This document shows positions 1 through 64,000 of a stretch of 64,000 nt of DNA, piece by piece. This DNA comes from Candidatus Sulfopaludibacter sp. SbA3 (GTDB lineage Bacteria > Acidobacteriota > Terriglobia > 20CM-2-55-15): positions 1 through 64,000 of the forward strand of contig CAMBFR010000004.1 of assembly GCA_945865815.1 (NCBI GenBank), given 5' to 3'. Position 1 is the stretch's first letter, and every line of letters begins with the position of its first letter. The translations under genes were made by a program, and so were the position numbers. The notes under the pieces were generated by a model. That model worked only from the letters and a program-made list of their open reading frames with translations, was not told the DNA's origin and did not search any database.

Positions 1-221
1 CCCCGCGCCCACAACCTCTGAAACGAAGTGCCTTCGAGAGCCGGTCCGGTTTCGTGCTAGTCCTGAGCACTCTAATGAAGCTCTGTGAATCCGGTTCGTT
101 TGCCTTCTTGAGTCCATACCAGCGAACCTCAAATTACTCCTTGTCAGAAAAAGGCCTTCGCATTACTCATTGGTTGGGAATTCTACGTGCTCACTAAATA
201 TTGGAAAATGGGACTAGTTAC
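1..221. other. left-edge non-coding stretch
   Basis: No convincing gene is seen here. The first dozen bases (CCCCGCGCCCAC) match the tail of the palindromic repeat found intact at 1865-1894 and 15383-15410, so the window probably opens inside a third copy. The rest is AT-richer than its surroundings and presumably carries the promoter of the sialidase-like gene, but no clear -35/-10 pair stands out. Confidence 0.4.
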
Positions 222-307
222 ATGATGTTGAAACGAATGGCACTAATGGTTATTTTGGCCTCCTTCTCACGTTATCCGGCCCAACGGCTGCGGCGCCCGC
301 CCAGGAA

Positions 308-1327
308 TTGGAGAATCCGGACCGGGACCGCATTCCCGCATTTGACTTGATCCAGGCCCCGGCGGTCCAGTTTCCTTCCGCCGTGGATTCCAACAGCCCG
401 GCATTTTGGCAGTTTACGCAGGGGCAGAATCGTCTGCACGTTGTAACCTCCTGGGAGAATCCCAGCATCAGTCAGGGTCTCACGATCCGCCGGCTCGGGG
501 CGACGCAGCCCGTCCGCTACCTGAGCCCAAACAGCGGCGGCCGATGGATGGAGGCGGTTCTGCAGGCCCCGAACGGCACGCTTTACGGTTACTACCACAA
601 CGAGCCGTTAGGGCTGTGCCCCAGAACGAACAAGACCGCGCCCCGAATCGGTGCCGTTCGCTCGCTGGACGGCGGACTTTCATGGGAGGATCTTGGAATC
701 CTTCTGGAGGTGCCTTCAGGCAGCCTGGACTGCAGGACGCCGAACGAATTTTTCGCCGGCGGCGTCGGCGACTTCACGGTTGTTCTGAACCAGCAGGAGA
801 CGGAAGCGTACTTCTTTTTTACGATCTACAGCGGAACGAGAACCAGGCAGGGCGTCGCCGTCGCACGCATGCCGTGGTCGCTGCGAGACACGCCGCGGGG
901 TAACGTCGCGGTCTGGGATCGCGGCGTATGGCTCTACCCCGCCGGACTCGGATCGGAGATCCGCCGCGGATCTTTTCAACCGCTTCCGATCTATGACGCG
1001 GCCGTGTCCTGGCACGATCGGTCGGCATCTGTCGATTCCTTCTGGGGACCATCGGTTCACTGGAACACGTTTTTGAACCAATACGTCATGCTGCTGAATC
1101 GCGCTGTCGATTCGGAATGGACGCAGGAAGGCATCTACATCGCGTTTTCGCCCGTCCTGGACGACCCGGCGCAATGGACCAAGCCAACGAAAATCATTGA
1201 AGGCGGGCACTGGTACCCCCAGGTGATGGGACTCGAGAGAGAACGAGGCACCGACAAGCTGGCCGGCTCGACAAGCCGTCTCTTCATCCGCGGCCGATCG
1301 GATTACTTTCTCGTCTTCCGGAACTGA
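308..1327 (+). CDS. secreted sialidase/beta-propeller-like protein, signal peptide frame-shifted
   Basis: This is an open frame of about 339 residues with an Asp-box-like motif (RSLDGGLSWEDLG, about residue 118) of the kind found in sialidase and BNR-repeat propellers. It is probably an extracellular carbohydrate-active or lectin-like protein; substrate and catalytic residues cannot be assigned. The computed start is a TTG at 308, but the frame continues upstream as ..LLTLSGPTAAAPAQELENP, a typical signal-peptide c-region with an AxAQ cleavage site. The matching n-region (MMLKRMALMVILASF) starts at ATG 222 in another frame. One missing base near 255-270 would join the two into a complete secreted protein. 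Either the gene is newly broken or the assembly has an indel. The function is inferred from the fold only. Confidence 0.6.
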   Translation: MENPDRDRIPAFDLIQAPAVQFPSAVDSNSPAFWQFTQGQNRLHVVTSWENPSISQGLTIRRLGATQPVRYLSPNSGGRWMEAVLQAPNGTLYGYYHNEPLGLCPRTNKTAPRIGAVRSLDGGLSWEDLGILLEVPSGSLDCRTPNEFFAGGVGDFTVVLNQQETEAYFFFTIYSGTRTRQGVAVARMPWSLRDTPRGNVAVWDRGVWLYPAGLGSEIRRGSFQPLPIYDAAVSWHDRSASVDSFWGPSVHWNTFLNQYVMLLNRAVDSEWTQEGIYIAFSPVLDDPAQWTKPTKIIEGGHWYPQVMGLERERGTDKLAGSTSRLFIRGRSDYFLVFRN

Positions 1328-1330
1328 CGC

Positions 1331-1798
1331 CTACTTAACAGAGTGAGTTCCCTTGAAAAACAGACACAGCGCAATGGCCTGCGTGCAGTGAAACACGTCG
1401 TTGTGGTTGAAGTCCGGATGGACCGCAACACCGCTCTGCTGAATCGCAAAACCTGCCGCCGTCACCAGGCCACCGGAAACCAACCATGGCGTATTCGGGT
1501 GACGGCGCCCCTTTGGTCCTGAGAATACGGCCCACAATACCGCCATCGAACTCGCCAGAATCAACGCCACGGTTACGTTCCAAATGAGGCGATGCGTGGG
1601 TTCGCTGAAGTACAGCGCGAATCCGTGCCAGGTTCCGCCCGTTGCCGCGGCCCCGCCCGTCAGCAGAAATCCGGCAATCCAGAGATACGTGGAGAGCCGC
1701 CGGGGCCGGCGGCGGCGCGACACAAGAACGGCAAGAACCACGGCGACGATTGCCAGAATGTAGTCTGTGATCAGGGTTGCCGGCTCGGTAATTGTCAT
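1331..1798 (-). CDS. conserved membrane protein, about 5 TM segments
   Basis: The 155-residue protein is almost entirely hydrophobic, with about five predicted membrane spans and a basic loop (SRRRRPRR) after the first one. Conserved polar residues lie near membrane edges, including histidines in GTWHGFAL and a C-terminal FNHNDVFH motif. That arrangement recalls small integral-membrane families with buried His/Asp residues, such as ceramidase/haemolysin-III-like proteins, but I cannot assign it firmly. It converges with the sialidase-like gene, whose stop is 3 nt away. The function is unknown. Confidence 0.6.
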   Translation of the reverse strand: MTITEPATLITDYILAIVAVVLAVLVSRRRRPRRLSTYLWIAGFLLTGGAAATGGTWHGFALYFSEPTHRLIWNVTVALILASSMAVLWAVFSGPKGRRHPNTPWLVSGGLVTAAGFAIQQSGVAVHPDFNHNDVFHCTQAIALCLFFKGTHSVK

Positions 1799-1864
1799 GG
1801 AGTCGCGCTGTTAAGATTCGCGATACGGATTATACCTATGTACCTGCTCAACTCTTCGGGATCC

Positions 1865-1894
1865 GTGGGCGCGGGGCTGAAGCCCGGCGCCCAC
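1865..1894. repeat. 30-bp palindromic repeat (REP-like)
   Basis: GTGGGCGCGGGGCTGAAGCC followed by CGGCGCCCAC forms a hairpin with GTGGGCG/CGCCCAC arms and a GGGCT-GA-AGCCC core. A second copy lies at 15383-15410 and a partial copy opens the window. It sits between two minus-strand genes. Confidence 0.6.
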
Positions 1895-1913
1895 GGGTGG
1901 ATCGGCTGCACGG

Positions 1914-2780
1914 CTACAAACGCTGCAGCGGGCGGGTCAGGCATGTGGGTCCTCCGGCGCCCGGTATGCAGATTTCGCTTCCGTCGAATTCGGAAACGGC
2001 GCAGCCCGCTTCTTCCAGACGGCTCCGGATTATCGGATTGCCGGCAACCATCAAGACCCGGCGGGGACGAAGAGCCAGCACATTGCATCCGAGTGTTTCG
2101 TACTCCTCATCGGGAACATCGACAAGCGCGACACCCCGCGCCGTTAGAAGTTCAAACAGCGGCACCGGCATGAGGCGCCGATACACGACAGCAAGATCGT
2201 CATCAAGCAGACTGATGAACGACATGAGATGCAGCACGTCGTGCGGCCCGTGCCAGTAAGGCAATTGAACCGGGATCACGGACACTCCCAATGGCATCAA
2301 TAAGGCCGCAAGCACCTCAATTCCGGCGGCGTTGGTCCGGAATCCCCGGCCCACCAGAAGCGTTTGCCGGTCCAGCCAGATCATGTCTCCGGCTTCCGCC
2401 GTTGCCGGCCCTCCGATCGTACCCAGTATGGGAATGCCCCAGCCCCTCAGCGCGTCGGCAAATGCCGGGCCTTCGCCACGGCGTGCTACTTTCCCCGTTT
2501 GAAAAATAACGGCGCCGAGTTCCGTCATCAGGACCGGATCGTGCGTGTAGAGAGAGTCGAGGCTGGTGCGGTCATCACGAGGCAGGTATAGAACTTCCGC
2601 GCCGGCGTCTTTCAGAAGCGCAACGAAATGCCGATGGTCCCTGGCAGCGCGATCGAGGTCCGGCGGCCGGGTGTAACCGAGCTCACGCCATTCTTTACTC
2701 AGCGTGGCTTCGTTGCCGAAGGCCTCCTCTGGGCGTTTCACGACAACGCTCCCGAGCGCCCCGGTCATGCTGTGGATCAC
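1914..2780 (-). CDS. ddaH: dimethylarginine dimethylaminohydrolase-like amidinohydrolase
   Basis: The 288-residue protein belongs to the DDAH/arginine-deiminase (guanidino-group-modifying) superfamily. Family members hydrolyse N-omega-methylated arginines to citrulline and methylamines. Visible signatures are a TxDP-like THDPVL segment (about residue 79), the GPATAEAGDMIWLD strand that binds the guanidinium, the histidine in WHGPHDVLHLMS (about 180), and the nucleophilic cysteine in the C-terminal GGPTCLTRPL motif. It starts with GTG, and its GTGA overlaps the stop of the upstream synthase-like gene, so the two are translationally coupled. The substrate could be another guanidine compound, such as agmatine or arginine, rather than dimethylarginine. 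Confidence 0.8.
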   Translation of the reverse strand: MIHSMTGALGSVVVKRPEEAFGNEATLSKEWRELGYTRPPDLDRAARDHRHFVALLKDAGAEVLYLPRDDRTSLDSLYTHDPVLMTELGAVIFQTGKVARRGEGPAFADALRGWGIPILGTIGGPATAEAGDMIWLDRQTLLVGRGFRTNAAGIEVLAALLMPLGVSVIPVQLPYWHGPHDVLHLMSFISLLDDDLAVVYRRLMPVPLFELLTARGVALVDVPDEEYETLGCNVLALRPRRVLMVAGNPIIRSRLEEAGCAVSEFDGSEICIPGAGGPTCLTRPLQRL

Positions 2781-5236
2781 TGGGCGGGCTGGAGCAGCGG
2801 GTTCATGATGTTCCGCCGCAACGTATCGATGAGCGATTGCGATCCGGTGAACATGTTGTCTGGAAACTGGATGTACTTCTGCATTTCGAAGTAGATGGAT
2901 TCGGCCTGGTACAGATTCAAGCCCATACCCGCGAGGTACTGCAGGCGCAGATTGTAATCGCGGTTGATCATCGCGCCGTCCATCCAGGGTTTCAGGTCGG
3001 ATGCCCTGCCGCCATACGTCGAGAAGAGCTCGAGCGCCGAAAACATTCCGATGTCGCTGAGCGACTTGGCGACCTGCGCATATTCCGCGCTGCGGAGCCG
3101 CTCCTGCATTTCGTCGATGTTGATCTGTACGGGCTCGACCTGGCCGAGCAGTGCAAGGTCGTATCCCTGTCCCTGGACGGTGTTTGCCCAGATCACTCCG
3201 TTTGGAAAAACCTCGAAGAACGTGGCGATCTCGCTCTTCACCGCGTCTTCATTGCTCTCGTAGAGTTGCACAAACTGGGTAACCACACCGCCCGGGTTCA
3301 GATGCGCCTTTGCCACCTCGAAGAACTCTCTCGTATACAACGCCGCTGCGCCCTTCACCCATGGGTCGAGAGGATCGGACGTGATCCCGTCGAATTTTTC
3401 GTCCGTCGTCATCAGGAAATGACGGCCGTCATCGATACGTACGGTGACCTTGGGATTGCGAATGACATTGAAATTGTGTTCACCGAAATACGTGGACACC
3501 ACCGACGGCACGAGTGGTTCGATCTCCACGATCGTTACCTTCTCGGTTCTTGGATCGATGCTGACTGCACCTGCCGTAACGCCTGCGCCACAACCGATAA
3601 CAAGCATCGAACGCGGGTTCTTCGGCACGAGCGTCGTAACGTGTCCCAGCATCCGCTGCAGCCGCATATCTGATGGATGACTCGATGCCTGCACTTTGCC
3701 GGCGTTGTGGTAGTTCAGAACCCCGTCGGTGGATCGGGAAACCGCAACCGTGGCATTGACTCCCTCGCCCATGTATACAAGCGTGTTGCCGGCTCCGCGC
3801 ACCGGCGCAAAGCGGCCATACTCGACAAATCGCTCCTGCATGGGCGGAACCGCGCGCACCAGCAAAACCACCCACACCGCTGCGGCTGCAACCAGGATGA
3901 CGGTCGTTGGCTGGAGCGTTGTTTTCCGCCCGTCCTTCGAAAACAGAATGGGAAGAGCGGCCAGCAGGGCGGACAGTCCCGCTATGACAACAAGCAGTTG
4001 CTGCGCCCCCTGGCTGCCAAGCCATGCCACCAGCAGCAGGCTCGCACTGAGCGATCCAACGATGGCACCCACCGTATTCGCCGCATAAACCCCGCCGACA
4101 AGGCGGGCCGGGTCCTGTCCCGGCGTGGCGACGGCAGCCAGCGCGAGCGGAAAACTGGCTCCCCAGAGGATCGCCGGAACCAATGCCGCCCACAGGCAGC
4201 GAACCAGGTTGAGCTGGAAACTGAGCCATGGCGTGCTGGGCAGCAGGACATCGACCGGCCAGAACGGCAGAGAGACATTAAGAATGTACGCCGTCCAAAG
4301 TATGCCGACACACAACAGCAACTGACACCATGCCAGTGCCACGCGCGGACGCGCGATCTTCGCCGCAAGAGCCGATCCCAGACTGCTGCCGATTCCCAAG
4401 CCGAAGAGGAAAACCGCCAGGATCAGTGAAAACGCGTAGACCGTTGCGCCGATCAGCAGCGTGAGCAGCCGCGTCCAGATGACCTCGGCCGCGAGGGCCG
4501 TCATTCCGGACAGCGCGATCGCAACGTAGACCGACCAGGAACCGCGCGGAGCCCGCGCGCTGCTTTCAGCGGCCGGCGCCGGAGTGTAGGGCGTGGCTTT
4601 TGCGATAGCCAGGCTCAGCAGCGCCACGGTTACATTGATGGCAACCGCGGCAAATGTCGCAATCCAGACGTCGTAAACCCGCAGCAGGTAATAGCCGGCG
4701 AGCAGACTGCCGATAACGGCGCCGCCGATATTTCCGCCGTAGAAGAAGCCGAGCCAGGAAACGCCTTTCGGTGTCGTCTCCACCCAGCGGGCAATGGCGG
4801 GAAGAGTGGCTCCCATTAACAACGTCGGCGGAAGAAGACACAGCCCCGCAATCATGCCGCGCAGCAATATGCTGACGAAGCCGGAGCCTGCAATGCCGAC
4901 GTAAACCGTGCCGACCAGCGGCATTGCAAACAGCACGATCAGTCCGATCGCCGCAATGCCCAACTCCAGAAATGCGTAAACCTGCAACGGATGGCGCGTG
5001 TCCGGAATGAATCGAGGCAGCAGGAAACTGCCCAGGCACATGCCGCCCATGAAAGTCCCCAACAGGACGCCCAGGGAAATTGCCGAGGAACCGATGACCA
5101 GCTCCAGCAAATGGAACCAGACAATTTCATAGATGAGCGCGGCACACCCGCTCCCGACGAACAATAAAACGAGGTATGGAAGATACCGCTGCGATTCGGA
5201 AACGCCGAGGCGGTGGTCTGCGTTGGTCTTAGTCAT
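2777..5236 (-). CDS. membrane-fused spermidine synthase-like aminopropyltransferase
   Basis: This 819-residue protein has an N-terminal block of about 12-14 membrane spans and a C-terminal Rossmann methyltransferase-like domain (about residue 560 on). That domain has the nucleotide loop VIGCGAGVTAG, an acidic VEIEP motif, and IDDGRHFL with TSDPLDPWV, as in spermidine synthases. These long membrane-fused forms are common in Acidobacteriota and Deltaproteobacteria. Whether they transfer aminopropyl groups is not established. I chose the ATG at 5236 because GGAG lies about 8 nt upstream and MTKTNADH begins a plausible cytosolic tail; the 43-residue extension in the ORF track reads through the palindrome at 5322-5419. 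It is coupled to the downstream DDAH gene. Confidence 0.75.
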   Translation of the reverse strand: MTKTNADHRLGVSESQRYLPYLVLLFVGSGCAALIYEIVWFHLLELVIGSSAISLGVLLGTFMGGMCLGSFLLPRFIPDTRHPLQVYAFLELGIAAIGLIVLFAMPLVGTVYVGIAGSGFVSILLRGMIAGLCLLPPTLLMGATLPAIARWVETTPKGVSWLGFFYGGNIGGAVIGSLLAGYYLLRVYDVWIATFAAVAINVTVALLSLAIAKATPYTPAPAAESSARAPRGSWSVYVAIALSGMTALAAEVIWTRLLTLLIGATVYAFSLILAVFLFGLGIGSSLGSALAAKIARPRVALAWCQLLLCVGILWTAYILNVSLPFWPVDVLLPSTPWLSFQLNLVRCLWAALVPAILWGASFPLALAAVATPGQDPARLVGGVYAANTVGAIVGSLSASLLLVAWLGSQGAQQLLVVIAGLSALLAALPILFSKDGRKTTLQPTTVILVAAAAVWVVLLVRAVPPMQERFVEYGRFAPVRGAGNTLVYMGEGVNATVAVSRSTDGVLNYHNAGKVQASSHPSDMRLQRMLGHVTTLVPKNPRSMLVIGCGAGVTAGAVSIDPRTEKVTIVEIEPLVPSVVSTYFGEHNFNVIRNPKVTVRIDDGRHFLMTTDEKFDGITSDPLDPWVKGAAALYTREFFEVAKAHLNPGGVVTQFVQLYESNEDAVKSEIATFFEVFPNGVIWANTVQGQGYDLALLGQVEPVQINIDEMQERLRSAEYAQVAKSLSDIGMFSALELFSTYGGRASDLKPWMDGAMINRDYNLRLQYLAGMGLNLYQAESIYFEMQKYIQFPDNMFTGSQSLIDTLRRNIMNPLLQPAQ

Positions 5237-5321
5237 GAGTGAACTCCAAATCTGGAGCTTGGATGGTACGGTATCCCTCCGCCGCGACTCAATGCCAAAG
5301 GAAGGGGAGAAAATCAGAATC

Positions 5322-5419
5322 GGTCTAATTCGGGCCGGGCCGGTCAATTCCATATTTTCATACAACGAAAGCCTTCATCCGAAAATAGGAAATTGACCGG
5401 CCTGACCCGAATTAGACCA
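5322..5419. repeat. 98-bp imperfect palindrome with 38-bp arms
   Basis: The left arm begins GGTCTAATTCGGGCCGGGCC and the right arm ends ACCCGAATTAGACC. The arms match at about 33-34 of 38 positions around a loop of about 22 nt. It lies between the divergent synthase-like gene and the vapBC module. The size and symmetry resemble a MITE- or REPIN-type element rather than a simple terminator, because no gene transcribes into it. Confidence 0.75.
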
Positions 5420-5439
5420 AGCTTGCCACACCGTCCAGA

Positions 5440-5460
5440 ATGTGTCACATTGTGACACAT
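5440..5460. promoter_or_regulatory. putative VapB operator overlapping the start codon
   Basis: ATGTGTCACA-T-TGTGACACAT is a perfect 10-bp inverted repeat with a 1-nt centre. Its last two bases are the first two of the vapB start codon. Antitoxins of this type repress their own operon, so it is a natural autoregulatory site. No Shine-Dalgarno sequence is visible between it and the ATG. Confidence 0.65.
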
Positions 5461-5710
5461 GAAATCTATTTCAATACGAGAGTTGCACGAGCGAACAGGC
5501 GAGTGGGTCCGAAAGAGCGAAAAGCTCGGCGCCATCACGGTGACCGATCGCGGCAAGGCGGTCGCTCGAATCGTGCCGGTCGAGGCTGAGTCAACGATCA
5601 ATATGTTCTCGGCGAGAAAGCTACGCCGAGGTTATGCCCGAATGCTTGGCTCGCTCAATCGCGGCACAGACAGCACACAGTTGGTTTCTGAGGATCGAGA
5701 TCGGAAGTGA
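5459..5710 (+). CDS. antitoxin of VapB/Phd type
   Basis: This 83-residue protein begins MKSISIRELHERTGEWVRKS. That N-terminus is typical of Phd/YefM-fold antitoxins paired with PIN toxins, followed by the TVTDRGKAVARIVPV beta-rich segment of the DNA-binding dimerisation domain. The C-terminal part (about 50-83) would wrap the toxin. It should neutralise the downstream PIN ribonuclease and repress the operon through the perfect palindrome at its 5' end. The start codon has no recognisable ribosome-binding site and overlaps the operator, so leaderless translation is possible. It overlaps the toxin gene by GTGA. Confidence 0.85.
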   Translation: MKSISIRELHERTGEWVRKSEKLGAITVTDRGKAVARIVPVEAESTINMFSARKLRRGYARMLGSLNRGTDSTQLVSEDRDRK

Positions 5711-6135
5711 GCTATTTCGATTCGGCGTATATCGCCAAGTTTTATGTCGACGAACCGGAGAGCGACGCCGTCCGCCGTTTAGCCGAGACGCTTGGACGCG
5801 TGCACTGCTGCGCGCTCGGACGCATCGAGGTCGCCGGAGTTTTTCACCGCAAATGGCGGGAAGGCGCGTTCACGGAGCGCGAGTTTCGCGAAGTCTCGGC
5901 CCAATTTTTCGACGATTGCGCGGCCGGGTTATGGACATGGTTGTCGGTTACGGATAGCCTGATCGCGAATGCCGCGGAATCCTTTCGGACTCTGAGCAAG
6001 CGCACTACGATCCGATCGGCGGATGCATTGCATCTTGTGTGTGCCCGTGAGAACGGATTGCGGCGCCTCTACACGAACGACCAGAATATGCTTCGGGCTG
6101 CGACGGCGTTTAGCGTTGATGCCGAAACCGTTTGA
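5707..6135 (+). CDS. vapC: PIN-domain ribonuclease toxin, VapC type
   Basis: The 142-residue protein has PIN-domain architecture. The acidic metal-binding residues are visible as D5 (SYFDSAYI), a glutamate in the GRIEVAGV helix (about 40), an aspartate in RSADALHLV (about 100) and another in YTNDQNML (about 118). VapC toxins cleave tRNA or rRNA when freed from their antitoxin. It starts at GTG, where GTGA overlaps the stop codon of the antitoxin, so the two are translationally coupled. It is full length with all four acidic positions present, and is probably functional. Confidence 0.85.
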   Translation: MSYFDSAYIAKFYVDEPESDAVRRLAETLGRVHCCALGRIEVAGVFHRKWREGAFTEREFREVSAQFFDDCAAGLWTWLSVTDSLIANAAESFRTLSKRTTIRSADALHLVCARENGLRRLYTNDQNMLRAATAFSVDAETV

Positions 6136-6163
6136 AATTCTCAACTCCCCTTGCCGTCGGAGA

Positions 6164-6214
6164 GTTCCGGAGACAGACACCCGCCCAACCACAATTCGGT
6201 GTCTGTCCCGGAAC
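6164..6214. terminator. hairpin between convergent genes, repeat-like
   Basis: GTTCCGGAGACAGACACC and GGTGTCTGTCCCGGAAC pair almost perfectly around a 16-nt loop. The structure lies between vapC and the convergent M28 peptidase gene, so it could end transcription from both sides. There is no T-tract. The GTGTCTGTCCCGGAAC core resembles motifs that recur in other bacterial genomes, so it may also be a dispersed repeat. Confidence 0.55.
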
Positions 6215-6334
6215 GCCACAAGGCAGTCCGATGCGGATTGCCTCTGCGCCGCCAGGTTCCACTGATTGATGTAGGTGTTCTTGAGATCCCGGGAAAAGAT
6301 CGTGTACGGGCCCGGGGTGCGTCCCCGGAATATC

Positions 6335-7528
6335 TCATTGCCGCAGGGATCGCGCCTTTTCCTCAAGCTCCCGGCGAGTTGGGCCTTCCTGTGCCCACTT
6401 AGCCGCTTCCTCGTAACTGGCAGCGGCAATGGCGGGTTGTCCGAGACCTTCGAAATAGGGAGCCAGAATCAGGGAGAGCATGAAGCGCGAAAAACGGGGT
6501 GTCGCTATCGCAAGCAGGGCGGACGTGGCGACGCGGAGGGCATCGCGGGAATTGTCGGTCTGGAGACGCGACTTGAGATCGGCGAACATCAGCCGGTAAG
6601 CGGGTGGAAGATCCTTGTATTCCCTTTCCACCTGCGTCATGTACCGCGTCAGCGTGGCCTTCTCGGCTGAAGGATAGACGGGCTGCGCCAGGAACGCCGG
6701 GGGCGCAGTCGAACGCGCAATGTCTTCGACGATCTGGACAATTACGGAAGTCTGGTCCGCAAGACGCCGGTAGTCGATCTTATCCGGCGTGTCACCCTCG
6801 CCGTGGTAGTCCTTATGCGTGGCGTTTGAAAAAAACAGATACGGCACGCGCTTGACGGCAAAGGGGGCGAAATCGCTTCGCGGCCCGACCAGATCCGTTC
6901 CGATCACGACCATTTCCGGCCGTGTTCTCTTCTGCACGATTTCCGCCAGTTCCTTCGAGTATTCGGTGCCGAGCACAAACAGCGCAAAGGTCTGGAGATC
7001 GATAAAACTGCGTCCCATCGTGTCGAAGATGATTGCGGCAGCCGCGTTCTGCAGGGGATAAATGGGGTGGTCAGTGTAGTAACGCGCGCCGTTCAGGCCC
7101 TGCTCTTCGTCGTCAAATCCCGCAACGACCAGCGAGACCGGAAGATTTTTCGCTTTCAGTTCCCGCGCGACTTCCAGGACCACGGCAACGCCCGCCGCAT
7201 TGTCGCTGGCTGATGGGAATCCCCTTCCCTGCCCGTCGTAATGCGCTCCCAGCAGGATGTACCGTTCAGCAGTCCCGCTCTTTGCGATCACGTTCTTCCG
7301 GTTGCCGCCGAACTCCTGCATCTGGGTCTCGAATCCCATTTCGCCGAGCTGAGAGGCAATGTACTGGGCCGCAAACGCCGCGCCCTCGGAACCCGCGCGC
7401 CGGCCTTCTCTGGCCGGCGCGGAAAGCGACTCCGTGTGCATCTTGATCCGGTCCACCGAGATCGCGGAAATCGAGACCAGTAAAACCGGAATCCAGACGG
7501 CTAAATGAAGAGTCTTTTTGAGCTTCAT
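6335..7528 (-). CDS. secreted M28-family zinc peptidase
   Basis: The protein has 397 residues from the ATG at 7528. An N-terminal signal or anchor (KKTLHLAVWIPVLLVSISA) precedes an M28 aminopeptidase domain with the usual di-zinc ligands: H in LGAHYDGQG, D in SASDNAAG, the E-E pair in FDDEEQGLNG, D in DTMG and H in SNATHKDYHG. The C-terminal ~100 residues are helical and resemble TPR repeats. It likely clips peptides in the periplasm or outside the cell. The ATG overlaps the stop of the upstream membrane synthase gene (ATGA), which rules out the 118-residue extension of the raw ORF. It converges on vapC. Confidence 0.8.
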   Translation of the reverse strand: MKLKKTLHLAVWIPVLLVSISAISVDRIKMHTESLSAPAREGRRAGSEGAAFAAQYIASQLGEMGFETQMQEFGGNRKNVIAKSGTAERYILLGAHYDGQGRGFPSASDNAAGVAVVLEVARELKAKNLPVSLVVAGFDDEEQGLNGARYYTDHPIYPLQNAAAAIIFDTMGRSFIDLQTFALFVLGTEYSKELAEIVQKRTRPEMVVIGTDLVGPRSDFAPFAVKRVPYLFFSNATHKDYHGEGDTPDKIDYRRLADQTSVIVQIVEDIARSTAPPAFLAQPVYPSAEKATLTRYMTQVEREYKDLPPAYRLMFADLKSRLQTDNSRDALRVATSALLAIATPRFSRFMLSLILAPYFEGLGQPAIAAASYEEAAKWAQEGPTRRELEEKARSLRQ

Positions 7529-9882
7529 ATTCCTGATGTTTGAAGTTTGCAACCGAGGAGCGCAATCAATGCCAACAGGTATACACAAAGTCCGGCGACC
7601 AGCGTAGCAGTAACTCCCCAGAAGATTGCGATGAAAACAGCCAGCACGGAAGAGATCACCGAGAACGCCCCGTTGATGCCCCAGTACCAGGCCGTCGGCG
7701 CACCATCCCGATGAGAGGCGAGCTTGATTCCGACGGGAAACGCCATGCCCATCAGGAATCCGGAGGGAAACAACATTGCCGCCGATACTGCAATTCGAAC
7801 CGCGGTTGACGAGGCAACGAACGCGCGGGTGACCGGCGGGCTCAAAACGATGAACAGTCCGAGCGCCACGGGGAGCGCCCAAATGAGGCCTCCCATCCGA
7901 TGTGAGGAAAGGCTTCCCAGGCTCGATGACACAAGAAGTACGAAAAGAACCACGGTCAGGCCATAAATGGGATGACCCAGAAACACGATGAGACGCTCCA
8001 GCTGGCCGATCTCCACCAACATGAAGGCGAGTCCGATGGCGGCGAAATAGACCATCAGCGCCCCGGACCGGCTGTCGCGGACCTGCCTGCGCAACGCCAG
8101 CGGTATGCCAATCGCAACGAGACTCAGAATACTGACTACCCCCAGCAACGCTCCGAGCACCCGGACGGCCTTGAGATTGGTTTCATTCATCCCCTGGTAC
8201 GTCGAAGCTTTCAGCAGGTCTCCGGCGCGCAGCATGTGGAAGAAAAACGGCGTGTCGTCGGTTGGCGCTTCGATGTTCAAAGGATATTGCCGGATCAGTT
8301 CGTCGTACTTTTCGCGTGTGGCGATCGCCGCAAACTCGGGCCGCTCCGCAAATCGTGGCGTAAGGACGGGCACGAATTCCATCGATCGTGAAATGTCCAT
8401 CAGCGCGCCGATCTCTGCATCGACGAATGGCCTGCGTGACACAAGAATCGTGGCCACGCTGTATTCGCCTGTCTCGGAGCTGTCCTGTTTACGGATGATG
8501 ATGATGTGTTGCCGGGGATCGGAAACGCCCATCTCGATAAGAGAAGATGTTGCCAGCGCCGCCAGTCTCAGCGTTTCGGCGGGCTGCGCTTCGTAGTACC
8601 AGCGCGACATCGTGAGAATCCCGTCGCCGGTGAGATGATTGAGAAACGTAAGCCATGCTTCCTTCGTGTAGAGCCCGTTCTCGGTGAGCACATACGCGCC
8701 GGCCGAACTGGCCGCCCACGTGTCGATCAGAGACGCCTGGATGATGCCGAACTTCTCCTCGGACCGCGCGATATAGCTCCTCGCCTCGTCGTGAACGAGC
8801 GATACAGAAGGGATCTTGCCGAGATTTCCGGAGTAGCCGGCGAAACGCTCCGTAAGTACCGAAAGAATATCCGGATTGATCTCGACACCGACCACACGCT
8901 TCTGCCCGAACGCCAGCGCCGCAAGAATGTCCCGGCCGCCGCCGACTCCGATGACAAGCACCGAAGTGTCTTTCCGCAAATAGTGCGCAAGGGCGGTGAC
9001 GTCGTACTTCAGGTGCTCGAGGCGGTCCGGATTGCCGTCGAATTTCGTGATCACCGTTGCTGCCCCGGAATCGATGTTCAGGTACAACTGTTCCGACTTG
9101 TATGGCGGCCGGTACGCCGGACTCATTCCCCATCCAAATGGATCGCTTCCCGTTTCACGAACATGGATCCGCGACAGGGCGTTCCACTTCTCATAAAGCC
9201 CGCCGCCGCGGTTTCGCCCGCCTTTGATCCATTGAATGTCGATGAACCTGGCGGACTGATTGACGCCGGCCACTATCAGCAAAACAAGAGCGATGGCGGC
9301 GGTGGTCCACTGCAGGCGCGGTCTATGACCGCGCACCGCCATGGCGAATGCGCAGGCGCCGAGGGCCGCGATTCCCGCATTCAGGATCACGGCCGTCGGC
9401 GCATGGATGTTGTTCAGGATTGGAATTGTCAGGACGCAGCCCGCAGCCGATCCCGCCAGGTCCGCGGCGTATAGGGCCCCGGTGTGTGCGGGAAATCTGG
9501 TCAGGGCAACGCAGACCACGATGCCCGCAAAAACGAAAGGAACGGCGATAATCGTGAACGCCAGGACGGTCCAGGCTAACCGGGTTTCAGGATCGGCTGG
9601 AATGCTTAACTGGACTACAAAGCAGGCCGCGCTGCTCAGCGCAAACAGAAGACCGGTATTCGCAAGCGTCAGGTGGGCATTGCGGCGCCGCATCACTTCC
9701 ACCAGAACGGCCCCGGCGGCGAGGCCGAACATGGCCAGGGATATGGCCATGAACGCGAAGTGATACCACATCGTGACGCTGAAGATGCGCGTCAGGAACA
9801 GTTCGAGTTGCAGAAGCGAAAGAGTGGTAAGAAACAGGCCCGCGTATGTCCAGCCGCCGGGATCAGTATGAGAAGATGACAC
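7525..9882 (-). CDS. membrane-bound spermidine synthase-like protein
   Basis: This 785-residue protein has a membrane block at each end. About six N-terminal spans lead to a central SAM/dcSAM-binding Rossmann domain (VIGVGGGRDILAAL, VVGVEINPDI, HDEARSYI, about residues 300-450), and six or seven C-terminal spans follow (about 590-780). It differs from the 2777-5236 protein, which has its synthase domain at the C terminus. The start is GTG, overlapping the end of the upstream beta-barrel gene by 20 nt. Coupling to an M28 peptidase is unusual for a polyamine enzyme and suggests an envelope role; the reaction is unknown. Confidence 0.7.
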   Translation of the reverse strand: MSSSHTDPGGWTYAGLFLTTLSLLQLELFLTRIFSVTMWYHFAFMAISLAMFGLAAGAVLVEVMRRRNAHLTLANTGLLFALSSAACFVVQLSIPADPETRLAWTVLAFTIIAVPFVFAGIVVCVALTRFPAHTGALYAADLAGSAAGCVLTIPILNNIHAPTAVILNAGIAALGACAFAMAVRGHRPRLQWTTAAIALVLLIVAGVNQSARFIDIQWIKGGRNRGGGLYEKWNALSRIHVRETGSDPFGWGMSPAYRPPYKSEQLYLNIDSGAATVITKFDGNPDRLEHLKYDVTALAHYLRKDTSVLVIGVGGGRDILAALAFGQKRVVGVEINPDILSVLTERFAGYSGNLGKIPSVSLVHDEARSYIARSEEKFGIIQASLIDTWAASSAGAYVLTENGLYTKEAWLTFLNHLTGDGILTMSRWYYEAQPAETLRLAALATSSLIEMGVSDPRQHIIIIRKQDSSETGEYSVATILVSRRPFVDAEIGALMDISRSMEFVPVLTPRFAERPEFAAIATREKYDELIRQYPLNIEAPTDDTPFFFHMLRAGDLLKASTYQGMNETNLKAVRVLGALLGVVSILSLVAIGIPLALRRQVRDSRSGALMVYFAAIGLAFMLVEIGQLERLIVFLGHPIYGLTVVLFVLLVSSSLGSLSSHRMGGLIWALPVALGLFIVLSPPVTRAFVASSTAVRIAVSAAMLFPSGFLMGMAFPVGIKLASHRDGAPTAWYWGINGAFSVISSVLAVFIAIFWGVTATLVAGLCVYLLALIALLGCKLQTSGI

Positions 9883-10429
9883 CCACGCTCACCTCGGCGA
9901 TGTTCAGCGTTCCAGCCTCAATCGACGATCCACTGCGCTGTACGCTGGGAATCGTGTAGCCGCGAATGTCGAAACGGATTCCAACCGGTCCCGCAGGAAG
10001 GATTTTCACGCCCCCACCATAGTTGATGGCGAACTTCCTGCCGAGATCCACAACCGAGTTGCCCATTGTAAAAACGGCTCCAACACCGACGGTTCCGTAA
10101 GGGCGAACGACCGGCAAAGGCGCCTGAACAATCAGATTGCTGTGGTACAGGATGGCCTTGCGGCTGCTCTCGATGAAATTCGGAGTGTACGCCAGCGTAT
10201 GTTCCGACCCGACCACCCTGCCCTTGCCATACCGGATGCCGAACACTCCAAAATTTCTCGGATCGAACGTTTGCTTAGCAGCCTGCCCCAGCTGACCAGT
10301 CGTGCCCGTGTCCAGGGTCACCATGCCCTGGCGCTGAAAGCCGCCATACAGCGTCAGGTCGCTCGCATCCACAGGCATTGCCGTCAACAACAACGCAATC
10401 AAGAAGAGAAAAGATCCCAAGGTTTTCAT
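9863..10429 (-). CDS. outer-membrane beta-barrel protein
   Basis: The 188-residue protein has a clear signal peptide (MKTLGSFLFLIALLLTAMPVDA-S) followed by alternating amphipathic beta-strands and a C-terminal aromatic residue (..SVGVIFSY), the hallmark of outer-membrane insertion by BamA. It resembles small OmpA/OmpW-like barrels. Its last third (NYGGGVKI..GIRFDIRGYTI) is similar to the barrel at 28303-29034 in this window, so the two are paralogues. It is first in a minus-strand operon with the membrane synthase and the M28 peptidase. The ligand is unknown. Confidence 0.7.
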   Translation of the reverse strand: MKTLGSFLFLIALLLTAMPVDASDLTLYGGFQRQGMVTLDTGTTGQLGQAAKQTFDPRNFGVFGIRYGKGRVVGSEHTLAYTPNFIESSRKAILYHSNLIVQAPLPVVRPYGTVGVGAVFTMGNSVVDLGRKFAINYGGGVKILPAGPVGIRFDIRGYTIPSVQRSGSSIEAGTLNIAEVSVGVIFSY

Positions 10430-10467
10430 CCTGCGACTTTATAATCTGTGCCGGAGTGAGGCAAGCG

Positions 10468-12177
10468 ATGATTCGTGATCGGTTTGGCGGCCCAGTCTCG
10501 ATCCTGTTTTTTGCAGCTGGCATTTTTCTTGTCGCTTTCATCCCCACTCCCGCATTGGCGCAGGTTGAAGAAGGCCGCGCGGCGATCGGGCGGGGCGAGT
10601 TCATCCGCGCCGTCGAAATTCTTTCCGCCGCACTGGCGGTCAACCCGGCTTCCGATACCTATCTCTATCTTGCCGTCGCGCACGGAAACATGCGCGACTA
10701 CGACAAGGCCCAAACAGTGCTTCAGGAAGCACTCGGCCGTTATCCCCAGGACACGCGGTTCCACAACGAACTCGCCGGGGTCCATCTGGCAAAGCGGGAT
10801 GTGGAAATGGCGCGCTCGGCGCTTCGCAACTCGCTTGCCGTGGATCCGGACAATGCTTACGCGTCGGACCTGCTTGCCAATATCGATATGTCCGAAGGCA
10901 AGGTTCAGGCCGCGCTGCAATCCTGGAATAAGACGGGGCGGCCCGTCATCGACGACATTCTCCACAACTACTACCTGGATTTCACGAACCACCTGGTGCG
11001 CAAAGCCACGGCGTTTCAACCCGCCGGAGTGCTTCGTTATGAGGAGTGGAAAACGACCGAAGCCAGGCTGCTGGAGGCAGGGAGCTTTTCGAACGTTGGA
11101 ATCGAAATTGAGCCGGCGCTGATTCCCGATCGCTACAATGCGATCATCCGCACAACGTCGAAGACAAACTCCTTCACCAACATCCTTTTTAATCTTGTAA
11201 AGGGTGCGCCGGTCGAAACGGCCAACCTGGATCTGTGGAACCTCCGGGACAGCGGCATCAACTTCAATTCGTCCTATCGATGGGATCCGGACCGGCGGCG
11301 CGCGGAAGGCCGGCTGAGAATTCCCTTGCCGCTGCCGGGCATTCTCTTTCTCGATCTTGGACAGACGTGGCGGTCCGAGCGATGGGACCTGTCGCCCGTG
11401 ATCCGCAGTGAATCGCTGCCCCGCGCCCGGTTCAACTACAAGGCCAACGCGCTCAGACTGAATCTCCGCCACATTCCTCACTATCGGTTTCTGATTGGCG
11501 CCGGCTTCGAGTACATCAATCGGGACGCCACGGGCGATTTGCCCGAGGTCTTCACCGATGGCCGCAATACCGGGCGATTCACGTTCGAAACCAGTCTGCG
11601 CCTGGCTGACCGGCCTCTTTACCAGAATCGATTTCGGATCGAAGGTTTTGCCGCCCGCAAATCGATCCTCGGGGATTTCGATTACACGGGCGGCACGGCC
11701 GAATTGAACAATCGTTTTACGCTGTCGAAGGATAAAGAGGCCTTTCTGGATTGGTCATTGAAGGCGGGCACAGCGCGAGGGTCGCTTCCCATAGAGGACT
11801 ATTTCGTGCTGGGCATCGAAACCCATCCGCGAAACCTGCTTCGGGGCCACGGCATTGCAGATCACGGCCGGTATGGGAACGGACCGATGGGAACGGACTT
11901 TCTGCTGGCCAACTTCGACATCGAACGCCGCCTGCGGACGATACCGCTCTTCAATACGCTTAATCTTCCGTACCTCACGATCAAACCCGAACTCTTCGTC
12001 GACGTGGCCATGACTTTCGACCGGCGCCGGATTTTCCAACAAGGCAGGCTCCTGGTCGACACCGGCGCCGGCCTGAAGTTCGAAACCCGGACCGCCGCGT
12101 TCAACCTCATCTACGGCCGGTCGCTGCGCGACGGCACGGGCGTGTTGTACGGGTATATCGAGAAAGTGCTCTGGTAA
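10468..12177 (+). CDS. TPR protein with C-terminal beta-barrel
   Basis: The 569-residue protein has a signal peptide ending ..PTPALAQ (about residue 32), about four TPR-like helical pairs (35-200) and a long beta-rich region (about 230-569) that ends in a terminal aromatic residue (YIEKVLW), as outer-membrane barrels do. It may be an envelope assembly or export factor in which a periplasmic TPR arm feeds a barrel. I chose the ATG at 10468, preceded by GGAGTGAGG, because the ORF-track start lies inside the divergent gene. It is transcribed divergently from the small barrel gene, 38 nt away. Confidence 0.65.
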   Translation: MIRDRFGGPVSILFFAAGIFLVAFIPTPALAQVEEGRAAIGRGEFIRAVEILSAALAVNPASDTYLYLAVAHGNMRDYDKAQTVLQEALGRYPQDTRFHNELAGVHLAKRDVEMARSALRNSLAVDPDNAYASDLLANIDMSEGKVQAALQSWNKTGRPVIDDILHNYYLDFTNHLVRKATAFQPAGVLRYEEWKTTEARLLEAGSFSNVGIEIEPALIPDRYNAIIRTTSKTNSFTNILFNLVKGAPVETANLDLWNLRDSGINFNSSYRWDPDRRRAEGRLRIPLPLPGILFLDLGQTWRSERWDLSPVIRSESLPRARFNYKANALRLNLRHIPHYRFLIGAGFEYINRDATGDLPEVFTDGRNTGRFTFETSLRLADRPLYQNRFRIEGFAARKSILGDFDYTGGTAELNNRFTLSKDKEAFLDWSLKAGTARGSLPIEDYFVLGIETHPRNLLRGHGIADHGRYGNGPMGTDFLLANFDIERRLRTIPLFNTLNLPYLTIKPELFVDVAMTFDRRRIFQQGRLLVDTGAGLKFETRTAAFNLIYGRSLRDGTGVLYGYIEKVLW

Positions 12178-12240
12178 GTTCCTGGTCAAAACATCCAACC
12201 GAAATTAGCGCGTTCGGATCTCCTGTGAAATAATCCCCGC

Positions 12241-13029
12241 ATGCGAAACTCCATCATTTTGCTTTTGGCCGGCTTGCTGTCTGTTCCTGCTGCGGCCCAA
12301 TCTCCCGCTGCAACACTGGCGCCTACCGGCACACTGCGCGCCGTATTCCTGGGTACGAATCCGGTACATGCTCGCGTGGACCCGCAGACAGGCGCGATCA
12401 CGGGTCCTGTCGCGGATCTGGTGAAGGAACTCGCCCGACAACTGGGCGTTCCATACACACTCATACCGGCGCCGAACCCGGCCGGCGTTATCGATCATCT
12501 GAAAAAGCGCCTGGTCGATATCGGCTTCATCGCATATGACGAAAGTCGCGCGCAGGAAGTGGATTTCGCCGGGCCCTTCGCCCTGATGCACAGCAGTTAC
12601 ATCGTTCGCGCGGATTCCCCGATTCAAAAGGCCGCCGATGCCGATCGTCCAGGCGTGCAGATCGGCGTGGCGAGAGGCCAGAGCCAGCAGATATTCATCA
12701 GCGCCAATATAAAGAACGCCGGCGTGAAGGTATTCGAGACGATGCCGCTCCAGGCGGAACTCGAGCGTTTGATAACGAGCGGCGAAATACACGCTTTCGG
12801 CGTAAACACCCAGCGCGCCGTTGACGCGGCCGCCGCGTCCTCCAGACTTCGCGCGCTGCCCGACAGTTTTCTTGGCGTGGAACAGTCATTCGCGGTGGAG
12901 AAAGGAAACGCTGCGAAGGCGGCCGCGATCAATCGGTTTGTCGACGCCCTCCGAGCGTCCGGTTTCATCAAGGCTTCCATAGAGCGTGCGAATCTCGCGG
13001 GGGTCGATGTAGCCTCCCCGCGAAAGTAG
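12241..13029 (+). CDS. periplasmic solute-binding protein (SBP family 3)
   Basis: The 262-residue protein has a signal peptide (MRNSIILLLAGLLSVPAAAQ) and the two-lobed family 3 ABC-transporter receptor fold: LRAVFLGTNPVHARV, a GPVADLVKELARQLGVPYTLIP helix, DIGFIAYDESRAQEVDFAGPF, and the second lobe from about residue 135. Family members bind polar amino acids or similar small ligands. No permease or ATPase is nearby, so it is an orphan receptor that may serve a distant transporter or act in sensing. The stop is followed by a very long palindrome. Confidence 0.75.
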   Translation: MRNSIILLLAGLLSVPAAAQSPAATLAPTGTLRAVFLGTNPVHARVDPQTGAITGPVADLVKELARQLGVPYTLIPAPNPAGVIDHLKKRLVDIGFIAYDESRAQEVDFAGPFALMHSSYIVRADSPIQKAADADRPGVQIGVARGQSQQIFISANIKNAGVKVFETMPLQAELERLITSGEIHAFGVNTQRAVDAAAASSRLRALPDSFLGVEQSFAVEKGNAAKAAAINRFVDALRASGFIKASIERANLAGVDVASPRK

Positions 13030-13061
13030 TTCCGAATCAGCGGTTAGCGGCGCCCTAGAGC

Positions 13062-13224
13062 ATATTTTGAAATTGGACGAATCCTGCAGCTCAAGTCCGA
13101 GATCCGAAATTTTCAATTGGACCGGCGATCCTCCCCGAAACGACGGCTCGTGGCTCATGCCGTCCAATCTGATATTTCGGGATTTCAGATTTGAGCTGCA
13201 GGATTCGTCCAATTTCAAAATCTC
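13062..13224. repeat. 160-bp palindrome with about 60-bp arms
   Basis: The outer ~31 bp of each arm (ATTTTGAAATTGGACGAATC...) match perfectly and the inner ~30 bp imperfectly, around a loop of about 30 nt. It sits between convergent genes, where it could act as a terminator, but it is far longer than a terminator needs to be and looks like a mobile or REPIN-type element. Confidence 0.75.
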
Positions 13225-13274
13225 CCTTTGATGCCCCAAATCCAGGACGGTAGTTTCTTGCACAAAGCTCTCCT

Positions 13275-14348
13275 TCACCTGAATCTCTCCCATTGCCGCT
13301 CGGTCGCAACCGCGAGCAGCACAACCTGCGAATAGCTTCGAATCCCTTCGTCGACGTTGTTGGCTTTCAGATACCAGTCCAGAACCGCAGTCTGCAGACT
13401 GCTGACCCATCGAACCTGCTGCGACCGCCGCCGCTCTGCGATGCGTAGCATGTCCTGGCGGGGGCCTTCATCGATCAGTGCGTCGGCGTCGCGATTTCGC
13501 AGGTAGAACCACAGATTCAGCCAGCCGCTGTACTGCAGGCGTGGGTCGCCTGAGACAAGCGTTGCGAGGACGGCAACAAAGTTGGCATCGCCTTCGTTGG
13601 GATACCCGCGCACGTGAGCCAGCTCGTGCGCGATCACAAACGGACGCTCGATCTCGAGCAGGCCGTTACTGATGATCGGCTCATGGCTGAAGGGGTTGAA
13701 CAGGCCGTCTACACCTGCCATTTGAAACCAGGCATTCGCCAGCCGCGAGGTTTTCACGATCCGGGCGGCAGGCCAGCCCGACCCCCAGCCCGAACCATGG
13801 ATGACCTCCACAACCCGCCCCACTCGATCGGCGGCCGCAGATCGGACCTGCTGGTCGTCGTATTCCGAATTTGCCAACTCGCGATAGAGCCGGTTGATCT
13901 CTCCGGCAGCCGTGTTTCTAAACGCCTCGACCGGGGCTTCCACGGCGTCTGAAACCTCGACATTCAACCTGGCCGACAGCGCCGGCCGATGGTAGTTCAG
14001 TCCCCACGACCAGAAGAAAACCAGGTAAGCCCCAGCCACCACGCCGGAGAGTAAACGATACTTTCGGCGGTAAACCGTCCAGCCGGCGAATGGGATACCG
14101 GCGAGCAGCGCCGTGTCCAGCCAGGCAAAAGGAACCATGTCGGCCAGCAGGCCGAAGCTATAAGAGATGATGGGAAAGATCCCGTGAGCGTACCAGTTCT
14201 CGACCAGGACCGGTGGGAAGACTCCGGCCCAGGAGCATATGAAGGTCAGTAGAGCCAACAGAACAAGAACCGAGGCAAGGCCGCCATTCCTGACGGTTAC
14301 CCGAATGTTAGATACCCTCAATTTCTCCTTGACCGTGGAAGAGACCAT
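13275..14348 (-). CDS. DUF3810-like membrane metalloprotease candidate
   Basis: The 357-residue protein has three or four N-terminal membrane spans (about 22-120). An extracytoplasmic domain follows, with a zinc-peptidase signature HELAHVRGYPNEGDANF (about residue 237), giving two His ligands, the catalytic Glu and a downstream Glu/Asn. This layout matches DUF3810. The domain is proteolytic by motif; no substrate is known. It is transcribed divergently from the M23 peptidase gene, which hints at a cell-wall or envelope role. Confidence 0.7.
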   Translation of the reverse strand: MVSSTVKEKLRVSNIRVTVRNGGLASVLVLLALLTFICSWAGVFPPVLVENWYAHGIFPIISYSFGLLADMVPFAWLDTALLAGIPFAGWTVYRRKYRLLSGVVAGAYLVFFWSWGLNYHRPALSARLNVEVSDAVEAPVEAFRNTAAGEINRLYRELANSEYDDQQVRSAAADRVGRVVEVIHGSGWGSGWPAARIVKTSRLANAWFQMAGVDGLFNPFSHEPIISNGLLEIERPFVIAHELAHVRGYPNEGDANFVAVLATLVSGDPRLQYSGWLNLWFYLRNRDADALIDEGPRQDMLRIAERRRSQQVRWVSSLQTAVLDWYLKANNVDEGIRSYSQVVLLAVATERQWERFR

Positions 14349-14470
14349 TTGCTACGATCCGCGGGTTCCTGAATCAACGATTTGCCATCAAGTCCTTCAA
14401 CATCAAATAAATACTGGTTACTCTAAAGGACTTTGGCCCTCTCGGGAAACTCACTATAAAGGAGTGACCA

Positions 14471-15373
14471 ATGGCCAAGCGGTTTTACACTTTCATTATC
14501 GTCCCGAACGCCAGTTCAGAGCTTCATAAACTCCGCGTTCCCGCCATTGTCATGTATGTCTTGGCCGCCATGGGCCTTATCTCATTCCTTGTAGTAGCAG
14601 GACTCGGTTTCAGTTACGCGAAGATGGCATTCACGGTCGCCGACTATACACAGATCGAGACCGAGAATACGCAGCTAAAGGTCGAAAAAAGAAATCTGGA
14701 AGTATCCACAGCCAAACTGACCTCGAAGATTTCGGACCTCGAAGCCCTTTCCGACCGGCTCATCAATCTGATAGGAAACGACGCCTGGACCAAGCGATTC
14801 GGCAAACTGAACATGCCGGCCGTTGGCGGTTCCAAAATCGATTATTCGACAGCCGACCTGCTCGAACCCTCCACCACGAAAGCCAACGTCGAATTGCTCA
14901 AAGATCGGACGGTCGAACTCGAAAGTGACCTCAAACTGCTCGAACAGGTGGCCGTTCGCCGAGATGGCATCATTCGGGCGACACCGACCATCTGGCCGGT
15001 GACCGGCCGCATCTCCAGCCATTACGGCAACCGCATGGACCCGTTTACCGGGGACAGGGAACTTCATATGGGCGTCGATATCGCAAGCCTCTACGGCACG
15101 GTCGTGCGCGCCCCGGCGGACGGAGCCGTGATATTCGCGCAGCGAAAAGCGGCGTATGGCAACCTCGTGATCCTCGACCACGGCAATGGCCTGACCACGC
15201 GCCTGGGGCACCTGGCTCGATTTGCCGTCCGGTCGGGACAGAAGATTCGCAAAGGCGACATCATTGGCCACGTCGGCACGACCGGACGAAGCACGGCTCC
15301 CCACCTCCACTACGAGGTGCGGTTCAATGACCACGCCGTGAATCCCAGAACCTACCTGCCCCAGGGGGACTAG
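14471..15373 (+). CDS. M23 (LytM) family murein endopeptidase
   Basis: The 300-residue protein has an N-terminal membrane anchor (about 24-50), a coiled coil (about 58-100, [18 protein letters not shown]) and a C-terminal M23 domain (about 175-290). Zinc ligands are H and D in HMGVDIA, and H in HLHYEV. It should cleave peptidoglycan cross-links or activate amidases, like NlpD/EnvC-type proteins. A strong AAAGGAGTG lies just before the ATG. No residue of the active site is missing, so it may be an active hydrolase. It lies upstream of secA, probably as a separate unit. Confidence 0.85.
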
Positions 15374-15382
15374 CCCCCACAC

Positions 15383-15410
15383 TGGGCGCCGGGCTGAAGC
15401 CCCGCGCCCA
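15383..15410. repeat. second copy of the GTGGGCG...CGCCCAC palindrome
   Basis: TGGGCGCCGGGCTGAAGCCC followed by CGCGCCCA repeats the element at 1865-1894 with the same GGGCTGAAGCCC core and slightly different arms. It lies between the M23 gene and secA. Confidence 0.6.
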
Positions 15411-15485
15411 CAGGCCATACCTACAACCTACAGCCGCTCACACTGCTGCCGTAGCGCCGTCTCCGGGGGCGTGTTAAACTTCTTC

Positions 15486-18145
<2,660 letters not shown>

Positions 18146-18149
<4 letters not shown>

Positions 18150-19612
18150 GCGACAAGAAAATTACCGGAGACGCCTATACCTTCGACGACGTGCTGATCA
18201 GTCCTCTGAAGTCGGAAGTCCTGCCTACCCAGGTTCAAACACAGACAAGGCTGACGAATCGAATAGAGCTGAATATTCCGGTCGTCAGCGCGGCAATGGA
18301 CACCGTGACCGAATCCAGGCTTGCCATCGCGCTTGCGCAGCAGGGCGGCATCGGCGTGATGCACAAGAACATGTCGATCGAGAAGCAGGGAGCTGAAGTC
18401 GACAAGGTCAAGCGGTCGGAAAGCGGCATGATCGTGGATCCCATCACGATGTCTCCGAACGACAAGATCGAAGATGCCGTGAAGCTGATGTCTCACTACA
18501 AGATCTCGGGCGTTCCGATCACCGAAAACGGGCGGCTCGTCGGGATTCTTACGAACCGGGACCTGCGGTTCGAGACACGATTTCACATGCCTATCCGCGA
18601 GGTCATGACGAAGGACGAACTCGTCACCGTTCCCGTTGGAACAACGCTGGAGGAAGCCCAGCGGATCCTGCATAAGCATCGCATCGAAAAACTTCTTGTC
18701 GTCGATAAGGACCAGCAGTTGAAGGGCCTCATCACGGTCAAGGACATCATGAAGAAGATCCGTTACCCGATGGCGGCCAAGGACGCCCAGGGACGCCTGC
18801 GCGTCGGCGCGGCGATCGGAGCCACGGGCGACTATCTCGAACGCGCCGCTGAACTGATTCGCGCGAAGACGGACGTCATTGTCATCGACACCGCGCATGG
18901 ACACTCGGTCCGTGTGCTGGAAGCGGTCCGGGAAGTGAAGCGCCGCTTCCCTGAACTCCAGTTGATCGCGGGCAATATCGCCACCGAAGAAGCGGCGCGC
19001 GACCTTATCTCCGCCGGCGCCGATGCCGTGAAAGTCGGAATGGGCCCCGGGTCGATCTGTACGACGCGCGTTGTCAGCGGAGTCGGCATGCCCCAGATAA
19101 CGGCCATTCTCAATTGCGCCCGCGCCACGCGCGAGGCAAAGGTTCCGCTCATCGCCGATGGCGGAATCAAGTTCTCGGGCGATATTACGAAGGCCCTCGC
19201 CGCCGGCGCGGACTGCGTGATGATCGGTTCCCTGTTCGCCGGGACGGATGAAAGCCCCGGCGAAACCATCCTGTATCAGGGCCGGACGTTCAAGTCCTAT
19301 CGTGGAATGGGATCGCTCGGCGCCATGCAGGAAGGAAGCCGCGACCGCTATGGCCAGGACCAGGAAGCGCCCGGGAAACTGGTCCCGGAAGGAATCGAAG
19401 GGCGCGTGGCCTACAAGGGACCGATCGCTTCAATGGTCACCCAGCTTGTCGGCGGCCTCCGGGCAGGAATGGGTTACTGCGGCGTCCGCACCATCGAAGA
19501 ACTGCAGAACAAGACTCACTTCGTCAAAATCACCGATGCCTCGCTTCGTGAAAGCCACGTCCACGACGTGTTCATCACCAAGGAAGCCCCGAACTACCAG
19601 TTGGACGAATAA
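18146..19612 (+). CDS. guaB: inosine-5'-monophosphate dehydrogenase
   Basis: This enzyme oxidises IMP to XMP with NAD+, the committed step of GMP synthesis. The 488 residues hold the split TIM barrel with two CBS domains inserted at about 95-210. The catalytic loop [15 protein letters not shown] contains the nucleophilic cysteine (about 305), and the flap follows ([13 protein letters not shown]). A TTG at 18146 overlapping the secA stop (TTGA), with GGGGTGA upstream, gives exactly the length of E. coli GuaB; the ORF-track ATG lies six codons earlier inside secA. Translation coupled to secA is an odd pairing. Confidence 0.95.
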
Positions 19613-19707
19613 ACAGCGGAAGCGGCGGGACTACCGAACTGCCGTAGCCCACAACACGTCCTCCATGCATACTAAATCCGCCCTTTGCTGGATTGCAGGA
19701 ATCCAGC

Positions 19708-20040
19708 GTGAAACTGCCCCATCGCGAAAAAGCTTACGTACCCATTGCCAAAGTGCGCGATTACTTGCTTGCCGAGAGACATCCGAAAGGCTGGTCAAAG
19801 GCCAAGCTCTTAAGGGCGTTGGGACACGACGAGCGCACAATTGACATAATCATTCAAAACTTGCTCGACATCGCTTACTCTCAAGAAGTCAGTGATACGT
19901 ATGAGTCACGGTATGGCATCAGCTACGTCGTTGACGGTTTCTTACAGACGCCGGCCGGCGTTTCAGTTCGGTTCAGAACAGTCTGGTGCATCGACAACGA
20001 CGGTGAGCGGCCCCGATTCGTGACGGGTTATCCACATTGA
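19708..20040 (+). CDS. DUF6883-like small protein, possible toxin
   Basis: From the GTG at 19708 the protein has 110 residues. VKLPHREKAYVPIAKVRDYLLAERHPKGWSKAKLL resembles DUF6883: an N-terminal strand and helix, then a compact beta sheet ending in FVTGYPH. DUF6883 proteins are often found beside DUF4926 proteins, as here (10 nt downstream), and the pair behaves in gene neighbourhoods like a small toxin-antitoxin or immunity module. That role is inference. The base composition is lower in GC than flanking secA/guaB, in keeping with transfer. Confidence 0.65.
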   Translation: MKLPHREKAYVPIAKVRDYLLAERHPKGWSKAKLLRALGHDERTIDIIIQNLLDIAYSQEVSDTYESRYGISYVVDGFLQTPAGVSVRFRTVWCIDNDGERPRFVTGYPH

Positions 20041-20050
20041 GGGAAAGGAA

Positions 20051-20263
20051 ATGATTCGAGAATTGGACGTCGTCGCGTTGAAACATGACATTGAGGAAGA
20101 GAACCTGAAAAAAGGGGATACCGGAACGGTTGTTCATTGCCACGGAGACGGAAAGGCATTCATTGTCGAGTTCATAGATGCAGACGGTACAACTACTGCG
20201 GTGATAACCCTTACCGACCACGATATCCGCATGGTCGAACATCCAACCCGAGAGGTCGGTTAG
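20051..20263 (+). CDS. DUF4926-like small protein, possible antitoxin or immunity partner
   Basis: The 70-residue protein MIRELDVVALKHDIEEENLKKGDTGTVV...VEFIDADGTTTAVITL matches the short beta-barrel DUF4926 pattern (ALxxDIxExxLKxGDxGTVV). A GGGAAAGGAA site precedes the ATG. It is very acidic and sits directly after the DUF6883-like gene, so it is probably its partner. The 244 bases downstream to the beta-lactamase gene hold no recognisable gene. Confidence 0.65.
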   Translation: MIRELDVVALKHDIEEENLKKGDTGTVVHCHGDGKAFIVEFIDADGTTTAVITLTDHDIRMVEHPTREVG

Positions 20264-20507
20264 TCCCGCACATTCTTCGGGACACGTGAACGCCGGTTTA
20301 AGCGAGTTCTGCCTGCCGAACGGAACGATTCCCCCAAATCCATTTCAGCGGAGTGGCTGTAATCAGGCCGAAGGTACTACTCCGAGCCTCAAAATTCCAA
20401 GAACCGCACGCACGCTGTTTCTTGATCGGAATAATGGAGAGCACCGCGTGCAGAAGCTGATCCTGCGTCTCGCAAAGCGGGATGATAAACCAAGCTGACG
20501 CCGGCTG

Positions 20508-21434
20508 CTAAGGCCGGGCGGCGCTCTGCTGCTCGGCCAGGACCGCCTTGAACATGGCTTCCTGGATTTCCGCCTCGGTCGTGCAGTTGGCGGGATCAAT
20601 GAACGGGTTCGGCCGGCCGCTCCCGAGCTTCGCGTGTTTTTCGTGCATGTTGTACTGCGCCGGGTGATCCCCGAGCAGCACGTCGCAGGGGAGCGTGCGG
20701 ACGAATCTATACGAGCGGTTCAGCTCCTCCGCGATCGCCGGCGTCACCACTCCGGGCGCGCGTAAGCTGCAGCCGAAAACCACATTGTAGGTTCGGCCGC
20801 CTTCCTGCGCCGTCGTCGTCCAGGTCGTGCAGCCGCGCGTATGGCCCGGCGTCAGATGTGCGACCAAAGTCATGCCGCCAAGCGTCACCGATTCTCCGTC
20901 GTGGAGAATCCTGTCGATCGGGTGCTCCTTGCCGCCGGGCTTCATCGCCTGGAGCGCAGGTACGTCTTCGGCCATCGCCATAACCTGTGCACCGGTCAAT
21001 TGCTTGACCAGGGCATCGCCTTCCTGGTGATCGCCATGGGCATGATTGCCGAGCAGGATCTTGATGTCGGAGAATTTGAACCCAAGATCGGTGACCGACT
21101 TCTCGATCGTGCGCACATTGCGCTCATAGGTGCTGTTGATGAGAATATTGCCTTGCGGCGTGACGATCAGGAACGAACTCAGCGTCCGCGTCCCCACATA
21201 ATAAATATCGCCGATGATCTTGTGCGGCGGGAACTGCGCCGTCTGGTCATCGGGCGTGCCCATGTTGCGCGCCAAGATCGAACGCGGCGTATAGGTCTGT
21301 CCCTTGACGGTAACCGCCGGATGATCGGGAGGCGGCACGTTCTGCGCGAGACCCGTGCTCGCGGCGGGAGCAAGCACGGCTCCAAGAAAAAACGTGATCA
21401 GCTTCAACTTGGACATCGTCGTCTGTTTTTCCAT
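20508..21434 (-). CDS. subclass B3 metallo-beta-lactamase
   Basis: The 308-residue protein has a signal peptide (..ITFFLGAVLAPAASTGLAQ) and a metallo-beta-lactamase fold. All B3 zinc ligands are visible: NHAHGDH (His116, His118, Asp120, His121 positions), His in LTPGHTRGCTTWT (196 position) and His in LLGDHPAQYNM (263 position). Typical B3 elements such as GCSLRAPGV also occur. B3 enzymes hydrolyse penicillins, cephalosporins and carbapenems in the periplasm; chromosomal copies are known from soil bacteria. It follows the M1-like gene by 4 nt, so it is probably co-transcribed from the S55 operon. Start could be at 21434 or at the ATG six codons later. Confidence 0.85.
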   Translation of the reverse strand: MEKQTTMSKLKLITFFLGAVLAPAASTGLAQNVPPPDHPAVTVKGQTYTPRSILARNMGTPDDQTAQFPPHKIIGDIYYVGTRTLSSFLIVTPQGNILINSTYERNVRTIEKSVTDLGFKFSDIKILLGNHAHGDHQEGDALVKQLTGAQVMAMAEDVPALQAMKPGGKEHPIDRILHDGESVTLGGMTLVAHLTPGHTRGCTTWTTTAQEGGRTYNVVFGCSLRAPGVVTPAIAEELNRSYRFVRTLPCDVLLGDHPAQYNMHEKHAKLGSGRPNPFIDPANCTTEAEIQEAMFKAVLAEQQSAARP

Positions 21435-21438
21435 TCAA

Positions 21439-23400
21439 CTACCCGATCGTGGGGCGGCCGGAGCGGCGGAACGGTTCGCCGAGATACTTCTGGGCTTCGG
21501 CCTGGGCGCCGTAGGAGTCGTCGCCGGTATTGACGGCCTTTTGATACTCGGTAACCGCGCGTTCGCGCTGGCCGCGGATATCGAAGATCTTCCCGAGATT
21601 CACATAGGCCCAAACTTCAATCCATGCGGGTTTCAGATCGCCGTTGAGCGCTTCCCTGAAGATATTGGCGGCGGCCTGAAGGTTGCCCAATTCAAACAGC
21701 GCCTCGCCCATGCGGAACAAAGCCAGCGAGTTGCGTTCGTCGAGATCGATGGCGGCCTGGTACTCGTCGATCGCATGGTTGTATTCGCCTTCATTTGCAA
21801 ATTCTTCACCGCGAGTGATATGGACCGACACCTTCAGGTCTTTCGACATGCGCAGGACCCGGCCACGCGGATCGATCACGATGCTCTTCGGCTTCCTCAT
21901 CGTTGTTACATCGAAGTCGCTGGTCGATCCGGATACGTCGATCCGGACATACTCCGGCTCGCCGTCGGTCTGAATCTGCAGTTCGATCGGCATTTTAAAG
22001 AGGTCCAGATCCTGCTTTATCTGGCCCATCACTTTGTAACCGTCCTTTGTGCGGAAAACCGTGAACTCCTGCTCGAATTCCGGGACGCCTGAGGAATTCA
22101 ACCACTGGTCGAAAAAGTACGTCAGATCTTCATTGGCGACGTCGTTGGCCAGTTTCGTGAAGGCATCCGTCGATGCGGGCTTCTGTTGGAACTCCTCTAC
22201 GTATCGGGCCAGCAGTTCCTTGAACTTGTCCTCGCCGATCACCCATCCCAGCATCCGCAAAATGAACGCGCCTTTGTACTCGACAAGCGCGTGATAGTCG
22301 GGCGAATCCTTGTCCAGTCCTCCGGCCTGCGTCACCGCGGTGTTTCCTTCATAGCCCAGCGCTTTCACCAGCGCTTTCTCAATGTGCGGTTGCGCCTCTG
22401 CGGGGGCCAGCGCCTTTTCGAAATACAGCAGGCTTGCAAAGACCGACATGCCGTCTACGAGCCATGCATCCTCGCTCGGGTCCTGCACGGCGATCTTTAA
22501 TGGAAACCACTGGTGCGCGATCGTTTTCGCCAGCGCCGCAACGTCGAAGTCCTTGCGAAGCTCCGCTTTCGGCAGTAGAACCGCTCCGGCAGACCATTGG
22601 GATTGCCAGTTCGCGCCGTCCACTTCGATAATCTGCAAACCCGCTGCGGGAGCCGGCCCGAAAGTCTCCTTGTAGAAGTTGAAGATCTTCGCAGCGGCTT
22701 CGGCAATCGGCGCCGCAACATCGTCAGCCGCCGTCAGGGCGTGGACCGTAACTTCCGAGCCCTCGGAGGCCACGGTCTTTGGCGTGTATTTGCCCGCGGC
22801 AACCGTTCCCCAATAAGACGAGCTCGTGCTCGATAACGGATAAGCGGCATCGTTGGAAGGCGCCAGATCCGTAATGACGGTCCATCCGTCGGGAGCCGTA
22901 ACCCGGAGCTTCATCGCGGCCGTGTCCTTGTAAAGCGCGTTGGTGGGAAACCATTTTCCGGTGTAAAGGAGAAACGCGCTGGCTTCCGAGACGCGGCCCA
23001 CCACGGGATCGCGGCGATCATCCTCCAAGTCGAGAATTCCGGAGTATTCGACCTGAATGACCGGATCGCTCGAAAACTGCACGCCGCTAAGATCGATGTC
23101 CAGCGTGGAGTCGAGGTCGAACTGGCGAAAACGCGCCTCCGCGCCGGCAACGGACACAGTCGTGACACGCAAACGCCGATCGAGGTCGAATACCGCGAAG
23201 TTCCTGCGGTCCAGCTGTTTGAAACGGATCTCGGCTTTACCTGTGAGACGGCGCTCTTCCGGAATGATGGTCACGTCAACTGCATAAGACTCGACATCGA
23301 TCCGGGGACGATCGTCGTCCTGTGCGGGCCGCGTGGACTGGGCTCCAAGCGGAGCAGCCAGCGCAATAGGCAAGAGAAGCAAAGCGACAAAGTGTTTCAT
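21439..23400 (-). CDS. M1 aminopeptidase-like protein with lost active site, plus TPR repeats
   Basis: From the ATG at 23400 the protein has 653 residues: signal peptide (MKHFVALLLLPIALAAPLGAQ), an M1 N-terminal saddle domain (about 30-200), a thermolysin-like domain (about 210-430), and C-terminal TPR repeats (about 560-640). Where active M1 enzymes have HExxHQWF and a downstream NEG, this protein has KTIAHQWF and LVDGMSVF. The first zinc histidine, the catalytic glutamate and the third ligand are all replaced, so it should not hydrolyse peptides. It may be a scaffold or peptide-binding protein. A GTG at 23424 overlapping the upstream stop is an alternative start. Confidence 0.75.
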   Translation of the reverse strand: MKHFVALLLLPIALAAPLGAQSTRPAQDDDRPRIDVESYAVDVTIIPEERRLTGKAEIRFKQLDRRNFAVFDLDRRLRVTTVSVAGAEARFRQFDLDSTLDIDLSGVQFSSDPVIQVEYSGILDLEDDRRDPVVGRVSEASAFLLYTGKWFPTNALYKDTAAMKLRVTAPDGWTVITDLAPSNDAAYPLSSTSSSYWGTVAAGKYTPKTVASEGSEVTVHALTAADDVAAPIAEAAAKIFNFYKETFGPAPAAGLQIIEVDGANWQSQWSAGAVLLPKAELRKDFDVAALAKTIAHQWFPLKIAVQDPSEDAWLVDGMSVFASLLYFEKALAPAEAQPHIEKALVKALGYEGNTAVTQAGGLDKDSPDYHALVEYKGAFILRMLGWVIGEDKFKELLARYVEEFQQKPASTDAFTKLANDVANEDLTYFFDQWLNSSGVPEFEQEFTVFRTKDGYKVMGQIKQDLDLFKMPIELQIQTDGEPEYVRIDVSGSTSDFDVTTMRKPKSIVIDPRGRVLRMSKDLKVSVHITRGEEFANEGEYNHAIDEYQAAIDLDERNSLALFRMGEALFELGNLQAAANIFREALNGDLKPAWIEVWAYVNLGKIFDIRGQRERAVTEYQKAVNTGDDSYGAQAEAQKYLGEPFRRSGRPTIG

Positions 23401-23420
23401 AACCTGCTCGTTTCTTCCGT

Positions 23421-25625
23421 TCACGGTATTCTCACGACCAACTTTCCCATGCCGGCATTGTCGACCTGGTCATAGATCCGGAATGCAATCACATGCTCGC
23501 CCTGCGAGAGTTCCGGCGAAACGTAAGTAAAAGTCTCGGACTTTGAATCGAGGATTCCGTCGGTTGGAAATACGGGCCGCCACTCACCGGTGTCGATCGA
23601 GACTTCCGCATGATTCAATGTAGACGTAGGGTCCGCGGCATCGATAGCAATTCCTACCCGCCGTCCTGTAATGTTTTGCTGGCGCAGGCTCACGGCCGGC
23701 GGCGTGTTGTCGATCGAAAAAGGACGGCTTTCCATCTCGCCCAGCAATGCGATATCCGATGGGTTCGACGGGGCATCGCTGGCAGCAACCCGGACGACGT
23801 ACGTGCCGTCAGGCAGCGTGTCGGAATTGATCGTGTAAAAGTTGTCCTCGAGATCGCTTTTGAGCGGCTTCCAATTCCGTTCGTTATCTCCCCGATAAGA
23901 GACGTCGTATCTCATGGAGTCCTGGTTCTTGTCGGTGGCTGTCCATTGGAACGACTGTGCGCCCCTCTGGTTCACGCGCCGCGGAGGAATGCGCGGTGGA
24001 GCCGGCAGGCCCGTACGCGCGTTGTTGCGGGCGGTCTGAGGATCCGGAGTGCCGGTCGCAGGATTCAGCACAGGCACTTTCACCACGGCCACACCGGAAG
24101 GCAAAACCTCCAGATTCGTCACCTCGGGCCTGAAGTTCTGCTGCAAATAGGGCACTGTCAGACTCGACAGCCGCGGCGATCTTCCGGAATCCGCTTTCAT
24201 GACGGCCTTCCACTGAATGAATCTTGCCTTTGGACTCGCGGCTGCCCCGTCCGCGCCTACCGTGGCCCAGGCCGACCACGTCTTATCGGGCGAACTGGTG
24301 TTGCCGGTGCGCGTCGATATTTCAATCAGGTTCGCGCTTTCCGCTTTCCACGACACCTTGCCCCACGTGGAGACGGCGTCCGTGTCCTTTATGATGGATT
24401 CGTACTCGCCGGAAGCGGCCAGCACATCGGCCATGCCGAAAAGCTTCCCGATGTTTGCTGAGGTTGCGTAAACGCGATTGCCGGCTTCCAGCAGGCGCGT
24501 TGTTTGCTCTTCAGTCGACTCCAGAAGCAGTATCGTGTTCCGCGGATCCTCGATGGAATAGATCCGTCCTTTGGTTCCCGTGGAGAACAACAGTTTTCCG
24601 CTTCGAGGGAGGATCGAAAATACCATCTCGTCGCGCGATCTCCACAGCGTATTGACGGTCCCATCGGGCAGTATTTCGAGGATCTGGCTTTGCGAATTCG
24701 CATCGGTTGTTGAGCGGGCCGGCGAAGAACCGGAACCCACCGGCGGGTCAATCAAGGGTTCGATGACGTCGATCTGTTGAGCGGCGCTTGCTGCGTCAAC
24801 GGTAACGGTCACGGTCGCCCCGCCTCCTCCCGCGCTGGTGGTGGTGGGGCCGGACGGCGATGCCAGCGGCGTTACAGGGGAACGTCCGCTGATCACAGCC
24901 GCATAAATGGAGCCGTTGGCGCCGAGCGCAACAGAGTGAACCTCGCGCATACCCGAGTCGTACAGCACGAAGGCCGTGCCTTGAGGCGAAATGCGATAGA
25001 CATAACCCTTCGGATCGCCCCCGGCGATAACGTTGCCGTCACGATCCACAGCCATCGTGACGACGTGTGTTTCGTCGGTGTCGTAGAACGTTTCCGCCCG
25101 GCCATCCGGCGTGACCCGGTAAATGACGCCATTGTCGCCGGTGCCCACCAGCAACCGGCCCTGCCTGTCGAACACGAGTGACCAGATGTACTTCACGTCC
25201 GGGTCGTAAAACTGCTGAGGGTCCCGGCCGGGCTCGATCTTGTAGACTTTGCCGTCGGGCGACGTACCCGCATAGAGCACATCCCGGCTATCTACGGCCA
25301 ACGCGAGGACGTCGAGTTCGTCAAGGTCGGCCACCATCTGTCCCCGGCCGGCCGGATCGACCTTATAGACCTTGCCGTCGTGCCCCGTGCCCAGATAGAC
25401 ATTGCCGCCCGAATCCGCGACAGCCGACCACACCATCGCCTGCTCCGTGTTGAAAACCATATCCAGCCGTGGAGCCAGCACGAGTCCCGCGTCGCTGGTG
25501 AGCGAAACGTTGGTCAGCTTGCCGCGGCGAAGATCGTCGTAGGTGCGGACTTCCCAGAACTGCGGAGTCACTGCGAACAAGGGAATGGCGAGCGCGAGCG
25601 GTAATAGCCAAAGACTTTTCTTCAT
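23421..25625 (-). CDS. secreted beta-propeller protein with Ig-like C-terminus
   Basis: The 734-residue protein has a signal peptide (MKKSLWLLPLALAIPLFA). Seven or so propeller blades follow (about 60-400), with repeated YLGTGHDGKVYKV, YAGTSPDGKVYKI and LVGTGDNGVIYRV units, interrupted by a low-complexity Ser/Gly/Thr stretch (about 255-300). The C-terminal half has fibronectin-type or Ig-like strands (..DGTYVVRVAASDAPSNP). It likely binds a surface or periplasmic partner. Start and upstream stop share a base (TAATG), coupling it to the S55 peptidase gene. Confidence 0.7.
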   Translation of the reverse strand: MKKSLWLLPLALAIPLFAVTPQFWEVRTYDDLRRGKLTNVSLTSDAGLVLAPRLDMVFNTEQAMVWSAVADSGGNVYLGTGHDGKVYKVDPAGRGQMVADLDELDVLALAVDSRDVLYAGTSPDGKVYKIEPGRDPQQFYDPDVKYIWSLVFDRQGRLLVGTGDNGVIYRVTPDGRAETFYDTDETHVVTMAVDRDGNVIAGGDPKGYVYRISPQGTAFVLYDSGMREVHSVALGANGSIYAAVISGRSPVTPLASPSGPTTTSAGGGGATVTVTVDAASAAQQIDVIEPLIDPPVGSGSSPARSTTDANSQSQILEILPDGTVNTLWRSRDEMVFSILPRSGKLLFSTGTKGRIYSIEDPRNTILLLESTEEQTTRLLEAGNRVYATSANIGKLFGMADVLAASGEYESIIKDTDAVSTWGKVSWKAESANLIEISTRTGNTSSPDKTWSAWATVGADGAAASPKARFIQWKAVMKADSGRSPRLSSLTVPYLQQNFRPEVTNLEVLPSGVAVVKVPVLNPATGTPDPQTARNNARTGLPAPPRIPPRRVNQRGAQSFQWTATDKNQDSMRYDVSYRGDNERNWKPLKSDLEDNFYTINSDTLPDGTYVVRVAASDAPSNPSDIALLGEMESRPFSIDNTPPAVSLRQQNITGRRVGIAIDAADPTSTLNHAEVSIDTGEWRPVFPTDGILDSKSETFTYVSPELSQGEHVIAFRIYDQVDNAGMGKLVVRIP

Positions 25626-27478
25626 TACGGTCTTACCGTGACGTTCAGGGATCTCTGTCCCTGAATTACATACCGGGATTGCGGAAGTTCGATTTCGCCT
25701 ATGGTGGAGTTCCGCGTGTTGGAAACGCTGCGGCTGGAGGAGCGGTCCGTATTGATGACAGCCGCCATCGATGGCGGAAGCGACGGCAACTCTTCTCCAC
25801 CGATCACGATGGCCGGGGCAAAACTCAGGATCTTGATATAGAGCCGGTCATTCTTGCGGAGATTGTTCAGCTCCTTGATGATCTGCGTCATGTCTTTCGG
25901 GACTCCCGCGGCGCCACGGCGGAGATCGGTCGTCGTTATAGTCGTACCGTCACCCACAAGCAACTGAACCGGACCTGCAGGCAGACCGGATGGAATCTGC
26001 ACCGGATGGCGCTCCACGACGATATCGCCGGTCGTGGCTCTCAGGAATGCCGACAGAATGACGGTTTCTCCGGGACGTACTTCTGTCTTGTCCACGGAGA
26101 TGCGTTCGAGTTGAGCGTTCGTTTTCCGGTCGGTGGAAACAATATCGAGATCCACGCCTTCGATGACGATGCCGTCGTAGCCTGCGTTCATCAAGTACTG
26201 CACGGGCGCGATGGTCCCGATCGTCGCTGTTGTCTGCGTATTCGCATCTCCGCTGAACACGTTGTCGACGCGGATGGGATCGTAGTCCTTCACGCGGATG
26301 CTTCCGGAAATATCGAGCGTCATCTCACCGAGGCCGCGTTCGCTGGCGGTAATGGCATTAAATAGGGTGAAATTCATCAGCAGAGGCGTCAGGAAACGAT
26401 CATTTGCGATTTCGAACTTGTACTGGTTCACCGTGTTCTGGCTGGAGCGCAGGTTCACGGTCATCGGAATCATTTTCGGAGCCCTGCCTATGGTTCCGGC
26501 AATTCCGGTAGCCCGGTCCTGGTCGAAGGAACCAACCACGTCCATGGGGACCGCCAACTTGAACGAGTTCTGAATATTCGGCAGCAGCGATATGACGTAC
26601 CCGGCAGACATCGGCAGATCCGTAGGTCCGACCGACATGTTGGGATGACCAAACGCGTATACACGGTTGCCATCCACATGGGTCACAGTGCCGTTTGCGC
26701 TGATATTCACGTCGCCACGAATGAGTTCGGCATTCACGGCCGATCCGGGCTGCAGGCTCGGCGTGGGGCCTGCCTGCAGGCTCGAAGCGCTTCCGCCGCC
26801 TCCACCCTGGACAGGCGTGAACCCAACGGCATTAAAGAATGGCGTGAATTGCCGGATCGCCGCCGGAGTTGCGCCCGCCAGGAACAACGGCGTTTCGATG
26901 CGGACAAGCGATGGGGCGCCTGCTGCCGGCTGAGCGGCCGCCGGATAACCCTGCCCTAGCCAAGCCTGATGCGCCTCCTGCAGTGACTTCCCTTCGCCAA
27001 GACGGCCCAATAAACCGTAAATGAATTCCGCGGGCGATTCCGTAGGCAGCGAGGCCGCCTGCGCCGCAGGAGCGGGCGCCGGCCGCTCGTTCAGGATGTT
27101 GACCATCTGAGAAATCGGCTGAATGCCCGCAATGGGCTCTTTCGCAAATGGAAACGCAAAAGCCACCGCGCCCAGGAGCTTGCCGTCAATGTAGACAGGG
27201 CTTCCGCTCATACCTGCAATCACGCCGGTTTGCGCCAGCGGTCCGCCCGAAAGGCGCGCCAGGATCATGTCCTGTTTGGGTGCGAAATTCTTCAGGACGC
27301 CTAAAAGTTCGACATCGAATTGCTCGATGGCGGTACCCTGAAAAACAGTTCTTCCAATGCCCTTCATGCCCGCGCGCACTTCGTCGACGGACATGAAAAC
27401 GGTGGACTGGGCGAATGCCGGAAGTGAAACCGCCACGACCATGATGGCAAGGGCTAAAATGCGTTTGGGTTGTGTCAT
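25625..27478 (-). CDS. SpoIVB-type (S55) serine peptidase homologue
   Basis: The 617-residue secreted protein has a signal peptide (..VVAVSLPAFAQ) and an N-terminal S55 domain with GMSGSPVYIDGKLLGAVAFAF (about residue 90), containing the nucleophilic serine motif, and QPISQM. In Bacillus, SpoIVB cleaves SpoIVFA during sporulation; Gram-negative homologues in Acidobacteriota are envelope proteins of unknown target. The long remainder (about 250-617) is beta-rich. It heads a tightly coupled minus-strand chain with the propeller, degenerate M1 and beta-lactamase genes. Confidence 0.75.
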   Translation of the reverse strand: MTQPKRILALAIMVVAVSLPAFAQSTVFMSVDEVRAGMKGIGRTVFQGTAIEQFDVELLGVLKNFAPKQDMILARLSGGPLAQTGVIAGMSGSPVYIDGKLLGAVAFAFPFAKEPIAGIQPISQMVNILNERPAPAPAAQAASLPTESPAEFIYGLLGRLGEGKSLQEAHQAWLGQGYPAAAQPAAGAPSLVRIETPLFLAGATPAAIRQFTPFFNAVGFTPVQGGGGGSASSLQAGPTPSLQPGSAVNAELIRGDVNISANGTVTHVDGNRVYAFGHPNMSVGPTDLPMSAGYVISLLPNIQNSFKLAVPMDVVGSFDQDRATGIAGTIGRAPKMIPMTVNLRSSQNTVNQYKFEIANDRFLTPLLMNFTLFNAITASERGLGEMTLDISGSIRVKDYDPIRVDNVFSGDANTQTTATIGTIAPVQYLMNAGYDGIVIEGVDLDIVSTDRKTNAQLERISVDKTEVRPGETVILSAFLRATTGDIVVERHPVQIPSGLPAGPVQLLVGDGTTITTTDLRRGAAGVPKDMTQIIKELNNLRKNDRLYIKILSFAPAIVIGGEELPSLPPSMAAVINTDRSSSRSVSNTRNSTIGEIELPQSRYVIQGQRSLNVTVRP

Positions 27479-27520
27479 GGAGCACCCATATTAAAGGAAT
27501 GGGGGTGTGGGGTCAACGCG

Positions 27521-28078
27521 ATGAAAATTAATGGTTTTGTGCTTGCCGGCGGGAAGAGCACCCGCATGGAACAGGACAAAGCGCTGCTGGATTGGCACGG
27601 CCGCCCCCTTCTGACTCACATGACGGATCTGCTTGCAGGCGCCGTCGAGAATGTTCAGGCCGCCGGACGCGATGGAATGCCCGACCGGTCGCCAGGCTGC
27701 GGGCCGCTGGGCGGCATTGTGACACTTCTCGAAACGAGTGAGACGGACACGAATCTGGTGGTAGCCGTCGATCTGCCATTTCTGACCCTTCCCTTCCTTA
27801 AATATTTTCGCGGCCGCCTTGAGACGTCGAAGAACCTTGCGCTGGCCTGCAATATCGAGTCCCGGTTCCCGCTCTGCCTGGGTGTCCGGCGCGGAGCCCT
27901 TACCATCGCGAATGAACGCATTAAGTCGGGAAAGTTAAGCGTGCACGGTTTTCTGGCCGAATGCGGCACCGAGGTCATCAGCGAATCGGAACTCCAGGAT
28001 GCCGGCTTTGGGCCCGCGATCTTCAGGAATATCAATACTCCAGAGCAGTACCTTCGGCTCCGCAAACTGGAGTTGTAG
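27521..28078 (+). CDS. mobA: molybdenum cofactor guanylyltransferase
   Basis: The 185-residue protein has the nucleotidyltransferase signature LAGGKSTRMEQDKALLDW at the N-terminus, GPLGGIVTLLE (about 65) and the metal-binding VAVDLPFL motif. It transfers GMP from GTP to molybdopterin, producing the bis-MGD cofactor for DMSO-reductase-type enzymes. I chose ATG 27521 because the GTG/ATG positions upstream give an unstructured extension. It diverges from the S55 gene 42 nt away. No other molybdenum-cofactor gene is in the window. Confidence 0.88.
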   Translation: MKINGFVLAGGKSTRMEQDKALLDWHGRPLLTHMTDLLAGAVENVQAAGRDGMPDRSPGCGPLGGIVTLLETSETDTNLVVAVDLPFLTLPFLKYFRGRLETSKNLALACNIESRFPLCLGVRRGALTIANERIKSGKLSVHGFLAECGTEVISESELQDAGFGPAIFRNINTPEQYLRLRKLEL

Positions 28079-28149
28079 CGCGGGCCAGTCTCACACGGCG
28101 CCGGTCTACCTGTGGGCGCGACAGTGTTGAGCCAGATATGTTATTGCCC

Positions 28150-28192
28150 CTTTTGGGGAGAGAGCGCCGCGAAGCGGCGGGTGAGGGCCTTT
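28150..28192. repeat. small inverted repeat in mobA-barrel gap
   Basis: GCGCCGCGAAGCGGCGG is a short GCCGC-GAA-GCGGC hairpin flanked by GGGGAGAGA and GTGAGGGCC. It resembles dispersed REP-like sequences, but only one copy is seen in this window. Confidence 0.35.
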
Positions 28193-28302
28193 GAGCAACA
28201 CGCCCTCACAGCTCGGGAAGTGCCTAATTTTTTTCATGCCCCAGTTCTGTCCCTGCTGTGAAATACGGTTGCACTGGCCCAACTGTGCGAGGAGGTCTTT
28301 AC

Positions 28303-29034
28303 ATGACGCGATGCGTGAGGCGATGGCTGCTGAGTGGGATTGTGTCGATTGCCCTGTCCTTGATGTGTTCTACCGTGGCGTCCGCCCAGGTTTCCCAGGA
28401 TCTGGAGTTGAACGTCTTCGCAGCTTTCAGCGGCCACACCAAAAATGGATATGTGATCGGCGCTCCACAGTCGCTTACACCGGTGGAAGGATCGTTCAGC
28501 CTCGATCAGGTGATTCGAAGCGGTATGCGCGCCAACGTCTACACTCGCGGGCACTGGGGACAGGAGTTTTATTACAGCTTCGAGCAGAGCGACGTACACA
28601 TTGCCCGTATTACGAATCCGAAGGCGAGGGTCGATCTCCCAATTCAGATCCACAACCTTGGCATCAATGCCCTTTACTACTTCAGCGACGACGAACAACG
28701 CCGGACGCGCCCGTTTGTCAGCGCGGGCCTGGGCGCCATGATCTATCGTCCGACTCCTGAAGCCAAACAAATCGCGCTCGACCCGTTTGGCGCCAACCTC
28801 GGCGACTTCGATCAATCGAATGAATTGACCTTCAATTACGGGGCCGGCGTGAAGACGCGCGTGACATCCCGTTTCGGTCTCCGGCTGGATGTCCGGGGCT
28901 TTCTCAATCGCAATCCCTCCTTCGGATTTCCGCGGCGGTCCGACGACCCGAACGCGGTAATCCTGCCCACCGAAGGCGCGATTCACAGTATCGAGGCGTC
29001 GGTCGGAATCATCCTTTATTTAGGGCGCCGGTAG
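28303..29034 (+). CDS. outer-membrane beta-barrel protein
   Basis: From the ATG at 28303 with a strong GGAGG upstream, the protein has 243 residues: signal peptide (..ALSLMCSTVASAQ), then about eight amphipathic strands. The C-terminal motif NYGAGVKTRVTSRFGLRLDVRG closely parallels the barrel at 9863-10429, so the two are paralogues. The ORF-track start 45 nt earlier lacks a ribosome-binding site and gives an unlikely signal peptide. Ligand unknown. Confidence 0.7.
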   Translation: MTRCVRRWLLSGIVSIALSLMCSTVASAQVSQDLELNVFAAFSGHTKNGYVIGAPQSLTPVEGSFSLDQVIRSGMRANVYTRGHWGQEFYYSFEQSDVHIARITNPKARVDLPIQIHNLGINALYYFSDDEQRRTRPFVSAGLGAMIYRPTPEAKQIALDPFGANLGDFDQSNELTFNYGAGVKTRVTSRFGLRLDVRGFLNRNPSFGFPRRSDDPNAVILPTEGAIHSIEASVGIILYLGRR

Positions 29035-29094
29035 TTAGCCCGGCACAATCAAACCAAGACAATAATTCCTGCCTTTACTGTAGAATCCGCGGCA

Positions 29095-30120
29095 ATGAGT
29101 GTGCGAATTCTGGTGGTTGACGATGAGCCTGAAATTGTCTCCTTCATTCGTGAACTGCTACAGCACCGTGGTTACGAGACGCGCGGCGTCAGTGATTCCA
29201 GGGAAGCCGTAGCCGAGTTTGATTCCTTCCATCCGGATGCCTGCATCTTCGATTTTCGGATGCCTCATGTTACCGGCTCCATGCTGCTGAGCGCAGTAAA
29301 GGAAAAGGATCCCACCGTCGAAGTCGTATTTCTCACCGCGGAAGATGAAACCTCGCTCGCCGTGGATATGATGAAGCGGGGCGCCAGCGATTACCTGCTC
29401 AAGCCGGTCGAACTGAACCAGCTTTCATTGGCGGTAAATCGGGCGCTGGAACATCGAAGGCTGGTGAAGGAAAATGAGGCCTATCGCCTGCACCTGGAAG
29501 CGCTGGTCGCCGAAAAGACTGCCGCGCTGAATGACGCTCTGCGCAGCCTCACGCACGTCCATTCCGCCACGCTTGAAGCGCTCTCGACGGCTCTCGATTT
29601 CCGGGATCAGAGCACGAGCGGCCATTCCCGCCGGGTTGCGAATCTGACTGCCGGGGCGGCCAGGTCGATGGGGATCGAAGGGAATGCGCTCATCCAGATC
29701 GAGCATGGCGCTCTTCTGCACGATGTCGGAAAGCTGAAGATCCCGGACAGCATCCTCTGGAAACCGGGTCCGCTGACCGAGGCGGAATGGGATACCATGC
29801 GCCGCCATCCTGAATACGGAAAGGATTTTCTGGATGGAATCGAATTTCTGAAGGGCGCCGCGGAACTTGTCTTCTCACACCACGAAACATTCGATGGGAC
29901 CGGCTATCCGAGGCAGCTTGCAGGCGATGCCATAACGTTCGGAGCCCGTGTATTCGCGATTGTCGACACCGTCGACGCCATGATCTACAAACGCCCGTAC
30001 AACACGCCGGTGACGTTTCAAGCCGCTGCAGACGAGGTCCGCCGCTGCACGGGGACGCAGTTTGATCCCGCCATCGCGGAGCCGACCCTGGAATACCTGG
30101 AAGGCAGGATTTCAAAATAA
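29095..30120 (+). CDS. HD-GYP response regulator (cyclic-di-GMP phosphodiesterase)
   Basis: This 341-residue protein joins a receiver domain (VDDEP, phosphoacceptor D in CIFDFRMP at about 53, T in FLTAEDE, K in LLKPVE) to an HD-GYP domain (about 160-341) with GALLHDVGKLKIPD and HHETFDGTGYPRQLAGDAI. HD-GYP enzymes open c-di-GMP to pGpG or GMP. The catalytic HD and GYP residues are intact. The final ~82 codons are duplicated at 31021-31284, beyond a toxin-antitoxin cassette. No cognate kinase is adjacent. Confidence 0.88.
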   Translation: MSVRILVVDDEPEIVSFIRELLQHRGYETRGVSDSREAVAEFDSFHPDACIFDFRMPHVTGSMLLSAVKEKDPTVEVVFLTAEDETSLAVDMMKRGASDYLLKPVELNQLSLAVNRALEHRRLVKENEAYRLHLEALVAEKTAALNDALRSLTHVHSATLEALSTALDFRDQSTSGHSRRVANLTAGAARSMGIEGNALIQIEHGALLHDVGKLKIPDSILWKPGPLTEAEWDTMRRHPEYGKDFLDGIEFLKGAAELVFSHHETFDGTGYPRQLAGDAITFGARVFAIVDTVDAMIYKRPYNTPVTFQAAADEVRRCTGTQFDPAIAEPTLEYLEGRISK

Positions 30121-30336
30121 GCGGCTAACCCGCGACCCTCTACACCACAGGCTTCGGTGATTTCGTTACCTTCATCGCCGCTCCGATTGTGACCGACTCG
30201 AGCGACAGAGGAAGTCTTGGATTTGGGGAGATGACGTCGACGCGCCGCTTTACCTGCGGACGCCCTCCGGGAGTTGTTCGGCTCCGCTGGTTAACTGCCC
30301 CGCGCGAGCCGCATTGCTGGCGGAGAAGGCATGGCG

Positions 30337-30364
30337 TTGACACTGTCTTCGGAACCCGTATACT
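30337..30364 (+). promoter_or_regulatory. near-consensus sigma-70 promoter of the TA module
   Basis: TTGACA and TATACT are separated by 16 bp. This is the best promoter match in the window, and it points at the antitoxin start 56 nt downstream. Confidence 0.7.
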
Positions 30365-30419
30365 GAACTGAAAGGTTGTATTTTCCAACTTTCTAACAGT
30401 GTCCAAGGGAGAAACTATC

Positions 30420-30677
30420 GTGCCGCTCGTAAAAGTAAAAGACAAATACCAGGTAACATTGCCGACCGCCGTGCGGGACGAAGCCGGCGTGGCTATCGGG
30501 GACATTCTCGAGGCCAAGGTGGTCAATGGCAAGATCACGCTTACCCCAAAGAGCGTCATTGACCGCGGCATTGCGGAGGGGCTTGCGGACTTCAAGAAAG
30601 GCCGTTTCATCGGGCCCTTTGATAATGCAGATGTGGCTGTAAAGGCCCTCCGTCAGGCCGCCAAGCGCAGTAAATGA
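30420..30677 (+). CDS. AbrB/MazE-type antitoxin
   Basis: From the GTG at 30420, preceded by AAGGGAG at a good distance, the protein has 85 residues. VKVKDKYQVTLPTAVRDEAGVAIGDILEAKVVNGKITLTP is a swapped-hairpin AbrB DNA-binding domain; the rest (DRGIAEGLADFKKGRF...) is a helical toxin-binding tail. It should repress the near-consensus promoter upstream and neutralise the RelE-like toxin encoded 4 nt downstream in an ATGA overlap. The module lies between two copies of the HD-GYP 3' end, so it looks inserted. Confidence 0.8.
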   Translation: MPLVKVKDKYQVTLPTAVRDEAGVAIGDILEAKVVNGKITLTPKSVIDRGIAEGLADFKKGRFIGPFDNADVAVKALRQAAKRSK

Positions 30678-30919
30678 AAGCGGCCTTCTCCAGCCGGTCC
30701 ATCCGCCAATACGCGAAACTGCACACCACAGTTCAGGATCGGTTCGACAAGCAATTGGGGTTGCTCCTCATGAATCTCCAGCACCCGTCACTCCGAGCCA
30801 AAAAATACAGCGAAGCCGAAAACATCTGGCAAGCCCGGGTGAACGACCATTACCGTTTCTATTTTCAGATCGTCGACGATACCTACCGGATTCTCGATAT
30901 CACAGGACATCCGAAATAG
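30674..30919 (+). CDS. RelE/ParE-superfamily toxin
   Basis: The 81-residue protein MKAAFSSRSIRQYAKLHTTVQDRFDKQLG...SLRAKKYSEAENIWQARVNDHYRFYFQIVDDTYRILDITGHPK has the RelE/ParE topology. Two helices precede a beta sheet with the conserved IWQARVNDHYRFYF strand pair and the terminal histidine of the TGHPK motif. RelE types cut mRNA on the ribosome; ParE types poison gyrase; the sequence alone does not decide. It is coupled by ATGA to the antitoxin. Confidence 0.8.
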   Translation: MKAAFSSRSIRQYAKLHTTVQDRFDKQLGLLLMNLQHPSLRAKKYSEAENIWQARVNDHYRFYFQIVDDTYRILDITGHPK

Positions 30920-31020
30920 CGGCGCTGCGGGCAGACTACAATCTAATTTCCTCGCCAAGCCACACAATCGGCTCGCGTCGATGCCGCCAAAAAAGATCCT
31001 CCCGGAGTTAACGTGCCTTA

Positions 31021-31284
31021 TCACACCACGAAAAATTCGATGGGACCGGCTATCCGAGACAGCTTGCAGGCGATGACATAACGTTCGGCGCCCGTGTGTT
31101 CGCGATTGTCGACACCATCGACGCCATGATCTACAAACGCCCGTACAACACGCCGGTGACGTTTCAGGCCGCAGCAGACGAGGTCCGCCGCTGCTCGGGC
31201 ACGCAGTTTGATCCCGCCATCGTGGAGCCAACCCTGGAATACCTGGAAAGCAGAATTTCAAAGGGAGCGGCTACCCCGCATTAG
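31021..31284 (+). pseudogene. duplicated 3' fragment of the HD-GYP gene
   Basis: About 258 bp reproduces 29875-30132 at about 94% identity by eye. It keeps the frame from HHEKFDGTGYPRQL to the end (..LESRISKGAATPH), but has no receiver domain, no HD motif and no start. About half of the ~14 base changes are silent, so the copy seems to have diverged partly under selection before losing its 5' end. It overlaps the convergent PBP gene stop by a few bases. It is too short to be an active phosphodiesterase. Confidence 0.75.
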
Positions 31285-33641
31285 TGGTGTCTTGGAATCG
31301 CGGGACACGGAGAAGTTTTCGCCCCGCGGACGAAGTACTCGAAAATGCTTCCGCTTTCGTTCGAGAGGCAGCCCGTGGCCGGGTCGATCCGCGTTAGCAC
31401 GACGTCTTTCGGCATTTCGAACTCACCAGCGAGCAGATCAGGTCTCCAGCGGCGCACGGAATCGATGAAGGCGGCCCAGATGGGAGCGACTGTATCGCTC
31501 GCGAAAAGATTCTCCGCATTCTGGATCGGTGAGTGGCATCGATAGGTCAACAGGACCGCCACAACGAGCCGCGGGCTGACGGAGACCATCCAGACCTCAT
31601 GCGCTCCAGATCCCGTCTTCCCACCTATTGAAGCATCGGCCGGAAGACCGGTTTGCCGGAACGAATACCTGGCCGTGCCCTGCGCGCCATCCTCACCATG
31701 GCCCAACACAGATCGCATCATCTGAACAGTGATGAACGAGGCGGCCGGGTCGGCTGCCCGGATTGCGGTCTTCCGCTTGAAATCGACAGGGCGGCCATCG
31801 AGATAGACTTCGCCGATCGGCTCCAACTGCCGGATCAGACCGTTGTTGGCGAAGAGCGTGTACGCTCGGGCAAGCCCCAGAACCGAAATCTCGGAACCCG
31901 GTGCGGCGCCCATCGCCAGGGCTTCGGCCTCGGATGCCTGCACCGGGAGTCCCGTGACCTTTCTATAAATGCCGACCGCCTCCGCAGCCCCCATGAAGTC
32001 CAACAGAGACAGACCTAGTCTCCGATCGGAGCGAGCCAGCAGCGTGCGCATTCGGCTCTGGCCCGAACCTGACGCAGGCTTCACTAGGGACGCTGCGGTG
32101 TATCCGTGCTCCAAAGCCTGGGTCACGAAGAATGGCTTCACGGTGGACGCCGGAGCGGCAAGTGCATTGAGCGCGAATCTGGCGTACTGAACACCGCCGG
32201 GCCCTCCCGCTCCGCCCGCCATCGTGAGGATTTCGCCGGTAGCGGGATGGACGGCGACGAGCGCGCCGAGCATGCGGTCGTTTCCATCCCGGCACGTCCG
32301 GCCGCCGACCGGTGGATACCGGCGCTCGATCGCAGGAATCGCACCCTCAAGTATCCGCTGCGCCTCGCGCATCAATTCCGGATCAATGGATGTGTAGACG
32401 TGGAGGCCGGAGTACTCCTCCGCAGGCAATCCCTCGAGTTCCACGAGCGGCTGTTGCCTGCTCGCGTAGCCGACGAACGCCCGCGAAAGGACGTCTAACT
32501 CGCGCTCGGCCCGCGTTGGGGACACAAACTGGAGGCTCTCCTGTCTGGCCGGAGCCACCGTGGTGTTGGAGTATCGATCTGGCCAAACGTCGACCAACCG
32601 GCGCAGCACGCGGTCTCGCTGCGCCGTGAGTGCCCGATAGTTTCCGCCCCGGGCTTCATGAAGAAACCGCGTCGGCTGCGGCAGCATCGCGACGAGAGTC
32701 GCGCTTTCACTCAAACTCAGATCCGCGAGGGCGCTCTTGCCGAAGTATTCCCTGGCTGCGGCAAGAAACCCATACACATTGGGCGATCCCGTTTCACCGC
32801 CGAGAAAGACATGATTGGCGTACAGTTCCAGAATTCGCGCTTTTGAAAACCGCGATTCGAGAGCAGCCGCAAGGAAGATCTCATCGATCTTGCGGGGAAG
32901 CGCGCGAGTTCTGTTCAGAGACACAGCATTCTTTACGACCTGCGCCGTAATAGAACTACCTCCGCCGTATCCGTCGATCAGGAGGCTTCTCAGAATTCGG
33001 TCGAACCGCGTGCCGTTGTGAATCAGAAACAGGGAGTCCTCGCTGGCAATAAGCGCGTAGTACAAGTGCGTACTTGCGAGGTCGGCAAACTGGATGGCTT
33101 CGCGTCTCACAAACATTCTGGAGCGGGCGTCGCCGTTGATGGAGAGCACGAAAGTGCCCAGAGGTTCCGGCTCCAGAGCGGACTCCAGAACCGGCAAATC
33201 GGGTTCGCCGGCCCTGTCTGTCTCTGATAGAGAGACAATCCGGCGGCCTCCAAACGTAATCCGCAGCCGTTTGAATTCGGACAGCCGTGGCTCGACAACG
33301 AGCGAATCGCTCGCCGAAAACCAGTAGCTCCCGGGCTGCGGCGATTCCGCCGGTGACTCCAGTGGCGCGGCGGTGTAGGTGAACCCGATGCCTTGCAAGT
33401 GATCCGCAATCTGCTTCCTCGAGATCGCCTGCCCGACAAACACGCGCTTCTTCGCAGCGTAAAACGTCGCGCCACTCGCGTGGCGCGTGCTGAAGTCGAC
33501 GCGATCCAGCATCGCGTTGGCGGCAATCACGCGCAGTGCGACATAGACGGCCACAACTGTGACGGCGGCACTGGTGAACACGAGCGCCCGCAGATATGCC
33601 CGCGGCGGGTTACCGCGGCGAATGGGCTGTTTCACTTTCAT
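31281..33641 (-). CDS. class A penicillin-binding protein (PBP1-like)
   Basis: The protein has 786 residues from the ATG at 33641, preceded by AGAGGAGAG. There is one membrane anchor (about 15-40), then a PBP1b-type UB2H-like N-terminal region (about 60-150). The GT51 glycosyltransferase domain follows (ASEDSLFLIHNG, GGGSSITAQVVKN, LPRKIDEIFLAAALE, about 200-370). The transpeptidase domain has SxxK in APASTVKP (about 500) and KTG in IGGKTGSG. It polymerises and cross-links peptidoglycan. It is last in a minus-strand operon with a DUF4407 protein and a sigma-like protein, an unusual neighbourhood, and may be a dedicated accessory PBP. Confidence 0.85.
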   Translation of the reverse strand: MKVKQPIRRGNPPRAYLRALVFTSAAVTVVAVYVALRVIAANAMLDRVDFSTRHASGATFYAAKKRVFVGQAISRKQIADHLQGIGFTYTAAPLESPAESPQPGSYWFSASDSLVVEPRLSEFKRLRITFGGRRIVSLSETDRAGEPDLPVLESALEPEPLGTFVLSINGDARSRMFVRREAIQFADLASTHLYYALIASEDSLFLIHNGTRFDRILRSLLIDGYGGGSSITAQVVKNAVSLNRTRALPRKIDEIFLAAALESRFSKARILELYANHVFLGGETGSPNVYGFLAAAREYFGKSALADLSLSESATLVAMLPQPTRFLHEARGGNYRALTAQRDRVLRRLVDVWPDRYSNTTVAPARQESLQFVSPTRAERELDVLSRAFVGYASRQQPLVELEGLPAEEYSGLHVYTSIDPELMREAQRILEGAIPAIERRYPPVGGRTCRDGNDRMLGALVAVHPATGEILTMAGGAGGPGGVQYARFALNALAAPASTVKPFFVTQALEHGYTAASLVKPASGSGQSRMRTLLARSDRRLGLSLLDFMGAAEAVGIYRKVTGLPVQASEAEALAMGAAPGSEISVLGLARAYTLFANNGLIRQLEPIGEVYLDGRPVDFKRKTAIRAADPAASFITVQMMRSVLGHGEDGAQGTARYSFRQTGLPADASIGGKTGSGAHEVWMVSVSPRLVVAVLLTYRCHSPIQNAENLFASDTVAPIWAAFIDSVRRWRPDLLAGEFEMPKDVVLTRIDPATGCLSNESGSIFEYFVRGAKTSPCPAIPRHH

Positions 33642-33969
33642 CTCTCCTCTCCCTCCCGGTGCGTCCATGGCCATTAGGAATACTCCACACCACCGAGTGC
33701 AATCTGGCGAAGGCTTCGCTCATCTCCTGTGGCGAAGGTCTCGGTCCCGCCTGTGCCATCGCGGCCTCTCGATCTGCAAGGCTTCGGCCTCCCCTCCAGA
33801 GAAAAATCAAAAGCCCCCCATTTAGAACGTTAAGAAGCAGCGCCGAGATTGTCAGCACGATGTAGAAGGGAAAGCGAAGCGCCTCGTCCGCCGCGGCTGC
33901 GAGCGTGACGATGACGCCGGGCACTACAACGCAAATCGCCACGGAAGCCATTCTGGACACCATACTCAT
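33610..33969 (-). CDS. small membrane protein
   Basis: The 119-residue protein has two membrane spans (about 6-28 and 35-60) and a cytosolic helical tail with SPQEMSEAFARLHSVVW. AAGGAGGA precedes the ATG. It overlaps the start of the PBP gene by 32 nt and follows the DUF4407 gene by 10 nt. I do not recognise the family. Confidence 0.6.
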   Translation of the reverse strand: MSMVSRMASVAICVVVPGVIVTLAAAADEALRFPFYIVLTISALLLNVLNGGLLIFLWRGGRSLADREAAMAQAGPRPSPQEMSEAFARLHSVVWSIPNGHGRTGRERRDESETAHSPR

Positions 33970-33979
33970 GCATTCCTCC

Positions 33980-35461
33980 TTACGACGCGCGAGATGAATA
34001 GAGTTGGCGCGAAAGGCAAACCACCTCCTGCCCTTTCAACTGCGGCAGCAGAGGGCGCTCCATTTGGATTGCTTCTCCGAAGGCGTTCGTGACCGCACAC
34101 TCGTCGAACGGGATGCGCATCCCATCCCGATGGGGCCGCTGCTGCCCGAGCGCGGACAAGGAAAAGGAGATGTCGGAGCCGCGAAGCTCGTTTTTGGAGT
34201 GCTGGAAAACGAGTACAAATGGCGCGTCGCCCACATCCCCGTCGGGAAGCACCGTTACTGAAAAGGGCTCGACCTGGCGCGCGCGAAGCGCCTGCATCAG
34301 TCTGGAACGCGCAATCTCCTGGGCAACACCGTCGAGCCCACCGGAGTCCGGAATCTCCGCGGCGGAATCCGCTGAAGCGGGCTGAGCTGCCCGATTCAGA
34401 GCCTGCATCTCGATCGTCCACCGCGTTTCGTCCAGCGCCTTCGTGTAGCTGCTTTCGGCGATGAGAGCGTGCCGGCTGAGTTCGGTTTCCTGTTCGAGTT
34501 GTGTCTCACGCAGAAACGAGTCGGCGTCGGCGAGACGGTCGTACATGTCTTCGCCGTGGTTCAGCTTGGCCAGGAGGGGAATCATTTCCATGGCAACCAT
34601 CACGAACGAGAGCGCGACGTAGAGGCCCAGGAGCATCCAGTCCTTCCCGATGACTCTGAACAAGGCCCTGTGATTCGCCATGAAGCCTTTCTCTGCCGCC
34701 TTCGCCTCATTGGCCGGCCGCGCGATCGCCTGGAGATCGCGGAACTTCTCCTGCATGCGGGCATCGAGCCCGGCCAGTTCCTCGCGAAACTGATCCAGTT
34801 CGCGAACGGCGCGATCGTAGTCGACCTTCTTCTGTTCGAACAAAGGCCCCTTCCCGCGAAGAAGGGAGCCCGCGGTACCCTCCGCTTCGCGGATATAGGC
34901 GTCCCGAAGCTCACTCACTTCGGCTTCCTTCCGTTCAAGACGGATCTCCTTGTTCCTCTTGTCCTGGGTCATTCCGGCAAGTTCGGGCACCGCTTCACCG
35001 GCCCGATCGAGGTTCGTCTTCTGCGCCTCCAGCCGTTCCTGCGCCAGCTCGTTGTTGATCTCGTTGACGAAGAACCACTGCACGATCTGTTCGCCGATAA
35101 GGAGGGACAGCGCGATGGAGAGCGCGATGCGGACGAATGGAAGAACCTTGCCCCAGATCGTCGCCGCACCGTGCCTGGTTGTCATGAGCAGCAGGCGATC
35201 GAGCACCAGCACAATGCCCGCCCAGCAGGGCGCGATGATCAGCGCAGCCATCAGGGAGCCGCTCACCTGGTGGGCCACGCGCACCATTCCCAATCCCGAC
35301 AGCGAGGAAGCCACGTAAACCGCCGAGCCGAGCGCGCAGTAGTAGCTCTGCACCGGTTGCGAACACCGTGAAAGAATGGACTCCGCCGCCCCGCTCGGCC
35401 ACGAGAGGACCTTCTTGAGGACACTCCATTCAACGTTGTCTTGTTGGTTACTGGGATTCAT
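33980..35461 (-). CDS. DUF4407 membrane/coiled-coil protein
   Basis: From the ATG at 35461 (GGAGAAGCT upstream) the protein has 493 residues. Two or three membrane spans near the N-terminus (about 45-140) precede a long charged coiled coil (about 140-260, NNELAQERLEAQKTNLDRA...). A further span lies at about 280-305 (LLGLYVALSFVMVAMEMIP) and a second helical segment follows. This matches the DUF4407 layout. Function is unknown; similar architectures occur in conflict and envelope-stress neighbourhoods. It overlaps the sigma-like gene by 14 nt. Confidence 0.7.
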   Translation of the reverse strand: MNPSNQQDNVEWSVLKKVLSWPSGAAESILSRCSQPVQSYYCALGSAVYVASSLSGLGMVRVAHQVSGSLMAALIIAPCWAGIVLVLDRLLLMTTRHGAATIWGKVLPFVRIALSIALSLLIGEQIVQWFFVNEINNELAQERLEAQKTNLDRAGEAVPELAGMTQDKRNKEIRLERKEAEVSELRDAYIREAEGTAGSLLRGKGPLFEQKKVDYDRAVRELDQFREELAGLDARMQEKFRDLQAIARPANEAKAAEKGFMANHRALFRVIGKDWMLLGLYVALSFVMVAMEMIPLLAKLNHGEDMYDRLADADSFLRETQLEQETELSRHALIAESSYTKALDETRWTIEMQALNRAAQPASADSAAEIPDSGGLDGVAQEIARSRLMQALRARQVEPFSVTVLPDGDVGDAPFVLVFQHSKNELRGSDISFSLSALGQQRPHRDGMRIPFDECAVTNAFGEAIQMERPLLPQLKGQEVVCLSRQLYSSRAS

Positions 35462-36203
35462 AGCTTCTCCTCTCCATGTGATTGGGTTGTGAGCTGGCGC
35501 CAAAAACGACTCGTTCTACTTCCAGCCACGGTTTCTGAGCCCGCGTCAGAGCGGCTTGTACCGCATTCAACCTGAGACCAAGGCGCTGTCCGATAGCCGC
35601 CACGTCGTCAGTGGATCGCGTGTCTCCAGCCATCTCGGTAAACACGATGAGCCTCGCGTTAAAGAACTGCGCGAAAAGGTCGTCTGGAAACTTTTCCCCG
35701 CACAGTTCCCGAAGCGCCGCGACACACTCAGGGCGGTACCGGGCGGCGAACTCCTGGTAAAAGTTCTCGAAGCGTCTCTCGACGAGGACACGCAGGACGA
35801 TCGCGGTCTCTCGGCGCCGGTATCCCACAACAGAGCAACGCCAGCCTTCCGATTCGCGAGCGCTCATACTCTCAAGGGCGCGAAGTTCACGGGCTCGCCG
35901 TCTCCAGTGACTGTCTCTAACCCAGCACAATCGCTTGTGCAGGAAGGCCGAGACGCGGGTCGTATCCCCAAATCCTTCCTGGCGGCTCCTCAACCAGCCG
36001 AGGAACCCTACAATCGCGGTTTGCGCCAGATCGTCGGTTGTAGACGGGTCGAGGCCAAACCGCCCTGCCGCTTTGCGAAGCTCACCAGCCTTGCAGGCGA
36101 CAAGGCCGCCGATCGCTTCGGTCGTTTCCAAATCGAGCGATTCTGTTGTCGGAGGCACGTCGACAGGCGTCTCGGATTGGCTTGTGATCCGGCAATCGGT
36201 CAT
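35448..36203 (-). CDS. sigma-70-like / HTH regulatory protein
   Basis: From the ATG at 36203 the protein has 251 residues. About 50-110 resembles sigma region 2: STTDDLAQTAIVGFLGWLRSR then AFLHKRLCWVRDSHWRRRAR. The end (about 205-235, DVAAIGQRLGLRLNAVQAALTRAQK) resembles a region 4 helix-turn-helix. A roughly 100-residue insert lies between. It may direct transcription of its own operon or act as a DNA-binding adapter. The assignment rests on pattern only. ATGA couples it to the upstream DUF4258 gene. Confidence 0.5.
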   Translation of the reverse strand: MTDCRITSQSETPVDVPPTTESLDLETTEAIGGLVACKAGELRKAAGRFGLDPSTTDDLAQTAIVGFLGWLRSRQEGFGDTTRVSAFLHKRLCWVRDSHWRRRARELRALESMSARESEGWRCSVVGYRRRETAIVLRVLVERRFENFYQEFAARYRPECVAALRELCGEKFPDDLFAQFFNARLIVFTEMAGDTRSTDDVAAIGQRLGLRLNAVQAALTRAQKPWLEVERVVFGASSQPNHMERRSYESQ

Positions 36204-36574
36204 ATGGCAATCTCCCGCCACTCAACTTGCGAGCGAATCCGGCGTCGTACCTCCGCCGATGAAACGTCGTGACCGGGCTCTCTCCGTGGAGGCACGAAGT
36301 GCTTGGACTTGCGCCGTGTCTTTCCGAAGCCGTTACGGTTTCGGTAAACGGTGATAACAGTGTCTTCAGAGACGACGGCAGTGAGGCCCACGAGCCGCTC
36401 GAACTCGCGTTCCCGTCCTTTGGGGAGATCGCGCCTGCCGAGAAAATGGAACTCCGCGCCCGCGGCGTAGACGACGCGTCCAAACTGCAGCGCAACCCCG
36501 AGGTCAAGGACTCCTACGTTACGCTGCGCCATCCGGCGTGCCGCGTGATCGCTGATTCGAAACTGACTTCTCAT
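36200..36574 (-). CDS. DUF4258-like protein
   Basis: The 124-residue protein begins with FRISDHAARRMAQRNVGVLDLGVALQFGRVV, the HA..RM..R..s helix typical of DUF4258, followed by a beta-meander (EFHFLGRRDLP, VSEDTVITVYRN). DUF4258 proteins have a RelE-like fold and are found in conflict systems. It is first in the five-gene operon ending in the PBP gene. Alternatively it is a stray toxin-like gene. Confidence 0.65.
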   Translation of the reverse strand: MRSQFRISDHAARRMAQRNVGVLDLGVALQFGRVVYAAGAEFHFLGRRDLPKGREREFERLVGLTAVVSEDTVITVYRNRNGFGKTRRKSKHFVPPRREPGHDVSSAEVRRRIRSQVEWREIAI

Positions 36575-36714
36575 TCCAATCCTCCTTCGATGCGTGCTTC
36601 AGAACACGCCGAGTATGGGTGAAGGGGGATCTCTTGTCCGGGTAGGAATGGTTTCGGAAATGTTTCAGAAATGGTTCGGAACGTGGCAGGGGCTGCGGCT
36701 TCCGACCCCGACGG

Positions 36715-37935
36715 TCAGGTGATGACGATGCGATCTGGAGGCACGCTCAGACCGTATCGAGACTCCCTGTATGGGCCGGAGTTATCGATCAAGTAACGAT
36801 CCATCGCGCCCACCGAGTTGAACGCACGCTTGATCTTGGAGAAGGCCCCAAGGTACGGCCTTGCAAGAACGTCTGGCGCTGTAGTTTGAGTGGCAAACGT
36901 TCTCAGCGTCGCGACGAATTTGAAGAACCTCGGCAGGTCTTTAGGGTGTGTGTCCTTGATGTCGGCAAGGGACCTTACCCTCCCTTTCGGTGGCATAATT
37001 CGGCGAAAAACGTTGTCTAGATCCTCTTCGCAGATTTCGCTGAGAGCGACGAACCCTTCTTTACCGTGCGCCTTCTGGCGAAAGATGGCGAACAACGTGT
37101 AGATGAACAGGTGGGGTTCGGTCAGTCGGACTTTGTGAGAGCCCACGGTTACGGTTCTCTCCCGCAGGTCTATGGTGACGTCCTGTGGCACCTCGATCAG
37201 GTTCAAGTCTTCCTGAGTCTGTCTCACAAGGTCGCTGTAACGAAATTGAGCAGTGTCCAATTTATCCGAGAGAAGTCCGCGAAGCCGGACAAAGGGAATC
37301 TCTGCCAGGAAGATTTGCGCCGCCTTGGTCGAAATCTTTCTCCCATCCTTCGCCTCGAGAGTTCGATGACGAGGCGGTTTATAGTAGAAAGTGGGTTTAG
37401 CTCCCTCGAAGTCATCGTTCACCAGCACATGCGACAGTGTGTCCAGCGGGCGAGCGAACAGTTGGAATGCCGCAGTGAGGTATATCCCCATGGTTTTCCG
37501 TCCGCCCGCCACCGAGGCATGAATCGGAGTACCAGGGTCTTGAGTCCACTGCCTCACGTACCTGCATATCGAATCCCCTGCGAACTCGTTCTCTTCCAAC
37601 GTCCGAATGTCCGGGAGAGCGGTGCCATCCGGGGTCCGCAATAGAGAGATGGTCGACTCATTGAATTCGATGTCGGTGGGATCGATTCCAAAGTCGCTGC
37701 AGAACTCATAGTACTTGCCGGAGTCGCGGTCCAACAGAACCTTGAGAAGCTTCTCCTGGCCGGCCACCGTTGTAATGACGCGAATCTTTTCGACGTGTTT
37801 CCGTGGCTCCTCCTGAGTCAGCACATACAGCGTCTCCGTGATGATCTGGGGGGTAAGTCCAGCGACACAGAGCATGATCAGCTTTTGCTCCTGCTGCTCC
37901 CTTTTGGTCTGTCGCCGAGGCGCCTTCTTAGTCAC
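36715..37935 (-). CDS. CARF protein of NE0113/Csm6 type (TIGR02584-like)
   Basis: From a GTG at 37935 (GGAG 11 nt upstream) the protein has 406 residues. LIMLCVAGLTPQIITETLYVLTQ is the Rossmann CARF signature of this CRISPR-associated family, with SVAGGRKTMGIYLTAAFQLFARPLD (about 125-150) as its second conserved element. CARF domains bind cyclic oligoadenylates made by Cas10; this group includes ring nucleases that degrade the signal and Csm6-like RNases. The C-terminal half (about 215-406) has no RxxxxH I can assign as HEPN. It is last in the type III operon, overlapping the SAVED gene by 8 nt. Confidence 0.8.
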   Translation of the reverse strand: MTKKAPRRQTKREQQEQKLIMLCVAGLTPQIITETLYVLTQEEPRKHVEKIRVITTVAGQEKLLKVLLDRDSGKYYEFCSDFGIDPTDIEFNESTISLLRTPDGTALPDIRTLEENEFAGDSICRYVRQWTQDPGTPIHASVAGGRKTMGIYLTAAFQLFARPLDTLSHVLVNDDFEGAKPTFYYKPPRHRTLEAKDGRKISTKAAQIFLAEIPFVRLRGLLSDKLDTAQFRYSDLVRQTQEDLNLIEVPQDVTIDLRERTVTVGSHKVRLTEPHLFIYTLFAIFRQKAHGKEGFVALSEICEEDLDNVFRRIMPPKGRVRSLADIKDTHPKDLPRFFKFVATLRTFATQTTAPDVLARPYLGAFSKIKRAFNSVGAMDRYLIDNSGPYRESRYGLSVPPDRIVIT

Positions 37936-38458
37936 CTTTGATGGTCTCCGCGCTGAGCGTGAATGCCCGTACATAGCCTTTGTTCTCCCACATATAGACC
38001 TGGACTGGCACCCAGTTGTCGAGAAGCGCTCCGATGCCCGCCGCAAGGGCGTACGGCCCACCATAAAAGAGATGCACTTCCCGGATGTCGGATTTCTTGC
38101 GAAGTTCATCGATGTCGCGGCGAATCTCATGAAGGACCATGAGGAAGTCGGCAGGCGGTAGGTGGCCGGTCTTGTCGTAGCTCACTACTAGCGGAATTCT
38201 GGCCTTCCCCTCGACGATTCCGAAGTGGCTCTCAAGGAATCCCTGGACCGAGGCGGCGATATGCGTGCCGACGCCGATGGAAATGGCGACGCTGCCGTCT
38301 GCTGGTTTCACCTGCAGCATCTTGTTGCGCCGCCGGTATTCGCCGCGAGCGCGCAGGAAGGCCACGATGGCCCAAATCACGCCCACCACCTGGAGCACCC
38401 CCAGAATATTGGCGAGCCAGGCGATGGAGTCTCCGGTGTTGTGCAGCCACTCAAACAT
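37928..38458 (-). CDS. membrane-anchored SAVED-domain protein, candidate cOA effector
   Basis: The 176-residue protein has one membrane span (about 12-36, ANILGVLQVVGVIWAIVAFL), a basic linker (RARGEYRRRNKM), then a domain ending VHLFYGGPYALAAGIGALLDNWVPVQVYMWENKGYVRAFTL. That last pattern, LF.ggPxaLAxxxGxxLN...PVQxYxW, is the C-terminal part of SAVED domains, which bind cyclic oligonucleotides in CBASS and type III CRISPR. The domain is short (about 130 residues). I infer a TM-SAVED effector that would act at the inner membrane when Cas10 makes its signal. It overlaps the NE0113-type gene by 8 nt. Confidence 0.65.
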   Translation of the reverse strand: MFEWLHNTGDSIAWLANILGVLQVVGVIWAIVAFLRARGEYRRRNKMLQVKPADGSVAISIGVGTHIAASVQGFLESHFGIVEGKARIPLVVSYDKTGHLPPADFLMVLHEIRRDIDELRKKSDIREVHLFYGGPYALAAGIGALLDNWVPVQVYMWENKGYVRAFTLSAETIKGD

Positions 38459-38475
38459 AGATTCTCCCGTGCACG

Positions 38476-39573
38476 CTACAAGCGGTTGCCGAGTTTATCC
38501 AGAACAAATTGGTCTCCCTCGTAGTGGCCAAAGATTCGTTTCGCTCCCTGATCCGGCCCGGCGTCCAACTCGTGTGTCGAAGGCAGTTCGGGATCGCCCT
38601 TTAGTTGCTTGAGGTCGAGGGATCGCCGGTCCAGGTTGGTTTCGAGGTACTGGGCCAGGTGATCGATTTTCTGGTTGATCAGCGCCATCCAGTCAGAATC
38701 CAGGTCTCGAAGAGATTCTTGAAACGTTTCGCCGAAACGGATCTTCAAACTGGGAGAAGGCCAAAGCCTGCCGCGATAAATCTCTTTCCGGCTTTGCTCC
38801 CAAACCAGATTTCCCCATGGCGAAAGGGCCGTTTGACCGGCGACGGTCATCAGCAGAGTTTCGGGCACGCCGTCGGTATGTGCGACACCTAGGCTCGCGC
38901 CAAGGCGGCGAAACACCTGCAGATGCTGACGGACGGTATCGTTGGCCGTCAGTTTGATTGGCAAGCGGGGAATGCGCATCAAGTCGTTGGCTTCCTGGAA
39001 GAGGTAGATCACTTCATCAGCGTAGAACATTGCGATCGTCTGGAGGAACCCCTGAACGCTCTTGAATCCGCCGGTGAGATTGAAAATGATCCGATAGCCC
39101 CGCTCCCGATATCCCGGCAACGTTTCTTCGCTCCATCTCACGAGCTCCGACAGAGCGAGTTGGAAAGCCTCCAAATCCGCTGTTTGGAGATCTCTCTGTC
39201 GAATCACGTTTACAGACGCCCCCTGCTTTTTGAACCAGGCCTCGATAATCCTGGCCGTAGCTTCCCCCAGCCAGGTGTCGGTACAGAGCAAGATGTGATG
39301 GCTTCGGTCCGCCGACGCCTTTCCTCCGTAGAAGCGGATGAGCGCATTGAGTTCCGCCGACATTTTGGAGACCACGACGAGGTCCCCTGCGAGCAACTCT
39401 TCTTGGACCCGAGCCAGCAATTCTTCAGCCCACGGTCTATCGCAGTCAGGCACTTCCTCGCGATGTTTCAGGTTGGACAAACGAACAAGCTGCTGCCGCC
39501 GCTCGGGCTCCCGCGCCGCGTTCGTCAAGAGACTGGTACCGCACGTGGATAGAATCAGATCGCGAGATTGCAT
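38476..39573 (-). CDS. CARF protein of APE2256 type (TIGR02619-like)
   Basis: From the ATG at 39573 the protein has 365 residues. LILSTCGTSLLTNAA is the N-terminal strand-loop of APE2256-type CARF proteins, followed by VVVSKMSAELNALIRFYGG, LLCTDTWLGEATARIIE and the NLTGGFKSVQGFLQTIAMFYADEVIYLFQ core (about 165-195). Relatives include the ring nuclease Crn1 and Csx1/Csm6 proteins. The C-terminal ~170 residues end KRIFGHYEGDQFVLDKLG, with no obvious nuclease motif. It probably binds cyclic tetra-adenylate, either to destroy it or to be activated by it. Confidence 0.75.
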   Translation of the reverse strand: MQSRDLILSTCGTSLLTNAAREPERRQQLVRLSNLKHREEVPDCDRPWAEELLARVQEELLAGDLVVVSKMSAELNALIRFYGGKASADRSHHILLCTDTWLGEATARIIEAWFKKQGASVNVIRQRDLQTADLEAFQLALSELVRWSEETLPGYRERGYRIIFNLTGGFKSVQGFLQTIAMFYADEVIYLFQEANDLMRIPRLPIKLTANDTVRQHLQVFRRLGASLGVAHTDGVPETLLMTVAGQTALSPWGNLVWEQSRKEIYRGRLWPSPSLKIRFGETFQESLRDLDSDWMALINQKIDHLAQYLETNLDRRSLDLKQLKGDPELPSTHELDAGPDQGAKRIFGHYEGDQFVLDKLGNRL

Positions 39574-39584
39574 GGATTCCCTAT

Positions 39585-39886
39585 TTAGGCTGCGCCGAGG
39601 TGTAGGATCAGCGACATATTCCAGGGGAGGCATCCACACTTCTTTGTTCCCTTGGCTTCATCCACGGAGGCGACAGCGCGTCCCTTCTTCACTTCATTCA
39701 CGGCCCAAAGAAACAAGGCGAGGGCGTTTCCGACCAACTCCTCATTGGTCTTGATGCCCGCTCCCTTCACGTTCTCGATCTCTTGGGTCTTTTCCTCGAA
39801 CTTACCCAGAAGGTATCCAAATCGGGTTGCTTGTAATCCATGAGAGCGTTCCGAACCGACTCAGCCAGAGAGACCAGCAACGTCAC
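39585..39886 (-). pseudogene. small gene with a probable frameshift
   Basis: A GTG at 39886, overlapping the upstream stop as GTGA with AGGGGGGA before it, opens a frame reading MTLLVSLAESVRNALMDYKQPDLDTF. It stops after 37 codons. Near 39820 the sense continues in another frame, YLLGKFEEKTQEIENVKG..., to GNALALFLWAVNEVKKGRAVASVDEA, a pattern seen in small RHH-like proteins. The whole would be about 100 residues. Either one base was lost (decay or assembly) or these are two unrelated micro-ORFs; the coupling and continuous sense favour the first. Confidence 0.4.
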
Positions 39887-40812
39887 AGGTCCCCCCTATC
39901 GCCCCTCTTGAAGCTCAACCAGACACCGGGCCAGTCGTCGTGGAGGCGAGACTCTTTCTCCCAACAGTCAGCAGGCACGCGAACTAGCGTCGACCGGCGG
40001 TCACCACTATCTCCAAACGATCCAACACCTCTTCCCGCGAAGACGATTCGCTCAACCCCAGCGCGCTGATTTGCCCTGAATACAAGAAACCGATCATGAA
40101 ACAAGTTTCGCTCTGTCTTGGTCGTTGGATGGAGCTTGAATTCCCATTGAATGGTGGTCTCCCGGAATACTTGGTTTGCACGCTTAATCCCTTCAGCTCG
40201 GCTCCCTGGGAGGCTTGCCTCCCGTTCGCCGACATCCAGCGGAGACCAGCTACCGCTGCCGGTAACATGCGAAACGCCGTTCCGGTTTGCAAACAAAGCA
40301 AGCTTCCGCAAGGCAGGAGCGTTTCCGTCGGACAAGATGTATGGGTCGATGACATCGACTGTCCGGTGCGCCCAACACGCAAGTCTTAACGCCTCAAGAG
40401 CCTGTTCTCCGACCTTGCAGTGAGCGTAATGAAAGGGAAGCGTAGAAAACTCGCTCCGCTCCCATTCGGACATTGGAATCGCTTTCGGCGCGAGTCTGGC
40501 CGTTTCTCCGGGAGGAATTCTGGCCGTTGGGATCATTCCGCTTTCAATCAACATTTTCAGCTTCCGAAGTCGATCTGTCGGCAATCGTTTTTTTTCCAGA
40601 GTCGCTATGTGCACACGAACGGAGACGCAGGCGTTTCTATGGTTTTCCATCAATACACCGAAACACCCAAGGTAGCGGAGCAGCGCATCCCATCGCCCTT
40701 CGTTGGGTTCCTTTAGCCCGTATTCCACTAGCTGGTCGATCGACCATGGGATGCGGACGAACAGACTGCCGAACTCCGCTTCCTTGCTTAGGTATCGTCC
40801 GAGAGTCACCAC
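39883..40812 (-). CDS. HDRF-motif protein, possibly PLD-like
   Basis: The 309-residue protein overlaps the AAA ATPase gene and starts at GTG. I do not recognise a named family. The C-terminal half has VDVIDPYIL (about 150) and LFHDRFLVFRANQRAGVERIVFAGRGVGSFGD (about 235-270), an arrangement reminiscent of one half of a phospholipase-D-like domain. HDRF takes the place of HxK, so it may be a degenerate PLD or a different nuclease-like fold. Paired with a DUF3696-type ATPase, it looks like the effector half of a two-gene defence unit embedded in the CRISPR operon. Confidence 0.55.
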   Translation of the reverse strand: MVTLGRYLSKEAEFGSLFVRIPWSIDQLVEYGLKEPNEGRWDALLRYLGCFGVLMENHRNACVSVRVHIATLEKKRLPTDRLRKLKMLIESGMIPTARIPPGETARLAPKAIPMSEWERSEFSTLPFHYAHCKVGEQALEALRLACWAHRTVDVIDPYILSDGNAPALRKLALFANRNGVSHVTGSGSWSPLDVGEREASLPGSRAEGIKRANQVFRETTIQWEFKLHPTTKTERNLFHDRFLVFRANQRAGVERIVFAGRGVGSFGDSGDRRSTLVRVPADCWEKESRLHDDWPGVWLSFKRGDRGDL

Positions 40813-42338
40813 CTCATCCTTTCAAGCCACTCGCCATACAACAAATTGTCTCGCTGAGGAAAAAATCCATCGGGCCAGGGATCCATGAATTCTCCGTCCC
40901 CAGCCATTCGAATTCTTTGCACGCAGGTAACGCCGTTCTCGACATTCACGGCCAGGAGCGTCACATTTTCCGGATCGAGAACCCCTTCCCGCACTAACTG
41001 CTGGGCCGCGAGAACTAAGTACTCGCTATGGGTCTCGAGGATTGCCTGCGGATTTGCACTTCCGGCTTGTGGGGCACTCCGGCGCAAAGGCTCAGAAAAC
41101 AACCGCAACAGCTCCACCTGCCAATCGGGATGCAGGTGGAGTTCCGGCTGCTCTACAAGCAGGGTCTGCGGCTTGGTCCCCCCAAGCACCGCCGCCCATT
41201 CGGCCAGGATTGGAAGCAGTTGACTTACTCCGAAACCTACATCGGGTACGCCGACAGTTGCGCCGTGGGGACGTGTGTCTAAAAGGAAGAGTTCCACGAG
41301 TGCATCCAAAGTAAGCAATGGCCGGTTGATTACTTGGTAAGGAACGCGCATCGACTGCAGCATGTTGTTGATCGCTTCCTCCCGATCCGGAAATCTGAAG
41401 AGGATGTCACCCAGCCGTTCTCCGCGCGAACCTACCTCATCGTCCGTGGAACTATCGCGGGCATAGATCCGCTGGCCCGGAACACGGGTTGGGCCGATGT
41501 AACGCAGGTTTGCGAACTTCTTCGCAGATCCGAAAAAAAGGTCGTCAATCTCCCGGGTGAGTGCCGCGACGAACGGAGAATCCTCACTAAGCAGCGCAGC
41601 GTGGCTTTGTGTCCAACTCTCCCGGGCCTGCTTCAGTTCGGTGCCAAGCGTCTCCGCGGCCTGAACGGTAGACAGCCGGCCAGCACGCTTCTCCGCCTCG
41701 ATTATTTGCTCCACCGTGGGAACACTCCCCCTCTCGATACGCCGCGTATTCTCTGAAGGGTCCAAACGAATGACCGGGATGGCTGATCTCCGCTCCTTGT
41801 CTGCAAAGGCGCGCCAGCCAGCCACAAGGGGCGACGCCTGTTCAGCTTCCGAGTTTGGTGGTGCTATCTCAAGGAACGGGATCTCGATCTGGCGAGCCCT
41901 GTCATTGGTAACTTGGGCGCCGCCGAGGAGAATGGTTCCATTCCGGCCCCTCAGCGTGCAAGCTGTGAGTGTTCCAGCTTCGGGCAATCGGTTTTCATCA
42001 ATGTCCCCGGTAGCGTTCAGCAAATAATCCGCTTCCCATGTAAAGTCTGCGGACTTCTCACCTTCATCCCATGAAATCCCTATTTCCACGGGAACGTTAC
42101 GGTGTCGATGAGCAATGTTTCCGAATCTGCCCAACGTTACCAATCGCCCGGCCGGGCGGAGTTCGATGACGGCAGCAGGGCCGGATTCCCAACTCTGACG
42201 CAGCATGAGGAGAGCCTGCAGGATCGACGATTTCCCGGCAGAGTTCCCCCCCAACATAATCGTTAGGGGTCCCAGGGGAATCCGGGTTTGCTGGTCCCCA
42301 AAGCGCTTAAAGTTTCTCAGCCGAAGTTCAGAAATCAC
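40806..42338 (-). CDS. AAA ATPase with DUF3696-like C-terminus
   Basis: The 510-residue protein is an SMC/ABC-type ATPase of the AAA_15/OLD-like group: RLRNFKRFGDQ, Walker A GGNSAGKSSILQA (about 31), an ABC-like signature region VGFGVSQLLPILAEW (about 370), Walker B LLVEQPELHLHP (about 395) and ETHSEYL. The C-terminal FMDPWPDGFFPQRD element is typical of DUF3696 ATPases. Such ATPases often work with a nuclease partner, as in Gabija- or retron-like systems. Here the gene starts 4 nt after the TIGR03986 RAMP and overlaps the HDRF-motif gene. Confidence 0.75.
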   Translation of the reverse strand: MISELRLRNFKRFGDQQTRIPLGPLTIMLGGNSAGKSSILQALLMLRQSWESGPAAVIELRPAGRLVTLGRFGNIAHRHRNVPVEIGISWDEGEKSADFTWEADYLLNATGDIDENRLPEAGTLTACTLRGRNGTILLGGAQVTNDRARQIEIPFLEIAPPNSEAEQASPLVAGWRAFADKERRSAIPVIRLDPSENTRRIERGSVPTVEQIIEAEKRAGRLSTVQAAETLGTELKQARESWTQSHAALLSEDSPFVAALTREIDDLFFGSAKKFANLRYIGPTRVPGQRIYARDSSTDDEVGSRGERLGDILFRFPDREEAINNMLQSMRVPYQVINRPLLTLDALVELFLLDTRPHGATVGVPDVGFGVSQLLPILAEWAAVLGGTKPQTLLVEQPELHLHPDWQVELLRLFSEPLRRSAPQAGSANPQAILETHSEYLVLAAQQLVREGVLDPENVTLLAVNVENGVTCVQRIRMAGDGEFMDPWPDGFFPQRDNLLYGEWLERMRW

Positions 42339-42342
42339 GCGG

Positions 42343-44604
42343 TCAACGCCATTTCATTTGAACGTTTCCAAGGTCGCCACCAGCTGTGACAACTACGGTG
42401 TATTTCTTCCCGACGGCGGCATCCTCCGGAGCCACTCCGAAGGCAACAACGCCTATTGCGGCGGGGCTCAGGACCTTGGCTTGCCACTTTCCTTTCTTGG
42501 ACAGCCCGGTCAGTTCGACCTCGATTCGGGTTCCACTCTTGATGCTCTGGGAGCGTGGCGCTTGGGTTGCTTCCCTCCAGGCCCCAACAGACTGCTTCTG
42601 CGTCCCGGCATCCCGTGTGGCGCTTCCAGGTTCAGCCGGCGGTCCGGCCAGCGTAATGGCGTGTCCTGCGGCACGGGCTTCCACTGCCCAGCGTTCAGTC
42701 GTTCCCGCCGACGGCAATGCGCGGCCGGCCTGTTTGGCGCTCTGGAATTCATTCCGGACGACAGGATCGTCGATGCGCATGTGCAGGCGATGCGGACTAC
42801 TTTCATCAAGCGTATGCGCCAACGCCCGGAGTTCGAAAAGCTCTCGGGAGTGCTTCCAGCCTCCCGGAATGTGGTTTTCGTCAGCGAACTTCTCCATGAG
42901 GCTCTCAAATTCCGCGCGAGCCTCATCGCCATTGCTAACCCCGATCTCCCGGACGTTCTCCAGGTTCATCTCAGCCACTTCGAATCGGCAGCGGCCATAA
43001 CCAAGAGATCGAGCCATTCCGAGCGTGTGCCGGGCTTCGTTGTCCTTGCCGAAATCCAAAGCCCAGAGCAGTGCTCCCAGTTCCGCCCTGCGTACGTTGT
43101 GAAGGCGAAGTCGTAAGAGGAAGGAGGTGCTTTCCGGTAACGGATTCAGCCGGGACGCGACGCGCGACACGTCCATCGCGCGACCATCGCCACGGGTCGG
43201 AAGAGCCGGACTGACGGGACCGGGCTGGGGCCGATACCGCTTCCATCCACGAACGCGAACATCTGAATCCATCCACGTCTTCCATTTCGGCTTGTTATTT
43301 AGAGCAGCCGGCTCGGCACCGGGTGCCGCCGGCCCCTGCTCGATATATGCCGGATAGTAACTAGCTTTGGGCGAACCAAGGACAACGTCGACCAAGGCCA
43401 CCGGTTTCGGATTGCCTTCCGCGCGAGCGAGGCCAAAAGAGACCCGCCCTTTGAGCAGCCGACCTTTGAATGTATCCGATTCCGAAGTCTCATCGATTCC
43501 TGGCGGGACATGCCCGAACAGCGTCTGGGCGAAGTCGAGAATGCCGTCGGTCTTCTTTAGCGCGGGTTGGCAGTTCAAGACTCCGTCCTTCACGCTATGG
43601 TCATATGGCAGACGAAACATCATGGCGAGACCAAACGCGCGGAGTTCGCCATTGGGATGCGCCAAAAAGAAGACAGGAACTTTCTTCCCCTCGTCGTAGT
43701 TCGATTTCCAGTACTCCCACTCCTCATTCGGGAGGAACTCGCGGCCGCGTGCATTCTGCTGGCCGCGGTCACTATGAACGAATTCAAAGCCCTTGAAGAT
43801 GTCGCTGCTGACGGGGACAGGTGTGCCGCTGCCATAAAACACGAAATCGTGATGCTTAGCCTGCCCACCGCCACGGCGAGGAGGTTGGTCCGGTCTCCAT
43901 GATGAAGGCTGGCCGGTAAACACCAGTGTCGCAGCAGTTGATCCCGGGCCAACAACTCGACCGAAACCGTAAGGTAAGGACACGCCCTGAACTGGTCGCA
44001 GTTTCTCTACTTCAACCATCACATCCAGGCTCGCCTTTCCCCATGCCCTGTACTTGCTCACCGAAGACTGGCGGTTGCCGGGAGAGAATCCCGGTACCTG
44101 CCGCTCCTTCGCGTAGGACATAAGGCGGCGATACTCGATCTTCGCGAAGTGGCATGGGGTAATCGTTGCTACCCTCTCCGATCCCTCACCTCGTTGCAGC
44201 CACCCTGCGATAACTTTCGGCATCGGTTGGCGGCTGCCATCCGGGGCGGACATGATCTCAGCCATGTGCTGGCCGTACACATCCTGATTGTGAAGGTCGC
44301 GCACACCGTAGCGGTGATCGTTGAACCGCGACATCCAGCCGAATGTTGCGATTTCAATGATGTTGCGGATGGCGCCGCGAATCGAACTTCCAGGAATGGC
44401 ATACACCGCGTCGGGCGTGCGAAAGAATTCGTCCTTATTACTTCCTCGGACGAAAATTGGCGTCTCGGCAATAAGCCTCAGGTCAATGGTTCCCGATAAG
44501 CCGTCCTCGAAGGGTAAGTCCTGCGAAACGGCTCCCTGCCACTCCGGAAGGAAGACATGCTCTGAGAGCGGTACGAAACCATAAGGTGCGTGAACAGAAC
44601 TCAT
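42343..44604 (-). CDS. type III RAMP protein, TIGR03986-like
   Basis: From the ATG at 44604 (GGGGGG upstream) the protein has 753 residues. The RAMP features are the N-terminal LRLIAETPIFVRG strand, GSSIRGAIRNIIEIATFG (about 75, the RAMP helix after the glycine loop) and RHTLGMARSLGYGRCRF (about 530, the glycine-rich terminal loop). The length suggests two or more Cas7-type folds. The C-terminal ~100 residues form a small beta domain (GTRIEVELTGLSKKGKWQAKVL) that may bind RNA, joined by a low-complexity linker. TIGR03986 proteins accompany III-D-type loci. ATGA overlaps the Csx19-like gene. Confidence 0.8.
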   Translation of the reverse strand: MSSVHAPYGFVPLSEHVFLPEWQGAVSQDLPFEDGLSGTIDLRLIAETPIFVRGSNKDEFFRTPDAVYAIPGSSIRGAIRNIIEIATFGWMSRFNDHRYGVRDLHNQDVYGQHMAEIMSAPDGSRQPMPKVIAGWLQRGEGSERVATITPCHFAKIEYRRLMSYAKERQVPGFSPGNRQSSVSKYRAWGKASLDVMVEVEKLRPVQGVSLPYGFGRVVGPGSTAATLVFTGQPSSWRPDQPPRRGGGQAKHHDFVFYGSGTPVPVSSDIFKGFEFVHSDRGQQNARGREFLPNEEWEYWKSNYDEGKKVPVFFLAHPNGELRAFGLAMMFRLPYDHSVKDGVLNCQPALKKTDGILDFAQTLFGHVPPGIDETSESDTFKGRLLKGRVSFGLARAEGNPKPVALVDVVLGSPKASYYPAYIEQGPAAPGAEPAALNNKPKWKTWMDSDVRVRGWKRYRPQPGPVSPALPTRGDGRAMDVSRVASRLNPLPESTSFLLRLRLHNVRRAELGALLWALDFGKDNEARHTLGMARSLGYGRCRFEVAEMNLENVREIGVSNGDEARAEFESLMEKFADENHIPGGWKHSRELFELRALAHTLDESSPHRLHMRIDDPVVRNEFQSAKQAGRALPSAGTTERWAVEARAAGHAITLAGPPAEPGSATRDAGTQKQSVGAWREATQAPRSQSIKSGTRIEVELTGLSKKGKWQAKVLSPAAIGVVAFGVAPEDAAVGKKYTVVVTAGGDLGNVQMKWR

Positions 44605-45095
44605 AGTGCCCCCCAACCCGTGAACCGTGAAACATACAGACTCCACGGTCTGACACCATTGTCTTGATCCGGGCCGCGAGTCCAAAAGGTCTTGTAATTG
44701 AGTTTCAGATCAGGCTCTGTGGAGACGAAAACATCTTCGAGTGCCAAAGCTTCTTCCCCGACTCCCTCACTGATGCGTGTCCATCGCAACCGGCCGCCAT
44801 CACGCCAAACATGAATGCTACTAGTCTCCGATTCTTGAATCTCGGCGGACAGAGCAAACGCACACTCCGCGGCGCCTGGAGCAGACACTAAGGCTTCTTG
44901 CTCGGTGACGTCGTACCACTTGCCTTGAACACACCGAAGGACGCTACTGGGGAGGCATACCCAGGCTTCCGCAGTTCTCGATAGTTCGATCGCCACCTCA
45001 TCCACAGACGGATTTCCACCTGACACAGACACATGCGCTAACCCGACATTGCCAACCTTGGCGAGCCAATCCGCGGTGCTCATCGGTTCATTCAT
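44601..45095 (-). CDS. csx19: Csx19-like type III-D accessory protein
   Basis: From the ATG at 45095 the protein has 164 residues. The sequence WVCLPSSVLRCVQGKWYD and SIHVWRDGGRLRWTRISEG is beta-rich, and its size and context fit Csx19 (TIGR03984). The assignment is mainly positional: it lies between two RAMP genes of a III-D-like operon and overlaps both. Function in the complex is unknown; a non-canonical small subunit is possible. Confidence 0.55.
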   Translation of the reverse strand: MNEPMSTADWLAKVGNVGLAHVSVSGGNPSVDEVAIELSRTAEAWVCLPSSVLRCVQGKWYDVTEQEALVSAPGAAECAFALSAEIQESETSSIHVWRDGGRLRWTRISEGVGEEALALEDVFVSTEPDLKLNYKTFWTRGPDQDNGVRPWSLYVSRFTGWGAL

Positions 45096-46530
45096 TTGCC
45101 ACCTTCTTGATCCAACTCCCATCGTCACTCCAGGCGACTTTACCTCTGCAGAACCCGTGCCCGCGGGCAGCGCCTGCGCCTATCGCGAGTTTGCCTTTGC
45201 AGAGATCATCGAGCGCTTTTTCGAACGCCGCGATGGAGTGACGCGGAGGCTTTGATTCACCAAAGTGCGTATCGATCACGACTTCCAGGGCAATGCTTCC
45301 ACCGTAGAGCGGTCTCTCATCGAACAAAGCGCCATCCATCGGTCCCTGGGTGAATCGATCCAGACTTACGTGATCCAAGCCGCCGGACCTTGGTTGTTCG
45401 ATCCAACCATCAGAGATGAAGACTCGTCCGGCAGTCCTGGGAAAAGACGCAGTCTCGCTGTTGTTCTCATTTCCGAACCACCAGAGCACGCCATCCCACT
45501 CCGCGAGAGCTTCCCTGATCTCAAGCCATGCCTTCGGACTCTCCGGAACTTCGACGAACGTACCCTCAAGCCGACGTCCGTGGAATGCGAGCCGATGCCG
45601 CAAAGCGCCCTTGATGCCGGATGCCGGAATTGAATGCTGCGATTCCACCACTTCTCCAGTGCCGGCCTTCCACACAATCCGCGCCTCTGTTACCGGCAAC
45701 GCCTCGTAGGCGCGGTCTCCACGTAAGTGTTCGTCGAGAACGGGTTCGCCACCGCCGAAGAACCAGAAGTCTTCGGGATTCAAAGTGACCGTGGCCTTTA
45801 CCCAACGGTCTTCGCCTTGCGGCTTGAGTGCGGAAGGCCCACGAAAGCGCAGCACGCCGTCGGGTATCGGACGGGACAAGTCTCGAGGAAGGTTTCTAAA
45901 GCGACTCCGGTCCTCCGATTTGCTCAGGTCGAATTCGTCCTTCCAGGAATCAACAGTGGCAAACGTACCCAACCCCCGGCGAGACTTCCCTCCGAATCGC
46001 AGAACGCCCGAATCGAGGCGCGCAAGGAGGCTGTCCAGTATCGTGGCCCCCTCCTCATGAACAAGAAGTTCGAACGTGAAGCGGGCTCCGGCGGGAACCG
46101 CGAGTTCGTCAAACTTTCCCCGTCCATCAACGACGCCGCGAGGGTTGATCCGGGCGTGATCACGTTTCACTCCGGCTCGCAGGCACGACAGCACGGGATC
46201 ACCCGTGAGGTTGGATTCGGAGTCGCACCGAAACGGCGTGGGGAGATTGTTCCGATCGTGTACCTGTCCCCAGGAAATCTCAACCGTCGAACTTTCGCCT
46301 CCGTTCTGATCCTGATAGCCGAACAACTCTCTCGCTCGATTCTCCGGAAATGCGTGCCGCAGCACCCCGGCAATGCTGCTGCCGGGCAGGGCTGGAAGGC
46401 CGTTTGCGTCGACGACAAACACGGCATCCCGAAGGTCATCCTCCGAACCAGATGAGACCAAGAAGGCCGTCCTGAATTCAATCGTGACGCGAGCTACCGA
46501 AAATATGAGCCCACGAGCCGCCTTAATCAC
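45088..46530 (-). CDS. double-RAMP (two Cas7-like domains) protein
   Basis: From a GTG at 46530, 8 nt inside the upstream gene's end and preceded by AAGGGGG, the protein has 480 residues. Two RAMP units are visible: residues about 10-200 with LPALPGSSIAGVLRHAFPE and LRFGGKSRRGLGTF, then about 245-480 with HSIPASGIKGALRHRLAFHG and LAIGAGAARGHGFCRGKV. Each unit has the GSS.KG.LR helix and the G-rich loop. It likely supplies two backbone segments contacting the crRNA. It is a short version of the Cas7 fusions that give rise to Cas7-11-like proteins. Confidence 0.78.
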   Translation of the reverse strand: MIKAARGLIFSVARVTIEFRTAFLVSSGSEDDLRDAVFVVDANGLPALPGSSIAGVLRHAFPENRARELFGYQDQNGGESSTVEISWGQVHDRNNLPTPFRCDSESNLTGDPVLSCLRAGVKRDHARINPRGVVDGRGKFDELAVPAGARFTFELLVHEEGATILDSLLARLDSGVLRFGGKSRRGLGTFATVDSWKDEFDLSKSEDRSRFRNLPRDLSRPIPDGVLRFRGPSALKPQGEDRWVKATVTLNPEDFWFFGGGEPVLDEHLRGDRAYEALPVTEARIVWKAGTGEVVESQHSIPASGIKGALRHRLAFHGRRLEGTFVEVPESPKAWLEIREALAEWDGVLWWFGNENNSETASFPRTAGRVFISDGWIEQPRSGGLDHVSLDRFTQGPMDGALFDERPLYGGSIALEVVIDTHFGESKPPRHSIAAFEKALDDLCKGKLAIGAGAARGHGFCRGKVAWSDDGSWIKKVANE

Positions 46531-48025
46531 GGTTTTCCCCCTTGCCCGGACGCACAACCCGAGCAGCAAGCATTTCCAGTCGAATGGCGAGTTGCTCGGG
46601 CGGTTGCCGCTTCATCCAACTCATCATGAAATCCCGAGCTGAGTTCTTTCCTGCGCGTACGGCCCAGCGGAGTGCACGGGCTCCACCGTGTTGGGCAGAG
46701 GCGCTTCCCTTCTCTCTGAGAGTCGGGGCAGGACGGGTGCCCCGGTCGAACTGCTCATTGAGGTATTGAGCGCCGTCGGGTTTGCGCTGAGCTGTCTGAG
46801 CGAGGGTCCTGATCCAACCCCATTGTGCGTTTCGGAGCTTGAAGTGGGCAAAGTCGTTAGCATCTCTTGTGATTTCCAGCAAGGCTTCTTCGCGGCTGCG
46901 AGTCTCACTGGCCCGCTGGTGAAGCCAGATTGCCAGCGGATCGATGATTGCCTTTTCGGTCGCAGTGGGTGGATCTCCTGGTTTCTCGAAGGTCACGCTT
47001 CTCAGTTTCAGCAAGGCAGGTTCGACATACACCTGCCCCAGACCATCCTGACGAAAGTCACCCACGCCGCTGCGAGTCGTCTCGACTACAGTCTGCCCTG
47101 AGACCTCAGGCGCCCTGTCGTTGCGCTCAAAAACCATCACAGACCCTGCGGCAATTACCTGCCGATCGAGGTCATGACGCCGGCGATGTCCGTTGAAAGG
47201 TGAGTATCGCCGTGTTCGAAGAAAAGTCCTTTTGAGATCGAGCGTCCATCCGTTGGGCAGCCCGAAGTCTGCCGCCTCCGGCAACAACCTCACCGCACCG
47301 GTATTCCTATTCCGAAGCGCAAGATCGGATGCGCACAGAAATATAGTGCGGTCTCCGTTGAACGAGCGTTCCATCGGAGCGGTTTCCGAGATCTGTACAC
47401 GTTCAATACTCACTTCTCCAAACTCTGCCGACCGAGAACGCCCGATGAAGATCGGCCTGCCCATCAGTGCGGCTTCGATGTTGTGAAGATGCTGGATATC
47501 CTCCGCATCAACCCTCGCGACGAAAGTCTGACCACCTGCCAAGGACTCGATGCCGAACAGCAAACCTTCCCGCGCCTTTCCGTGCTCGTCTACGGATGTG
47601 CGCATCGTTGAGCGGCGATCGCGGCTAAGAGTGCGCACCGAACGGACAGTGTCTCCCGCCGCGTCCAATACCCAGCCCGACCGGTACTGTTCATACTGCG
47701 TCGTCGATTCTCTGTCGACTAAGGCGAGAGTCACATCAGGCGCGTCTTCTTCGGCGCGTTTCTCTCGATGAAAAGCGAGCGGAGCAGGAATCGCGGGAAC
47801 CCCATCCAGCTCGGGCACGCCGTTGCCAAAACGAACCGCGCCGGAATGGAACATTGCAAAAGCGTCCTCTCTGCTGAGCCCCTCCCGGTAGAGTTGCTCG
47901 GCTGCCGCGCCAAGAAGTGCGGCCCCAGGGATGTAGTCCAGTGAGGATGCGCCGCCCACACTCGCATTTCGCTCCGTCAGGACGACGTCGCTCTTTAGGG
48001 TAATCTTCAGCGTCATAGAGGTCAT
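46523..48025 (-). CDS. csx10: Csx10-like RAMP protein (Cas5-like)
   Basis: The 500-residue protein starts MTSMTLKITLKSDVVLTERNASVGGASSLDYIPGAALLGAAAEQLY. The pattern of a beta strand, a disordered loop and TSLDYIPGxALLGA is typical of Csx10 (TIGR02674). Csx10 is thought to hold the crRNA handle like Cas5. A further RAMP element is LMGRPIFIGRSRSAEFGEVSIERV (about 190). A helical C-terminal section (about 390-500) is reminiscent of a fused small subunit. ATGA couples it to the upstream Cas7 gene. Confidence 0.78.
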   Translation of the reverse strand: MTSMTLKITLKSDVVLTERNASVGGASSLDYIPGAALLGAAAEQLYREGLSREDAFAMFHSGAVRFGNGVPELDGVPAIPAPLAFHREKRAEEDAPDVTLALVDRESTTQYEQYRSGWVLDAAGDTVRSVRTLSRDRRSTMRTSVDEHGKAREGLLFGIESLAGGQTFVARVDAEDIQHLHNIEAALMGRPIFIGRSRSAEFGEVSIERVQISETAPMERSFNGDRTIFLCASDLALRNRNTGAVRLLPEAADFGLPNGWTLDLKRTFLRTRRYSPFNGHRRRHDLDRQVIAAGSVMVFERNDRAPEVSGQTVVETTRSGVGDFRQDGLGQVYVEPALLKLRSVTFEKPGDPPTATEKAIIDPLAIWLHQRASETRSREEALLEITRDANDFAHFKLRNAQWGWIRTLAQTAQRKPDGAQYLNEQFDRGTRPAPTLREKGSASAQHGGARALRWAVRAGKNSARDFMMSWMKRQPPEQLAIRLEMLAARVVRPGKGENRD

Positions 48026-48687
48026 GGCGTCACCAAGTGCGCATCGACTCGGCCGAAACCACGGTTACGGTGACTTCCCAAGGTGCGCAGAAAAAGCCTT
48101 ACGGATTCATCAATGGCGTCCCACGGCGTTGCATTACTGCCGGTGATGAAGGCGTGGAGGGTCATAGGCACGACCACTTCGATAGTTCGGAGGGTCTGGT
48201 CTTTGGCAATCCCGGTATCCCTGCAGATCGCGGTTTGGGAAACATACCCGTAGAGCTCGGGAGTAACTCTCGACTCGTCCTCTCTGTCACGCCAGCGAGC
48301 CCAACTGGACCAGTCGTCCTGCTCGTTGCGTGTTGCCCCAAGGTGGGCGCTTGAGAATCGCAGGTCACCCTTCTTAGTTCCGAAGCGTGCCTGCTCCAAG
48401 GCCCGTACCCGCTTGAACTCATTGTGCTCAGGTGATTCGCCCTGCTTGGGGGGCCCGGTCCCAAAGAGATCTTCCAACGTTGCTGAATCCAGAACGCCAG
48501 CCGCTGCTCCAACCCGGCATGCCTCACGCACCAAGCCCTTGACTGTACGGCCCGGCAGAAACGGCAGTTTGTCTTCCTTACCTTTCCGAACGACCGCGTC
48601 CGCGGTGACACCATCACCACGGCCCGTCCCGGGGTGCCACCAGGTCAGAAGGTTGAATGCCAGAGTTCGCTGAACGGATGGACTCAT
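48022..48687 (-). CDS. Csm3-like Cas7 backbone protein
   Basis: The 221-residue single-domain RAMP protein has LPFLPGRTVKGLVREACRVG (about 45, the glycine loop and helix), a central KKGDLRFSSAHLG segment with the aspartate position used by Csm3/Cmr4 to cut target RNA, and LRTLGSHRNRGFGRVDAHL at the end. It likely polymerises along the crRNA and cleaves target at 6-nt steps. It is preceded by GGAGGAC and overlaps cas10 by ATGA. Confidence 0.82.
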   Translation of the reverse strand: MSPSVQRTLAFNLLTWWHPGTGRGDGVTADAVVRKGKEDKLPFLPGRTVKGLVREACRVGAAAGVLDSATLEDLFGTGPPKQGESPEHNEFKRVRALEQARFGTKKGDLRFSSAHLGATRNEQDDWSSWARWRDREDESRVTPELYGYVSQTAICRDTGIAKDQTLRTIEVVVPMTLHAFITGSNATPWDAIDESVRLFLRTLGSHRNRGFGRVDAHLVTP

Positions 48688-49592
48688 GTCGTCCTCCAAA
48701 GGCGTAAGTCACCGGTGCGCTTTTCAGATTGCAGATTGATCCACATCAACGCGTCCGGAATGGGAGTTCGCATATCACTCCAGCCGGTCTGAACGCCAAC
48801 GTCAAGATCTTGAAGAGCCCTATCAAAGTGTTCCATGGCTCCCTCGTCTGCAACCTCCCTTAGCCGTTGCCATCGTGCTTTCGCCCTCGTCTCGGACACT
48901 CGGCATTCACCAACCCAGTTGCGAAGCGCTCCACGAGGCAGGTTGCTCGCTGCGGCGCACAAGGTATCCAGCTTCGGAAGGTGTTCCAAAAGCCACGGTC
49001 CATGAGCGAGTACGTGATCACTTCCGCATTTGAGCTCGGAATCTCTGATCTCCTTCCATTTCAAGTCCGCATCGGCGGTGGTAACGCGATGGAACAGCAG
49101 ACCGCTCCTCTCGCGGCCAAGTTCTTTCTTTGTGGCTCTGCAGAGATCCTCCGCAAGTGCGTGGGCTTGCGCGAAAGGCCACCCGGACTTCACGAGCGCT
49201 ATCCCCGCGCTTGCCGTAATCCCCCTGGTTTCGGGATGTTTGTCTGCCTTCATCCTGAAATCGCGAAGATAGAACTCCGCAAACGGTATTGCAAATTTTC
49301 CATGCACAATGACCGTCAGGTCGTCGCCGCCCAGAACGATAGCGCGAGCCTGTATCCACTGAGCATCGTCTGATTCCGGATGATTCACCAAGGCGTCAAA
49401 GGCGGCTTTTGCCGCGCTCTCCGTGACGGTGCGCAGGGAAGCAGAAAATTTCTTTAACCCTGCGAGATCATTCCCATACTTCAGCACATGCTGGCCGACT
49501 CCGTTACCGTCGATGTGAATGACGGCAATGTATCCCTCGTCGAAGAGGTCGGCATCTTCGATAAATTTTCGATTCTCACTCGGTGGAAGCAA
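48684..49592 (-). CDS. cas10: Cas10, C-terminal part with GGDD palm (split by an in-frame TAG)
   Basis: This part is 302 residues. AVIHIDGNGVGQHVLKYG (about 22-40) and IVLGGDDLTVIVHG (about 85-98) are the two metal-binding strands of the Cas10 cyclase palm, and GGDD is intact, so it should be able to make cyclic oligoadenylates from ATP. It is in the same frame as the N-terminal part at 49596-50081, separated only by TAG and one codon (ATT). The TTG start used by the ORF track has no suitably placed ribosome-binding site. I therefore read 48684-50081 as one 465-residue Cas10 gene interrupted by an amber codon. The C-terminal ~100 residues are helical (D4-like). Confidence 0.82.
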   Translation of the reverse strand: MLPPSENRKFIEDADLFDEGYIAVIHIDGNGVGQHVLKYGNDLAGLKKFSASLRTVTESAAKAAFDALVNHPESDDAQWIQARAIVLGGDDLTVIVHGKFAIPFAEFYLRDFRMKADKHPETRGITASAGIALVKSGWPFAQAHALAEDLCRATKKELGRERSGLLFHRVTTADADLKWKEIRDSELKCGSDHVLAHGPWLLEHLPKLDTLCAAASNLPRGALRNWVGECRVSETRAKARWQRLREVADEGAMEHFDRALQDLDVGVQTGWSDMRTPIPDALMWINLQSEKRTGDLRLWRTT

Positions 49593-49595
49593 AAT

Positions 49596-50081
49596 CTAAC
49601 GCAGCGAATCTCCGTCCCTTTTGAAGCTTGCAAGCTTCTCTCGCACGATCCGATCTTCGAGCCCGTCCTTCTCTCCTATCCGCACTGCAGGGAGACCCGT
49701 TCGACCGCTGCGGTTGGCCAGCGGACCAGCAACCGGCAGATCGGGAGTTAGGACGTTCCGTGCATCGCCAAGCTTCGGATAGACGTCCCTCATGTTCTCG
49801 GCCCATGCCTGCACAATCTGAAGCCCCGGAGCACGCTGGGATACAAAAAAAGGCCAATGGTTTGCAAATGCCTGGAGATTCTCGGCTCTATCGAAGAGCA
49901 TCGTCGCGCCTCCTGCGGCCGCAAAACATTCTTTTGCGTGACATTGTCCCGCAAGCTCCTGAATCTCTTTGTCGAGCTTGACGATGATATTGCTGCCGCC
50001 GCAGAGCTCGCGCAGGCGGTCGGACTGGAGAATCCAAGCCTGAATACCCTTTGCTTCCGTTCGGTAAAAGAAATCAGCCAT
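49596..50081 (-). CDS. cas10: Cas10, N-terminal part (ends at an in-frame TAG)
   Basis: The 161-residue part begins MADFFYRTEAKGIQAWILQSDRLRELCGGSNIIV, the start of HD-less Cas10 and Cmr2-type proteins (KGIQ.YI..SDRLRE..GGS). No HD nuclease domain precedes it; only 143 nt separate it from cas6. It contains a beta strand ECFAAAGGATMLFDRAENLQAF that belongs to the first palm-like domain. It stops at TAG (49596-49598), after which the reading continues in frame. GAGGG lies near the ATG. It is first in the effector operon. Confidence 0.78.
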   Translation of the reverse strand: MADFFYRTEAKGIQAWILQSDRLRELCGGSNIIVKLDKEIQELAGQCHAKECFAAAGGATMLFDRAENLQAFANHWPFFVSQRAPGLQIVQAWAENMRDVYPKLGDARNVLTPDLPVAGPLANRSGRTGLPAVRIGEKDGLEDRIVREKLASFKRDGDSLR

Positions 50082-50224
50082 TAGCCCTCACAAGGTTTTC
50101 GGAACCATAGGATGAAACGCTTTGGCTTCGTGAACGCGTTCGAGCCGTTCGGATTCCGATGACTCCACATCCCTGACGACATAAACTTCCGTCGGTGTAG
50201 AGTTCTTACAAATAGGACGCAAGA
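50082..50224. promoter_or_regulatory. divergent promoter region of the CRISPR island
   Basis: This 143-nt gap separates the effector operon (minus) from the cas6-RT-cas1-cas2 operon (plus). On the plus strand TAGAGT or TACAAA just upstream of cas6 could be a -10; on the minus strand TATGGT could serve cas10. No clear -35 is visible on either side, so a regulator may be needed. Confidence 0.45.
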
Positions 50225-51103
50225 ATGTTCGTCAGTCTAGCCGCAGAAGTTGAGATCTTGCAAGAGACAGTCATTCCTCTCGCACATGGCGAGGCCATGC
50301 ATGCGGAATTCTTACGCCGTGTGGCGAACCTCGATCCGGCGGTTGCGACCCACCTTCACGGAGAGGCAGATGGGAGACCACGCCCCTATACGCTATCCGG
50401 ACTTCAGGTCGAACAGCCGGTCGTTAGAGATGGACGGGTCTCTCTGCGAACAGGAGACAGGGCGTGGTTCCGTCTAACCGCGATGGGGGAGTTGCCGTGT
50501 CAGGCGCTTCTGGCAATGTCGGAGTCTACGGATCGGTGGCTTATCCGGGGCAGGGGGTTCGAGAGTGAGGCTCACGTACGGCGATGGTGCGCGCACGCTG
50601 AAGAGCATCCCTGGGCAGGAATGGTAAGCACGAAAGAGTTGCAGGAATCTGCATGGGCGGCGGCGGAATCTGAACCGAAGGGATCGCTTCTAGTCTTTCA
50701 CAGTGCGACGGCGTTTGAAGAGTCGGATAAGGGATGGGCCTCCGGGATGCCGCTGCCGGTGCCCCGTCTGGTGTTTGGAAGTCTGAGGCGGCGGGCGCTC
50801 GAATGCACGTCTTTCGGTGAGCCGGCCAACGCGGCAGAACTCATCGAAAGGCACATTGCTCTCGGCCGGTTTGGGCCACTCTTGTCGCAGATACTCTTCT
50901 TCGAAAAGCACAGGTTTCAGCGGTCCGGGTTTACCGGAGAATGCGAGTTTCGTTTTGACCGCGAATTGCCTGAGCCGATTCGGGTCTGGTTTCACCTGCT
51001 CGCGAATCTGGCCTTCTATAGCGGTGTTGGCCGGGAGACCAGTTGGGGCATGGGACAGATCCGCCGCGAACCTGAGGACAAGTTTTCCTATCGCGGTCCG
51101 TAA
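50225..51103 (+). CDS. cas6: CRISPR repeat endoribonuclease Cas6
   Basis: The 292-residue protein has an N-terminal HGEAMHAEFLRRVANLDPAVATHLHGE (about 20-47), which matches the Cas6 L-alpha region and carries candidate catalytic histidines. The C-terminal loop SGVGRETSWGMGQIR (about 265-280) is the Cas6 glycine-rich motif. It cuts pre-crRNA inside the repeat; the GCGG-GCAA-CCGC hairpin of this array ends 8 nt before the spacer, exactly the expected cut site. It is first in the plus-strand operon and divergent from cas10. Confidence 0.85.
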   Translation: MFVSLAAEVEILQETVIPLAHGEAMHAEFLRRVANLDPAVATHLHGEADGRPRPYTLSGLQVEQPVVRDGRVSLRTGDRAWFRLTAMGELPCQALLAMSESTDRWLIRGRGFESEAHVRRWCAHAEEHPWAGMVSTKELQESAWAAAESEPKGSLLVFHSATAFEESDKGWASGMPLPVPRLVFGSLRRRALECTSFGEPANAAELIERHIALGRFGPLLSQILFFEKHRFQRSGFTGECEFRFDRELPEPIRVWFHLLANLAFYSGVGRETSWGMGQIRREPEDKFSYRGP

Positions 51104-51150
51104 GAACTCGGGTGAATCACGCGTTATCTCTATATAGAAGGGAGATGCAC

Positions 51151-51714
51151 GTGGACGATTCATCGAACAACAACCAATCGGCGCTGGACCGGCTGCGAGG
51201 CGGGGACGACGTTCAGGACGATTCCTCGGAAACGGGGCTGGAGCGGGCCAACCAGGAACTGCAGGTACGGGCCGATCCGAGGCGCGTAACGCCCGGAAAG
51301 ATTGTCTGGCCGTGGTCGCGCGAGGCGCGGGCCCGTTCGGCGGCCCGGGACTTGAGTGTCGAAGCGCAGTTGGATATTTTCAAGGACGATCTCCGCGCCA
51401 TTCGGATCGCGCGCGAAGTGCTCAGCCGGGCGGCGACGATGCGGGCCGTTCAGGCGGCAGAGACGGCCATCTTCGAGATTCGGTGCCTCGGTGAGAGCGC
51501 GCGTTTCGCTGTCGTGAACCGCACGCACCTCGAGATGACGCGGCAGTTTCTTTTGCAGCTCGAAACGATCGAAGGATTTCGCGGACGCGTCACACCGGAA
51601 ATTCTCGACGCGCTGAAGGAACGGGCCCTGTCCGAGTTTTCCACGCGAATGAACCGGGCGTCGAAGTCGGACTTCGAATTCTCGAAGGACGACATTCTCA
51701 AGATCAAACCCTGA
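51151..51714 (+). CDS. unknown helical protein between cas6 and RT
   Basis: From GTG 51151 (GGGAG six bases upstream) the protein has 187 residues; ATG 51145 is an alternative. Residues 1-35 are polar and probably disordered (DDSSNNNQSALDRLRGGDDVQDD). The rest is nearly all helix (ARDLSVEAQLDIFKDDLRAIRIAREVLSRAATMRAVQAAE...). I do not recognise a family. Its fixed place between cas6 and the RT, 11 nt before the RT start, suggests a role in spacer acquisition from RNA, or a small-subunit-like role. Confidence 0.55.
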   Translation: MDDSSNNNQSALDRLRGGDDVQDDSSETGLERANQELQVRADPRRVTPGKIVWPWSREARARSAARDLSVEAQLDIFKDDLRAIRIAREVLSRAATMRAVQAAETAIFEIRCLGESARFAVVNRTHLEMTRQFLLQLETIEGFRGRVTPEILDALKERALSEFSTRMNRASKSDFEFSKDDILKIKP

Positions 51715-51725
51715 GCGGCGCAGCA

Positions 51726-52865
51726 ATGACAGACCTTCTCAAGATTGCGGGAATGGCTGAGGTCCCCGGCGTCGTCTTGGCAACCGAACTTGACCTCCGC
51801 GGCGCGTGGGAGCGGGTTCACAAGAAGGCCGGAATGCCGGGCGCGGACGGCGTTACGACCAGCCGTTTCGGCCGCTCGGCCGAAACCGCCTTCAGCAATC
51901 TCGAAGCAGATCTCGCAAACGGACGGTACCGGCCGTTGCCGCTTCGAATGGCGCAGCTTGAAAAGAAGGCCGGAGGCGGCCTGCGGCTTCTTCTGGTTCC
52001 GCCGGTGGTGGACCGTGTGGCGCAAACCGCCGCGGCGCAATGGCTCGGCAGGAAGTGGAACCCCGCCTTCGATCAGGCCAGCTATGCCTATCGCCCGGGC
52101 ATGGGTGTCCGCGATGCTCTCCACCGGCTTGGCGAGTTACGCGATCAAGGATTCCGTTGGATTCTCGACGCGGACCTCCGGTCCTTTTTCGATTCGATCG
52201 ATCACGATCTTCTCCTGGCCCGGCTGCGGCGCTGCCTCGGAGAGCGTTCGCCGATGGCCGGATGGATACAGTCCTGGATCCGCGCCACCGTGTGGGACGG
52301 CGCCGAGCTGTTGTGCGTGGAGCGCGGCGTCCCGCAGGGCTCGCCGCTGTCCCCGATCCTCGCGAACTTCTACCTGCACGAATTCGACGCGCGAATGCGC
52401 GCGGCAAAGATGCATCTCATCCGGTATGCCGACGACTTCCTTCTGCTGGCGCGAACCCCGTTCGAACTGGAGGAAGCGCGGACGCTCGCAAAGGACGTCT
52501 TGAAGGACTTGAATCTCGAACTGAACGACGAGAAAACGCGGACGGTGACCTTCGAGAGCTGCTTTCGGTTTCTTGGAGCGGAGCTGCAGAAGGACTCGAT
52601 CCTGTTGCCGTTCGAAAAGAGAAAAGAACCGAAGCGCCCTGCCTACATCGCGCCGGTCATGCCGCCCGCCCTGCTGCGGGCGTTTCGGGCCGGGGATTTG
52701 AAGGCGTCACGGCCACTGGTCTGGAACGGATCGGCCGGAAGGATGCGCGGACCGGAACCGGCGCCGCCGGCGCCACCGCAACGTTCGAAACCGAAGGCGC
52801 ACGAAGTTCTGGCGGGCGCGACGCGCACGGCTTCGTTGAGCTTGTTGAAAGGGAGTGGGAGATGA
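51726..52865 (+). CDS. CRISPR-associated reverse transcriptase
   Basis: The 379-residue protein has RT motifs in order: GADGVTT (about 38), YRPLPLRM, ILDADLRSFFDSIDHDLL (motif A, about 145), GVPQGSPLSPILANFYLHEFD (about 200), RYADDFLLLA (catalytic YADD, about 240), LNLELNDEKTR and FRFLGAEL. No maturase domain X or endonuclease follows, so it is not an intron protein; the C-terminus is Pro/Ala-rich. Such RTs act with Cas1-Cas2 to copy RNA into spacers. It overlaps cas1 by ATGA. The RT and Cas1 are usually fused in type III systems; here they are separate. Confidence 0.88.
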   Translation: MTDLLKIAGMAEVPGVVLATELDLRGAWERVHKKAGMPGADGVTTSRFGRSAETAFSNLEADLANGRYRPLPLRMAQLEKKAGGGLRLLLVPPVVDRVAQTAAAQWLGRKWNPAFDQASYAYRPGMGVRDALHRLGELRDQGFRWILDADLRSFFDSIDHDLLLARLRRCLGERSPMAGWIQSWIRATVWDGAELLCVERGVPQGSPLSPILANFYLHEFDARMRAAKMHLIRYADDFLLLARTPFELEEARTLAKDVLKDLNLELNDEKTRTVTFESCFRFLGAELQKDSILLPFEKRKEPKRPAYIAPVMPPALLRAFRAGDLKASRPLVWNGSAGRMRGPEPAPPAPPQRSKPKAHEVLAGATRTASLSLLKGSGR

Positions 52866-54028
52866 GCCGGGAAGAGACTTCATTGGTGGTGAATCTTGCG
52901 GCTGGAGAAGGCTTCGGGCCGCATGAGGAAAACCTCCGTCTGCGGCGTCTTCAGGCGGTGGACGCCGCCGTGCGCGGCAGCTTGGGAAGCGCGAACACGC
53001 GATTCCTGCACATCACAGAGCAGGGATCCATGCTTCGCCGCTCGGGCGAACGCGTGGTCGTGACGAAGGAGGACGCCAGGCTGCTGGAGATTCCGTTGAT
53101 CAAACTGCAGGGAATCCTCCTGTATGGGAATGTTCAGGTCACAACGCAGTGCATCGGCAGTCTGCTCGAAGAAGGCGTGTGGGTCAGCTTCCTGTCGCGT
53201 GGCGGCAGGTATCGCGGCCGGTTGCAGCCGCCGCACGAGCGCGGAGGCCGGTTGCGGCAAATGCAGTGGCATCGCTCCAAAGACGCGGCGTTCTGCCTCC
53301 GGTTCGCGCAGGCCGTGGTGCGGGGCAAGATCCTCGGGCAGAAGCTGGTCGCCGCGGCGTATGCCAAGAACTATCTGGCGGAGACTCTCGGTGAGGGACA
53401 TACCGTTCTGCGGGATTCGCTGGAGCGGGTCGACTCCGTGCAGAGCCTGGACGAATTGCGCGGGGTGGAAGGCAATGCCAGCCGCGCGTACTTCGATTTG
53501 TTCCGGCGGTGGAACCGGTCCGAGCTGCCATTCGAAGGGCGCCACAAGCGAACGGCGTCCGATCCCATCAACGCGCTGCTGAACCTGGGCTACACGCTGC
53601 TCACGAGAGAGCTGGAAGGATTGATCGAGTCCGCCGGCTTCGATCCAACCGTCGGCTTCTATCATCAGCCCGACGACGACCGGCCGTCACTCGCATGTGA
53701 CTGGGTCGAAGAATTCCGGCACGTGGTCGTGGACCGGTTGGTCTTGAGGCTCATCAACACCGGAAGCATTCAGGCCAGCCACTTTGAGGTTCATGAAGAC
53801 AAGGGCGGGATTCGTATCCGGCCCGAGGGACTTCGCAAGTTTCTCGTGGCGTATGAGAAAACCGTGATTGGCGCGGAGAGCGAAGAGAAGCAGGCCTTGA
53901 GGTTTCGAGCTGTCTTCCTCAACCGCCTGGCGGCGTTGCTGGACTCCGTGACGCGCGCGGCCGGGCCCTACCGGACGCATCTCGAAATGGCAGAGGAAAA
54001 TGCGGCAGGCGTCCGATGCTCTACATAG
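52862..54028 (+). CDS. cas1: CRISPR integrase Cas1
   Basis: From ATG 52862, overlapping the RT stop, the protein has 388 residues. The beta domain starts with FLHITEQGSMLRRSGERVVV and IPLIKLQGILLYGNVQVT, and the helical domain has GVEGNASRAYFDLF (catalytic Glu, about 205), GFYHQPDDDRPSLACDWVEEFRHVVVDRLV (about 265-295, catalytic His and Glu/Asp). It integrates spacers at the leader end of the array. The frame is open into the RT gene (to 52040), but this is an overlap artefact and not a fusion. An N-terminal extension of about 40 residues (SREETSLVVNLAAGEG) precedes the core. Confidence 0.92.
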   Translation: MSREETSLVVNLAAGEGFGPHEENLRLRRLQAVDAAVRGSLGSANTRFLHITEQGSMLRRSGERVVVTKEDARLLEIPLIKLQGILLYGNVQVTTQCIGSLLEEGVWVSFLSRGGRYRGRLQPPHERGGRLRQMQWHRSKDAAFCLRFAQAVVRGKILGQKLVAAAYAKNYLAETLGEGHTVLRDSLERVDSVQSLDELRGVEGNASRAYFDLFRRWNRSELPFEGRHKRTASDPINALLNLGYTLLTRELEGLIESAGFDPTVGFYHQPDDDRPSLACDWVEEFRHVVVDRLVLRLINTGSIQASHFEVHEDKGGIRIRPEGLRKFLVAYEKTVIGAESEEKQALRFRAVFLNRLAALLDSVTRAAGPYRTHLEMAEENAAGVRCST

Positions 54029-54291
54029 TTTGCTACGACATTTCTGATGACAGCGCAAGGACCCGAATGTCCGATAAGCTTCTGGATTTTGGCGTCCGCA
54101 TCCAGGAAAGCGTTTTCGAGTGCGTCCTCGATCCGTATTCGTACGTCCGTATGATGCAATCTTTGGACAAGGTTCAGATCGCCAAAACCGACCGGCTCCG
54201 CGTCTATAAGGTGTGCCAGACCTGCACGGAGGATATTCGCATCTATGGTCCCGGGGAAGTGACCTGTGACCCGGACTATTACCTGGTATGA
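54016..54291 (+). CDS. cas2: CRISPR-associated protein Cas2
   Basis: The 91-residue protein MLYIVCYDISDDSARTRMSDKLLDFGVRIQESVFECVL has the ferredoxin-like fold and the D (CYDISDD) position used as metal ligand. Cas2 bridges two Cas1 dimers and holds the prespacer. It overlaps cas1 by 13 nt and is followed by the leader and array. An EVTCDPDYYLV tail is typical. Confidence 0.92.
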   Translation: MLYIVCYDISDDSARTRMSDKLLDFGVRIQESVFECVLDPYSYVRMMQSLDKVQIAKTDRLRVYKVCQTCTEDIRIYGPGEVTCDPDYYLV

Positions 54292-54532
54292 CGGCAGATA
54301 CGGCCCAAAAGGAGCGATTCGCATGGAGGGTCAATCATTTATGGGGTTTCCGAAAATCGGCCTCCGATGGCCGAGGGTTACGCGGATGCTAAAACTCGCT
54401 CCGAATGAACAGTTTGTCGGGAAGGAAGTAGCGCTTGAGGTGTCCTGCGCCATATGGAACGAAAGCAACGAATGCGATGTACGGAAACCGGTGCTACAAT
54501 CCGTGTGCTTTCAAGGACGTGGAGACGCCGCT
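54292..54532 (+). promoter_or_regulatory. CRISPR leader
   Basis: This 241-nt gap lies between cas2 and the first repeat. It holds no convincing gene. GTGCTACAATCC contains a TACAAT at 54495-54500, a plausible -10 about 33 nt from the first repeat, but no good -35 is at the proper distance. It lies on the cas1-cas2 side, opposite the degenerate terminal repeat, so it should be the leader. Confidence 0.6.
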
Positions 54533-55644
54533 GCGGCGAGATTGGAAGGCGGGCAACCGCACTGAAACTCAGAATCGGCGACGCATATCACTGAAGTATC
54601 AGCGGGCGGCGAGATTGGAAGGCGGGCAACCGCACTGAAACATGCTGGTTCCGCTTCGTGATGTTGAGCATATGTTGCGCGGCGAGATTGGAAGGCGGGC
54701 AACCGCACTGAAACAATACTCCCAGGCTTGTTCCACCTGAATAGACTGGCGGCGAGATTGGAAGGCGGGCAACCGCACTGAAACTCGGACCTGACATCCA
54801 CCTGTCCTTCATAACCCAAGCGGCGAGATTGGAAGGCGGGCAACCGCACTGAAACCAAGTAAAGCTTTTTTCGTACTCATATTTACCCCCCTGCGGCGAG
54901 ATTGGAAGGCGGGCAACCGCACTGAAACTCTTTTTCTGCTACTGGCATTAAGATTGTGCACATGCGGCGAGATTGGAAGGCGGGCAACCGCACTGAAACC
55001 GGAATCTAGACTAGCGAGGAAAACCTATCGCTGGCGGCGAGATTGGAAGGCGGGCAACCGCACTGAAACGCGCCAGTGAACGCGGTGAACGCGAAACGTG
55101 CATTGCGGCGAGATTGGAAGGCGGGCAACCGCACTGAAATAAGTCTTGTCATTTGCAAGTAGTCCTTTACTAGTGGGCGGCGAGATTGGAAGGCGGGCAA
55201 CCGCACTGAAACTCATCCTTAGTTGTGCTGTTTCCCTTGCTTTGGTTCCAAGCGGCGAGATTGGAAGGCGGGCAACCGCACTGAAACACAAGAACTGCGT
55301 CTCCGGGCGGTGATTCTGCCAAGCGGCGAGATTGGAAGGCGGGCAACCGCACTGAAACTTTCTTCCCTCTCTTCTTGAGTATATGACACATACGCGGCGA
55401 GATTGGAAGGCGGGCAACCGCACTGAAACGCGGCTCCTCCCGTGACAGCCAGCCACTCAAGCCAGCGGCGAGATTGGAAGGCGGGCAACCGCACTGAAAC
55501 TCTGCTCCATCGTATACATCGGGCATCTTCTCCCGGCGGCGAGATTGGAAGGCGGGCAACCGCACTGAAACTCATGGGTTCGATGTTGCCGGAAGAAGTT
55601 TGCCGCACGCGGCGAGATTGGAAGGCGGGCAACCGCAATGCAAT
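54533..55644 (+). CRISPR. CRISPR array, 16 repeats and 15 spacers
   Basis: The repeat is a 36-bp unit: GCGGCGAGATTGGAAGGCGG then GCAACCGCACTGAAAC. Copies begin at 54533, 54606, 54679, 54749, 54820, 54893, 54964, 55034, 55105, 55177, 55252, 55323, 55394, 55465, 55536 and 55609. Spacers are 34-39 bp, mostly 35. Copy 9 ends in T instead of C, and copy 16 is degenerate over its last ten bases (CAATGCAAT), marking the distal end. Each repeat contains GCGG-GCAA-CCGC, a hairpin with a GNRA loop, and 8 nt (ACTGAAAC) after it, the expected crRNA handle. Transcription runs from the cas2 side. Many track ORFs on both strands are artefacts of the repeat. Confidence 0.97.
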
Positions 55645-55846
55645 TCACGAATTGCGCGGCGATGACGGCGTGGATCGATCGGACGGATTCGAAGCGATTG
55701 CGGACAATCTGATCAATTTGGGGCGCCTTCTGGCCGCCCAAGCGGCGAACTGAAAGAAGATCCAGGCAAGAAAAGCCGGCGAATTCAGAGAGTAGGAAGC
55801 CGATCCAAGACGTCATTCTTGCCCCGGAAAATAACTAACCAGCCGG
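55645..55846. other. array-trailing non-coding region with coding remnant
   Basis: The 200 bases past the degenerate repeat read, on the plus strand, LRGDDGVDRSDGFEAIADNLINLGRLLAAQAAN and stop at 55753, which looks like the C-terminus of a real helical protein without its start. The rest holds nothing I recognise. The array may have grown into or been moved next to this remnant. Confidence 0.35.
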
Positions 55847-57421
55847 CTAATTGACCTGCCAGACCCAGAACGCGCTCTGATTCCCGATCGTGTCCACGAC
55901 TTCCAGATCCAGGTTCCCCAGGCGCGTCAGCTCCTCAAGCGTCCTGTCTTCGGCAATGCACAAGACACGTGGGTTACTCGCGATCAAGGTTGTCATCTCG
56001 TCAGCCGAAAAGATACCGCGCGCGTTGTTGTATCTATAGAACTGGAGTCCGTATTCCATCCATCGGGGGGGCTTGTAAAGAAATACCACCTGGTCCGCGG
56101 GCACCAGCTCCGAGAGCGCATGGTCCCAGGGCCTCATCGTTTCCTCCCTGTCGAACCTTGGAAAGATGAAGTTCGTCGCAGCCAGCACCAGCAGGGTCAT
56201 GGTGATCGCGTTGAATCCGGCAAGCACCGGCGGCGTCATCCAGAGAGCCACCGCCACAAGCGCTGCCGCAATGCCGAACGTGACCGCTGCGATCAGCGAT
56301 CCGCTGACGTGCGCCTCTACATTCAGCATGCTTCCGAAAAAACCGAACGCGATGCCAATGAATACCATCGTTCCCGCCTCGATGAACACGGCCGTCTTGA
56401 AAAAGCGCGAGGAGGGCTGCCATATCTCTTTTCCGCAAAGGAGCGCGATGGGAGGAACCATCGGCAGGATGTATCCCGGCAGTTTCGATCCCGACATCGA
56501 GAAAAGAATAAACGGCACAATCGCCCACCAGAAGATGAGTTGCTCGTTCTTTCCGAAACGGCGCCGAAGCGCGGGAATCAGCAGAAACGTCCATGGGAAT
56601 GTCAGCAGCAGCAAGACAGGGACATAAAAATAAAACGGCCGAAAGTGCCCGTGAATCGTGGATGTGAATCGCTGGAAGTTTTGATTGATGAAGAAAACGT
56701 CGATGAACTCCCAACCGTTCAGCGCCGTGCAAACCAGGTACCACGGAGCCGCGACACCGAGGCCCACGAGGATTCCGCCGGGATGCCAGGTCTTCCATTC
56801 GGACCACTTGCCCCTGAAAATCAGGAATCCCGCCAACGCGAACGCCGGCAGCGCGAACGCCACCGGCCCTTTGGCCAGCGCACCAAGACCGAGCGCTGCA
56901 TAGAACGCGTAAAACCACCAGCGGCGCTTTGGCCCCGTATCGTTGTAGCCGACCAGGAAGAAAACCAACGCCATTGTCAGGCAGGCTGTCAGCGGCATGT
57001 CCATTGATGCCGCGCGCGCAAACGCAAAAAACCCGATGGAAGATGCCATGACGATGGCGGCCAGAAGACCCGCAGTCCGGTGCCACAAGCGGTGCCCGCA
57101 AAAGTAAACAAGGAACACGCAAATCGTGGCGCCCAGTGCTGAAGGGAAGCGTGCACCCCACTCATTAATGCCGAAAATTGCATAGCCGAGCGCCGCAAAC
57201 CAGTACATCAGCGGCGGCTTCTCGAACCATGGAATCCCATGCAGCCGAGGGGTTATGTAATCGCCGGTCAGGAACATCTCGCGCGCCACCGCGGCGTAAC
57301 GGGGCTCGTCCGGGCCGATCAGGCCGAGGCCCCCCAGCCGATAGAAGAACAGGAGGTAACAGAGGCCTGCAAGCGCAAGGATGATGAGCAGGTCGAGATG
57401 CCGATGCAGTCCAGGTTTCAT
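55847..57421 (-). CDS. ArnT-like glycosyltransferase family 39
   Basis: The 524-residue protein has about 12 membrane spans. The first periplasmic loop has LGLIGPDEPRYAAVAREMFLTGDYITPRLHGIPWFEKPPLMYW, the catalytic Asp-Glu and KPP motif of ArnT/PMT-like lipid-linked sugar transferases. It probably transfers a sugar from a polyprenyl-phosphate donor to lipid A or another envelope acceptor. The divergent gene 3 nt away encodes a lipid A acyltransferase-like protein, which fits a role in lipid A modification. Confidence 0.8.
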   Translation of the reverse strand: MKPGLHRHLDLLIILALAGLCYLLFFYRLGGLGLIGPDEPRYAAVAREMFLTGDYITPRLHGIPWFEKPPLMYWFAALGYAIFGINEWGARFPSALGATICVFLVYFCGHRLWHRTAGLLAAIVMASSIGFFAFARAASMDMPLTACLTMALVFFLVGYNDTGPKRRWWFYAFYAALGLGALAKGPVAFALPAFALAGFLIFRGKWSEWKTWHPGGILVGLGVAAPWYLVCTALNGWEFIDVFFINQNFQRFTSTIHGHFRPFYFYVPVLLLLTFPWTFLLIPALRRRFGKNEQLIFWWAIVPFILFSMSGSKLPGYILPMVPPIALLCGKEIWQPSSRFFKTAVFIEAGTMVFIGIAFGFFGSMLNVEAHVSGSLIAAVTFGIAAALVAVALWMTPPVLAGFNAITMTLLVLAATNFIFPRFDREETMRPWDHALSELVPADQVVFLYKPPRWMEYGLQFYRYNNARGIFSADEMTTLIASNPRVLCIAEDRTLEELTRLGNLDLEVVDTIGNQSAFWVWQVN

Positions 57422-57423
57422 TA

Positions 57424-58389
57424 ATGACAGTCAGCGACAGTCAGCGTCGAAAGTATGTGAAAATACCACGAATGCGCGGCGGGACTAAAGATTTCATCGA
57501 ATACACGCTGGCCCGGTTGCTGCTGGGAATCTTTGGTTTGATGCCGCGGCGCATTGCCTCGCTCGCCGCCAGGCTGTTTTCATGGCTGGGATTCAAGCTT
57601 GCTCGCCGTCAGCGAATGGCCGGACTTCATAACCTTCGAATGGCATTGCCCCAACTTTCGGACGACGAACGATACCGGATTCTGGGCGGATGCTTCCGGA
57701 ACCTGGGCCGCCTTCTTGTCGAGTTCAGCCGCTTCCCATCCCTGACCCGGGCCAACATTGACAAACTCGTCTTCTACGACGGCCTGGAAAACTACCATGA
57801 AGCGCTGCGGCGGGGCCGCGGCGTCATTTTCCTCACCGGACATTTCGGCTCGTGGGAACTCAGCGCGTTTGCGCACTCCATTTTCGGATATCCGATGAAA
57901 TTCGTCGTACGGCCGATCGACAATGCGCGCGTCGATAAACTCATCACACGGTACCGGACGCTCGGCGGGAATATCCCGATTCAGCGCAGAAGCACCGCAC
58001 GCGACATACTCCGGGCGCTCCGGCAAAACGAAGTGGTCGGAATTCTCTTCGACCAGAACACGACGCGCTCCGAAGGCGTGTTTGCCGACTTCTTCGGCAT
58101 TCCCGCAGCAACGACGAGCGCCATAGCAACCCTTGCGCTGAGAACGGGCGCTGCCGTTATTCCGGGGTTTCTCATCTGGGAGGAAAAGCTTGGAAAGCAC
58201 CGCCTGCGGTTCGACCCGCCGGTGGAACTGGTGGAAACGGGCGATGCGGCGGGCGACGTTGTCGAGAATACGCGTGCGTTCAATCAAATACTGGAAGGAT
58301 ACGTGAGGAAGTATCCGGACCAATGGTTGTGGATACACAGGAGATGGAAGACGCGTCCGGAGGGGGAAGAGAGTCTTTATCCGCAATGA
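57424..58389 (+). CDS. LpxL/HtrB-like lysophospholipid acyltransferase
   Basis: The 321-residue protein has an N-terminal membrane helix (about 25-60) and the acyltransferase motif FLTGHFGSWELSAFA (HxxxxE, about 137), VVRPIDNARVDKLI and a GILFDQN motif (about 205). It probably adds a late acyl chain to lipid A. The start is uncertain: ATG 57424 or ATG 57472. The stop lies inside a long palindrome. The divergent ArnT-like gene supports an outer-membrane lipid function. Confidence 0.82.
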   Translation: MTVSDSQRRKYVKIPRMRGGTKDFIEYTLARLLLGIFGLMPRRIASLAARLFSWLGFKLARRQRMAGLHNLRMALPQLSDDERYRILGGCFRNLGRLLVEFSRFPSLTRANIDKLVFYDGLENYHEALRRGRGVIFLTGHFGSWELSAFAHSIFGYPMKFVVRPIDNARVDKLITRYRTLGGNIPIQRRSTARDILRALRQNEVVGILFDQNTTRSEGVFADFFGIPAATTSAIATLALRTGAAVIPGFLIWEEKLGKHRLRFDPPVELVETGDAAGDVVENTRAFNQILEGYVRKYPDQWLWIHRRWKTRPEGEESLYPQ

Positions 58390-58468
58390 CAAATGAGAAT
58401 TGACCAGTGAACAATGACAAAGCCCCAAAAAATTTGTCATTGTTCACTGGTCAAGTCTCATTTGTCAT
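58386..58468. terminator. 36-bp-arm palindrome between convergent genes
   Basis: The arms ATGACAAATGAGAATTGACC... and ...GGTCAAGTCTCATTTGTCAT match at 35 of 36 positions around an 11-nt loop. It overlaps the acyltransferase stop and lies before the convergent htpX gene, so it may terminate both. The length and near-perfect pairing also fit an insertion of a dispersed palindrome. Confidence 0.7.
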
Positions 58469-58477
58469 CTATCTGAC

Positions 58478-59335
58478 CTACCGGAGCGCCTGCCCGTAGA
58501 CCATGGCTTCCAGGCGCGCGATCCGCTCTTCCATCGGCGGATGAGTGCTGAAAAGGCTCATCATGCCGCCGCCCCGGAGCGGGTTCACGATGAACATGTG
58601 CGCTGTCGCCGGAGTCGCCTGCATGGGAACCCGTTGCGATGAGGCGTGAAGTTTGCGAAGGGCGCTGGCCAGCCAAAGGGGGTTTCCGCAGGCCTTGGCG
58701 CCTGTGGCATCCGCCTCGTATTCACGAGAGCGGGAAATCGCCATCTGAATCAGGGCTGCCGCAATCGGAGCGACTATGATCATCGCAAGCGCGCCGATTA
58801 ATCCTCCCCGGCTGTCTTCATCGCGGCGCCCGCCGCCGAAGATCATTGCCCACTGGGCCATGTTGGCCAGCATGCTGATCGCGCCCGCAATCGTCGCGGC
58901 AATCGTTCCGATCAGAATATCGCGGTTCTTGACGTGGGCAAGCTCGTGCGCCATCACTCCGGTGAGCTCTTCGCGCGAAAGCAGCCGGACGACGCCTTCT
59001 GTAGCCGCTACGGCAGCATGGGCCGGATTACGTCCCGTGGCGAACGCATTGGGAGCATCCGAAGGGATGATGTACACCTTCGGCATCGGGAGGCTCATCT
59101 TCATCGCCAGGTCGCGCGTCACGCTGTACAGCACCGGCGCCTCTTGCTCGGTCGCTTCTTTGGCGCTATACATCTTCAACACGATCTTGTCGCTGAACCA
59201 ATAGCTGAACACATTCATCGCAGTCGCCAGGCCGAAGGCAATGAACATTCCCTGCCGCCCTCCGAAAGCGCCGCCGATCATTACCAGTAACACCGTCAAA
59301 CCGACCATCAGAACAACTGTCTTTGTTGTGTTCAT
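58478..59335 (-). CDS. htpX: HtpX-type membrane zinc protease
   Basis: The 285-residue protein has two N-terminal spans (about 8-50), the zinc motif [13 protein letters not shown] (about 135), two further spans and EYEADATGA (third ligand, about 205). HtpX degrades misfolded membrane proteins with FtsH. AAGGAG precedes the ATG. All catalytic residues are present. Confidence 0.93.
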
Positions 59336-59374
59336 CGAAAACTTCTCCTTAATCCAGTCTGCCGGACTTATATG

Positions 59375-60625
59375 CTAATCCAGGCTCCGCGCCAGTAATT
59401 CTACAGGATGGACGACCTCCAGGCTAATACCCGCCCGCCGGGCGCCGTATCGGAACTGGAACATACAGCCGGGATTTCCAGTGGCCAGGACCTCTATATT
59501 CGCTTTCCGTATGTTCACCATCTTGCGGTCCAGGATCTCCATCGACAACTCATTCTGGGTGATGTTGTAGGTGCCCGCGCTCCCGCAGCACTGATCCGCG
59601 CCTTCAATCTCCACAAACTGAATGCCCGGGATGGATTTCAGCAACATTCTCGGTTGTGTCTTAACGCCCTGGCCGTGAATGAGATGGCATGGATCGTCGT
59701 ATCCGACGCGGCGCTCGATCGGAATCCTTAGACGGTCGTAAATGCGAGTCGATGCCAGAAACTCCGCAATATCCTGAACTTTCGAAGCGAACCGTTCCGC
59801 GCCGGCAATGCCGTCAGTCAAGACCGGATATTCCTTAAGCATCGCGCCGCAGCCGGCCGCATTAATAATGATGGCATCGACATCTCCCGCGCGAAACGCC
59901 GCCAGGTTTTTACCGGCCATCTCGCGCGCGGTGTCACGAAGTCCCGCGTGATTCGCGAGCGCGCCACAGCAGATCTGGCTGCCCGGCACAACAACGTCAT
60001 ACCCTGCCGCGGTCAGAAGCCGCACCGAAGCGCGGTTGATCGACCCCATCATCGAGTTCATGACGCAACCGGTGAAAAAGGCGACTGTCCCCTGTTTCCT
60101 GCCTTCCGCCCGGTGGTAACTCTCCAGCGTAACGCCGCTCTCGATTTCGACATCCGGCATCAACGCTTCCGCCGCGGCCATCTTTGGGGCAAGCCGTTCG
60201 AGCAACCCGGTCGATCGAACGAATCCCTGAAATCCGGACTTGCTGTAAAGCTGCAACGCGCGTGAGGCGAGTTCGAACCGCCACGGGTATGGGAACACGT
60301 GATTCAGCACGAGGCGGGAAAGCCAGTGCGTCGAGCGTTCGCTGACGATCTCGGCGCGCATGGACTCCATCATCTCGCCAAAATTCACGCCGGACGGACA
60401 AGCGGTCTCGCACGCCCTGCAATCGAGACATCGATACATGTGTTCGACGAACGAGCCGGTAATCTTCGTGCGGCCCTCGTCATACGCGCGCATCAGGTAG
60501 ATGCGCCCGCGGGGCGAGTCCATCTCGGTTCCAAGCACTCGATAGGTCGGGCACGACGGCAGGCAAAGACCGCAGTGGACACAGTCCAGATACAACTCGG
60601 CGTGCCTATTTGCTGCTTTCACCAT
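59375..60625 (-). CDS. glcF: glycolate oxidase iron-sulfur subunit
   Basis: The 416-residue protein has two 4Fe-4S motifs (CVHCGLCLPSCP and CLDCRACETACP) and two CCG domains (ICCGALANHAG, GYDDPCHLIHG, QCCGSAGTYN). It passes electrons from the FAD subunits to the respiratory chain. ATG 60625 follows the ORF-track TTG by one codon; it overlaps glcE by about 20 nt. With glcD and glcE it forms a complete oxidase operon. Confidence 0.9.
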   Translation of the reverse strand: MVKAANRHAELYLDCVHCGLCLPSCPTYRVLGTEMDSPRGRIYLMRAYDEGRTKITGSFVEHMYRCLDCRACETACPSGVNFGEMMESMRAEIVSERSTHWLSRLVLNHVFPYPWRFELASRALQLYSKSGFQGFVRSTGLLERLAPKMAAAEALMPDVEIESGVTLESYHRAEGRKQGTVAFFTGCVMNSMMGSINRASVRLLTAAGYDVVVPGSQICCGALANHAGLRDTAREMAGKNLAAFRAGDVDAIIINAAGCGAMLKEYPVLTDGIAGAERFASKVQDIAEFLASTRIYDRLRIPIERRVGYDDPCHLIHGQGVKTQPRMLLKSIPGIQFVEIEGADQCCGSAGTYNITQNELSMEILDRKMVNIRKANIEVLATGNPGCMFQFRYGARRAGISLEVVHPVELLARSLD

Positions 60626-61724
60626 CAACGTGGCGTCCGGGGTTCAAGCGGCCTTCCGGATCGAATGCCTCCTTCATTTTCTTCATCAAATCGTATTCGG
60701 CGGGAGCCGGAGCAAAAGTTCCCACTTCTCTTCGCATCTCAACCGGCGCCTTCTCGACCACAACACGGTAGCGGCTGCGAATTGCCCGGATTTCGTCGCT
60801 GGTGGAAACGGCCATGAGGACAATTCCATTCAAAACGTGGGCGATCCATGCCTTGGGCTTGTACTCGCTGACGATCTCGCTTACGGTGCCGGGAAGGCCG
60901 ATCACCCGGAGCATAACACTCCCGAGTTCGTGGTAGTGTTGCCGCAGCTTCTCCCATTCAGCGGACTCGCCGGCGCCTTCGATGATCTGCCAGTCTGCCG
61001 CTGGAAGATTCCGGAGCTGCCAGTCGACGGCGCTCGGATGTTCCCCAAACCGAATCCAGACGGCGTTCTCGGGCCCCACCCATTCGCATGAAACGGGATT
61101 CAGAGGACTGCTTCGTATGGCCGACAGCAGCCCTGCCGCGGCCGCGGCATTTTCGCAGCGGACCCTGGCGGTCGCCGTTCGGGCGAATCGAGCCCTCAAC
61201 TTGAGGCTTATTTCGGCAATTACCACGAGTGTCCCCAGTGAACCCGTGTACAGCTTCGCCAGATCGTAACCGGTGACGTTCTTCACGACGCGGCCGCCCG
61301 TTTTGGAGATCCGGCCGTCCACGTGAACGACCTTCATTCCGATGATCCAGTCACGAATGGTACCAGTTGCGCGAAAGGGTCCCTGCGCGTTAGCCGCAGC
61401 GATGCCGCCAATAGTGGCCCGCGGGCCATTCCATGGATCGAGCGGCAGGAACTGTTTGTTCTCCAGCAGCGCATGCTGGAGCTGCTCGAGCGTAACGCCG
61501 GCTTCCACATGGATTGTCAGATCCGCGGGATTGTATTCGGTGATTCGCGAAAGGCGGGTGAGATCCAGCGCACAGTCGGCGCGGCGAAGTGGATTGCCGA
61601 AAAAGGTTTGCGTAGCGGCGCCCACTGGAACGATGGCGCCGGTCTCAGCGCGGAGGGCCTGGGAAAGTTCGTCGATCGACTCGGGCCTGAGGATCTTTGC
61701 GGGAGTGATGCCGTCTATGGTCAT
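60606..61724 (-). CDS. glcE: glycolate oxidase FAD-binding subunit GlcE
   Basis: The protein has 372 residues from ATG 61724, which overlaps the glcD stop (ATGA). It has one FAD-binding type 4 fold: IVPVGAATQTFFGNP, LDLTRLSRITEYN, GPRATIGGIAAANAQGPFR, and DWIIGMKVVHVDG. It pairs with GlcD in the glycolate dehydrogenase complex. The 37-residue extension of the raw ORF lies inside glcD and is not needed. Confidence 0.88.
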   Translation of the reverse strand: MTIDGITPAKILRPESIDELSQALRAETGAIVPVGAATQTFFGNPLRRADCALDLTRLSRITEYNPADLTIHVEAGVTLEQLQHALLENKQFLPLDPWNGPRATIGGIAAANAQGPFRATGTIRDWIIGMKVVHVDGRISKTGGRVVKNVTGYDLAKLYTGSLGTLVVIAEISLKLRARFARTATARVRCENAAAAAGLLSAIRSSPLNPVSCEWVGPENAVWIRFGEHPSAVDWQLRNLPAADWQIIEGAGESAEWEKLRQHYHELGSVMLRVIGLPGTVSEIVSEYKPKAWIAHVLNGIVLMAVSTSDEIRAIRSRYRVVVEKAPVEMRREVGTFAPAPAEYDLMKKMKEAFDPEGRLNPGRHVDGESSK

Positions 61725-63220
61725 CGGACGGGAAGTACGCTGTGGGCGCGAGGCTTCTGCCCCAGCAACATTTTCTCCACCCTTTTGCCGATCTCTTCCG
61801 TACTCGTCGTGCCGGGCCTTCCGATTTCGGTGCATCCCCGATGCGTCGGGAAAATTTTTGAAGGATTCAAAAGCCCACTGGGATTAAAAACCCGCTTTAC
61901 GTTTGCCATCGTCTGCAGGTCCGATTCGGTAAACACCATCTCCATGAAATCGGCCTTTTCGCAGCCGACACCGTGCTCCCCGCTGAGCGCTCCTCCGACG
62001 CCGACGCAAAACCTCATGATCTCTTCGCCCATCGTGAGGATCTTGTCCACCTGGTCCTGGCGCCGGCTGTCGAAAAGGATCAGTGGATGAAGGTTTCCGT
62101 CGCCCGCATGGAATACATTCGCTACGGGCAACTGATACTGCTCGGAAATGCGATTGATCTCGGCCAGGACCTCGGGCAGCCGCGTCCGCGGAATGACTGC
62201 ATCCATGACCATCATGTCGGGACTGATGCGGCCCATCGCGCCAAACGAGCCCTTTCGCCCCATCCAAAGCCTCGCCCGCTCTTCCTCGTCTTTGGCGACG
62301 CGGACGTCGTATGCATTATTCCGCCTGCAGATCTCGATGATTTCAGCGGCGGTCTCGTTGAGCCCGTCGCTGAATCCGTCGACTTCGATCAGAAGCACCG
62401 CGCGGGCGTCCAGCGGATAGCCGGCCCGGTACACGGACGCCTCCACCGCTACGATAGTCTTGTCATCCATGAACTCGAGCGCAGCGGGAACGATACCGCC
62501 GGCCACAATGTCGGACACAGTCTGGCTGCATTCCTCAAAGGATTTATAAGCCGCCAGCAACGTTTTGACGGCCTGAGCCTTTGGCAGCAATCGCACCGTA
62601 ATTTCCGTCACGATCGCGAACGTTCCTTCGGAACCGACAATCGCGCCCACGAGGTCCATGCCGCAGGCTTCGCCGGCCGTATTTCCAAGACGAACAACTT
62701 CGCCCGTCGACAGCACGGCTTCGATCGCGAGAATGTGGTTCGTTGTCATGCCGTATTTCAGGCAGTGCGGGCCGCCGGCATTCTCCGCCACATTGCCGCC
62801 AATGCTGCACGCGGACTGGCTCGAAGGATCGGGCGCGTAGTAAAGCCCGTGAGGCGCCACGGCCTGGGAAATATGAATGTTGACGACGCCCGGTTGGACA
62901 ACGGCAAAACGGTTTTCTACATCCACGGACAGGATGCGGTTCATCCGCTGCAACTCAATGATGATACCGCCGTCAATCGCCATCGCGCCGCCGCTCAATC
63001 CGGTGCCCGAACCGCGAGGGAGAAATGGAATCCGATATTCGTTGGCAATTCGAACGGCCTCGGCGACCTGTTGAGTGTTTGCGGGGAAAACGACGGCGTC
63101 TGGTTTGTTTTTGAAAATGGCGAGGGCGTCACACTCGTAGACAAGGAGTTCGGTATCGTCGGTAGTCACCGCCGCGGCCCCGAGCGCCCGCTCGAGCCGG
63201 TCAATGATCTCTCTGCGCAC
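61721..63220 (-). CDS. glcD: glycolate oxidase catalytic subunit GlcD
   Basis: From GTG 63220 (TAGTG, sharing a base with the upstream stop) the protein has 499 residues. FAD_binding_4 elements are FLPRGSGTGLSGGAMA and SIGGNVAENAGGPHCLKYG; the C-terminal catalytic part has VFHAGDGNLHPLI and GGALSGEHGVG. It oxidises glycolate or D-lactate to the 2-oxo acid. It is read together with a TPR protein upstream and glcE and glcF downstream. Confidence 0.92.
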   Translation of the reverse strand: MRREIIDRLERALGAAAVTTDDTELLVYECDALAIFKNKPDAVVFPANTQQVAEAVRIANEYRIPFLPRGSGTGLSGGAMAIDGGIIIELQRMNRILSVDVENRFAVVQPGVVNIHISQAVAPHGLYYAPDPSSQSACSIGGNVAENAGGPHCLKYGMTTNHILAIEAVLSTGEVVRLGNTAGEACGMDLVGAIVGSEGTFAIVTEITVRLLPKAQAVKTLLAAYKSFEECSQTVSDIVAGGIVPAALEFMDDKTIVAVEASVYRAGYPLDARAVLLIEVDGFSDGLNETAAEIIEICRRNNAYDVRVAKDEEERARLWMGRKGSFGAMGRISPDMMVMDAVIPRTRLPEVLAEINRISEQYQLPVANVFHAGDGNLHPLILFDSRRQDQVDKILTMGEEIMRFCVGVGGALSGEHGVGCEKADFMEMVFTESDLQTMANVKRVFNPSGLLNPSKIFPTHRGCTEIGRPGTTSTEEIGKRVEKMLLGQKPRAHSVLPVR

Positions 63221-63801
63221 TACTTTGTCTGCTGTGCTTTCAGCGCCTCGATCTGCTGTTTGACAACGTCGATCCGCGGATAGGTGGGATGCGCGTCGAC
63301 CAGCTTCTGCCACGCTTCGAGCGCGGCCTGGGCGTTGTTCTTGCCGTGCAACTGCGCAACGCCGATGTTGTAAAGCGCCTGGGGATGTGTCGGATCGAGC
63401 GTGAGCGACTTCTCGAACTCCACGATCGACTCGTCGATGCGCTGGGCGTAAAAGTACGTCGTGCCCAGGTCCGCGTGGATATTGGGATTGTCCGGCTCGA
63501 CTGCGAGCGCCTTCTCATACCAGCCGCTGGCTTCGGCGAACTTGCTCTGGTCGAAGTCAATATTCCCAAGTTCGATAAGGGCCTCGAAATCTCCCGGGTT
63601 CTGCTTCACCCTGTCGGTCAGGCTCTGTACAAGCGCAGGATCCGGCGGGGGCGGCGGGGGCAGCTCGCCGGGCCGCGACAGGGGCACGGCTCGCGCCATT
63701 GCCCGGACAACCTCCGGAGCCCGCTCTTTCGTCCAGGTAAACACGACGCCATAGCCGGCAACGAATCCGGCAAGCAGGAATATGAAAGGGGCCTTTTGCA
63801 T
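63220..63801 (-). CDS. membrane-anchored TPR protein
   Basis: From ATG 63801 the protein has 193 residues: one membrane anchor (MQKAPFIFLLAGFVAGYGVVF), a Pro-rich linker (GELPPPPPPDP) and four TPR units (about 65-190, e.g. GNIDFDQSKFAEASGWYEKAL). It likely mediates protein contacts at the inner membrane. It is coupled to glcD by TAGTG, but has no obvious link with glycolate oxidation. Confidence 0.75.
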   Translation of the reverse strand: MQKAPFIFLLAGFVAGYGVVFTWTKERAPEVVRAMARAVPLSRPGELPPPPPPDPALVQSLTDRVKQNPGDFEALIELGNIDFDQSKFAEASGWYEKALAVEPDNPNIHADLGTTYFYAQRIDESIVEFEKSLTLDPTHPQALYNIGVAQLHGKNNAQAALEAWQKLVDAHPTYPRIDVVKQQIEALKAQQTK

Positions 63802-63808
63802 CGGTTGA

Positions 63809-64000
63809 TCATACCAAAAACGCTGCAAACAGCCCCCGATAAACGTCATCCGGAAAGTCCGGACCATGCTTACACGAGTGCATCAGATCGATGACCACGG
63901 TCTGCAATGCGAGGTTGATCGGCGCTTCAATTTCGACCGCAAGCACCACCGACAATCCGGGAAACCGCCTGCTGATCGTTCGGAGCCTGACGCCGGTCAA
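63809..64000 (-). CDS. partial gene running off the right edge
   Basis: This is the last 63 codons of a minus-strand frame that continues beyond the window (ISRRFPGLSVVLAVEIEAPINLALQTVVIDLMHSCK...). It ends 8 nt before the TPR gene start, so it may be its operon neighbour. The sequence is too short to identify. Confidence 0.4.
   Translation of the reverse strand: MTGVRLRTISRRFPGLSVVLAVEIEAPINLALQTVVIDLMHSCKHGPDFPDDVYRGLFAAFLV

What the first reader, a model, noticed from the sequence alone, without database searches (positions are those of the whole stretch)
51151..51714. Unknown helical protein next to RT-Cas1-Cas2
Neither a Cas2 nor an RT fragment, it has a disordered N-terminus and a long helical body. 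It is a candidate new component of RNA spacer acquisition.
Basis: inference. Interest (0 to 1): 0.65.

Follow-up and report, generated by a model that had tools for sequence, protein, structure and literature searches.

The report
Orphan helical gene in CRISPR operon
A real but so far unique small protein-coding gene sits between cas6 and the reverse transcriptase in a bacterial CRISPR spacer-acquisition operon; no relative of it was found beside any other CRISPR reverse transcriptase examined, so it is at best a local add-on rather than a general part of RNA spacer capture.

Summary
The ORF at 51151-51714 (+) is real. It has a GTG start 6 nt after GGGAG, the best codon score of six frames, and lies 47 nt after cas6 and 11 nt before the RT. 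The operon is cas6-X-RT-cas1-cas2 followed by a 16-repeat array, divergent from III-D-type (III-Dv/III-D2-like) effector genes. X (187 aa) has an acidic polar N-terminus, a short basic Trp motif and a mostly helical body; the fold rests on a weak single-sequence AlphaFold model (pLDDT 61). X matches nothing in Pfam, NCBIfam or PADLOC, and only chance-level hits in PHROGs and PDB sequences. Nothing was found in plasmids, phages, viral contigs, GTDB contigs (pattern scan only) or overlapping sets of 101, 399, 277 and 25 related genomes. None of 19 other CRISPR-RT loci carries a homologue; 18 had at least 0.7 kb readable upstream of the RT. A locus-specific accessory role remains possible: CRISPR RTs lack a thumb, and this RT is unfused from Cas1 although its probable nearest relatives are fused. 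I favour that only slightly over an orphan passenger gene. Interest is modest.

The parts
51151..51714 (+). Gene X: 187-aa orphan protein (21.2 kDa, pI 6.0); acidic polar residues 1-48, basic Trp motif GKIVWPWSREARARSAAR 49-66, predicted helical body 70-174
   Evidence: no family hits; chance-level only
51140..51144 (+). Shine-Dalgarno-like GGGAG 6 nt before the GTG start of X
   Evidence: sequence
50225..51103 (+). cas6 (292 aa), first gene of the operon, 47 nt before X
   Evidence: Pfam CRISPR_Cas6 E=3.5e-13; PADLOC Cas6
51726..52865 (+). CRISPR-associated reverse transcriptase (379 aa), unfused, fingers/palm with YADD, no detectable thumb; C-terminal tail resembles the RT-Cas1 linker of fused relatives
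52862..54028 (+). cas1, 4-nt overlap with RT (ATGA)
   Evidence: Cas_Cas1 E=8.8e-87, TIGR00287, sequence; start codon inferred
54016..54291 (+). cas2, 13-nt overlap with cas1
   Evidence: TIGR01573 E=1.6e-17
54533..55645 (+). CRISPR array, 16 copies of a 36-nt repeat GCGGCGAGATTGGAAGGCGGGCAACCGCACTGAAAC (last degenerate, so leader is on the cas2 side), spacing 70-75 nt
48684..50081 (-). cas10 (GGDD present) interrupted by one in-frame TAG at 49596-49598
42343..48699 (-). type III-D effector genes: Cas7 48022-48699, Csx10/Cas5 with helical C-terminal extension 46523-48025, Cas7-2x 45088-46569, Csx19-sized ORF 44601-45128, TIGR03986 Cas7-insertion 42343-44685

Best explanation
X is a locus-specific accessory protein of this adaptation/processing operon. 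Shown: it is a coding gene within the gene string cas6-X-RT-cas1-cas2, tight enough for co-transcription. Inferred: its soluble, mostly helical body binds the RT or Cas1-Cas2 and helps hold or position the RT on the integrase. The need for such a helper is plausible here because CRISPR RTs have fingers and palm but no thumb (PMC8102632, PMC11014452), and in this locus the RT is not covalently joined to Cas1, whereas its probable nearest relatives are RT-Cas1 fusions. The step it would assist is priming/cDNA synthesis or handing the copy to Cas1. None of these molecular steps is shown.
For: Coding and operonic placement. RT is a CRISPR RT: it groups with the others against group II introns at 99/97 support, with fused RT-Cas1 as likely sisters at 85/81. 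Its C-terminal tail resembles the linker of fused relatives. The thumb is absent in solved and reviewed CRISPR RTs. Precedent for an uncharacterised gene carried with a working RT-Cas1 adaptation module: Marme_0670 in Marinomonas MMB-1 (PMC5576922). RT, Cas1 and Cas2 signatures look intact, so the module is probably alive.
Against: No homologue beside any other CRISPR RT examined, including two other unfused-RT loci of the same class (L039, L040) and two cyanobacterial ones (L063, L064). RT-Cas1/Cas2 modules work without it elsewhere. The window RT is a long branch, so its sister relation to fused RTs is not firm. No structural or interaction evidence; the model is of low confidence.
Confidence: 0.35

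Rival explanations
1. X is an orphan passenger: a recently arisen or captured gene that happens to have landed between cas6 and the RT and is co-transcribed, with no role in CRISPR immunity (or an unrelated defence/regulatory role).
For: No homologue in genome contigs, viral contigs, plasmids, phages, nor in searches of 101, 399, 25 and 277 related genomes (the few weak hits are low-complexity, stop-ridden or chance-level). Absent from 19 other CRISPR-RT loci. The genes just upstream of the RT differ from locus to locus (CARF-type, effector genes, arrays, four-helix-bundle gene).
Against: Codon usage is as native as that of RT and cas1 and the spacing is tight, which is unusual for a neutral insertion into a compact operon.
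Confidence: 0.33
2. X is a diverged effector subunit, the small helical Cas11 subunit of the III-D complex, displaced into the adaptation operon.
For: Small, soluble, mostly helical protein in a type III locus in which no separate cas11 gene was recognised.
Against: It lies in the divergent cas6/adaptation operon, not with the effector genes. The Cas5/Csx10 here has a C-terminal extension predicted all-helical (weak model), as expected if Cas11 is fused there as in III-Dv Cas7-5-11 (PMC11026444). No Csm2/Cmr5-type profile hit for X.
Confidence: 0.1
3. X works like the Avd protein of diversity-generating retroelements, or belongs to the TIGR02436/PF05635 four-helix-bundle family found next to some RTs.
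For: A true TIGR02436 four-helix-bundle protein (E=1.2e-25) lies 156 nt upstream of an RT-Cas1 gene on a Pseudanabaena plasmid (L066); PF05635 resembles Avd, an RT-system accessory protein (PMC10053308).
Against: X has no similarity to that protein (hhalign probability 0.2%) or to TIGR02436 or any Pfam family. Its model has three long helices after a polar arm rather than a compact four-helix bundle.
Confidence: 0.05

Closest known systems
Marme_0670 of the Marinomonas mediterranea MMB-1 RT-Cas1 adaptation operon (PMC5576922)
   Same: Gene of unknown function encoded together with RT-Cas1 and Cas2 and carried along in spacer-acquisition plasmids
RT-Cas1 and unfused RT/Cas1/Cas2 adaptation modules (Toro 2017/2018, Silas 2017)
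   Same: RT, cas1, cas2 in order before an array, type III effector, RT of the CRISPR/group II-like clade
   Different: None of 19 such loci inspected carries X; most relatives have RT fused to Cas1
Synechocystis type III-Dv / III-D2 system (PMC11026444)
   Same: cas10, Cas7, Csx10/Cas5 with C-terminal extension, Cas7-2x, a Csx19-sized ORF and Cas7-insertion genes; weak PDB sequence matches to 8s9t chains D and E
   Different: Cas7 and Cas5 are separate genes here; X has no counterpart named in that operon description; the Csx19-sized ORF was not matched to any family
Avd / TIGR02436 four-helix-bundle proteins
   Same: Small helical proteins encoded next to RTs; one lies upstream of an RT-Cas1 gene in L066
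   Different: No sequence similarity to X; different predicted helix pattern

Membership tests
General component of RT-type CRISPR adaptation modules | Homologue beside other CRISPR-associated RTs | tested here: not met
   19 other CRISPR-RT loci, 18 with at least 0.7 kb readable upstream of the RT: no homologue; 25 genomes chosen for RT-Cas1 or Cas1 hits searched whole: no credible match
General component of RT-type CRISPR adaptation modules | Encoded in the adaptation operon | tested here: met
   47 nt after cas6, 11 nt before RT, RT/cas1/cas2 overlapping
General component of RT-type CRISPR adaptation modules | Effect on spacer acquisition | not testable with these tools
   needs a spacer-acquisition assay
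Cas11 small subunit (Csm2/Cmr5 type) | Profile match to a known small-subunit family | tested here: not met
   no PADLOC, NCBIfam or Pfam hit
Cas11 small subunit (Csm2/Cmr5 type) | Small-subunit slot of the effector otherwise empty | tested here: inconclusive
   Cas5 C-terminal 150 aa predicted all-helical but at pLDDT 45; longer than the matched Cas5 profile region
TIGR02436 / PF05635 four-helix-bundle (Avd-like) | Profile match | tested here: not met
   no hit for X; no pairwise similarity to the L066 member
TIGR02436 / PF05635 four-helix-bundle (Avd-like) | Compact four-helix bundle fold | tested here: inconclusive
   single-sequence AlphaFold model with three long helices, mean pLDDT 61; no PDB fold match at E<=0.001
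RT or Cas2 fragment | Sequence similarity to RT or Cas2 | tested here: not met
   no RVT_1, Cas2 or maturase hit
Homologue of Marme_0670 | Sequence similarity to Marme_0670 | not tested

The most novel reading that the evidence does not exclude
X is a trans-acting helical subunit that replaces the missing thumb of a CRISPR RT, or bridges an RT that has split away from Cas1, forming a four-part RT-X-Cas1-Cas2 spacer-acquisition complex.
Probability: 0.06. Interest if true: 0.65.

Novelty: new variant of a known kind. Interest (0 to 1): 0.25.

Why it matters
CRISPR RTs lack the thumb that other polymerases use to grip template and primer, and how cDNA is handed to Cas1 is only partly understood. 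An operon with an unfused, fast-evolving RT and an extra helical protein would be a testable case of a helper subunit. Because the gene is unique to this genome in everything searched, it says little about RNA spacer acquisition in general unless relatives are found.

Tried and rejected
Homology: Pfam, NCBIfam, PADLOC, PHROGs, PDB sequences, plasmids, phages, IMG/VR, GTDB contigs and whole genomes of the class and phylum; the best genome hits (E about 1e-4 to 1e-3 per genome in 399 genomes) are at the level expected by chance, and the best one, inspected, was low-complexity antisense of a repeat-rich protein. Fold search of the weak model against PDB: only designed or coiled-coil helices, nothing at E<=0.001, treated as uninformative. 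Relation to the four-helix-bundle gene of L066: rejected on sequence. RT fragment, Cas2 fragment and shadow ORF of the antisense strand: rejected by codon scores and profiles. GTDB scan with Cas1 returned nothing because its patterns were too specific, so unfused-RT relatives in other phyla were not reached. An IMG/VR scan with an RT alignment returned 32 RTs, none with a Cas1 match nearby.

Full report
The feature. The ORF 51151-51714 (+) encodes 187 aa (P0001). It starts with GTG 6 nt after GGGAG and has the best codon score of the six frames, as good as or better than the flanking RT and cas1. The long antisense ORF is a mirror artefact. It is a real gene.

The surroundings. On the + strand the operon runs cas6 (50225-51103), X, RT (51726-52865), cas1 (from 52862), cas2 (54016-54291), then a CRISPR array of 16 36-nt repeats at 54533-55645 whose degenerate last repeat places the leader next to cas2. 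Divergently, on the - strand, lie type III-D effector genes: cas10, Cas7, Csx10/Cas5, Cas7-2x, a Csx19-sized ORF and a TIGR03986 Cas7-insertion protein. Weak PDB matches go to Synechocystis III-Dv chains (8s9t D and E). cas10 carries one in-frame TAG.

The protein. Residues 1-48 are polar and acidic (net -5), 49-66 form a basic Trp-containing segment, and 70-174 are predicted as three long helices. The model comes from a single sequence (mean pLDDT 61, pTM 0.34), so only the general statement 'mostly helical body, flexible N-terminus' is defensible. Fold search found nothing significant.

Relatives. No family matched in PADLOC, NCBIfam or Pfam, and only chance-level hits came from PHROGs and PDB sequences. 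No match in plasmids or phages. Pattern-based scans of GTDB contigs and IMG/VR found no relative, but these reach close relatives only. Whole-genome searches of 101 relatives, 399 class genomes, 277 phylum genomes and 25 genomes picked for RT-Cas1 or Cas1 hits (sets overlap) gave only X itself plus chance hits.

I collected CRISPR-RT loci from the class and phylum and from plasmids and inspected the sequence upstream of the RT in 19 loci other than the window's, 18 of them with at least 0.7 kb available. None carries a homologue of X. Upstream neighbours vary: effector genes, CARF-type genes, arrays, a metallopeptidase-like gene, and in one plasmid a TIGR02436 four-helix-bundle gene unrelated in sequence. 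X is therefore not a general component of RT-based adaptation in this sample.

What it could do. The RT groups with CRISPR RTs against group II intron RTs (99/97), as a long branch with RT-Cas1 fusions as likely sisters (85/81), yet it is unfused. Its C-terminal tail resembles the fused relatives' linker. Published work states that CRISPR RTs have fingers and palm but no thumb (PMC8102632; PMC11014452). A helical helper that positions the unfused RT on Cas1-Cas2 is thus reasonable, and an uncharacterised gene (Marme_0670) was carried in the MMB-1 adaptation module (PMC5576922). But two other unfused-RT loci of the class (L039, L040) and two in cyanobacteria (L063, L064) lack X, so unfused RTs do not need it. 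I give the accessory reading 0.35, the passenger reading 0.33, a displaced Cas11 0.10 and an Avd-like protein 0.05. The Cas11 reading is weakened because the Cas5 has a C-terminal extension predicted helical, though at low confidence, in line with the Cas7-5-11 fusion of III-Dv (PMC11026444).

Limits. No search reached metagenomes, and the GTDB scans were restricted to exact short peptides, so relatives in other phyla may exist. No interaction or functional data exist.

Verdict. Observation confirmed; the interpretation as a new component of RNA spacer acquisition is plausible for this one locus only and is not supported as a general feature. Interest 0.25.

Noticed in passing
window 49596-49598 (-): cas10 is interrupted by a single in-frame TAG (GATTCGCTGCGT TAG ATTTTG) between two otherwise contiguous ORFs with Cas10 homology and an intact GGDD motif: pseudogene, sequencing error or a split gene.
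   Followed up: partly
window 46523-48025 (-): Csx10/Cas5 has a C-terminal extension of about 85-150 aa predicted all-helical (pLDDT 45), possibly a fused Cas11 while Cas7 is a separate gene: a possible intermediate between III-D1 and III-Dv.
   Followed up: partly
L066 4440-4808: TIGR02436 four-helix-bundle (Avd-family-like) gene 156 nt upstream of an RT-Cas1 fusion on a Pseudanabaena plasmid; worth a systematic survey beside CRISPR RTs.
   Followed up: partly
L041 3044-3688 (-) and L062 8952-9479 (+): Zincin-like metallopeptidase-type genes lie next to two different RT-Cas1 loci: upstream in L041 (HELGH motif, read from sequence), downstream of cas2 in L062 (annotated zincin-like).
   Followed up: no
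window 52780-52870: RT and cas1 are split with an ATGA overlap; the RT tail resembles the linker of fused RT-Cas1 relatives, suggesting a secondary split of a fusion.
   Followed up: partly
window 36715-42338 (-): Downstream of the effector genes lie an ATPase-like ORF (40806-42338), a following ORF (39883-40812) and two CARF/Csx-like ORFs (36715-38130, 38476-39639), read by eye only: likely type III ancillary effectors or a neighbouring defence system.
   Followed up: no
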